NCBI GenBank assembly: GCA_020844795.1
Contig: CP086218.1
Location: 269,288 to 305,845, forward strand
Direction: 5' to 3'
Origin: Methanothrix sp.
GTDB taxonomy: Archaea; Halobacteriota; Methanosarcinia; Methanotrichales; Methanotrichaceae
Length of the DNA stretch: 36,558 nt
This document shows, piece by piece, positions 1 through 36,558 of the stretch. Each line of letters starts with the position of its first letter. Within the stretch, counting starts at the first letter, position 1. Position numbers and translations under genes: made by a program. The notes below the pieces were generated by a model. It saw only the letters and a program-made list of their open reading frames with translations. It was not told the DNA's origin and ran no database searches.

Positions 1-34
1 GAGGATTGAATATCTAGGTCGAATAAAAATATAT

Positions 35-60
35 GGGTGGAAAGGATCACTGATCCACCC
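35..60 (-). terminator. Hairpin plus T-rich tract, probable terminator
   Basis: Read on the minus strand, GGGTGGA and TCCACCC (35-41 and 54-60) can pair, with an alternative inner stem GGATC-ACT-GATCC. A T-rich stretch follows at about 22-34. It lies just beyond the TAA at 67-69, the second in-frame stop of the secreted gene, rather than just after the first stop at 178. That placement suggests the coding region once ran to 67. Confidence 0.5.
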
Positions 61-66
61 TTACAA

Positions 67-735
67 TTAAGGTGCTGCTTCAGACCAGGATGGAAAACCT
101 CCACTTCCCCCCCACCCACTGGACGATGAACTGCCACCGGACGAAGAACAACCGTAATTAAAAGATACCTGTCCTACTCAGATGCAGGGTAGCGATGATG
201 AACTACCTCCGGATGATGAACTACCATAATTAATGCTGCTCGCCCCCCACGCCTTTGACTGGTAAGAACTTGGCAACTTGGCCCCCGAGAGTCTTACCGG
301 TTCTCTCTCTGATGGATCAGGCATTACTGATAGCCAAAAGTTAGTTACTAATTCTGATTTTGCCCAGTCAGGTGTTTTAGGCTCTTGAAGGGATCCTATT
401 AGCAATACCCCTTCCACTGGTTTGATTGCGGTTTTTACTGAAGGATGAGCCCAGCCCACTAGGTTAGCGAGATCCATAACTCCGCCCCACATCAAATCAT
501 GTCCCAGTTTATCGTATTTCGGATCATACCAAGGGGTGCCTCCTATCCAGGTGCTTCCCAGATCACCGAAGGCAATAATCGAATTAACTGGTCTATCCGT
601 AACTACGGGGATGGCTTTTTTCCCGAACTCCTCGAAATTTTGTTCAACGCCTACAACAGCAGGCATCATTAAAAGGATTGCTGCCGCCGCGAAATACAAT
701 AATTTTAATGATATTGTTATTCCTCCTGGGAGCAA
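67..735 (-). pseudogene. Secreted Ser/Gly-rich protein gene, probably inactivated
   Basis: I do not recognise the family. The intact part (178-735, up to 185 codons) begins with a hydrophobic signal-type segment (SLKLLYFAAAAILLMMPAVVG), continues as a soluble domain containing GTPWYDPKYDKLGHDLMWGG, and ends in an NYG plus Ser/Gly tail. Two things look broken. A TGA at 178-180 interrupts a reading frame that continues 37 codons to TAA at 67-69 and repeats the NYG-SSSGGSSSS tail. A strong AGGAGG at about 721-726 sits 7 nt before an ATA at 712-714, where an ATG would be expected; the only upstream candidate, TTG at 733-735, lies before that ribosome-binding site. If translated, the product would be exported or membrane-anchored. 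A functional gene using the TTG and the shorter end remains possible. Confidence 0.55.
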
Positions 736-739
736 TTCC

Positions 740-1184
740 GTATCGCTACTAATTAAATTTTCCCTCCTTCCGGGGGCATCTTTTAATCAGCTCCAGGAGG
801 GCGAGGACGACGGGATGGGTGGCCAGATAGACCGCCCTCTCCTCTGGGTCCAAGCTGGCTATCTCGGCTCGGGAGTTGACGACTCGGATCTGCATTATGG
901 AGGTGGTGACAGTCCCTACGGGCAAAAGAGGTTTCGATCCCCGGTATCAAGCCCTGCAATCCCGGCCCTCTGGCGAAGGGGAGTTGGGCATGCGTAAGGG
1001 GCACAATATGCCAGAGGGCTTTCGGGGCGGGGCGGGTTCCCGGACGCCCCCCAGGACCTCGATCCCGGCTCCCCGTTTAGAAGTGGTGATTCTTGGATAG
1101 CAGGTGTCGAATCCCATGGAGAGCTGTCAGCGAGGTCCTGGAGAGGTTCAAGCTGTCTCTTAGTTGATCTCTCCTATGCTTAAA
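740..1184. other. Gene-free interval
   Basis: I see no convincing gene in these 445 bases: short frames overlap on both strands with no ribosome-binding site or protein pattern. It holds GC-rich potential hairpins around 1020-1075. It also holds the 20-base motif tttcgatccccggtatcaag at 932-951, which recurs with one extra C at 13060-13080 next to the truncated integrase. Confidence 0.5.
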
Positions 1185-1595
1185 CTACGACGGTTCGGCC
1201 GCCTGGCGGAACGATACCAGACCCCTAAGTTTCTGTATGCTCGCCATAGCTTCGGCATGATCCCTCCGCTTCTCGTCCTCGATACGCTTGATGATATCGT
1301 CGATGGGCTCAATCAGAGTATAGACCAACGATAGTCGTCCCTTACTTCCGGACTTGACCTCGAGCTCGCTGACCAAATTTTCGTCGCGAAGATCTCGCAC
1401 CGCCACGCTGACCTCGGGCTGGCTTAGGCGCGTAGCATGTCCGATCTCCCTCGACGATGCCTCACCCACGTTTGCCGGATATGTGACGATGAGGGCCACC
1501 CTGCGCTGCATACCTAAACTGTGGAGGATATCCGCAAACTCGATATCCTCGTTGTCTAGCACTTTGACCGAGCTTTCCTTCGTGTAGATCACCAC
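1185..1595 (-). CDS. MarR/TrmB-like winged-helix regulator
   Basis: A 136-residue probable DNA-binding protein. Residues about 25-80 form a winged helix, with the recognition region EIGHATRLSQPEVSVAVRDL followed by a wing around SGSKGRLSLVY. The charged tail (IIKRIEDEKRRDHAEAMASIQKL) looks helical and could dimerise. This layout fits the MarR/ArsR/TrmB superfamily, but I cannot place it in a subfamily. The start overlaps the end of the Hfq-like gene by 7 nt, so the two are very likely co-transcribed and translationally coupled. It may control its own operon; that is inference. No metal-binding cysteines or ligand domain are visible. Confidence 0.75.
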   Translation of the reverse strand: MVIYTKESSVKVLDNEDIEFADILHSLGMQRRVALIVTYPANVGEASSREIGHATRLSQPEVSVAVRDLRDENLVSELEVKSGSKGRLSLVYTLIEPIDDIIKRIEDEKRRDHAEAMASIQKLRGLVSFRQAAEPS

Positions 1596-1894
1596 TTCTG
1601 AACCGAAGGCTTCACTTTCTTGGGCTTGTCCTCGTATTCGATCGAAGATATAGCTCCTTTGAATACGATAATCTTCTTTCCATGGCCAAGATCGAGGAGT
1701 AACTGATAGAGGTTGTGGGCTTCAAGCACCCCTTTTATGGGTCGGCCGTCCTTCATGCGAATATTGATCGGCCCGCTTGAGATCTCAGGTATAAACTGGG
1801 GCGGGCCGCTGGCCTTCATTTCAGCCTTGGAACCGTCCACGATGGCGGCAGCTTGATCATCAGCATTCGGATCTATATCTGCTTCATTGCCCAT
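1589..1894 (-). CDS. Hfq/Sm-like RNA-binding protein
   Basis: A 101-residue protein with a disordered acidic N-terminus (1-40) and a single Sm-type fold at about 42-88. The Sm1-like part reads NIRMKDGRPIKGVLEAHNLY, with the following strand QLLLDLG. The Sm2-like part is IIVFKGAISSIEYED, close to the Hfq signature YKHAIST with Gly in place of His. Hfq/Sm proteins form rings that bind U- or A-rich RNA; archaeal Hfq is known from Methanocaldococcus. The frame extends up to 1999. I chose ATG 1894 because a TATA-like sequence at 1933-1945 and GAGGGAG just before 1894 fit a short leader there, while the upstream extension would start before the TATA box. The next gene overlaps its stop codon. An RNA chaperone or small-RNA regulator is the likeliest role; a non-Hfq SmAP is the alternative. 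Confidence 0.65.
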   Translation of the reverse strand: MGNEADIDPNADDQAAAIVDGSKAEMKASGPPQFIPEISSGPINIRMKDGRPIKGVLEAHNLYQLLLDLGHGKKIIVFKGAISSIEYEDKPKKVKPSVQKW

Positions 1895-1932
1895 TGCTGG
1901 CTCCCTCGGGGAGTTGAACCGGTTTTCAAGAG

Positions 1933-1945
1933 ATTTATATTTTTT
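1933..1945 (-). promoter_or_regulatory. TATA-like box for the Hfq-like gene
   Basis: The minus strand reads aaaaaatataaat. It lies about 40-50 nt before ATG 1894, giving a predicted leader of roughly 15-20 nt that contains the GAGGGAG ribosome-binding site. It supports the downstream start. Confidence 0.4.
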
Positions 1946-2000
1946 GATATCTAAAATCATATCCGACGAGATGAGAATGCACCTATGCCGTATGCTCAAG

Positions 2001-2396
2001 TCACTGACGGCCCAACGCCTCCGCTTTCAGCTTTCGAGCCTTCGCCGTAGCTGCCGCTCTATCCATCTTCCGGGTGGATCCCAGGTGGACGTTCTTGACC
2101 TTGTCGCCTTCTCGCCAGCTCGCATACCAATAAGTGTAGGTCATCTCGCCCTTCTTCGTCTTCTTCGCGATGCTCCCCTGGTAAACCGTCAGAGCCTCCA
2201 GCCGGGCCGCGTTCCACAGTTTGTCGGCCTCGCCCTCCAACCTGGCAGCTTCCGCCTCCCTCTCCCTCGCCGCGGGTTCCAGTCCTGATATCTCGCGGAC
2301 CTTCTCGGCCTCTCGCCTCCACTGCCTGGCCTCCTCTCTTAGGGACTTGATCTCCTCGCCAGATGTTGTTTTGTAGACGATCTTTTGCCCCGCCAT
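2001..2396 (-). CDS. Small coiled-coil protein with DUF6788-like tail
   Basis: A 131-residue basic protein. Residues about 12-70 are a charged helix (LREEARQWRREAEKVREI and on to LEGEADKLWNAARLEAL), likely a coiled coil. Residues about 72-110 resemble the DUF6788 pattern found in archaeal mobile elements: YQGSIAKKTKKGEMTYTYWYASWREGDKVKNVHLG, a short beta domain with aromatic residues and a terminal LG. The biochemical function is unknown; DNA binding is a reasonable guess because of context and charge. ATG 2396 sits about 26 nt from a TATA box, implying a nearly leaderless transcript. The promoter is enclosed by a perfect 14-bp inverted repeat, which suggests tight (perhaps self-) regulation. 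The downstream Hfq-like gene has its own promoter. Confidence 0.6.
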   Translation of the reverse strand: MAGQKIVYKTTSGEEIKSLREEARQWRREAEKVREISGLEPAAREREAEAARLEGEADKLWNAARLEALTVYQGSIAKKTKKGEMTYTYWYASWREGDKVKNVHLGSTRKMDRAAATAKARKLKAEALGRQ

Positions 2397-2400
2397 GCAT

Positions 2401-2454
2401 ATTAGTTATGTGACTATACTATATATAGGTGGTGGGGAGAGTCACATAACTAAT
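2401..2454 (-). promoter_or_regulatory. TATA box enclosed by perfect 14-bp inverted repeat
   Basis: Arms attagttatgtgac (2401-2414) and gtcacataactaat (2441-2454) are exact reverse complements separated by 26 bp. The spacer carries cctatatatagta on the minus strand (about 2416-2428), a good archaeal TATA box for the gene starting at 2396. A dimeric regulator on both arms would straddle TBP/TFB binding and the start site. A related half-site sequence recurs at 13080-13101. Confidence 0.6.
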
Positions 2455-4063
2455 TGGGGCGAACATAGGCGGTGCAAAGCGGTTCCATAAGTCCAAAAAA
2501 GGCCATGGAGGAGGTGCGGAGCACTGCCAGCTATCGGTGGTTAAACCAAACCTCGGGTCAAGAATATAGTTCAAACCTATAATAGCAAAATTATAAATAT
2601 TTACAAATCTCATTTCTCATTTCTCATTGATATATTAACTACTCTCGTCCGCCGCGCGAAGCGTGGCGGCGCGAGGCCCTGGGTGCTTCCCCCCGAAAGC
2701 AGATCCGCCCCTCAAGCTATCCCGACCGCGTTTCACAGCGGTATGGATCTGATGGTGGGAGGCATCCTCCCCCCCAAATCGGCGAGGCCGATGGAGATGT
2801 ACCTCCGGGATCGGTCAGCAAAGAACAGGAGGCGGTGGTTCGAGAGGCAAGCCCCGCTCCTGCGAAGTATCCTGCCACACCAAGACCGGCCCGGAGGGTT
2901 GTGCGAAGCACATTTGCGGTACCCGCGCTCCTGAGCCCCTTATCGGGCCGGTGGATAAGAACGAGGCTGAAGGATCGAGGAGGATCAACAGGCCGCCCAA
3001 CGCACATTTGCGTACACCCGGCCCGTCGCCCCACCGCAGAAGCGGCAGAGCCGAGAAAGCGGACAGGGCTGATCATGGCATCCGGTCACGCGCGAACACC
3101 AGACGCGCGCGGACCGGGGCCTTGATCTGCCCTGGACGCTCACACCGCCGCTTCGGCAACAAGGGGGGGACGGGTCACGCAAATGTCGTGACTGGGCGAG
3201 CCGACGGCCAATTTAGGGATTCCACAGCCCCTCTGTTCCAGATTGATCAACCCAGCCAAGTTAGTGGAATCAGCATATATCCAGCTTACAACCGGCGCCT
3301 TGGCGCCGGCGCTAACAGGCAAATGGAGCTCCTGGGAGAACCGAACCTGCTTGAGGTAGAATATCTTCGCCTCCGCTTCCCGCCTCGGGACCGTCGGGCG
3401 AAATGGACTTGGCCCCCTTCGACGCGATTAGTGACCCCAGCATGAGTTTGGGTATACCCACTCATTTTACGCCGCCCTTGGCCTGTGGTCACGATAAATC
3501 TCCCCCCCGATTTTGGTAGTCGCTCGCCTCCCTGGAAATTAGCGCACCGATGATGATGATCATCCTACCGAGAACTCCCGCGAATAGAGCCGGCTGATAA
3601 GATGGTGCGCATAATGAAAGTTGTCCGGAAGCAGCTTTCCAATCAGAGTTGCGAAAAGCCCTGCCCGGGATATATCAGACTCGGCATCCAGAGCGTCGAA
3701 AGCTGATAGCAGATCTGCCCCCGCCCCAATTGATACAGGTCCGCATAGCAGCTCCCGCCCCCAGATAATCAAGCTCATGAACCCGGGTAGTCTACTGCAA
3801 CTGAGTTGATCTCACTCTCCAAGATAAAATGGGCGACAGAAAGAAGGCAATTACGTCGATTGGGTCTCATAAGTGCTATCATATTGGATGAGGGTTCTCG
3901 TTATGGTTTTCATGCGCAACAACTCGTTATAGATAAACTACCCCACGCTCCCACCATATTCATGCGCAATAAACGTGAGCGAAAGTCAAACTTCCGCACA
4001 CATTAATTAAAAAATTAGAAGTAGCAAAAGCTTTCCTTAATTCAATGGCGGCTGCGCGATATT
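2455..4063. other. Long gene-poor interval with a GC-rich island
   Basis: No gene here is convincing. 2455-2640 is AT-rich and ends in a triple ctcattt direct repeat (about 2611-2631). 2641-3480 is abruptly GC-rich with many short hairpins (for example ggcgccttggcgcc near 3295) and overlapping frames on both strands that lack start signals or protein-like composition. The motif catttgcg recurs at about 2911 and 3005, and inverted near 3178. A near-palindrome around gggtataccc lies at about 3442-3465. 3480-3784 is mixed. A repeat element occupies 3785-3944. The island could be a decayed gene or a structured RNA; I cannot decide. Confidence 0.4.
3785..3944. repeat. Dispersed 160-bp element, copy A
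   Basis: It begins gggtagtctac and ends ataaactacccc, so its ends are imperfect inverted repeats. It shares a left-end block (gggtRgtctac, then tgatctcac) and a right-end block (tggttttcaYgc, caacaactcgttata) with copy B, at the same overall length. No open frame of note lies inside. A non-autonomous mobile element (MITE-like) or a structured intergenic repeat are both possible. Confidence 0.6.
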
Positions 4064-4624
4064 TCATAATGAAAACGTCGTTCCACCGCCTCTTGATTCC
4101 GATTCAAAGAACGAGGTGCTCACTGAAACCGCGGTAAATCCTTTGATGGCGTCTTCTAAATCGCCCTTATCGAAAGCAGTCACCGAAAATAGCGTGTAAT
4201 CGTCGAGAAGAGTCGAACCGACATAAGCATCCGTGTTTAGCGAATCCAAGCCGGCGGCCAGTCCCCATTTCCGCCCGTTGACGGTTGCTGTTTGCAGGTT
4301 CTCCTGCACATTGATACTATCCTTTGCCGCCGCCAGGGCCAACGCTTCGAAATTATATTCGGCCAACGGCTTGTCGGCGTTTTTGGATTGAAGGTAAAAG
4401 TTCAACGCGAGATTTTCGGTCGATCCCATCGCGATGCTGACTGGAATCGTTCCCAAGTATTGATATGGAACAGCAAATCCGATGACATCCACGTCAAGGC
4501 AAGGTGGTTCCGAAGTGAGAGTTATATGCCATCCCTGCATATCGAACTCGCAGGCAGCGCTGGCGATTCCCGATGCCAGCATTAGAAATACCGCGATTAC
4601 CAACACCATTTTACTTCCACTCAT
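4064..4624 (-). CDS. Secreted protein of unknown function
   Basis: A 186-residue product starting MSGSKMVLVIAVFLMLASGIASA, a textbook Sec signal peptide with cleavage after ASA, about residue 23. The mature part has two cysteines near its start (ACEFDMQGW, EPPCLDVDV), then a Ser/Thr- and Ala-rich soluble domain with no repeats or transmembrane segment. The frame extends upstream to 4783, but ATG 4624 is preceded by GGAGGG with 7-nt spacing, and only this start puts the signal peptide at the N-terminus. The likely location is the extracytoplasmic face or S-layer region. I do not recognise the family. It stands alone, with no operon partners. Confidence 0.7.
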   Translation of the reverse strand: MSGSKMVLVIAVFLMLASGIASAACEFDMQGWHITLTSEPPCLDVDVIGFAVPYQYLGTIPVSIAMGSTENLALNFYLQSKNADKPLAEYNFEALALAAAKDSINVQENLQTATVNGRKWGLAAGLDSLNTDAYVGSTLLDDYTLFSVTAFDKGDLEDAIKGFTAVSVSTSFFESESRGGGTTFSL

Positions 4625-4783
4625 TCTATTTCCCTCCATTTGTTTGGTGGTGCTCTTCGATTTGGCTGATATTTCGCGTTGGATTTTTGGAGATGCTACA
4701 CAGTAGTACTTTTTGACTGCAGGATGGATCAAATGGAGTATTCCAAAAATCAGAATCGATCTCCTTCTCTTTGAATATGTCAA

Positions 4784-5068
4784 CCAATTCTAAATGCACT
4801 ACCACTTAATTTTTGAATGAGTCATATCAATATATAAGGATTTCGATTGACCTCCGACCTTGTGCCTTCATTTAAATAACCTTTAAATAGGCTTGGTCCT
4901 AACTTTAAGATTTTATAATGGGTTTTGAAAATCCTATAAAAAATTAAATTGAATTAATTGAACATGATATTATAAATCGATAACTTTTAAACTACCAATT
5001 TCATAACTCACGGTGCAGAATGTGGGATGCTTAAATTCCATCACTACTATTATAGATTGGGAATAGTA
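4784..5068. other. AT-rich intergenic region
   Basis: No gene is seen. Several TATA-like runs occur (for example near 4831-4840, 4915 and 4970), but none stands at a supported start codon. Confidence 0.4.
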
Positions 5069-5228
5069 GGGTGGTCTACCTCAAATGATTTGATCTCACA
5101 ATATCCGATCACGTGGGAAGGAAAGGGAAAGTTGGTTGCATCTGATTTGCCTCCACAAATGCTATCTCTGTGGGTGAAGCCACCCATTGTGGTTTTCACG
5201 CCCAACAACTCGTTATATGTAGACTATC
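5069..5228. repeat. Dispersed 160-bp element, copy B
   Basis: It has the same length and ends as copy A: left gggtggtctacc, then tgatctcac; right tggttttcacgc, caacaactcgttata and gtagactatc. The middle has diverged but keeps a potential hairpin (tgggtg-aagc-caccca, about 5171-5186). The ends resemble the short palindrome GGTAGWCTACC. Confidence 0.6.
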
Positions 5229-6797
5229 TGAACCCGGCCTATTGATTAATCAGATGTCTCACCAGCAGGTAATTATTCGCCAAGTTGCGCATTTTCTCCC
5301 GCCGGAGAGTCGCGGATAGACTGGAGATCCTCGCCCTCGTGATACCTCGGTAGGCATTAGCCCCCCGTATTTGCTGACCAGCTACCACGCTGAGGAGTAA
5401 CCGAGTTGCTCGGGACCGATCCGGCGCTCCGTTTCTTCTTTGCTTAATCACTATCGTTATTCAGGACCAATATGCAAATCTGCCTGCGCTACAATGAGTG
5501 GGGTTGTAGTTGAAAGTCCCCCCGGGACATCTAATAGGCAGAGACAGGAGCTGCGCTATCTGAAAGCATATCATCTCCCGCCGCAATTGCATCAAATCCC
5601 CGGATATTCTCCATGCCCACGATGATCCAGCAATATATCCCCAGGCCCTGCCGTGCACACCGCCTGCACCCCTCCTGCAACCAAGATGATAGCAGTATCC
5701 ACATTGCGACTCGCACACCTCGAATGATCCATGTTTTTCAGATCAGCGCATTCTCCAGGAATAAACGCCGCGAAGCCGCGAGGCGAGGTCCGGCCGAAGG
5801 CCGGGGCGAGGTTCGCGGCGAGAGCGGCGGCGCTGCCCTTGGGTCCCCTCCGCCTCTTGCATTCTAAAGAAGGTATTGCGTTGATTTATTGAATTGGGGT
5901 ACAGCGACGACGAAGACGCGGACCGCAGGCCGCGCCGCTGGTCCTCGCGGTATATGCCGTGAAGGGAGGGACCTGGGCACCTTCCACCCCCCATGGAATC
6001 GCCCCACACCTTTTTTCGCGCGCCAGATCTCGAGGAGCGCATCTTCTCCTGCCACAACCTATCCGGCGAATATTCTGATGCTGAGGAGAAGGTGAACGGA
6101 CGGACCTTTTATGCTGGATATGATCTGTACAAGCTGTTTAGGGCCCCAATATTTCCCGACGGGTACTTGGGATACCCAAAGCAAAGATTAAGTCCCAGAA
6201 AATGGCTGTACAGCGTTTTTAACGTGGTCCTCGCGATCAGTGGAACTGGCCCCGTTCCTCCGTTTAGACGCTATCCTAACCTCACCACGAGCAAATCAAG
6301 ATGCTCATCACCTGCATTTGACGGAATGGATCCTGCAACAGACCTCTAGGATGGCGGGCGCAAGGATTCGTGCCTCAGCATCCATCCCGGGCGGCATTGA
6401 TTACCAATAATCCCGTGGACAACCTTAGGCTAGGCCCAGTATCGGATTGGCGTTGGTCCGCTGCAAATCCCTTCCAAGCGACGTTTCCTCAGAAGAACAA
6501 GAAACAAATTATGATCTGGTATGAATTCAACAGAAAACTTTATTACTGATTGAGATGATGATAACAAGGGGTTCAAATCAGACACCATGCCACATCCTCC
6601 TTAAGATGGCATCGCAACCATTTGCCCTCTACCCAGCCAAGGGTGCCGTATCTGGAACGAAACCCGGATACAGCACCCTTCTTCTGCCATATTCTCCTAA
6701 ACAGATCATCAATCCAATTGCACGCTGCTACCCCGCCCAAGGGGCAGAAATATTCTCCGCGCAGAACATTTAGATACCCAGATTTCAGATTGGCCCC
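5229..6797. other. Gene-poor interval, GC-rich island
   Basis: I see no supported gene. Around 5461-5720 short overlapping minus-strand frames contain clustered cysteines but no recognisable domain. 5760-6080 is a GC-rich island with a perfect hairpin CCGGCC-GAA-GGCCGG at 5790-5804 and other stems. 6080-6797 is mixed sequence with fragments of frames on both strands. Decayed genes are the simplest reading. Confidence 0.35.
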
Positions 6798-6873
6798 AGC
6801 AGTTGCTATCATATTGGAGTGGGTTGCTTGGTGCGGTTTAAAGGGGCAAAAAATCACTATAGGTAGACTACCC
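6798..6873. repeat. Dispersed element, partial copy C (right half)
   Basis: It matches the right half of copy A: tgctatcatattgga is identical, followed by a diverged middle and the end tataggtagactaccc. No matching left end is seen about 160 bp upstream, so this copy is truncated or strongly diverged on that side. Confidence 0.5.
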
Positions 6874-7719
6874 GCGTTCTCCGCAATCCTCCTCCTCAAC
6901 ACACCAGTTCCTGCAAAGAATATATATCGTTAAATACCTCGTGATCTATATTTCTCGATATATGCATCGAAAGTGCGATATCCCGGGAGCATCCGCGCCG
7001 GACGGGGTATCTTGCCACAGAGAAACGAGGCATAATGTCCCGTCTATGATGAACGCCCTCCCCTTTGATATGGAAACGCCCCCGTGGCTGGATGAGAGTA
7101 CTCGCGAGGATCCTCGGCGGCCAGGTCCCCCCCCTCGAGCTCGACCTCCTCAATGCTGCCACAGAGCCTCAATCGAGGCCGCCATAGTCGATGCCCAAGG
7201 AGATCCTGCCCCTCACAGATACCACTATTCAGATTTCGGCCTCCTTCTCTCGCATATCACAACTCCCGGGCTGCAGAATATCTAGTCCACCTCGGTTCCA
7301 AGCCCCAGGATATCAGGCCGCCACCCATCCATTCCGCCAGATCATCACGTCCCCCAGGAACGCGGCCCCCTCTCACCAAAGCGCCCACCTCCCCGAGAGA
7401 ACGGCGCCCACGAGTACCGCAACACGCATCACCCCAGCGCCCTGAGATAGCGCCACATCGAGTCCCAGGCGCCCAAGATCCGACAGCATCGGCAACGCCG
7501 CCCAGGGCATCAACCTCCTCAAACCACAAACCATGCCACCACGACAATAATCTCCCGGGATCAGGGCAGCAGGGACCACCGGCAGCGCCAAAACCACAAT
7601 CTCATCACAAACCACCACGCTACACCGACTCACCATCCCTCAAATACCAACGCCACAACCAGACAGCAGAAACACACACCACCACACCCAAACAACAATT
7701 TGCCTATATAATATGGTTA
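6874..7719. other. Gene-poor interval ending in A/C-skewed segment
   Basis: No complete gene can be supported. From about 7490 to 7700 the plus strand is roughly three quarters or more A+C. Minus-strand frames there read as hydrophobic fragments (for example VVLALPVVPAALIPGDY) in different frames, which could be a decayed membrane-protein gene or only the result of the skew. A TATA-like sequence for the minus strand lies at about 7703-7712. Confidence 0.35.
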
Positions 7720-8139
7720 TAAAATGATCATAATGAATGATCAATGATGTAAATATTAACATTTAGCCTAAAATAGGAACAGGATATTTTCTCTAGCATA
7801 TAACGAAATATTAATAATATAATATTATATAATATTTAACATATTGTCTAGCGTCGATGTAGAACGCCATAAGCGGGAGGCTGACATGTCTCATCAGCAT
7901 CACAAGCGATCCCCTCGGCCGGGAGGATGAAGACGCCCCTTATCGTCCTCCGCCCACCAAGGGCCTTGCTGGCCTTGTGGTCATCCCATTCTTTGGCCTG
8001 CATTAAAACCTTGAGCACTTTGGCTTCATTTCTTCGTTCTCCAGTGGAAAAGCACCCTTACTCAAATCAGGACGTTTCTCAAACACTACACCAAAATCAA
8101 TCTATTCACGAAGCCGCAGCATAGCGATAATGATACATA
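7720..8139. other. AT-rich tract and spacer before iteron-like repeats
   Basis: No gene is supported. 7806-7846 is nearly pure A/T (aaatattaataatataat and onward). Paired tgatca motifs lie at about 7727-7743. 7850-8139 is ordinary sequence without a convincing gene. Confidence 0.4.
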
Positions 8140-8341
8140 GTGATATTAGTGTAATCACCAAGCTATTGTTGTCTTCATACAGAATAGTATATGTGTCTTG
8201 TATAGGTATCTAATACACATATACTCCCCTAAGGTAAACACCTGACCAATCATTACACTAATATCACTAATATCACTAGCAATGGCGACGCATAGCGTTT
8301 GACTTGGTGTAATGATTGCCGATTTTGGTGATATTAGTGTA
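8140..8341. repeat. Inverted iteron-like repeat array, candidate origin or operator
   Basis: gtgatattagtgta occurs at 8140-8153 and 8328-8341, and its exact reverse complement tacactaatatcac at 8254-8267. The last nine bases, taatatcac, are repeated again at 8268-8276. A second pair, caatcattacac (8247-8258) and gtgtaatgattg (8307-8318), is perfectly inverted. The array lies immediately downstream of the primase-helicase gene and about 300 bp from an AT-rich tract, as expected of a replication origin. A transcriptional operator array is the alternative. Confidence 0.55.
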
Positions 8342-8351
8342 GTAGTCGAAA

Positions 8352-11300
8352 TCACGAGCATGACCACCCCTTATCGCCCGACGCATCCTTAACGCTATCG
8401 GGTAACTGCTCGAAGTGCCATTCCCGCACCTCCTCGTCCGCAGTGGCATACAGGCAGATTCCTTCGTAATATTCCCCATCGCTCCGCCTAACCACCGTGA
8501 CCCCGGGGATCTCGCACAATAGGGGCCTGATCTTGCGTGGTTTGAGGGGGTGCAAGTTGCTTTCCTCACAGTATTCCTTGTACGCCTTATGGAACTCGAC
8601 AGTTCTCACCCGCTGACCGGGGCATACAATAACCTTGTAATCAACGTTGATAAAAGTTTCGAGGCTGTTACATGATTTCTTGTACTCTTCATGTGCCTTC
8701 AACACTTCCTCGGGTGGAGTTAAGCCGTCTTTCAGATACATTGCGTACCCCTCGATACACCACCAGAGTATGGCACTACGCTCCGAGTCAAGTTTGTCAC
8801 CCAGTGTCCGGTCCTGGCGCCCCTTGAAGCTGACGTGGAAGGGTATAACCTTGACCCGATCCCAGGCGGCCGCGGTCGTTTCGGTGATTAGAGGTCTGTT
8901 GTTGCCAGCTAACCATATCGTACCTTGCGGAGTAAACTGGATCTCCTTCTGGTACAGGGATCTGGCCCTGATAGGATCCCTTCCTGTCCACGGTTTCAGT
9001 ACCTCCATGTTGAGGACAGCATTCTCTCCCGGCTCCCCTGCTGTAATGAATCTCTTACCCCGGAGATTAACCAAGTCATCGCGTATATCTGTCCCATGTT
9101 TCTTGCGGAGGAACGTCTCCATATTTGCGTGGATACCGTACTCGCCACACATTGTGCGGATCGATATTTGGAAGACTGATTTCCCGTTGTCTCCATCCCC
9201 GGTAGCGTCGTCACCGTAGAAGAAACATTTCTGAGACATGTCCCCCGAGATCCCGTAGCCCACGCATCTCTGGACCCAGTTCCTGATCTCCTTGTTGGGC
9301 CAGACTTCCTCGACGAACTGGTTCCACCGCTTGCCGACTGCTCCCTCGACCATCTCGCATCCCCCGAGGAGCGAAATGAGATCCTCTCTCTTGGGGAGGT
9401 AGTAGACGTTGTTCCGGAAGTCGAAGGTGCCCCCTATGAACGTCATTTTCATGGGGTCTGCATCCCATTCACTGGCATCGACGACGAGATCCATGTCCCG
9501 CGAGGCCAACATCACCATATTGTCGAAGCCACGACGCGAGTCTGATATTTTAGCCCAGTCAGGTTCGCCTTCCTCGGGCGGACCTTTGGAGTATAGGTGG
9601 GTGACGACATCTCTGGCCAATGCGAATATTCGACCAACCCTATCTATCGCCCACCGATTCCCGTCCCATATGAACCACGAATTCATCTGAGGGCAGTAAC
9701 GGACATTCTCGCCATGCAGTTCCTTCAGCCGGCTAGCGTTTCCGCCTTCGGTGTTAGGGTAATTGGCGACGAAAGCTGTGCCACCCACGGTCCTATTCGC
9801 CTTCTTCTGTGTCTCGGCCTCGTCGTCAATCATCTTCTTGAGGGTGCGGAGCTTAACCCCGCCCGATTCCTTCAGATCATTGGCGAGGATATCAAACTCT
9901 AAGTGGTCTTTTTCTCGGAGAGTCAGCAACGCCGCCAGGACGTCTCGGTCTTTGAGCTTCCGGGGATTCTCAGTCAGTGCCTCCATCATGGTCTCCAGGA
10001 AGTCCCTGGCCTCCGCCCCGTCGGGGTCCGCCCCGTAGTCGCCTGGCCACTTGCATCCCGTACACTGGTCGTTAGGCACGCAAAGCCCCAGCTCGCCGAA
10101 GCTTAGGACCGGATAACCCGCCCCCCGCTTCTGGATAGTCTCGCAACTCGGTGAGTTGATTACCCCATATGATGTAAAGAAGATTCGCGACTCGACGCCG
10201 CACCTGGCTGCCACCGGCCCCCACAGCTGGAGGGCCTCCTCTTCGGGCCAACCTGCCTGGTAAAGCCATGTCGCAAGACCACCACAAACCCGATGCGCTC
10301 CAGCACCGCCCGGGAACTCCAGAAGAGCCCGATAGAAGGGACACCACGATTCAACAGGGATAGGCTCGAAGGATCGCCAGATATCGCCGGAGGTCTTCGC
10401 CTTCGCCGTCACATCCTCCGCGGCCCTCTGGCGGTAAGGTTCCACAAGCTTCACGAGAGCGGATCTCTCGCCCTCACCAGCCTTCCAGGTACTCAGCCAG
10501 ACCTTCGCCCCCTCTACCGTCTCGGCGGGGAGCCCGTGGTCTCCGATCCTCGCCGCCTCCAGGTCAATCTTGATATCATCCCGATCAAGAGGGACGACCG
10601 CAAAAGGTAGGGTCTTATGGATCGATAGCATGCACTTGATTTTTCGCTTAATGTTGTTGAGCTTATCGAATTTCACTCGCCCCTTGTGCTCCGGGAACTC
10701 CTGGAAAAACGCCTTCTCGATATCCGCCAGAAGATCGTTAAACGCCATAAGATAGATTTTAAAGGTCTCGTCTAGCTGGTCGCGGTCGAAGTCGGGGAGG
10801 GCCCTCACCTCGGACATATCCGAGAGCCCCGGATGGAGCCAGACGTAAATCCCCTGTCCTGAAAACGCGACCATCACCGAATCAGTGATTCCGCGCTCTT
10901 TCAGGTATCTCACCATGAACGTGGCCGCCGCTTCCAGGCCCTCGATGCGGCCTTCGTGATAAATCTTAGATCTAGGCTTACCTTCTTTGTCGCCTTTATC
11001 GGCCTCATCTTTAGTCGCGTCGATATCGGCGATGAGGGTGTAGGCGATTAAGTCACCCCGTTTTCCAATAGATACAACGGGTTTACCCTCGCCACCCCGG
11101 CCCTCCTCCCACGGTACAGAGGTCTCGAATACCGCCGGGTCAAATACATCAGCAGTTATATACAGTGTCCGCGCCCTGCTTATTGTGTCGTCGAAGTCGT
11201 CTGGGCCCCGGAGTCTCACCTTTTTATCTTGGTGTACATACCACCCATTGTCACCGTTGAGGGCTCGTAGACCTCCTCCATACTTGCATTGCCGCAGGAT

Positions 11301-11357
11301 GATATCTCGGACCTCAGGGCGCTCGTAATGCTCTATCGTAATAGGGGAGGAGGACAC
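8352..11357 (-). CDS. Primase-helicase replication protein (AEP-like plus SF3 helicase)
   Basis: A 1001-residue fusion. The N-terminal part fits an archaeo-eukaryotic primase fold: acidic motif LIADIDA (about 108-114), SGQGIYVW (166-173, the usual His of SxH appears replaced) and SIHKTLPFAVVPL (245-257). Cysteines at 339, 358, 405, 426, 432 and 435 resemble the Fe-S or zinc region of primase large-subunit-like domains. The C-terminal half is a D5/P4-type SF3 helicase: DGDNGKS Walker A (721-727), an acidic region near 755-775, and sensor AGNNRP (817-822). Such proteins start and unwind DNA at virus and plasmid origins. The start is GTG with GAGGAGG upstream, directly abutting the stop of a 44-aa ORF. 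It is the last gene of a four-gene operon; iteron-like repeats follow its stop. Confidence 0.85.
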   Translation of the reverse strand: MSSSPITIEHYERPEVRDIILRQCKYGGGLRALNGDNGWYVHQDKKVRLRGPDDFDDTISRARTLYITADVFDPAVFETSVPWEEGRGGEGKPVVSIGKRGDLIAYTLIADIDATKDEADKGDKEGKPRSKIYHEGRIEGLEAAATFMVRYLKERGITDSVMVAFSGQGIYVWLHPGLSDMSEVRALPDFDRDQLDETFKIYLMAFNDLLADIEKAFFQEFPEHKGRVKFDKLNNIKRKIKCMLSIHKTLPFAVVPLDRDDIKIDLEAARIGDHGLPAETVEGAKVWLSTWKAGEGERSALVKLVEPYRQRAAEDVTAKAKTSGDIWRSFEPIPVESWCPFYRALLEFPGGAGAHRVCGGLATWLYQAGWPEEEALQLWGPVAARCGVESRIFFTSYGVINSPSCETIQKRGAGYPVLSFGELGLCVPNDQCTGCKWPGDYGADPDGAEARDFLETMMEALTENPRKLKDRDVLAALLTLREKDHLEFDILANDLKESGGVKLRTLKKMIDDEAETQKKANRTVGGTAFVANYPNTEGGNASRLKELHGENVRYCPQMNSWFIWDGNRWAIDRVGRIFALARDVVTHLYSKGPPEEGEPDWAKISDSRRGFDNMVMLASRDMDLVVDASEWDADPMKMTFIGGTFDFRNNVYYLPKREDLISLLGGCEMVEGAVGKRWNQFVEEVWPNKEIRNWVQRCVGYGISGDMSQKCFFYGDDATGDGDNGKSVFQISIRTMCGEYGIHANMETFLRKKHGTDIRDDLVNLRGKRFITAGEPGENAVLNMEVLKPWTGRDPIRARSLYQKEIQFTPQGTIWLAGNNRPLITETTAAAWDRVKVIPFHVSFKGRQDRTLGDKLDSERSAILWWCIEGYAMYLKDGLTPPEEVLKAHEEYKKSCNSLETFINVDYKVIVCPGQRVRTVEFHKAYKEYCEESNLHPLKPRKIRPLLCEIPGVTVVRRSDGEYYEGICLYATADEEVREWHFEQLPDSVKDASGDKGWSCS

Positions 11358-11492
11358 CTAGACCGCCTCCTCAATGGATTCTGTTAACTGGTCCGATGGA
11401 GACTGTTTTACCACGGGTCCTTCTCGGGGATTTTCCTCCGGGATCGCGCTTGAGTAGGAGGTTTTAAATAAGATGAGTATAATAATTACCAT
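11358..11492 (-). CDS. 44-residue small protein
   Basis: An ATG frame of 44 codons plus TAG that exactly fills the gap between two operon neighbours. It starts 5 nt after the stop of the 104-aa gene, and its TAG is followed without a gap by the GTG of the primase-helicase. The product begins MVIIILILFK (hydrophobic) and ends in an acidic helix (DQLTESIEEAV). GTGAT before the start partly matches an archaeal ribosome-binding site. The hydrophobic start could be a membrane anchor or a packed helix; no family is recognised. The tight tiling argues for a real gene; chance remains possible at this length. An internal TATA-like tttaaaacc (about 11460-11470) could also serve the primase gene. Confidence 0.5.
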   Translation of the reverse strand: MVIIILILFKTSYSSAIPEENPREGPVVKQSPSDQLTESIEEAV

Positions 11493-11497
11493 CTAGA

Positions 11498-11812
11498 TCA
11501 CTTGGTCGCTCCCGTGGTCTGTGCGCAGTGTTCGTCGCTTCCACCGGTTTTGGCACCACCGGCAGGCGAATTTTTCTTCGCGACGGAATCAACAGTTCGG
11601 AACCGGTACGGTCTGGCGGGGTCGTCGCAGCGAAGTAGAGCGATCCTCTGGCCAACGTGAGGGCGCAAAATATCAGCCATTTCTGTTGGAAGAGCAAGAA
11701 CGATCTTTCCGATTTTAACCAGCAGAATGCTTTCTTCATCGTTAAGTTCGGTGAGATGGCCGACCGCCTCCTCCCAGGGGTGTAGACGGCGGATTTCTAT
11801 GGAGGGTATCAT
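11498..11812 (-). CDS. Small conserved-looking protein of unknown function
   Basis: A 104-residue protein. Residues about 25-72 are beta-rich: ESILLVKIGKIVLALPTEMADILRPHVGQRIALLRCDD, then PARPYRFRTV. The tail (SPAGGAKTGGSDEHCAQTTGATK) looks disordered. The pattern resembles small proteins I associate with plasmid and viral DNA in methanogens and haloarchaea, but I cannot name a family. Its ATG overlaps the stop of the upstream regulator gene (11809-11812), so the two are translationally coupled. It sits between a regulator and the replication protein, suggesting a role in replication control. Confidence 0.65.
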   Translation of the reverse strand: MIPSIEIRRLHPWEEAVGHLTELNDEESILLVKIGKIVLALPTEMADILRPHVGQRIALLRCDDPARPYRFRTVDSVAKKNSPAGGAKTGGSDEHCAQTTGATK

Positions 11813-12069
11813 TCCTGAACTCCCCCGGTTGGTAGGCCATGCTTCTTCGCGATGAAGACACGTACTTTGCCGAGTCTCTTTTCAATAGCCAATCCGGCTT
11901 CTACTGTTTTAGCGAGGTGCTTCTCCGCCGTGACGTAAGAACAGCCCACGGTCTGTGACACTTCCGCTGCGCATGTCGCCGGTGTGGATTTTAGAATATC
12001 CAGCACCTGCGCTGCGATTTCCCGGCTTGCGCGGGGATGCAAGACGCTATCGAGATCTGTCAGGACCAT
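11809..12069 (-). CDS. Winged-helix transcription regulator
   Basis: An 86-residue single-domain protein. The HTH region is CAAEVSQTVGCSYVTAEKHLAKTVEAGL (about 33-60), followed by a short wing (EKRLGKVRVFIAKK), as in ArsR/MarR-type archaeal regulators. No sensor residues are visible. It heads the replication operon and faces a divergent regulator gene across a 158-bp spacer full of palindromes, so copy-number or lysogeny-type control is plausible; this is inference. Confidence 0.7.
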   Translation of the reverse strand: MVLTDLDSVLHPRASREIAAQVLDILKSTPATCAAEVSQTVGCSYVTAEKHLAKTVEAGLAIEKRLGKVRVFIAKKHGLPTGGVQE

Positions 12070-12227
12070 GCTACCTCACATGATGGATTAAAATAAATAG
12101 CAATATCAAACTAATCGACCCTCATTATCCAATATATTGGCTAAATTAGCCGAAATCTAATATATTGTAGTTTAACAACATATTGTAAGCAAACTATATA
12201 TGTGAATTGGGACACATATCATAAAGT
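12070..12227. promoter_or_regulatory. Divergent promoter region with palindromes
   Basis: Perfect palindrome CCAATATATTGG (12129-12140) overlaps GGCTAA-A-TTAGCC (12139-12151). Related aatatattg boxes lie at 12131 and 12159, and acatattgt near 12178. ATATGTG/CACATAT (12198-12204 and 12213-12219) is a 7-bp inverted repeat next to the TATA box actatata of the rightward gene, whose ATG is at 12228. These look like operators for the two flanking regulators. Confidence 0.55.
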
Positions 12228-12845
12228 ATGAAATGGCAAGATACGGTCAAGCAATCGGGCGAAGAAAAAAAGAGCTTAGTTCTTATGTACCTAGCTCTTG
12301 GAGAAGATTATTCTTATAACATGGCAAAAAAGTACTTTTCAATAGAGGTAACAGAAGAGAAGGGTTGGTCAGAAGATAAGCTTAAAAAATTAAAAAGTTT
12401 GAAGGACCCCAGCCAACTCAGCCATCTGCTTAAGGAAATGGAAAAAAAAGAGCTTCTTATTTCTATTGATACAGAAGTAAATGGCCGTAACAGGCAAGTC
12501 TACCGATTGAATCCCCTAATTTTATGTAGCATTTCAAATATCCCTAATATGAAAAACCCTCCCGAAGCAGAAATCATAAAAGCATTCTTGGACGAATTGA
12601 GTAAAAAAGAACGAGAAACTTATTTTGATGTTTGGAAAACTATGAAAATTTTAGATTTCATTTCTTTCTTATATTTCCTGGAAAATGAATCGAAAGAACT
12701 TGATATTAATGATGTAACTAATATTCTTAGTAAGATCATTGATGACCATTTCGAGTTGGAGAAATCTATTAGAAAAATACAGAGAAAAATAAATAGCCCA
12801 TTTTCTGCAGGTCAAATACTTAGGAAGAAGGCCAGAAGAGAATAA
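12228..12845 (+). CDS. PadR-like winged-helix regulator
   Basis: A 205-residue lysine-rich protein. The N-terminal 100 residues look like a PadR-type winged helix: LVLMYLALGEDYSYNMAKKYF, then LSHLLKEMEKKELL and the wing NGRNRQVYRLNPLIL. The C-terminal half (about 115-195) is helical and charged and could dimerise. The gene is markedly more A/T-rich than its neighbours, suggesting a separate origin. A TATA box about 30 nt before the ATG implies a leaderless transcript. It converges tail to tail with the integrase fragment, with no spacer between the stop codons. It probably represses element genes; PadR identity is tentative. Confidence 0.65.
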   Translation: MKWQDTVKQSGEEKKSLVLMYLALGEDYSYNMAKKYFSIEVTEEKGWSEDKLKKLKSLKDPSQLSHLLKEMEKKELLISIDTEVNGRNRQVYRLNPLILCSISNIPNMKNPPEAEIIKAFLDELSKKERETYFDVWKTMKILDFISFLYFLENESKELDINDVTNILSKIIDDHFELEKSIRKIQRKINSPFSAGQILRKKARRE

Positions 12846-13079
12846 TTAAATCACCCCCAGCTGCGGTATGTGCGCGAGGTAGCTTTCGCGAAGCTCCTTC
12901 TTGTCGATGTGATCATAGATGTCTATGGCCTCCTTCCTCACGTCGCCACGTAGCTCCTGGATAAACTCGCGGGGCATCCCCGATCTCCTCATGTGGGTGG
13001 TGAACCAGTGTCTGCAGCAGTAAGTGGAGATGCAGGAGCCTGGATCGCCTATAACGACGTTTCGATCCCCCGGTATCAA
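12846..13079 (-). pseudogene. Truncated tyrosine integrase, C-terminal fragment
   Basis: The last 57 or so residues are almost identical to the end of the complete integrase: CCRHWFTTHMRRSG, ELRGDVRKEAIDIYDHIDKKE and SYLAHIPQLG. This includes the RHW arginine and the active-site tyrosine. Homology starts at about 13022; the first 20 or so residues (MIPGDRNVVIG and on) come from unrelated sequence. The DNA differs at many third positions while the protein hardly differs, so this is an old or imported copy rather than a recent duplication. It lacks the N-terminal and first catalytic-arginine regions and cannot recombine alone. It is likely the remnant of another element that used the same site. 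Confidence 0.8.
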
Positions 13080-13407
13080 GGTGGGGAGATAATCACATAA
13101 CCGCAGGAAGGGCGTGGAGGGGAGCCATCAGGGTCGTCAAGACCCAGAAGCAATAGGCCACCAGAGCCCCCAGGAAGTCGGATCGAAGCGCCAGAGATAG
13201 TGAGGAGACCTCCAGGATATGACACTCCAGGATTGGATAAGAGATTTGAATATCGAGGCGTTATATAAATAGCAGAGAGGCAGATCTATTCTATAGCGGC
13301 CCTGCGATCCCGACTTTCTGGGGGAGACCCTCTGGTCGAGGAGGGGTAGACAGTGCAACGGTTAGACTCAGAAAAGAAAGGGGGGCGGGAGAAAGGCCGA
13401 AGATCGC
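13080..13407. other. Interval between the two integrase copies
   Basis: No gene is supported. It begins with ggtggggagataatcacata (13080-13099), similar to the operator region at 2431-2450. It contains a TATA-like sequence gttatataaatag at about 13259-13271 with no clear gene to serve. It could mark the junction between successive insertions. Confidence 0.4.
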
Positions 13408-14376
13408 CTATATCCCTAGCTGCGGTATATGCGCAAGGTAACTCTCTCTTAGCTCCTTCTTGTCGATGTGGTCGTAGATGTCGATCGCCTCCTTCCGCAC
13501 GTCCCCCCGGAGCTCCTGGATGAATTCGCGAGGCATCCCCGATCGTCTCATGTGGGTGGTGAACCAGTGTCTGCAGCAATGAGGCGAGAAGTGATCCTCC
13601 ATCCGATCCGACTCGGGCTTGTGGATGCCGGCCCGCTCCGCCGCCTTGGTGATGGCTGTGTAGACGCCGTTCCTATTCAGCCTTCCGCCGGTGCTGTTGG
13701 TGAAGAGGGCTTTTGAGTCGCCGCCGTTCCGGGACGCCCTCGCCCGTAGCCACCTCTTCAGGATGAAGGCGGTCTCGTCGTCGAAGAAGACTATCCGGTT
13801 CGTCCTCTTGGGCGTCGGCTTCAGCCTGATGCTCTGCTCCACCCAGTCGATGTCGTCGAAGTCGAGAGTTATCATCTCCTTTCGCCTGATCCCCGTTTTC
13901 GCGAGGAGGGTGATGATCGCCTTGTCGCGGATGTCCATGGTGGAGTTGATGAGGTGGGTCATCTCTTCGATGGAGATGAGCTTTCTCATCTGACCATCGT
14001 CATTGTCCTTGTACCTCCTCAGATACCTCTTCCTCACCGAATGGACGGGGTTCTTGTCCACGTGCCCCTCGTACTCAAGAAAATCGTAGAAACCCGATAG
14101 CCCGGTGAAGTAGTTCTCGATCGTCTTCTGGTGGACGTCTCGGACTTTTCGGAGGTATTCGAGGAACTTGCGGATGGTGTTTCTATCGGCCCCGAGGAGA
14201 TCCATCCCGTTATCTTCGAGGAACTGGACGTAGATCCTTATCGATGAGAGGTACCTTCGAGTCGATTCCGGCGATAGCCCCCGGATCTCGCTATCTTCCT
14301 GGTATTGCTCTATCAGGTCCTCGTGAAGTAGGGAGTCGAGCTCTGAGGAGCTCCTGTCAGAGGCCTTCTCCATCAT
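13408..14376 (-). CDS. Tyrosine recombinase/integrase, XerC/D-like
   Basis: A 322-residue integrase of a type common in methanogens and haloarchaea. A SAM-like core-binding domain (about 20-105) precedes the catalytic domain. The catalytic set is visible: Arg in TGIRRKE, a Lys near TPKRTNR, HCCRHW (H-x-x-R), ELRGD where many relatives have LGH, and Tyr in IDIYDHID. It cuts and rejoins DNA at the attachment site, here presumably the tRNA-Leu 3' end about 560 bp away. I chose ATG 14376 because GGAGGTG lies just before it and it overlaps the upstream stop as ATGA; the frame also allows a start at 14391. It is co-translated with the RHH partner gene. Confidence 0.88.
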   Translation of the reverse strand: MMEKASDRSSSELDSLLHEDLIEQYQEDSEIRGLSPESTRRYLSSIRIYVQFLEDNGMDLLGADRNTIRKFLEYLRKVRDVHQKTIENYFTGLSGFYDFLEYEGHVDKNPVHSVRKRYLRRYKDNDDGQMRKLISIEEMTHLINSTMDIRDKAIITLLAKTGIRRKEMITLDFDDIDWVEQSIRLKPTPKRTNRIVFFDDETAFILKRWLRARASRNGGDSKALFTNSTGGRLNRNGVYTAITKAAERAGIHKPESDRMEDHFSPHCCRHWFTTHMRRSGMPREFIQELRGDVRKEAIDIYDHIDKKELRESYLAHIPQLGI

Positions 14377-14894
14377 CCCACCCACCTCCAACCTCTCGGC
14401 GATGAGGTGATGAGCCCGTAAGTCTCCAGGTTTTCTAGCTCCGTCGATACCGCCTTCACGATGTCGGCTTCCCGCGGATCGATCCCGAGCTCTTCGAGAA
14501 GCCGGTAGTTATCAACAAGGTCGCCGCGTTTCAGTATCTTTATGAGCTCCCGGCTGTACTTCCTGGCGCCCTCAAAATCGTCTTCAAGGAAAGCGGCGCT
14601 CCGATACCTTTTCAGCTCGTTCTCGTACTTATCGAGGACGATGTTTTTGAGCTTCAGCTCCTCCTGGAGCTTCCTGATCATGTCCCTCAGAGAGCCGAGC
14701 TGCTTGACGAGCTCTGCGCGAGGTTTGATCTCCGCCTCATCCGCCAGAGCGTTCTCCACGATCTCGATCACAAACTTCGAGAGGGGTAAACCGGCCTCGG
14801 AGGCGAGGTTATCCCATCGCTTCTTATCCTCTGTGGAAGGAAGGTAGACGTAGACATAACGAGACTTGTCAGGTTTAACCAAGATACCCACCAA
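14373..14894 (-). CDS. RHH-like coiled-coil protein, integrase partner
   Basis: A 173-residue protein. Residues about 12-50 look like a ribbon-helix-helix domain (RYVYVYLPSTEDKKRWDNLA, then LPLSKFVIEIVENAL). Residues 56-97 are a charged coiled coil, and the C-terminal part (about 110-173) is helical and may be a winged helix (LEELGIDPREADIVKAVSTEL). It precedes the integrase with an ATGA overlap and starts about 50 nt from the tRNA-Leu 3' end. Position and DNA-binding character suggest an integrase accessory or directionality factor, or a regulator of the integrase. That is inference. Confidence 0.65.
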   Translation of the reverse strand: MVGILVKPDKSRYVYVYLPSTEDKKRWDNLASEAGLPLSKFVIEIVENALADEAEIKPRAELVKQLGSLRDMIRKLQEELKLKNIVLDKYENELKRYRSAAFLEDDFEGARKYSRELIKILKRGDLVDNYRLLEELGIDPREADIVKAVSTELENLETYGLITSSPRGWRWVG

Positions 14895-14937
14895 GGATAT
14901 ACTTGGGCATCTTGTTATTTAAAGATTACTAGTAAAT

Positions 14938-15025
14938 TGGTGCGGGGGATGGGATTCGAACCCACGAACTCCTGCGAGACAAGGCCCTCAACCTTGCGCC
15001 TTTGACCTGGCTTGGCAACCCCCGC
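14938..15025 (-). tRNA. tRNA-Leu (anticodon GAG)
   Basis: A class II tRNA. The acceptor stem GCGGGGG pairs with CCCCCGC. The anticodon loop TTGAGGG gives GAG, closed by CAAGG/CCTTG. A long variable arm and the T-loop GGTTCGAATCC follow. CCA appears encoded (14938-14940, after discriminator A at 14941). It lies 38 nt after rpoD on the same strand and its 3' end faces the integrase module, the usual arrangement for an archaeal integration site. Confidence 0.95.
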
Positions 15026-15063
15026 CCTTGGGTTTGATGATGATGATCTTCTTTCAGCGCATC

Positions 15064-15864
15064 TTATGCGAGGTCGCTCAGCTGCTCGCTCAGCGACGAA
15101 GCGCGCCTCTTGATCTCGGTCGCGGCCCCTATCACGAGGTCTTTTGCTGAGATCGATCCGTCGGTATCGATCTTCATGACGAAGACGTCCTCGATGGGAA
15201 CGACCTTTATTCTGCCGGTTTCGCACTCGACCACACAGAGCTTGCACAGGGAGCAGCTGGTGGGGTCGGTGACCTTCACCCTTCCCTCCCCCTCTTCGAT
15301 CACCAGGATCTCGCGGGGGCAGACATCGGCGCACTTTCCGCAGCCCTCACAATCTTCGCTGATCCTGATGTCTGGGAGGTTCTTGTAGCCGCACTGGGTC
15401 CCTGCCTGCCATTTGGTGTGGACCGACCCCCGGTTGAGGGTGACGATCCCCTCCAGCATCAGCTTCTCGCCCTCCCCCAGGATGGCTAGGGGTATCTTCT
15501 CGAAGGCGACCTTAACCGCCGGATCTCCAAACCTCAGGTCTCCAGAGTGGACGGTGGAGGGCCCCTCTGCCGTGAGGGTCATCCCCACCTGGCAGGCTGG
15601 ACAACCGGCGCCGCCGCAGTCGCACTCTTCTGAGACCCTATACAGGCTGAGGTCCTCGGCCTTGATGGGCACAAGCCCCAGCCTCAGGGAGAGCTGCTCG
15701 TCGAAGAGGACCGATGTATTGTCATAAATACTTATCTCATCGATGGCGAGGGACGGTACCTCCGCGAGGCAGGCCCTCCTTATGCCGTTGGCAAAGGCTG
15801 GCGTCACCCCCCTGAGGAGGAACCTCACCCGGTCCTCTCCGAGCTCTAAGAGTTCCACCTTCAA
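15064..15864 (-). CDS. rpoD: RNA polymerase subunit D
   Basis: A 266-residue archaeal RpoD (Rpb3/alpha-like), which nucleates polymerase assembly with subunits L, N and P. The dimerisation part includes FANGIRRACLAEVPSLAIDEISIYDNTS. An inserted ferredoxin-like domain has two complete four-cysteine motifs: C172-C175-C178-C182 (CEGCGKCADVC) and C204-C207-C210-C214 (CSLCKLCVVEC), consistent with two Fe-S clusters as in Methanosarcina. A further cysteine group C81, C83, C88, C91 (CDCGGAGCPAC) could bind zinc or another cluster. It is the last protein gene of the rps13 cluster, 3 nt after rps11. Confidence 0.97.
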   Translation of the reverse strand: MKVELLELGEDRVRFLLRGVTPAFANGIRRACLAEVPSLAIDEISIYDNTSVLFDEQLSLRLGLVPIKAEDLSLYRVSEECDCGGAGCPACQVGMTLTAEGPSTVHSGDLRFGDPAVKVAFEKIPLAILGEGEKLMLEGIVTLNRGSVHTKWQAGTQCGYKNLPDIRISEDCEGCGKCADVCPREILVIEEGEGRVKVTDPTSCSLCKLCVVECETGRIKVVPIEDVFVMKIDTDGSISAKDLVIGAATEIKRRASSLSEQLSDLA

Positions 15865-15867
15865 AGC

Positions 15868-16257
15868 TTACACCCGTCTCCCCCTCTTTCCGCCAGAGGG
15901 CTTAGTGCCGTCGTGGGGGATGGGTGTCACGTCCTCGATCCTTCCTATCTTCAGCCCTGCTCTCGCCAGAGCTCTGATCGCCGCCTGGGCACCGGGTCCT
16001 GGAGACCTCTGCCGGTTCCCGCCGGGGGCCCTGACCCTGACGTGGACGCCTATGATCCCGTTGGTCATCGCCTGCTCGGCGATCTGCCCCGCCATCTGCA
16101 TCGCAGTATAGGGGGAGCTCTCGTCTCTGGCGGCCTTGACCACCATCCCGCCCGAGATCTTGGCGATCGTCTCCGCGCCGGTCAGGTCGGTTATGGTGAT
16201 GATGGTGTTGTTGAAGGAGGCGTATATGTGGGCGACGCCCCATTTTCCTTCTGCCAT
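15868..16257 (-). CDS. rps11: Ribosomal protein S11
   Basis: A 129-residue protein of the 30S platform. It begins [24 protein letters not shown] and ends with the conserved [21 protein letters not shown] region, full length for the family. It lies 2 nt after rps4 and 3 nt before rpoD, as in the standard archaeal S13-S4-S11-RpoD order, so translation coupling is likely. Confidence 0.97.
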
Positions 16258-16259
16258 GT

Positions 16260-16802
16260 TTATCCTTCCACCTTGGGTATTCTGGCAGCCCTCTCAGGAT
16301 GAGCCTCCTGAGCCATGGGGGAGCCAGGGTAGTAATCGATGGTCATCTCCTCGCCTCTCTTCACGTAATATCCGGGGACGGTCACCTTCCGGCCGGTGAT
16401 CTGAATGTGGCCGTGGGTGATGAACTGGCGAGACTGCCTGAGGGACTTGGCCAGCCCCTGCCGGTATACCTGGGTCTGAAGCCTCCTCTCCAGGAGGTCC
16501 TCCACCTTTATGGAGAGGACGGAGTCGAGGTCGCCGTCTTCCTTCATCATACCGTAGTTTTTGAGATGTTCCAGGACGTCCGTCGCCTGAGCCTCTAGCT
16601 TCGTCTCTCCCCGGGCTATGGCAGCCAGAAGGTGACGGCTTACGCGCCGGTACTTCCGGATTAGGCTCTGAGCTCTCCAGACCTCTCTCTTGTTCCGCAG
16701 CCCGTAGTTCTTGACAAGCTCCAGCTCGGAAGCCATCCTGTCGGCTTCCCAAGGGTGGCGCGGGGTATCGTAACTCTTCCTACACTTACCAGGATATCCC
16801 AT
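16260..16802 (-). CDS. rps4: Ribosomal protein S4
   Basis: A 180-residue primary 16S rRNA-binding protein, the archaeal/eukaryal S4/S9 type. The N-terminus [18 protein letters not shown] is typical. The S4 RNA-binding domain spans about 103-165 ([18 protein letters not shown], then [20 protein letters not shown]). It sits 15 nt after rps13 and 2 nt before rps11 in the same operon. Confidence 0.97.
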
Positions 16803-16817
16803 AATAACCCGCCTCCA

Positions 16818-17273
16818 TCACTTCTTCTTCCTGCTGACGCCGACGGTGGCGCCCCTTCGCCCGGTGGATCTGGTCTTCTGGCCCCTGACGCGGAGGCCGC
16901 GCTCGTGCCTGATCCCCCTGTAGCTCCGGGTCTTTCTTATTATATCCATCTCTTCCCTCTGGGTGAGGACGAGATCGGTTCCCATCAAGTGCTTATCCTC
17001 GCCGGTGAGGAGGTCTTTTCTCCTGTTGGTCATCCAGACCGGGAGGTGGCTCTGGGCAGCCTCCACGACCTCTCTCAGCCTCGATATCGCCTCGTCTGAG
17101 AGGAGCCCCAGGGTCTCATTGGGGTCGATATCAGCCTTCTGGGATAGGAGCCGGGCGTTCCTTCTGCCCATCCCCCTAATGCCGGTGAGCGCCATCTGAA
17201 CGGGCCTGTGACCGTTTAAGTCCACATTCAGTATCCGCACTATATGTTTCAGCTCTTCATTATCTTCTGGCAA
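16818..17273 (-). CDS. rps13: Ribosomal protein S13
   Basis: A 151-residue 30S head protein contacting tRNA and 50S. It has the helix-hairpin-helix GIRGMGRRNARLL and a basic tail GQKTRSTGRRGATVGVSRKKK. It starts with TTG (17271-17273): GGAGG stands 6 nt upstream, and the ATG just before is in another frame. It heads the operon rps13-rps4-rps11-rpoD-tRNA-Leu. Its ribosome-binding site lies in the right arm of a leader hairpin, so translational control is plausible. Confidence 0.95.
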   Translation of the reverse strand: MPEDNEELKHIVRILNVDLNGHRPVQMALTGIRGMGRRNARLLSQKADIDPNETLGLLSDEAISRLREVVEAAQSHLPVWMTNRRKDLLTGEDKHLMGTDLVLTQREEMDIIRKTRSYRGIRHERGLRVRGQKTRSTGRRGATVGVSRKKK

Positions 17274-17280
17274 ATCATTC

Positions 17281-17315
17281 CTCCAGAAATCTCAGGCCTG
17301 GTAGGCCTTCTGGAG
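17281..17315 (-). promoter_or_regulatory. Leader hairpin overlapping the rps13 ribosome-binding site
   Basis: On the minus strand CTCCAGA pairs with TCTGGAG (7 bp). Inside, AGGCCT-ACC-AGGCCT makes a 6-bp hairpin with a 6-nt bulge (GAGATT) on the 3' side. The last GGAG of the outer stem is the Shine-Dalgarno of rps13. It could be a binding site for a ribosomal protein acting as a translational repressor; S4 or S13 would be candidates. Confidence 0.5.
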
Positions 17316-17446
17316 CAGCCCCGGATCATAGTCCGACGCCGCCCGCGCATCGGCCAGCCGCCGATGGGGCGAATCAACTGCAAACGCCAATCCAAGCGAG
17401 AGATTCGCTACTGGTACATAAGACTTATGGAGGGCTTTGCCGCTCT

Positions 17447-18715
17447 TTATCCGCCGACCTCGACGAGGCAACCGATCCTTGCCATATCCTCAAAGAAGCT
17501 CGGGTAGGATACCGATACCGATTCTGCCGTATCAATCCTGGTATCCCCGGCGGCGAGCCCCGCCACCGTCAGGGCCATGACGATCCTGTGGTCGTGATGG
17601 CCAGAGACGATCGCTCCTCCAAGCCTCCCCCCTTCAATGACGAGGCCGTCGGGCCTCTCCTCGATATCCGCCCCCATCTTGGAGAGCTCCATCGCCATAG
17701 CCGAAAGCCGGTCCGTCTCCTTGTGGCGGACGTGCTCGGCGTTCTTGACGACGGTCTTCCCCCTCGCAAGAGATCCCAGGACCGCTATGGTGGGTACGAG
17801 GTCTGGGGTGAGGCTCGCGTCCACCTCCACCCCCTCCAGATCCCCCCCTTCGATGACGAGGTCGCCCTTCTCCTGGTCCCAGGAGATCTTCGCCCCCATA
17901 TCCCGGAGGATGGATACGATCGCCGAGTCCCCCTGTCTTGAGGGGCGCAGCCCCCGGACCATCAGGCGCGAACCGGTCACCGCCGCCGCAGCCAGGAGGT
18001 AGGAGGCGGAGGAGAAGTCGCCGGGGATGGTGTATTCCTCGAGCCGGTACCTCTGGCCGCCCGGGATGAAGAACCTCTTGAAGTCGGTCTCGACCTTTGC
18101 CCCCGCCTCCTCCAGCATCTCCAGGGTGATCTCGGCGTAGGGGCGGGACTTCAGCTCTCCGTCGATGACGATCTCGGCGTCGTCCTCGGCGAGGGGGCAG
18201 GATATGAGGAGGGCAGAGAGGAACTGGGAGCTCACCCTCCCGTCGAGGACCGTCCTCCCCCCCCGGATCTTTCCCCGGACCACCAGGGGAGCGCATTCGT
18301 TCCTCTTTATCGAGAACGCTTCGGCACCGAGGTCGTTTAGGGATTTCAAGAGGGGGCCGTTGGGTCTGCGCCGGATGGAGGCGTCTCCCGTCAGGACGGC
18401 TCCATCGGTGAGGGCCGCCACCGCCGCCATGATCCGGAGGGTGGTTCCGGAGTTCTCGACGTCGATGACGTTCTCCGGGGTCTTCGGCCTTCCTCCAACG
18501 CCGGCCACTACCAGCGTTTCGCCCTCTATCGCGATCTCCGCCCCCAGGGCCTCGGCGGCGGCGATGGTGGCCCTGGTGTCGGCGGAGAGAAGGGGCCGCT
18601 TCACCGAGCCTCCGGGCCCGAGGGCGGAGATGGTGATCGCCCTGTGGGTATAGCTCTTGGAGGGAGGGACCGCCACCTCCCCCGAGACCTGCGAGCGCTC
18701 AACAGATGCTATCAT
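17447..18715 (-). CDS. aroA: EPSP synthase (3-phosphoshikimate 1-carboxyvinyltransferase)
   Basis: A 422-residue cytosolic enzyme of the shikimate pathway that transfers the enolpyruvyl group of PEP to shikimate-3-phosphate. Family motifs are present in order: PPSKSYTHRA (substrate-binding Lys/Ser), VENSGTTLRIMAA, GDASIRRRPNGPL, SSQFLSALLI, PGDFSSASYLLA, RHKETDRLSAMA and DHRIVMAL. Length is normal. A TATA box 24-33 nt before the ATG implies a leaderless transcript. It stands between the rsmA cluster and the rps13 operon without overlaps. Confidence 0.97.
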   Translation of the reverse strand: MIASVERSQVSGEVAVPPSKSYTHRAITISALGPGGSVKRPLLSADTRATIAAAEALGAEIAIEGETLVVAGVGGRPKTPENVIDVENSGTTLRIMAAVAALTDGAVLTGDASIRRRPNGPLLKSLNDLGAEAFSIKRNECAPLVVRGKIRGGRTVLDGRVSSQFLSALLISCPLAEDDAEIVIDGELKSRPYAEITLEMLEEAGAKVETDFKRFFIPGGQRYRLEEYTIPGDFSSASYLLAAAAVTGSRLMVRGLRPSRQGDSAIVSILRDMGAKISWDQEKGDLVIEGGDLEGVEVDASLTPDLVPTIAVLGSLARGKTVVKNAEHVRHKETDRLSAMAMELSKMGADIEERPDGLVIEGGRLGGAIVSGHHDHRIVMALTVAGLAAGDTRIDTAESVSVSYPSFFEDMARIGCLVEVGG

Positions 18716-18738
18716 CGGCTGTAGGTTGGGCAGGTGAG

Positions 18739-18748
18739 TATAAAAAAT
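18739..18748 (-). promoter_or_regulatory. TATA box for aroA
   Basis: Minus strand attttttatac at the canonical distance (about 24-33 nt) before ATG 18715; a leaderless start is predicted. Confidence 0.5.
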
Positions 18749-18789
18749 CGAGGTTCGAAGAGCCGGGTGTAACCCCCCTTCCCCGCCGC

Positions 18790-19521
18790 CTATCCGGAGA
18801 TCGTCCTCGCGATGAGGGTGACATCCTCAAGGGTCAGCTCCTGGGGCCTCCTATCCAGGATCTCGGGATCGATCCGCGATAGAGCACCCAGGGAGGCTCC
18901 CATAGCCGCCAGGGATCTCTTGACCTTCTTCCTCCTCATGGAGAAGAGAACACGGGTGATATCGTCAAAGGCCTTCTCGTCGACGGGGATAGGCGTCTTT
19001 CGCGGCCGGAGGCGGACGATCGCCGATTCTACCTGCGGCATAGGCCGGAACGCCCCCCTGGGGACGATCTCGAGGATCTCGACCTCGGCCCGGAAGGAGA
19101 CGTTGAGGGTGAGCCTCCCGTACTCCTTGGTCCCCGGAAAAGCCACCATCCTCTCGGCGAACTCCCTCTGGTACATGAGCACCGCAAGATCGAAGGGCCT
19201 CTTCAGAATCCGGAAGGTGATCTTCGAAGAGATCTGGTATGGGAGGTTGGATACCACCTTGTTATAATCCGGGAGGGGGACCTTCAGGGCGTCTCCCCTC
19301 GTCACCACGACGTTCGGATGGCGCCCCTCCAGGGCCGAGGCGAGACCGGGGTCGATCTCGATGGCGTAGACCTTGCCCGCCCGGGCCGAGAGGATCCTGG
19401 TGAGGTTACCGGTCCCAGGACCGATCTCCAGGACCCTGTCCTCCTCGGTGAGGGAAGCGTAATCGCCGATCCGGGCGATGACCCGCCCGTCGACGAGAAA
19501 GTTCTGACCTAGCTTCTTCAA
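18790..19521 (-). CDS. rsmA: 16S rRNA dimethyladenosine transferase
   Basis: A 243-residue KsgA/Dim1-family SAM-dependent methyltransferase that dimethylates two adjacent adenines in the 3' terminal helix of 16S rRNA. Seen: KKLGQNFLVD at the N-terminus, SAM loop VLEIGPGTGNLT, acidic AIEIDPGLA, and catalytic SNLPYQISS. The C-terminal RRKKVKRSLAAMG region is typical. It is the last gene of the pus10-rpl21e-rpoF-DUF655 cluster, a common archaeal arrangement. Confidence 0.96.
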   Translation of the reverse strand: MKKLGQNFLVDGRVIARIGDYASLTEEDRVLEIGPGTGNLTRILSARAGKVYAIEIDPGLASALEGRHPNVVVTRGDALKVPLPDYNKVVSNLPYQISSKITFRILKRPFDLAVLMYQREFAERMVAFPGTKEYGRLTLNVSFRAEVEILEIVPRGAFRPMPQVESAIVRLRPRKTPIPVDEKAFDDITRVLFSMRRKKVKRSLAAMGASLGALSRIDPEILDRRPQELTLEDVTLIARTISG

Positions 19522-19586
19522 CTCCCTGGCCGCCCCCTCGAAAATCAGATCATCCTCTTAAGGGGCTACCAGATTCGCTGACCCAT

Positions 19587-20177
19587 TCACCGTCGGCGGG
19601 GATCTGCGGTGAAAATCCGGTACTTGATCCGGTCGTCGGCGATCTCGTCTTCGATCCGCTTCGCGATGAGCTTCTCGGGGTTGTAGATCCCCTTCACCCT
19701 CTCGGTTAGGTCCTCAAAGCTCTTGAAGGGGCCCTTCTTCCGCTCGTTTAGGACCGCCCACATCAGCTTCTTCCCGATGCCGGGCAAGAGCTCCAGGGCG
19801 TGCATCCTGGTGGTCAGGGGGCCTGCCTCGTTGAAGAAGCGGAGGTAGAACTCCTCTTTATCCAGGACGATCTTCTGGAGGGCGTAGGGGAGCTCCACCT
19901 TTGCCCCCGAGGATAGATCCTCGAAGCCTATCCTCCGGTTGACCCGGTCAATGATCGGGCGGTCTTTTCCCACCAGGATCGCCTTGACGCCGATCTCGGG
20001 GACCGCCCCCTCCTTCGGGCTCATCTCCATCAGGACGAAGTCCCTCTCTCCTACCCCCTGGACTATGGGCCTCTTCTGATACCGGCCCATGGCGTCTGAG
20101 ACGTGGCCGTAGGGTAGGTAGTCGAGAACCCAAGCCGTCTCTTCGCGCCGCGGAGGCCTCTCCGGAGTCATCATCAT
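19587..20177 (-). CDS. DUF655-family RNA-associated protein
   Basis: A 196-residue protein. The N-terminal half (WVLDYLPYGHVSD, RPIVQGVGERDFVLMEM) looks like an OB-type beta barrel. The C-terminal half holds a helix-hairpin-helix motif LELLPGIGKKLMWAVLNERK (about 128-147) followed by FKSFEDLTERV. This matches archaeal DUF655, which is consistently found beside rpl21e, rpoF and rsmA, as here. It is presumed to bind nucleic acid; the exact function is not established. Confidence 0.85.
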   Translation of the reverse strand: MMMTPERPPRREETAWVLDYLPYGHVSDAMGRYQKRPIVQGVGERDFVLMEMSPKEGAVPEIGVKAILVGKDRPIIDRVNRRIGFEDLSSGAKVELPYALQKIVLDKEEFYLRFFNEAGPLTTRMHALELLPGIGKKLMWAVLNERKKGPFKSFEDLTERVKGIYNPEKLIAKRIEDEIADDRIKYRIFTADPRRR

Positions 20178-20193
20178 CCCCTCGATCGGATCT

Positions 20194-20541
20194 TTATGCC
20201 CTCAGAACTATGTCGAGGATGGCGTCCAGATCCTCTTCTGATAGGGTGAACCGCTCTTTCGCGTAGAGCGCCCTGATCTCGTCTTTGGTCTTCGGCCTGA
20301 CATCGGTGATCTTGGTCGCGATCTCCGGCGTCATCTTCTGAAGCCCTAAGAGCTCCTCTCTCATGATGCGGCTCTCCTCTGCCGTCCCCTGAGAGAAGAT
20401 ATCGGCGTGCTTTATCGCTCTGCGCAGCTCGTAGCCGAGCTCCTCTGGCTCTTCGGCCCTGCGAAGCCTAATCTCCTCCAGAGCCTCCCTGACATCGGAG
20501 AGAGTCATGAGCTCTTCGCTCAAAATTTTTTTAACTATCAT
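20194..20541 (-). CDS. rpoF: RNA polymerase subunit F (Rpb4-like)
   Basis: A 115-residue protein that pairs with subunit E to form the polymerase stalk. It starts MIVKKILSEELMTLSDVREAL and ends with the HRDC-like helices ALYAKERFTLSEEDLDAILDIV. Length and position after rpl21e (1-nt gap) are standard for archaea. Confidence 0.93.
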   Translation of the reverse strand: MIVKKILSEELMTLSDVREALEEIRLRRAEEPEELGYELRRAIKHADIFSQGTAEESRIMREELLGLQKMTPEIATKITDVRPKTKDEIRALYAKERFTLSEEDLDAILDIVLRA

Positions 20542-20542
20542 C

Positions 20543-20833
20543 TCAATTCTGGGGTTTCAGGTGTTCAGGAAGGGATATGACGGTCTTTCTGGCGTCCCCG
20601 TCCCTGACTTCCAGGACGTAAGCCCTCCCCCGCCTTCCCAGGACCTTTCCGGTCTTACCGTGGAACTTGGGGTTTGGCATCCCCCTGTGAATGCTCGGGT
20701 CCAGAACGATGTGGACCATGGCTCCGTCTTCGAAGTCCTGGATCGCCCTGCTGACGGGAGAGATCCCCCGTGCTCTGACCGATTTGCTCAGCTTGTCTCT
20801 AGTCCGTTTTCGTACACCGTGTGATTTGGGCAT
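20543..20833 (-). CDS. rpl21e: Ribosomal protein L21e
   Basis: A 96-residue 50S protein: [18 protein letters not shown] at the start, [18 protein letters not shown] in the middle, LPEHLKPQ at the end. I chose ATG 20833 rather than the GTG four codons upstream because GGAGAGG lies just before this ATG and MPKSHG is the family N-terminus. The start lies 35 nt inside the end of pus10, so translation is probably coupled. Confidence 0.95.
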
Positions 20834-22154
20834 CTGCCTCTCCACCTACATTTGTAACGTCCAGCTCTACAACCCTTGCTCCAGATCCTAGAAGCCCAGC
20901 CAGGCTCGGCCTCGTTCTCCCACCGTCTCCAGATACCAGCTCTTTTACGTAAAGGCCGCTCGTGCCCCGGAGGGTGATCCTGGCGGCCTTACCCGAGAAC
21001 TGGTCGAGGCGGAGGTCGAGGACCTCCCTCTTGCGTACCTTGTCGGCCCTCCGGTGAGATACTCGGGTTGGCGTGCGCTGTTCAACCAAGCCGACCAGTT
21101 TGTCAAGAACTGATTTAAGCTTTTCTTCTGTCACTTCCCCCTCGAACTCCACCAGGATGTTGTAGGTCTTCTCAAAGAGCGCCTTCTTAAGCTCCTCGAC
21201 GGTGGCTTTTTCTGTGAACTCGAGGTCATCGACCTCCACCTTGCCTCCGGCCCGCCGGTTGATCTCCTCTCGGAGGCGGGCCAGGTCCACCGTCCTGACC
21301 CGGGGAGAGACCGCCTCCACCACGAAGGGCCTGCCCGTCCCCAGCATTCTCGCGTCGATATCCTCCCTCCCCGAGCCGTGAAATACCGTATCTTCGCACC
21401 TCGCGGCCTCGATGATGGGGTCTCTTATCAGCTCGTCCACCGACTCCCGGTACCTTCTTCCGGAAAAGCCGCAGCCTTCGCAGCCGGACCCGCCGCAATC
21501 GCGACAGGGCCATCTGGTCTGGGGAAATCCCCGGGCGAGCTTCCGATACCTTCCCCGGATGTACAGGGAGGCGACCTGGACCGCCACCCTGCCATCCTCC
21601 AGGTTCAGGATGGCCAGAACCTCCGGAGAGCTGAAGCTGGTGGACTTTTTCGTCCTCTCGGCTATCCTCTTTCCCACCTCCCGGTTCAGCTCGGACTTCA
21701 TCGGCTCGGCGTGGATCGATCCGCCGTCGGCGAGGATCAGCTCCTCGTTCTCGGCGAGGAGGCCGCTCATCTTGGTGCCTACGAGGAAGGTCTCGTGCTC
21801 GAGGTGGCGTAGCTCCCTCTCCGCCGCCTCTGCCCACCGGTCGAGCCTCTCCGGCTCCATCTCCCCGAGACAGACCCAGCAGCTATCAGGCTCGCCCTCC
21901 ATCCCCAGCTTCAGCCTCGCGGACCTGGAGCTTCCGGCGAGGAGCGTCAAGAGATCCCGGCCCGATTCGTCGAGGGACCCGGCCATGGAGAGGAAGGTCT
22001 TGATCGCCCTCCCCCTCTCGGCGTTCGTCAGGCCCGTCGAGAGCATCGCGAACTGCCGCCCAAGACAGCTGTCGCAGATGGGGCCGAGGCGCAGGATCCT
22101 CCTGGCCGTCTCTCCAAGGTCCGCGACCTCCTTCTCCATATCATCGGTCTTCAT
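20799..22154 (-). CDS. pus10: tRNA pseudouridine synthase Pus10
   Basis: A 451-residue archaeal enzyme that makes pseudouridine at tRNA positions 54 and 55. Zinc-binding pairs C27/C30 (CDSC) and C92/C95 (CWVC) are in a THUMP-containing N-terminal part. A second cysteine cluster [19 protein letters not shown] (about 217-235) precedes the catalytic region [16 protein letters not shown] (262-277). The C-terminal [20 protein letters not shown] is typical. Its 3' end overlaps rpl21e. The gene just upstream, trmY, methylates the same nucleoside. Confidence 0.95.
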
Positions 22155-22269
22155 TTTGACCCGTCTCTCTTCCGTCCATTCATTACATCTCTTCGATTCA
22201 TCCCGTCTCGTCCATTAATCTCGTCTCGTCCATCTCTTCTTACCGGACCGCTTCGTCTATCGACGTTCC
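22155..22269. other. Spacer with short direct repeats before pus10
   Basis: The plus strand has two copies of cgtctcgtccat (about 22203-22236) and related tccatt/tcgtct words. No gene is present. It may be leader sequence of pus10. Confidence 0.35.
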
Positions 22270-22860
22270 TTATTGAACCGTCGCCTCGAATCTATCCAGC
22301 TCGTTATTTACCAGGACTATGCAGTGGTCGGCGTGGAGGCTCCTGGGACCTACGGAGACTATCTTCGCGTCAAGACCCTCGAGGAATCCCTCGTCCTCCG
22401 CCGAAAGGCCGATGTGGTCTCCGAGGACGAAGGTGCCGTCCCCGGCGGTGAGGACACCTCGGTGGTCAATTCCGTCCTCTCTTAAATAGTAGGTCGTTCC
22501 CTCTCCCCAGACCTCAAGGTCCGCCAGGTCCCCTCTCCGGACGAAGATCCCCGGCGTCGACCTCCGCCATTTGGCGTCCGACTCCAGAGCAAGGGCCTTC
22601 TTCAGGAGCGCTGCCGTAGTCCTCTCGTCGGGGTTGAGGTGGCGGAGGTCCCGCCCCTGGAGCCGAATGGTTTTTGGGGCACCGCCGCCTCGGAGGATCA
22701 GGTAGATCTGGACGTCCCTTCTTATCCCGTGGGATAGGACGAAGGCGGAGTTGATGCACCGGCAGAGGATGTCGAGCCGTCCTGAGGTTCCGGGGATGTC
22801 CTCCAGGGAGAAGTCTGGGGTCGTCGTCGCGAGGTTTCCCACCACTACGAAGCTTCGCAT
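22270..22860 (-). CDS. trmY: tRNA (pseudouridine54-N1)-methyltransferase
   Basis: A 196-residue SPOUT-class methyltransferase (TrmY) forming N1-methylpseudouridine at tRNA position 54. It begins [32 protein letters not shown] and has the knot-region signatures [15 protein letters not shown] and [22 protein letters not shown]. Full length. It uses the product of Pus10, encoded next on the same strand after 115 nt. Confidence 0.93.
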
Positions 22861-22953
22861 GGGAGAGAGGATGGGGGATGGGGGTAGATCCGCCTTTCGT
22901 CTGACGGGGCATCGGAGGGGTGCGGGTCGATGTGACTGTATATTGCGCCATCA

Positions 22954-22964
22954 CCTATATATTT
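22954..22964 (+). promoter_or_regulatory. TATA box for the secreted protein gene
   Basis: cctatatattt lies about 30-38 nt before TTG 22992, supporting that start and a leader of about 10 nt. Confidence 0.4.
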
Positions 22965-22991
22965 GGAGATCCAATTGGAGATGGTGATCCT

Positions 22992-23582
22992 TTGAAGAAG
23001 ACGATATTGCTTCTGGCAGCCGTCATATCCGCTGCCCTCACTCTGGCCGGCCCGTCCATCGCCCAGGAGGCGGGACAGAATATATTGATCCGGGACAGCG
23101 GGAACGATACTATGGTGAACGTCGATACCTATCGCAGTCCGGGATATCTGACGGTTGGAGAGGCGGTTATGTTCACTCCGCCGAGATCGGGCTGGACCCT
23201 AGATGCGGTTGAGATCTGGAGCTTGGTCCCGTATGGTGAGGACGATATCCTCCCTGATGATCAGATAATATCTCTGGAGATCAGGGACGAGAACTTAAAC
23301 CTCCTCTACAGGTTCAGCGATTCTCATCTCCCCTATTTCGCCAATCAGGGAGAGCCGGGGGTCGGTGTAATCGAAGTTCCCTCCATAGTCGTAAACGGCG
23401 ACTTCTACGTATGCTTCTACGATCGAGGAGCCGTCTGGGTGGGCGTGGACTTCAACCGGGCAGAAGGCAATTCGTACTACTACGACATAAAGACAGGAGA
23501 ACTCTTCCTCGCGGCGATCCAGATCGAAGATTCTGAGGAGTTCCTACCTGCCAACTGGATCATCCGGGCTGTGGGCCACTAG
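22992..23582 (+). CDS. Secreted beta-rich protein of unknown function
   Basis: A 196-residue product from a TTG start. The frame extends to 22920, but only this start places the signal peptide (LKKTILLLAAVISAALTLAGPSIA) at the N-terminus, and a TATA box fits. The mature part is beta-rich: MVNVDTYRSPGYLTVGEAVMF, GWTLDAVEIWSLVPYGEDD, VWVGVDFNRAEGNSYYYD. It resembles a jelly-roll or sandwich domain. I do not recognise the family. It is divergent from trmY and followed after 16 nt by the PAC2-family gene, so the two may share a transcript. Confidence 0.65.
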   Translation: MKKTILLLAAVISAALTLAGPSIAQEAGQNILIRDSGNDTMVNVDTYRSPGYLTVGEAVMFTPPRSGWTLDAVEIWSLVPYGEDDILPDDQIISLEIRDENLNLLYRFSDSHLPYFANQGEPGVGVIEVPSIVVNGDFYVCFYDRGAVWVGVDFNRAEGNSYYYDIKTGELFLAAIQIEDSEEFLPANWIIRAVGH

Positions 23583-23598
23583 GTCAACGGGAAATCAT

Positions 23599-24297
23599 AT
23601 GCTTCAGAAGATCTTCGGCCAGTGTGTCTGCATCGGCGGGATGCCCGGCATAGGAAGCGTCGGGAAGGTGGCGGCAGACTACATAGCCTCGGCTCTCGAG
23701 TGCCGGACCTTTCAGCTGATGGTCTCCACCGGCTTTCCCCCCGAGGTCCCGGTGGAGGAGGGTATAGCCAGGGCGATCCAGGTGGAGCTGAAGGCCCCCG
23801 AAGGGAGGGACGACCTTCTGCTTCTATGCGGCGACGCCCAGCCCCTGCAGCCGCCCCACATGTACAACCTGGCAGGAGAGATCCTGAAGGCCCTCGCCTC
23901 CTACGATGTGACGGACATAGTGACCCTGGCCGCCTACGTCGGAAGCTCCGAAGATGCGGTCTACGCCGTCGCCACCGATCCGGTCCTCGCCAGGGCTCTG
24001 GAAGATGAAGGGTTCGCCCTCCTCCGCAACGGTATCGTGGGAGGCTTGAACGGGATCCTCGTCGGCCTCGCCCCCCTCTACGGGATCCGGGGCGTCTGCC
24101 TCATGGGGAAGACCGACGGCGAGAAGGCCGTCGACCTCTCGGCGGCGGAGGGGCTGATCGGAGCCACCAGCGACCTCCTCGGCCTGGACGTCCCGATGGA
24201 GATCCTGGGATGGATGAGGGCGGAGGAGCCGAAAAGGGACGATTTGGAACGAAAGCTCCCCCGACGAGAGGAAGATCGCCATGCCGGATACGGATGA
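23599..24297 (+). CDS. PAC2-family proteasome assembly chaperone-like protein
   Basis: A 232-residue PAC2-type protein (COG2047 in style): IGGMPGIGSVGKVAADYIA at the start, LLLCGDAQPLQPPHMYNLAGEIL in the middle, and RNGIVGGLNGILVGLAPLYGIRGVCLMGKT. Archaeal members resemble eukaryotic proteasome assembly chaperones; direct function in archaea is not settled. The basic tail (RAEEPKRDDLERKLPRREE) looks disordered. The proteasome ATPase pan lies 6 kb away on the same strand, without being in the same operon. Confidence 0.85.
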   Translation: MLQKIFGQCVCIGGMPGIGSVGKVAADYIASALECRTFQLMVSTGFPPEVPVEEGIARAIQVELKAPEGRDDLLLLCGDAQPLQPPHMYNLAGEILKALASYDVTDIVTLAAYVGSSEDAVYAVATDPVLARALEDEGFALLRNGIVGGLNGILVGLAPLYGIRGVCLMGKTDGEKAVDLSAAEGLIGATSDLLGLDVPMEILGWMRAEEPKRDDLERKLPRREEDRHAGYG

Positions 24298-24334
24298 CTG
24301 GGGATGATAGGATGATGAGGCCGCCCCGCCTCGC

Positions 24335-25192
24335 TCAGGCGGACCTCACCGCCAGGCTCCCCCGGGCAACCCCCAGGGCCTCGGCGACGGGGTCGCACTT
24401 CGCCCGCATGACGTAGATGAGCCTCCCTTTCAAGAGACCTTCAAACTCGGTGATCGTCTCGAAGTTTCCCATCCCTTTTGCGATGACGAGGACGCCTCCG
24501 TCCATCAGGAGGTCGAAGAGCTTGGGCCTCACCTTCTCCAGGGATAGGCCGATGACAGGCCCCGTCGCCTCGATGGGGTGGCGGGTCATCTTCTCCAATT
24601 CATCGGCGGTGACGTCGTTTAATATGGGGGCGGTCTTCGGTCCTATGACGACCCTTTTTCCCATCTCCGTCAGCCGATCGATGACAAAGAGGTCGAAGAC
24701 GATCTCCCCGGCGTTGTCGGTGAGGTAGAGGATCTCGTCGAACCGGTCTATCCGGCGGCGGACCTCCTGGAGGTCTCCGTCCAGGTTCTCTCTCAGAGTC
24801 TCGCAGAACGCCCCCTCGAAGGAGTCGACGTCGAAGTCGTGGCCCTTCACCCCCCACTCCATGGAGTTTCCGGCGGCGGCTATCCTGATCAGCGCCTCCA
24901 GCTTATCTTTTGCCCCGTCGTAGAACTTCTTCGTGAGGGGGAGGAGGGCGGTGGCCACCTGGTTGCTCTCCTCCTTCATCTCCAGGTAGGGGTCGGGGTT
25001 ATTGCTCCTCCTCTTCATGATCTCTTCGCGCTGCGTCCCCACCAACGAGGGGACCGCCCCCTTGGAGAGGACCATGAAGTCGAGGAGCTCCTCCATCGCC
25101 TCCCTCTTAGCCTCATCGTCGGAGAAGAGGAGGTCAGATTCGAACTTCGCCCGGTCGAGGATGCAGCTGTAACAGCTCGAACCCATCTTCAC
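24335..25192 (-). CDS. DUF89-family metal-dependent phosphatase-like protein
   Basis: A 285-residue protein of the DUF89/ARMT1 family (archaeal subgroup, COG1578 in style). It has the N-terminal cysteines SSCYSCILDRAKFESDL and a helical domain, then the catalytic-type motif YLTDNAGEIVFDLFVIDRL (about 155-175, Asp/Asn metal site) and a conserved Lys/Asp region (VVIGPKTAPILNDVTADEL). Family members remove phosphate from damaged or toxic sugar phosphates. The natural substrate here is unknown. The gene is 6 nt downstream of the HDAC-like gene on the same strand, suggesting co-transcription. Confidence 0.85.
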   Translation of the reverse strand: MKMGSSCYSCILDRAKFESDLLFSDDEAKREAMEELLDFMVLSKGAVPSLVGTQREEIMKRRSNNPDPYLEMKEESNQVATALLPLTKKFYDGAKDKLEALIRIAAAGNSMEWGVKGHDFDVDSFEGAFCETLRENLDGDLQEVRRRIDRFDEILYLTDNAGEIVFDLFVIDRLTEMGKRVVIGPKTAPILNDVTADELEKMTRHPIEATGPVIGLSLEKVRPKLFDLLMDGGVLVIAKGMGNFETITEFEGLLKGRLIYVMRAKCDPVAEALGVARGSLAVRSA

Positions 25193-25198
25193 CCGTCT

Positions 25199-26047
25199 TC
25201 ACCTCCCCGCGAGGACGGATATAACCTCGGGGATGGCCTTCGACGCCACCTCGGGGACGGACCCTCCGCTGAGGACGAAGACGATCCCCCTCTCGCCAGA
25301 GGCCTCCTTGATGATCCTCGCCATCTTGGGGTACGCCGCCGTCGTCAGCTCAAAGCCGCCGTAGTCGTCGGCGTGGGAGTCGTGGCCGAATACGACAAAG
25401 CAGATCTGAAAATCGAAGTCGTTTGCCATCTCCATGGCGGCGGAGAGCTCCCTCAAGAAGGTCTCGTCATCGGCGTCGAACCCGATCCCTATATCGTGGT
25501 TCCTCTTTTCGCCGTCATAGTTCGAGCTCTGCTGGTGGTTGAAGTTGACGTGGTATACAAGCGGATCGTCGCCGAAGAAGTTCCTCGTCCCGTCGCCGAA
25601 ATGGGGGTCGACGTCGACGATCAGGAACCGCGCCAGGCCCATCTCCCGCAGCCTCATTATGGCGATGGCGACGTCGTTGTAGTAACAGAACCCCCAGCAG
25701 CTACCGGGGCTCGCGTGGTGGCCTGCGGTCCCGGTGTAGGCGAAGGAGTGGTAAGCGTCGCCCTTCGCCACCATCTCCGCCGCCCTGAGGACCGACCCTG
25801 CCGATAGGAGGGCGACGTCGTGGTACATCCTCTCGGAGGGCTCGGTCCTCATCCTCTCCATATGCTCTCTTGTATGGGCCCTCTCGACGAGGGCGAGGGG
25901 GGCGGCCTCGGCCGAGAAGACCTGGACGTCTTCCCCTTCCAGAAGACCCGATCTCTCCAGAGCCTCAAAGGAGGGCTTAATCCTGGCCTTCAGGACGCTG
26001 TGCCCCTTCGACCCGAAGTCCGGGTGGTAGATGACGGCAACCTTCAT
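25199..26047 (-). CDS. Histone-deacetylase-superfamily protein
   Basis: A 282-residue arginase/deacetylase-fold protein. The zinc site is intact: H110-H111 (GHHASPG), D147 and H149 in DVDPHFGDGT, and D223 in GHDSHADDYGG. The GFCYYNDVAIA motif is present. The C-terminal glycine loop reads LSGGSVPEVAS; the usual catalytic Tyr of GGGY is replaced by Ser263. Deacetylation of a small molecule or protein lysine is the family activity, so the missing Tyr suggests reduced or altered chemistry. A TATA box (26070-26080) is at proper distance. DUF89 follows directly. Confidence 0.88.
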   Translation of the reverse strand: MKVAVIYHPDFGSKGHSVLKARIKPSFEALERSGLLEGEDVQVFSAEAAPLALVERAHTREHMERMRTEPSERMYHDVALLSAGSVLRAAEMVAKGDAYHSFAYTGTAGHHASPGSCWGFCYYNDVAIAIMRLREMGLARFLIVDVDPHFGDGTRNFFGDDPLVYHVNFNHQQSSNYDGEKRNHDIGIGFDADDETFLRELSAAMEMANDFDFQICFVVFGHDSHADDYGGFELTTAAYPKMARIIKEASGERGIVFVLSGGSVPEVASKAIPEVISVLAGR

Positions 26048-26069
26048 GCCCCCCGGGTCTATCGACAGA

Positions 26070-26080
26070 CCTTATAAAAG
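26070..26080 (-). promoter_or_regulatory. TATA box for the HDAC-like gene
   Basis: Minus strand cttttataagg lies about 23-33 nt before ATG 26047. It sits within the short palindrome ACCTT-ATAA-AAGGT. Confidence 0.45.
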
Positions 26081-26096
26081 GTTCCTCGCCCGCCGG

Positions 26097-27632
26097 CTAG
26101 ATCTGGGAGTACCTCGGATACCTCTCCAGGAGCATCCCCTCGACGACGATCGGCATATCCCGGAGGGCGTCGCTCGCTGCCCTATGGACGTCCCAGTCTT
26201 TGCTCGAGTATATCGTCAGGACCGGCTCTCCCTTCTTCACCATCTGGCCCATCTTCTTGTGGATCCTCACCCCGGCCTTCTTGTCGGCGGGGGCGCCGGC
26301 GTTCCTCGCTATCTCGACGATCCTCTTGTTGTCGAAGGAGATGATGTAGCCGTTCGTCGGGGCGAGGATATCCTGGGAATACTCGCCGATCTCGATATCC
26401 TCGCTCTTGACGGTCGGGTCTCCTCCTTGAGCCTCGATGATCTCCATCATCTTCTCGTGGGCTTTGCCGCTGGTGAGGATCCTCTCGGCCATCGCCCTCC
26501 CCTCCCCCCGGGCGGCGACGCACCCCATCCCCGAGGTGCAGCCGATCTCCAGGAGGATCCCGGCGAGGGAGAGGCTCTTCTCCCGGAGGCTGTTGGGTCC
26601 CTGGCCGCTCTCCAGCATCGTCAGAGCCTCCTTCACCTCCAGGGCGGGGCCAACGGTCCTTCCGACGGGGGATCCGCCGAAGGTCATGGCGCACTCGACC
26701 CTGATCCCGAGCCGATCCCCCAGGTCGATGAGGTCTTTTGCCATCGACCTGCCTTCGGCGGCGGTCGGAAGCTTCGTCCCCGGCCCCACCGGCATGTCCA
26801 TCACCACAGAGTCGGCGCCCACCGCCCCCTTCTTCGACATTATCGAAGCCAGCATCTGGCTGTATGGGTCGATGCTGAGGGCGTACTCGGCCTTGATCAG
26901 CTTGTCGTCGGCGGGGGCTATGTTCGTCGCTCCGCCCCAGGCGAGGATCCCTCCCACCGATTCCGCGATCTCCTTGATCTCGTCGGCGTTGAACTCGACG
27001 GGGGCTAGGATCTCCATCAGGTCCGAGGTCCCCCCCGCCCCGGTGATCGCCCGGGAGCTGGTCTTGGGGATGAGGAGGCCTGCGGCGGCGACGATCGGGA
27101 CTATCAGGAGGGAGACCTTGTTTCCGGGGACCCCTCCTATGCTGTGCTTGTCCACCACGGGGTGGGTGTCGAAGTGGATCCGCTCCCCGGTATCGATCAT
27201 CGCCCTCGTCAGCCACTCCGTCTCCTGAGAGTCCAGGTTTCTTATGTAGAGGGTGGTCAGGTAGGCGGAGATCTCGACGTCGCTGAGGTTGTTGTCTACG
27301 ATGTCCTGGACGATCGTCCTTATCTGGTCCTCGGTGAGCTTCACCTCGTCCATCATCTTCTTTATGTAGCCGACGGAGGTGGGCTTTGCGGCCGGAGCTA
27401 TATCCACCTCCTTCGCCTCCCCGATCTTCACGTGGGCCTCGGTGAAGATGCCGACCTTCCCCGGCTCCAGCATCTGGGTGGTGACGTCCAGGATCGCGGT
27501 GAAGGAGGCGCCTTTAGCCTTAACTCGGACCCGATCGCCGGCGTTCATCCCCATCTCCCTCGCGTCGGCGAGGTTGAGCATGACCTTGTACTGTCCAATC
27601 TCTATATCGAAGGGCTTGACCTCAAATAACAT
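26097..27632 (-). CDS. deoA: AMP phosphorylase
   Basis: A 511-residue archaeal AMP phosphorylase (long thymidine-phosphorylase relative), which converts AMP and phosphate to ribose-1,5-bisphosphate and adenine. It feeds the archaeal pentose bisphosphate route with R15P isomerase and type III RuBisCO. An N-terminal AMPpase-specific domain (1-85, FDIEIGQYKVMLNLADA) precedes the family core: HPVVDKHSIGGVPGNKVSLL, KTSSRAITGAGGTSDLME, GMPV-type loop MDMPVGPGTKLP, and the C-terminal GYIISFDNKRIVEIARNAGAP. Length is right for the archaeal family. It stands alone, with a 96-nt spacer upstream. No RuBisCO gene is in the window. Confidence 0.94.
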   Translation of the reverse strand: MLFEVKPFDIEIGQYKVMLNLADAREMGMNAGDRVRVKAKGASFTAILDVTTQMLEPGKVGIFTEAHVKIGEAKEVDIAPAAKPTSVGYIKKMMDEVKLTEDQIRTIVQDIVDNNLSDVEISAYLTTLYIRNLDSQETEWLTRAMIDTGERIHFDTHPVVDKHSIGGVPGNKVSLLIVPIVAAAGLLIPKTSSRAITGAGGTSDLMEILAPVEFNADEIKEIAESVGGILAWGGATNIAPADDKLIKAEYALSIDPYSQMLASIMSKKGAVGADSVVMDMPVGPGTKLPTAAEGRSMAKDLIDLGDRLGIRVECAMTFGGSPVGRTVGPALEVKEALTMLESGQGPNSLREKSLSLAGILLEIGCTSGMGCVAARGEGRAMAERILTSGKAHEKMMEIIEAQGGDPTVKSEDIEIGEYSQDILAPTNGYIISFDNKRIVEIARNAGAPADKKAGVRIHKKMGQMVKKGEPVLTIYSSKDWDVHRAASDALRDMPIVVEGMLLERYPRYSQI

Positions 27633-27728
27633 GGAAAACCTCTCTCCTATCGGCGGCGAGATCCCTCTCGGCCTTCAAGCTCTGGCATCTTTACGACCCC
27701 CTTATGATCTCTACCCTTAACTAACTCT

Positions 27729-28520
27729 CTATCCACCCGGGCCGCCTCCTCGCCCCCAGGACCGGGATAGGGACTTGAGGAGTTCGATCATCTCCGATAC
27801 CTTCCTCTTCGCCTCGATGTGGTCGGTGTTGCATACTATCCTCCACTCGTCTTTAGACTCGATCACCATGACGTCCGCCCCGAAGATCGGCCAGGATAGG
27901 TCTACGGCAGAGGCGGAGATCTCCTGCCACGTCGAAGGCCTCTCCCGGACAAATTCTCCGGCCACCGTCAGGGCCGATTCCACCTCCTCCCTCATCGGCT
28001 GCGAAAGGTCGATCCTCTCCCAGAAGTCGTAGCCGCCCCTCAAGCCGGGGTAGAGCTCTCTAATCGCCGTCTCCAGGTAGAGGTTGTAGGCGAAGGTCCG
28101 GGCGGGGTCGAAGGAGAGGACGCCGCACCTGGCGATCCGGTCCAGGTTCTCGATCGCCCTGGGAAAGTAGGCGGGAAATATCTCGGGATCGGTCCTGTAT
28201 ACCACCTTCTCTATAGCGAGATCGACGAGGACGTTCATCATCTCAAAGACGATCTTGCTGCAGAACTCGCATCCCAGGCCGATCTGGCGCTTCATCACCT
28301 TCTCCTCGAAGAGGATGTGGTAGAACTCGTGGAGGAGGGGGTAGGGCTCCGGCTCCGAGAGGTATATCCGGTAGCCTTCCCCATAATGGACCGTCCTCCC
28401 CAGGACGAAGGGCTCCTCGGAGATCACCACCTCCACGTCGACGTCAAGCCTCCATGCCCTCTTCAGCCCCTCTACTATCTTGATGAGGCCTTCTCCAGAA
28501 GGGTCAGGGATCGGATCCAC
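27729..28520 (-). CDS. HExxH-containing protein of unknown function
   Basis: A 263-residue protein with a zincin-like motif LLHEFYHILFEEK (HEFYH at 64-68) and a CEFC pair at 84-87, followed by helical segments (IVFEMMNVLVDLAIEKVV). The motif suggests a zinc metallopeptidase or a fold relative; no signal peptide, so cytosolic. I cannot name the family. The C-terminus ends in a Gly/Arg-rich tail (SWGRGGGPGG). The GTG start lies 46 nt inside the upstream nucleotidyltransferase gene; a later start is possible, but the overlap indicates translational coupling. Confidence 0.7.
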   Translation of the reverse strand: MDPIPDPSGEGLIKIVEGLKRAWRLDVDVEVVISEEPFVLGRTVHYGEGYRIYLSEPEPYPLLHEFYHILFEEKVMKRQIGLGCEFCSKIVFEMMNVLVDLAIEKVVYRTDPEIFPAYFPRAIENLDRIARCGVLSFDPARTFAYNLYLETAIRELYPGLRGGYDFWERIDLSQPMREEVESALTVAGEFVRERPSTWQEISASAVDLSWPIFGADVMVIESKDEWRIVCNTDHIEAKRKVSEMIELLKSLSRSWGRGGGPGG

Positions 28521-29413
28521 TCTCCTTTAGCCTCTCTCGTCGTACCCACTACCAGCCTCTTGCCGTCCGCCGTCTCTTCGACGACCCCCGAGGCCTCGAT
28601 CCTCTCCCCCGGCACCGCCTGGCCTGCGTAGGTGTGGGTGTAGCAGAGGATCGCCGAGATCTCCGGGTGGTCGATCTCGAAGACGGCGGGGTTGTCGAAG
28701 GCGAACTCTGCATCCAGGACGGTGGCTTCGATCTTCAGCCTCCCCTTCTTCTCCCCCGGAGGGAAGGGGGGGGCGATCTGGTCCCAGTCCCGGGTGAAGA
28801 GGAGGTCGAAGTAGGTTGCGTCGACAAGCCCCCGGTTCCCCTTCCTCCTCTCGTGGAGGACGAACTCGCGCCGGTCGATATCTGGAACTCTCTTCCTGTA
28901 TATCTTATCCCAGGTCGCCTCGTCGAGATCCCGGATCCTCCCCCCCTCCTCTTTGGCGGCGGCCAGAACGTCCCTCGCCCGCCACCAGGCGGCTCCGTAG
29001 ACGAGGAAGTCTATATCCGAGGCAGGCCCCTCAAGCCCCACCAGGACCGAGCCCGTGATCCCCATCTTCCCATCAGGGACCCCCCCCTTCCTCAGGACCG
29101 ATACGATCTCGGCTATCCGGCCGTCCCTCTCCGCTGCCTTCGGAAGCTCTTCATCGGGGCGATAGATTCGGCGGATCTCTTCCTCCGGGACGACGTGAAC
29201 GTCCTGGACGTACTCCGGCCTCTCCTTTCGGAGAAGATCGTAGGCCTCTTCGAAGTCGAGCTTGCGGTATCGTACGCCTCCAGCATCCCTCTCTCCTCCC
29301 GGGTCGGGGACGTACCTCAGGATCGACCTGATCCCCTCGGGGTGGTGGTAGTCGACGACGGCGAATATCCAGCCGTCGACGGTCTGGAAGAAGTCCCTGA
29401 TCCTCAACCTCAT
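28475..29413 (-). CDS. Predicted nucleotidyltransferase
   Basis: A 312-residue protein with the nucleotidyltransferase signature ITGSVLVGLEGPASDIDFLVYG: GS at 121-122 and metal-binding Asp residues 133 and 135. The N-terminal 90 residues (FFQTVDGWIFAVVDYHHPEG) form a separate beta-rich part. The C-terminal part (ICYTHTYAGQAVPGERIEASGVVEE) looks like an OB-type barrel. This layout fits an archaeal family of uncharacterised nucleotidyltransferases (COG1665 in style). Substrate unknown. It overlaps the Sua5 gene by 4 nt and the HExxH gene by 46 nt, so a common operon is likely. Confidence 0.75.
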   Translation of the reverse strand: MRLRIRDFFQTVDGWIFAVVDYHHPEGIRSILRYVPDPGGERDAGGVRYRKLDFEEAYDLLRKERPEYVQDVHVVPEEEIRRIYRPDEELPKAAERDGRIAEIVSVLRKGGVPDGKMGITGSVLVGLEGPASDIDFLVYGAAWWRARDVLAAAKEEGGRIRDLDEATWDKIYRKRVPDIDRREFVLHERRKGNRGLVDATYFDLLFTRDWDQIAPPFPPGEKKGRLKIEATVLDAEFAFDNPAVFEIDHPEISAILCYTHTYAGQAVPGERIEASGVVEETADGKRLVVGTTREAKGEWIRSLTLLEKASSR

Positions 29414-29994
29414 CCCAGGACCTCCCGGACCCTCTCCATCCCAGCCCCCTCCCTGATCACTCTCCCCGACCTCAGGTCTATGAGGGTCGACGGGGTGGAA
29501 TACTCCGATCTTCCTCCGTCCAGGATGACGTCGACGGCCCGGACGATCTCTGGGTCCAGCTCCTCGAGGCTGGCGGGGGGAGGTCGGCCCGATAGGTTTG
29601 CGGAGGTCGATGTGATCGGCCCTGCCAGGCCGATCAATTCCAGGGCCACCGGGTGGTCGGGGTACCTTATCCCCACCTGGGCCGATCCCGCCGTCACCGC
29701 ATCGGGTAGGTCCGGCCTCCTATCGAGGAGGACGGTCACAGGGCCGGGGAGGATCTTTCGGAGGATGGGGAGGTCTTCTTCGCTGACCGAAGCGACGGCC
29801 TCCATCATCTCGAAGCTGGCCACCGCCACCGAGAGGGGGGTATTCCGGGGACGGCCCTTGATCTCGAAGACCCTATCCACCGCCTTGGGGATGAAGACCG
29901 AGGCGCCTATCCCGTAGACCGTCTCCGTAGGGTAGACGGCGGTCCCCCCTTCCAGGAGGATCTTCGCCGCCCAAGCTACGCTTCTAGTCGTCAT
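29410..29994 (-). CDS. Sua5/YciO/YrdC family, threonylcarbamoyl-AMP synthase
   Basis: A 194-residue YrdC-fold protein, predicted to make L-threonylcarbamoyladenylate for the tRNA t6A37 modification. Seen: GGTAVYPTETVYGIGASVF (substrate pocket), EIKGRPRNTPLSVAVAS (the KxR...S(x)P pattern), and TSTSANLSGRPPPAS. No Sua5 C-terminal domain is present, so it is the short type. It overlaps the aMBF1 gene upstream by 4 nt and the nucleotidyltransferase downstream by 4 nt. Confidence 0.88.
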   Translation of the reverse strand: MTTRSVAWAAKILLEGGTAVYPTETVYGIGASVFIPKAVDRVFEIKGRPRNTPLSVAVASFEMMEAVASVSEEDLPILRKILPGPVTVLLDRRPDLPDAVTAGSAQVGIRYPDHPVALELIGLAGPITSTSANLSGRPPPASLEELDPEIVRAVDVILDGGRSEYSTPSTLIDLRSGRVIREGAGMERVREVLG

Positions 29995-30476
29995 CTCTTC
30001 TTGATGAAGGCGATGTCGCCCAAGGTTACGCCCCGGCCGCCCTTCCCCGCCTTCCAGTCCTCGTCGCTCAATTTGTCGGTCAGCTTCACGTTCAGCTCCC
30101 TCTCGAGCTTGATCCTCACCGAGTCCTCGGGTACGATCTCGTGCCGCTCTATCTTCCTGATGAGGGAGGCCTTCTCCTTGATCTTCTGCCCCAGCTCCTC
30201 GGGGGTCAGCTCCATCCCCTCCCTGGCCTCTTTTACGATCCGGCCGTATTCGGGAACTATCTCGGGCATCTCCCTGAACTCGTCGCGACGGGGCCTGGGC
30301 TTCGGCGCAGCCCTGAAGGCCCTCTCCTGGGGGATGACCTTCCTCGGCACAGGTGAAAACTTGTCTAGGACCTCTCCAAACCGGGCGCAGGTGTTGCAGA
30401 CCTGCAGTTCAGACCCGTCGATCACCACTCTTTTTTGGCTCCCGGAGACTTCTGCACCGCATATCTCACACTGCAT
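29991..30476 (-). CDS. Archaeal multiprotein bridging factor (aMBF1)
   Basis: A 161-residue protein with an N-terminal zinc ribbon (CEICGAEV and CNTCARF), a basic Pro-rich linker, and an HTH_3 domain at about 80-140 (YGRIVKEAREGMELTPEELGQKIKEKASLIRKIERHE), ending in DIAFIKKR. This is the aMBF1 architecture; archaeal members associate with the ribosome rather than act as classical coactivators. It is divergent from pan across 59 nt, and heads the leftward operon with the Sua5 gene. Confidence 0.92.
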   Translation of the reverse strand: MQCEICGAEVSGSQKRVVIDGSELQVCNTCARFGEVLDKFSPVPRKVIPQERAFRAAPKPRPRRDEFREMPEIVPEYGRIVKEAREGMELTPEELGQKIKEKASLIRKIERHEIVPEDSVRIKLERELNVKLTDKLSDEDWKAGKGGRGVTLGDIAFIKKR

Positions 30477-30535
30477 ATCAGTTCAACTCGGAAAAGTTTA
30501 ATAGCAGTCAACGTTAAATACGCTTTGGAGATCCC

Positions 30536-31756
30536 ATGGACGAATCGAGAGTCGGCGCTGATTTTTCGCGCTACCTGATGGACCGGATGCGCCAGCTAGA
30601 GGAGCGTAACCTCGCTCTTCGAGAGCAGAAGGACCGGGTGGAGGGCGAAAAGCGGGTCATGGAGAACCAGAAGCTCAAGTTCGAGCGCGAGGTGAGAAAG
30701 CTGCGTAGCGAGCTGGAGCGGCTCCGGACCGGCCCCCTCATCGTCGGGACGATCCTGGACGTCCTCGACGACAGCCGGGTGGTGGTCAAAAGCAGCACAG
30801 GACCTCGATTCGTCGTCAACGTATCCCAGTTCATTGAAGGAGAGCTTCGGCCCGGGACCCGGGTCGCCTTGAACCAGCAGTCCTTCTCGGTGATGTTCGC
30901 CCTACCCTCCTCTACCGATCCCGCCGTCTTCGGCATGGAGATCGAGGACGCCCCCGACGTCGACTTCGGCCAGATCGGAGGGCTGGAAGACCAGATCTCC
31001 CAGATCAGGGAGATCGTGGAGCTACCCCTCAAGAGGCCCGACCTCTTCGTCAAGGTGGGGATAGAGCCGCCGAAGGGGGTCCTCCTCTACGGCCCTCCCG
31101 GAACGGGAAAGACCCTTCTCGCGAAGGCGGTCGCCTGCAGCACCGAGGCGACCTTCCTCCGGGTGGTGGGAAGCGAGCTCGTTCAGAAGTACATCGGCGA
31201 GGGGGCGAGGATGGTGAGGGAGCTCTTCGAGCTCGCCCAGAACAAGGCTCCAGCGATCATATTCGTCGACGAGCTGGACGCCATCGGCTCCCGGAGGATG
31301 GACGGGGCGACGAGCGGCGACCGGGAGGTCCAGAGGACCCTGATGCAGCTGTTGGCGGAGATGGACGGCTTCGACCCCCGGGGGGAGGTGAAGCTGATCG
31401 CCGCCACCAACAGGCCCGATATGCTCGATCCGGCGCTCCTCCGCCCCGGCAGGTTCGACCGGCTCATCTACGTCCCCCTGCCGAACCGGGAGGGGAGGCA
31501 TTCGATCCTGGCGATCCATACCGCCAGCATGAACCTCCATCCCGACGTCGATCTCAAGAGGATCGCAGAAGGAGCCGAGGCCGCCAGCGGCGCAGACCTG
31601 AAGGCCCTGGCGACGGAGGCGGGGATGTTCGCGATCCGGGAAGAGAGGGACGTCGTCTGTCACCGGGACTTCGAGCGGGCGAGGGCGAAGATCGCCGACT
31701 CCCACACCGATACTACAAAAGAGGTCTCAGAGGTGGCCTTCGGCCAGTACGCCTGA
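30536..31756 (+). CDS. pan: Proteasome-activating nucleotidase (PAN)
   Basis: A 406-residue AAA ATPase that unfolds substrates and feeds them to the 20S proteasome. N-terminal coiled coil about 14-65, OB domain about 67-125 with the conserved GP (66-67), Walker A GPPGTGKT (186-193), Walker B VDELDA (244-249), sensor ATNRPD and arginine-finger region LRPGRFDR. The C-terminus ends FGQYA: the penultimate Tyr of the HbYX docking motif is kept but the hydrophobic position holds Gln. The spacer after it contains GC hairpins such as CGGGG-CCACAAG-CCCCG (31797-31813). Confidence 0.96.
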
Positions 31757-31834
31757 CCGCCCCCTGGCGGACCGGAACAGGGGATAGTCTTCCCGACGGG
31801 GCCACAAGCCCCGCCCCGGGGTCGAGGACGCTAT

Positions 31835-32281
31835 ATGTCGTTTATCTTTTATTCTCCCCGTCTAAAATCAGAGGAGGGGTTTTCTTCGGTCGCTGACGAA
31901 GGAGAGAGGGTTAGGGTCAGAGGGAAGGTCGCCCCGGGCCTCGGGGAGGGGAAGTACTACATCTCCAGAGAGGGGTATAGAAGGCAGTTCTCCGAGAAGC
32001 TCGGGTTTGATCCGTCGCCGGGGACCCTGAACCTGAAGCTACAGGAGCCCTTCACCCTCCACGACTCCGACTACATCGAGATCGAGGGCTTCTCTGAGGA
32101 GGGTAGGTCCTTCGGCGGCTGCATCTGCCGCCCCGTCAGGATCGGCGGGATAAGGGGCGCCATCGTCCGGCCCGAGCGAACGGGCTATCCTTCAACCCTT
32201 TTGGAGCTGATCGCCCCCGTCAAACTCCGGGAGGCTCTGGGACTATCGGACGGGGACGAGGTGGAGGTGGTCCTGGGATGA
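31835..32281 (+). CDS. ribK: CTP-dependent riboflavin kinase
   Basis: A 148-residue archaeal RibK (DUF120) that makes FMN from riboflavin using CTP. Seen: GKVAPGLGEGKYYISREGY, LGFDPSPGTLNLKL, and RPERTGYPSTLLELIAPVKLREALGLSDGDEVEV. Some relatives carry an N-terminal winged helix; here only the cradle-loop barrel kinase domain is present. ATG follows GAGG at about 8 nt. The gene is 78 nt after pan. Confidence 0.92.
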   Translation: MSFIFYSPRLKSEEGFSSVADEGERVRVRGKVAPGLGEGKYYISREGYRRQFSEKLGFDPSPGTLNLKLQEPFTLHDSDYIEIEGFSEEGRSFGGCICRPVRIGGIRGAIVRPERTGYPSTLLELIAPVKLREALGLSDGDEVEVVLG

Positions 32282-32388
32282 TGGAATGGTATGCGAGATC
32301 ACTTCCATCATCATATCGCATAACTCGATCATCTTGACGAAAAGGTAAAATGCCTGTACATCTCTGGACACCGATGGAGGAGATTGTC

Positions 32389-33960
32389 ATGAAGGTCCTT
32401 GTCAGCGACCCTCTCTCGGAAGAGGGCGTAAGAAAGCTGGAGACGGAGATGGAGGTGGACGTCGTCACCAACCTCTCCCCCCAAGAGCTGATAGATCGAA
32501 TCAGAGATTACGACGCCCTGGCCATACGGAGCGGTACGAAGGTGACGGCGGAGGTGATCGCCGCCGCCGATAAGCTGAAGGTCATCGGAAGGGCCGGGGT
32601 CGGCGTCGACAACATCGACGTCGAGGCCGCCACCAGGAAGGGTATCATCGTCGTCAACACCCCCGGAGGTAACACCATCTCGGCGGCGGAGCATACCATC
32701 GCCATGATGCTCTCCCTGGCGAGGAACATCCCCCAGGCGAACAACTCCCTCAAGGCCGGAGAGTGGAACCGGAAGAGGTACACCGGGGTCGAGGTCTACA
32801 ACAAGACCCTGGGGATCGTCGGCCTCGGTAGGATCGGGGCGGAGATCGCTTCGAGGATGAAGTCCTTCGGGATGAGGATCCTCGCCTACGACCCTTTCGT
32901 CACCGAGGAGAAGGCCGCCTCCCTCGGGATAAGGCTCGCCTCCCTCGAGGAGATCTACAGGGAGTCCGACTTCATAACCGTCCACACCCCCCTCACCAAG
33001 GAGACGAGAAACCTCATCGACGAGGAGGAGATGAAGATGATGAAGCCGGGGGTCAGGCTGATAAACTGCGCCCGGGGCGGGATCATCAACGAGGAGGCCC
33101 TGGCGAAGGCCGTCGCCGAGGGGAGGGTGGCGGGCGCCGCCGTCGACGTCTTCACAAAAGAGCCGCCGATCGATAACCTCCTTCTGGAGGAGTCCGGTGT
33201 CATCGTTACCCCCCACCTGGGGGCCTCCACCGCCGAGGCCCAGGTGAACGTGGCGGTGGCGGTGGCTGAGCAGATCCTGGCGGTGGCGAGGGGAGAGATG
33301 CCGCCCAACGCCCTGAATATGCCCGCCATATCCGCCGAGACGATGGCGATGATGGGACCCTACATGGACCTGGTGGAGAAGATGGGCAGGCTCGCCGCCC
33401 AGCTGGGGGAGGACGGCTACGAGAAGCTGGAGATCGTCTACGGCGGGACCGTCGCCGAGAAGGAGACCAAACCCGTCACCATATCGGCGGTGAAGGGGTT
33501 CCTGGAGACGATCGGCCACTCCGCCAACTTCGTCAACTCCCTCGCGAAGCTTCGGGACTGCGGCATCGCCCTCACCGAGAGCAGGACCGATTCCACCAAC
33601 GGCTACAGCAACATCGTCACCCTCACCCTCTCGGGGCCGAAGGGGTCGGTCTCCGTCTACGGGACCGTCTACGGCAAGAGCGAGGGTAGGATCGTCCAGA
33701 TCAACGAGTACCGGGTCTACGTCCCCACCGAAGGATGCATGATCATCGCCACCCATGAGGACCGGCCCAACATCATAGGACCCTGCTGCGTCGTCCTGGG
33801 CGAGGACGAGATCAACATCGGTGGGATGCACGTAGGGAGGAAGGCCTCGGGGGGCGAGCAGATCATGGTCCTGAACGTCGACCACGCCGTCTCCGACGAG
33901 ACGCTGAAGAGGCTCGCCGGGGTTGCGGGGGTCAGCAAGGCTAAGATGATAATATTATAA
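32389..33960 (+). CDS. serA: D-3-phosphoglycerate dehydrogenase
   Basis: A 523-residue long-type SerA, first enzyme of serine synthesis. Nucleotide-binding motif GIVGLGRIGAEIASRMK, catalytic Arg in NCARGGIINEEAL, and the His region VTPHLGASTAEAQ. After about residue 310 come the intervening domain and a C-terminal ACT domain (GCMIIATHEDRPNIIGPCCVVL). I chose ATG 32389 because GGAGGA is 7 nt upstream and MKVLVSDPLSEEG is the family start; the frame extends to 32350. Confidence 0.95.
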   Translation: MKVLVSDPLSEEGVRKLETEMEVDVVTNLSPQELIDRIRDYDALAIRSGTKVTAEVIAAADKLKVIGRAGVGVDNIDVEAATRKGIIVVNTPGGNTISAAEHTIAMMLSLARNIPQANNSLKAGEWNRKRYTGVEVYNKTLGIVGLGRIGAEIASRMKSFGMRILAYDPFVTEEKAASLGIRLASLEEIYRESDFITVHTPLTKETRNLIDEEEMKMMKPGVRLINCARGGIINEEALAKAVAEGRVAGAAVDVFTKEPPIDNLLLEESGVIVTPHLGASTAEAQVNVAVAVAEQILAVARGEMPPNALNMPAISAETMAMMGPYMDLVEKMGRLAAQLGEDGYEKLEIVYGGTVAEKETKPVTISAVKGFLETIGHSANFVNSLAKLRDCGIALTESRTDSTNGYSNIVTLTLSGPKGSVSVYGTVYGKSEGRIVQINEYRVYVPTEGCMIIATHEDRPNIIGPCCVVLGEDEINIGGMHVGRKASGGEQIMVLNVDHAVSDETLKRLAGVAGVSKAKMIIL

Positions 33961-33967
33961 AAAAGCT

Positions 33968-34669
33968 TCAGGAGAGGTCGGCCTTCATCCTTCTGACCAG
34001 CTCCTCCTTTATCTCCCCGGACCGGTCGCCGCCGCAGACCGCACCCCGGACTCCGATGATGTCCGGTCCGGCCCTCTTCAGAAGCGCAAGGTCCGTGAAC
34101 TTGATCGTTCCGGCGATGGCCACCTCCATCCCGCGGTCGTGGCCCGCCGAGATGAATTCGGCGATCTCCGACTCGGTCATGAACTGGAAGGTGGTCATGC
34201 CGTCCTTTATGGCGGTGTCGACCATGACGACATCGGCGCCGCACTCGGCGGCCACCTCCGGAAGCTCCATGGGAGAGATCGATCCGACCCGGGCGTAGTC
34301 GGAGTAGGCGGCTGCCACCAGCCTCTTTCCTTCGTCAAACTCCTTTATCGACCTCGATATATTTCCGAGCATATCGGCGGCCTCCTCCCGGCTCCTGATC
34401 TTTAAGAGGCCCACCTTGATGTAGTCGGCGCCGGACACGGCAGCTCCCAGGGCGGCGAGGCTGGCGGTACCGGGCTTGTAGTCGAAGTCGCCGATGGTGG
34501 CGCTGACGGGGACCCTCCCGGCCGAGACGTCGGCCACCGACCTTATCATCCAGGGGAAGTTCGCCCCCAGGGACCCCTCCCGGGGGTTCTTGACGTCCAG
34601 GATGTCCGCTCCTCCTGCCATCGCCGCCTCCGCCTCCGCGGCGTTTACCGGACTGACCAACAACCTCAT
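33968..34669 (-). CDS. mfnB: (5-formylfuran-3-yl)methyl phosphate synthase
   Basis: A 233-residue TIM-barrel enzyme that condenses two glyceraldehyde-3-phosphates to the furan precursor of methanofuran. The lysines known in the Methanocaldococcus enzyme are at the same positions: K27 (ILDVKNP), K85 (YIKVGLL) and K155 (TAIKDG), together with NPREGSLGANFPW. It strongly marks a methanogen or related one-carbon archaeon. The gene converges on serA, with 7 nt between them, and diverges from the HisA-like gene, with 27 nt between start codons. Confidence 0.95.
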   Translation of the reverse strand: MRLLVSPVNAAEAEAAMAGGADILDVKNPREGSLGANFPWMIRSVADVSAGRVPVSATIGDFDYKPGTASLAALGAAVSGADYIKVGLLKIRSREEAADMLGNISRSIKEFDEGKRLVAAAYSDYARVGSISPMELPEVAAECGADVVMVDTAIKDGMTTFQFMTESEIAEFISAGHDRGMEVAIAGTIKFTDLALLKRAGPDIIGVRGAVCGGDRSGEIKEELVRRMKADLS

Positions 34670-34696
34670 ATCGTCCCATCCTCGCTGGATAAAATC

Positions 34697-35386
34697 ATGA
34701 TCCGCTGCGTCTTTGTCCTGGATCTATTTAACGGTTCGGCGGTCCACGCCGTCCGGGGGGAGCGGGAGAAGTACCGGCCGATCCAGGAGACGAGCAAGAT
34801 CGTCGTAACCTGCGACCCCCTGGCGATCCTGGATCTTCTCCGGCCGAAGGAGGTCTACGTCGCCGACCTCAATCGGATCATGGGGACCGGCGATAATCTG
34901 GATCTGATCGGCGAGATCGCGCGGAAGGCGGAGACGATGGCCGACGTCGGGATCTCCTCGACCGGAGAGCTGGACCTCCTAACGTCTGCGGTCACGCCGG
35001 TCCTGGGGACGGAGACGGGATCCTTCGACCTCATCGAAGAGGCGTCTTTGAAGCGAGAGGTCGTCGTCAGCATCGATCTATTCGAGGGAGCCGTCCTCGC
35101 CCGGGACCCCGCCCTCAGAGTCTCCACCCTCGACCTGATCCGAAGGCTGAACCCCCTTCCCGTCAAAGAGATAATCCTCCTCACCCTCGACCGGGTGGGG
35201 ACCTCGGCGGGGCTCGATGAGATCTTTCTCCGGAAGGCCGCCGACCTCTCCGCCCATCCCCTCCTCCTCGGCGGCGGAGTAAAAGATGCCTCGGACCTGG
35301 AAAGGCTGGAGGATCTGGGGATCGCCGGCGCCCTCGTCGCTACGGCGGTCCACTCCGGGAAGATACCCCTGGAGAAAATAAGGTAG
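34697..35386 (+). CDS. HisA-like TIM-barrel protein (COG1411 type)
   Basis: A 229-residue phosphate-binding barrel: FVLDLFNGSAVHAVRGEREKY at the start (HisA-like strand 1), VYVADLNRIMGTGDNLDLI, VGISSTGELD, VVVSIDLFEGAVLARDP, and the phosphate loop LLLGGGVKDASDLERLEDLGIAGALVATAVHSG. It differs from true HisA, and methanogens usually carry this uncharacterised relative in addition. It is divergent from mfnB with a 27-nt spacer, so a shared promoter region is likely and a role in cofactor synthesis is possible; that is inference. Confidence 0.75.
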   Translation: MIRCVFVLDLFNGSAVHAVRGEREKYRPIQETSKIVVTCDPLAILDLLRPKEVYVADLNRIMGTGDNLDLIGEIARKAETMADVGISSTGELDLLTSAVTPVLGTETGSFDLIEEASLKREVVVSIDLFEGAVLARDPALRVSTLDLIRRLNPLPVKEIILLTLDRVGTSAGLDEIFLRKAADLSAHPLLLGGGVKDASDLERLEDLGIAGALVATAVHSGKIPLEKIR

Positions 35387-35397
35387 ACGGACCGATC

Positions 35398-35407
35398 AGT
35401 ATAAAGG
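35398..35407 (+). promoter_or_regulatory. TATA box for the NucS-like gene
   Basis: agtataaagg lies about 25-34 nt before ATG 35432, so the transcript is probably leaderless and independent of the HisA-like gene. Confidence 0.45.
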
Positions 35408-35431
35408 GAATAAGTAGAAAACCAAATTCCC

Positions 35432-36505
35432 ATGGATGATGAGGCATATAAAACCGCGCTTGAACAACTGAAAAGCACGCTTAACAGGGCCAAAATCTAT
35501 GACTCAGAATACTCAAAAATTGTAGAGTCACGGGAAGAAGTTTTCAGTCGCTTTCAACCGGTGTTTGCTTCAGAAAATGTGCGCAATCTGAGTGAAGAGG
35601 AGTTTAAAGAGTTCTTAATTTTTCGGAATAATCGTCACTGGACAGGGTTGCATAGAATGGGGTCCAAAATCTGCAAAGATATGGACCTGTTGCGCAAGGC
35701 ATTTTCAGTTCTTCAGGACGAAAACCAATCCTTTTCTCAAAGGCTCAATCAGTCCGTAGATATGGTCCCGGGTATGGGAAAGGCCATCTTGACGGCGATT
35801 CTGCTTGTCACGCACCCAGATCAATACGGTGTCTGGAACAGAAAGTCGGAAGAGGCGCTGAAGAAGCTGAATATCTGGCCTTCTTTCGCCCGTGGGACAA
35901 CTTTCGGCGAAAAATATGAGCAGATCAACGAGATTCTTAACAAGCTGGCATCTGATCTGGACCTCGACCTTTGGGGATCGGATGCTCTCCTGGGGCAGTA
36001 TATAGTGGACGTTTATGGTGATGATCCAGAAGACGACGAAGATCCATCTTGTTTCCCTGAAATATCTGACGTGCCTGCCTCTCCAGAACAGCGGTTTTAC
36101 TTAGAGCGACATCTTCACGAATTCTTGAGAGATAATTGGGATGCCACTGAACTCGGAAAAGAATGGAAGCTTTATGAAGAGCAAGGCGATCCTGATAGAG
36201 GTTATGAATTTCCGTGTCCAGTCGGCAGGATTGATCTCTTAGCTAAGCATCGGACCGAACCACGTTGGCTTGTGGTGGAGCTAAAGCGCGACCAGTCCAC
36301 CGATACGACTCTCGGCCAAGTCCTTCGGTATATGGGGTGGGTCCAGACCGATCATTCAAATTCCGGTGACCAAGTGGAAGGGCTAATAATATCCCACTCC
36401 AATGATGAAAACCTCTTGTATGCCCTTCAAGCGGTACCCCAAGTGAAGGTCTTGCTCTATGAAGTGAAATTCAACTTCATGCAGCCGAACTTGAAGATAA
36501 AGTAA
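35432..36505 (+). CDS. NucS-like PD-(D/E)XK nuclease with helical N-terminal domain
   Basis: A 357-residue protein. The C-terminal part (about 220-345) matches the NucS/DUF91 nuclease domain: E in FYLERHLHEFLRDNW, D268 in VGRIDLL, E283 and K285 in VVELKRD, and Q296 in LGQVLRYMGWV. The N-terminal part (about 30-190) is helical, with FLIFRNNRHWTGLHRMG, VPGMGKAILTAILLVTHPDQYGVWN and FGEKYEQINEILNKLA, a domain I recall beside various restriction or defence-type proteins but cannot name. The N-terminal NucS dimerisation domain is absent. Codon use is visibly more A/T-rich than serA or mfnB, suggesting horizontal transfer. A defence or DNA-repair role is likely; exact substrate unknown. Confidence 0.75.
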   Translation: MDDEAYKTALEQLKSTLNRAKIYDSEYSKIVESREEVFSRFQPVFASENVRNLSEEEFKEFLIFRNNRHWTGLHRMGSKICKDMDLLRKAFSVLQDENQSFSQRLNQSVDMVPGMGKAILTAILLVTHPDQYGVWNRKSEEALKKLNIWPSFARGTTFGEKYEQINEILNKLASDLDLDLWGSDALLGQYIVDVYGDDPEDDEDPSCFPEISDVPASPEQRFYLERHLHEFLRDNWDATELGKEWKLYEEQGDPDRGYEFPCPVGRIDLLAKHRTEPRWLVVELKRDQSTDTTLGQVLRYMGWVQTDHSNSGDQVEGLIISHSNDENLLYALQAVPQVKVLLYEVKFNFMQPNLKIK

Positions 36506-36558
36506 ACTCACATCGTTAAAAAGGGCCTGGAGCATGGTCCCGATAATCATCGTCGCCA

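Follow-up and report, generated by a model that had tools for sequence, protein, structure and literature searches.

The window, the whole stretch of 36,558 nucleotides of Methanothrix sp. that was analysed (G000:C1:269288-305845), belongs to a scaffold (G000:C1) of 2.02 Mb that is interrupted by 100-N gaps, from an assembly that is 87.7% complete and contains the 23S rRNA only as a fragment. Relatives identified through rpoD include Ca. Methanocrinis natronophilus Mx (G007; 96%) and the Methanothrix harundinacea group, and the host is an acetate-using methanogen. The genes on one strand follow the order rps13-rps4-rps11-rpoD-tRNA-Leu(GAG), followed by a tyrosine integrase gene and some 15 kb of accessory DNA with a lower GC content (Table 1); the GC content is 0.38–0.58 across positions 1–15000 versus 0.53–0.64, mostly near 0.6, to the right. 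No rpl18e, rpl13, or rps9 was found among the window ORFs scanned. The original prediction had described this arrangement, with the tRNA 3' end facing an integrase and about 15 kb of accessory DNA without rpl18e, and ARAGORN, Pfam, GC content, and the ORF scan confirmed it. Base 1 of the window comes directly after a 100-N gap (G000:C1:269288), so that "no rpl18e before the window ends" amounts to "before the contig ends", and because the scaffold is gapped, its contig order is weak evidence.

Table 1. Features of the tRNA-Leu(GAG) locus and of the separate rpl18e cluster (window positions unless stated otherwise)
Feature	Position	Strand	Remarks
Contig end	1..106		Its reverse complement opens the attR contig (identical 106 bp, G000:C1:450584-450689)
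Probable winged-helix regulator	1185..1595	-	MarR-like, under cut-off
Small protein	1589..1999	-	Weak Hfq/Sm-like similarity, under Pfam cut-off
Primase-helicase (D5_N)	8352..11357	-	1001 aa
Two small overlapping ORFs	11498..12069	-	86 and 104 aa; conserved in M. natronophilus element
ORF205	12228..12845	+	AT-rich; 90% identical in M. natronophilus element; no family
Second copy of last 60 integrase codons	12852..13031	-	93% identical; tblastn
Tyrosine recombinase (integrase)	13408..14391	-	327 aa, intact; Pfam PF00589 Phage_integrase E=7e-31; PHROG 1
ORF173	14373..14894	-	Overlaps integrase gene start; 97% identical in M. natronophilus Mx
11-mer TTACTAGTAAA beside core	14926..14936		Recurs as TTTACTAGTAA on the core's opposite side at attR
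attL core TCCCATCCCCCGCACCAATTTAC	14932..14954	-	Comprises the final 17 nt of the tRNA and 6 nt of flank; same sequence at attR
tRNA-Leu(GAG)	14938..15025	-	Intact, encoded CCA; integration target (attB); ARAGORN
rpoD	15064..15864	-	In class Methanosarcinia, no further protein gene of the r-protein unit follows it
rps11, rps4, rps13	15868..17273	-	Core chromosome, right part of window
Five-helix leader RNA	G000:C1:1962822-1962933 (L002:10823-10934)	-	Directly upstream of rpl18e; outside window

The integrase has an HxxR motif and a C-terminal tyrosine, and it is encoded by one ORF about 540 nt from the att core, with ORF173, which matched no Pfam or PHROG family, in between. The att site does not interrupt the gene, and a suicidal (SSV-type) integrase was rejected because int is unsplit and the att site lies outside it. 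The second copy of the integrase end is absent from the M. natronophilus element and is either a remnant (of a tandem element) or a local or tandem duplication. The first of the two small overlapping ORFs shows a weak likeness to transcriptional regulators. On its attR side, the element encodes a HEAT-repeat protein with AglB-like domains, a TPR protein, a DUF1699 protein, and, near attR, a 54% paralogue of the winged-helix regulator.

The N-terminal half of the primase is 65% identical to the DNA primase of the methanogen virus Caudoviricetes sp. vir515 (BK063672, host Methanosarcinales) and 69% identical to that of the M. natronophilus element. The protein appears mosaic, as its helicase half cannot be aligned at this 65–69% level. 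The virus has head, tail, portal, and terminase genes, whereas no major capsid, portal, or terminase gene was recognised among the element ORFs scanned, and neither the head and tail genes of vir515 nor its RecT gene had a convincing counterpart in the element. A Caudoviricetes provirus is not supported, given the lack of capsid, portal, and terminase matches among these ORFs and a tblastx comparison with vir515 that gave nothing convincing outside the primase. Among viral contigs, the primase had no match and the integrase had two distant or partial ones.

By searching the genome with its own tRNA region, we found attR as a 23-nt exact match on another contig (G000:C1:459515-459537). It consists of 17 nt of the tRNA 3' end and 6 nt of flank, followed by TATCGATTTTATGAAGAGATCGCGCCGC, and the sequence after it is the native tRNA-downstream sequence of relatives (131-bp match to G008, 86%). 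Four other tRNA-like matches in the genome were rejected as attR, being full tRNA-Leu genes (CAG, TAG, CAA, and TAA). There is no attR immediately left of the window in the scaffold, because the scaffold neighbour is not the true neighbour of this contig. The start of a TnpB-like ORF lies at the end of that scaffold neighbour, left of the gap (L003:13997-14305, G000:C1), and TnpB-like repeats may account for the contig breaks. The 106-bp overlap between the window and the attR contig (G000:C1:450584-469903) is exact and runs end to end at both contigs, and the genome holds no second full-length copy of it; the attR contig therefore very probably continues the window directly leftward, an adjacency that rests on this overlap. 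The two att sites are about 175 kb apart in the scaffold and in opposite orientation.

From core to core, the element measures 23,779 bp with a GC content of 52%. When the flanks were joined without it, they aligned unbroken to relatives (95% over 130 bp to G001 and 91% over 170 bp to G008) and matched the native tRNA flank of G006 at 91%. Insertion at tRNA-Leu, as originally predicted, is thus borne out by attL, attR, and the empty sites of uninterrupted relatives (G001 and G008), and the copy of the tRNA 3' end for which the prediction had proposed a search left of the window is found, with an identical 23-nt core, on another contig of the same assembly. Since the 11-mer beside the core stands on opposite sides at attL and attR, TTTACTAGTAA flanks the core of the predicted attP both left and right, and these copies might resemble arm-type sites.

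This organization points to a 23.8-kb integrative element, plasmid- or provirus-like, whose own tyrosine integrase would have recombined a 23-nt attP core with the tRNA-Leu(GAG) 3' end, restoring the tRNA intact at attL and leaving a 17-nt tRNA 3' fragment at attR. Archaeal tyrosine integrases of the pNOB8 type likewise keep int intact after integration, have their core in a tRNA 3' end, and restore the tRNA (PMC8371274). The 23-nt core is shorter than the 40–60 bp of several archaeal groups, and cores as short as 8 bp have also been reported (PMC8371274). The element is an ordinary, well-resolved tRNA integrative element; the leader RNA described below is the more interesting result.

The same tRNA gene is occupied in other genomes. 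In M. natronophilus Mx, it carries a related element (integrase 95%, ORF173 97%, and primase N-terminal half 69% identical); the flank shared with G000 does not restart there until about 35 kb away from the tRNA, and an attR could not be recognised, so that this element is comparable only in part. In G006, the insertion at this tRNA-Leu is a different one, 9.4 kb long (L053:909-10286), which has its own duplication of the tRNA 3' end (about 62 bp). Judged from these insertions, the tRNA-Leu 3' end is a repeated target, or hotspot, and the present element is a later occupant. A casposon of M. mazei, in the same class, reportedly also targets a tRNA-Leu 3' end. That casposon uses Cas1 (PMC6977970), whereas the element here has a tyrosine recombinase. 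Several genomes of the Methanosarcina type have two or three tandem tRNA-Leu(GAG) genes after rpoD (L078, L081, L082, L092, and L093), where Methanothrix-type genomes have one. Directly beyond attR in G000 lie genes for an Hma-like helicase and methylase (HmaA E=7e-184, HmaB E=4e-132; L070:9868-18034, G000:C1:460451-468617), with a Schlafen/AlbA_2-type protein encoded between them; this flank is 97% conserved in M. natronophilus.

A contiguous S13-S4-S11-rpoD-(tRNA-Leu)-L18e-L13-S9-rpoN order has been described in M. jannaschii and A. pernix (PMC10833476). We compared the best matches to rpl18e and rpoD in 100 relatives, with the class Methanosarcinia comprising families f1 to f4 (f1, Methanotrichaceae type; f3, Methanosarcina type; f4, a further, third family) and the Methanocella family coded as f12. 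The two genes were adjacent in none of the 86 class genomes in which both were located, relatives without the element included. They share a contig in 33 of the 86, at a minimum distance of 49.7 kb; in G001, which is complete, they are 196 kb apart, and G022 and G023 are also among the complete or near-complete genomes. The Methanocella family is split as well (adjacent in 0/4). By comparison, 35 genomes outside the class carry rpl18e 16–385 bp downstream of rpoD (80 phylum genomes compared), and the two gaps that were read, in G165 and G105, both hold a tRNA-Leu. The premise that rpoD and tRNA-Leu are followed by rpl18e, rpl13, and rps9 thus holds for other lineages and fails in this class. 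Compared with the contiguous archaeal alpha/L18e cluster (PMC10833476), the class keeps both halves with their internal order, but is split after tRNA-Leu throughout; in G000, an intact rpl18e-rpl13-rps9 cluster lies at G000:C1:~1961600-1962834, with rps2 downstream. These gene orders show that the separation of rpoD and rpl18e is ancestral to the class Methanosarcinia and common to the Methanocella family. The insertion falls after the gene that ends the rps13-rps4-rps11-rpoD-tRNA-Leu unit, and it did not part this unit from rpl18e.

An ancient integration or rearrangement at the same tRNA 3' end could have split the operon in the class ancestor, with the present element a later occupant of the site. 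Almost all class members examined have kept the tRNA-Leu next to rpoD, which places the ancestral breakpoint just 3' of the tRNA, and the occupants seen in M. natronophilus and G006 agree with repeated targeting of this end. However, the roughly 1 kb preceding rpl18e held no tRNA 3' remnant in any of 13 genomes, the Methanocella family has a different tRNA-Leu (TAA) after rpoD, and ordinary gene-order change would give the same picture; we regard this origin of the split as unlikely. Far less probable is that the element itself recently split an rpoD-tRNA-Leu-rpl18e operon, as originally proposed. The contiguous order in the 35 phylum genomes from other families speaks for such a split, but the complete G001, G008, and other element-free relatives also lack rpl18e after the tRNA, and the attR flank leads into the Hma-like defence cluster, not into rpl18e. 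These empty-site relatives refute the proposal, since every close relative, whether or not it carries the element, has rpl18e at another place; the story of a ribosomal operon cut by a mobile element is wrong, and it is replaced by a split ancestral to a whole class of methanogens. Despite the gapped scaffold and incomplete assembly, it is highly improbable that errors of assembly or binning created the apparent insertion, as the tRNA-integrase junction lies inside one contig and recurs at 93% DNA identity in the separately assembled M. natronophilus genome, and attR is likewise inside a contig. We are highly confident in the explanation as a whole, in which the element integrated at tRNA-Leu(GAG), the operon split is older, and the rpl18e cluster has its own start region.

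This start region comprises a TATA-like box and a structured leader RNA. This insertion does not entail the loss of read-through transcription once suggested for the downstream ribosomal genes: the rpl18e cluster, being separate, has a TATA-like box (a putative promoter element; CTTAAATA upstream of rpl18e in f1) and a leader of its own. The leader, about 100 nt long, is conserved upstream of rpl18e in the split lineages, and alignment of 25 leaders yielded a structure with five helices. The junction is closed by P1 (CCGCA/UGCGG or, for f4 and f12, CCGUA/UACGG), the 3' strand of which shares positions with the Shine-Dalgarno in UGCGGAGG. Thirteen of the 23 pairs vary on both sides, and 91.5% of cells are paired, with P2 and P5, which are imperfectly aligned, at 77–78%. 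Sliding the partners by 1–3 columns lowered pairing to 25–48%, and none of 500 shuffles, which do not preserve relatedness, matched the paired percentage or the covariation score. Centroid folds of divergent leaders gave mostly P1 and hairpins. The energy z-scores lie between -1.4 and -4.5; for the G000 leader, which is GC-rich, energy taken by itself is therefore weak evidence.

A covariance model found exactly one match per genome, ending 3–14 nt before rpl18e, in 45 of 50 f1, 2 of 2 f4, and 4 of 4 f12 genomes. The five f1 genomes without a match lack a full rpl18e in their assemblies, which makes the count 45/45 where the gene is present, and 26 of the matched f1 genomes were held out from the training set of the model. 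The remaining 134 phylum genomes, which include f3 members and were searched with stricter filters, gave no match. The leader had no match in Rfam 15, and no description of it was found in a search of the open-access literature; it is likely an undescribed r-protein leader. The archaeal L7Ae 5'-leader is likewise structured and directly upstream of an r-protein gene, but contains a k-turn (PMC5539422, PMC6298567), whereas the rpl18e leader has a five-helix multibranch fold. The most likely function would be autoregulation at the level of translation, by a protein that the operon encodes. We lean slightly toward a scenario in which, with the alpha/L18e split in the ancestry of Methanosarcinia and the Methanocella family, rpl18e-rpl13-rps9 gained an autoregulatory five-helix leader that would be bound by one of the operon's proteins, with P1 over the Shine-Dalgarno, as an undescribed archaeal family. 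If the leader is autoregulatory, the half of the operon left without its upstream partner would have regained control of its expression, and the leader would add to the few known archaeal r-protein leaders. Weak matches also occur in nine f3 genomes, all about 27 nt upstream of rpl18e, where a reduced leader core is kept (UUCGAACGC..GCGUGAGU).
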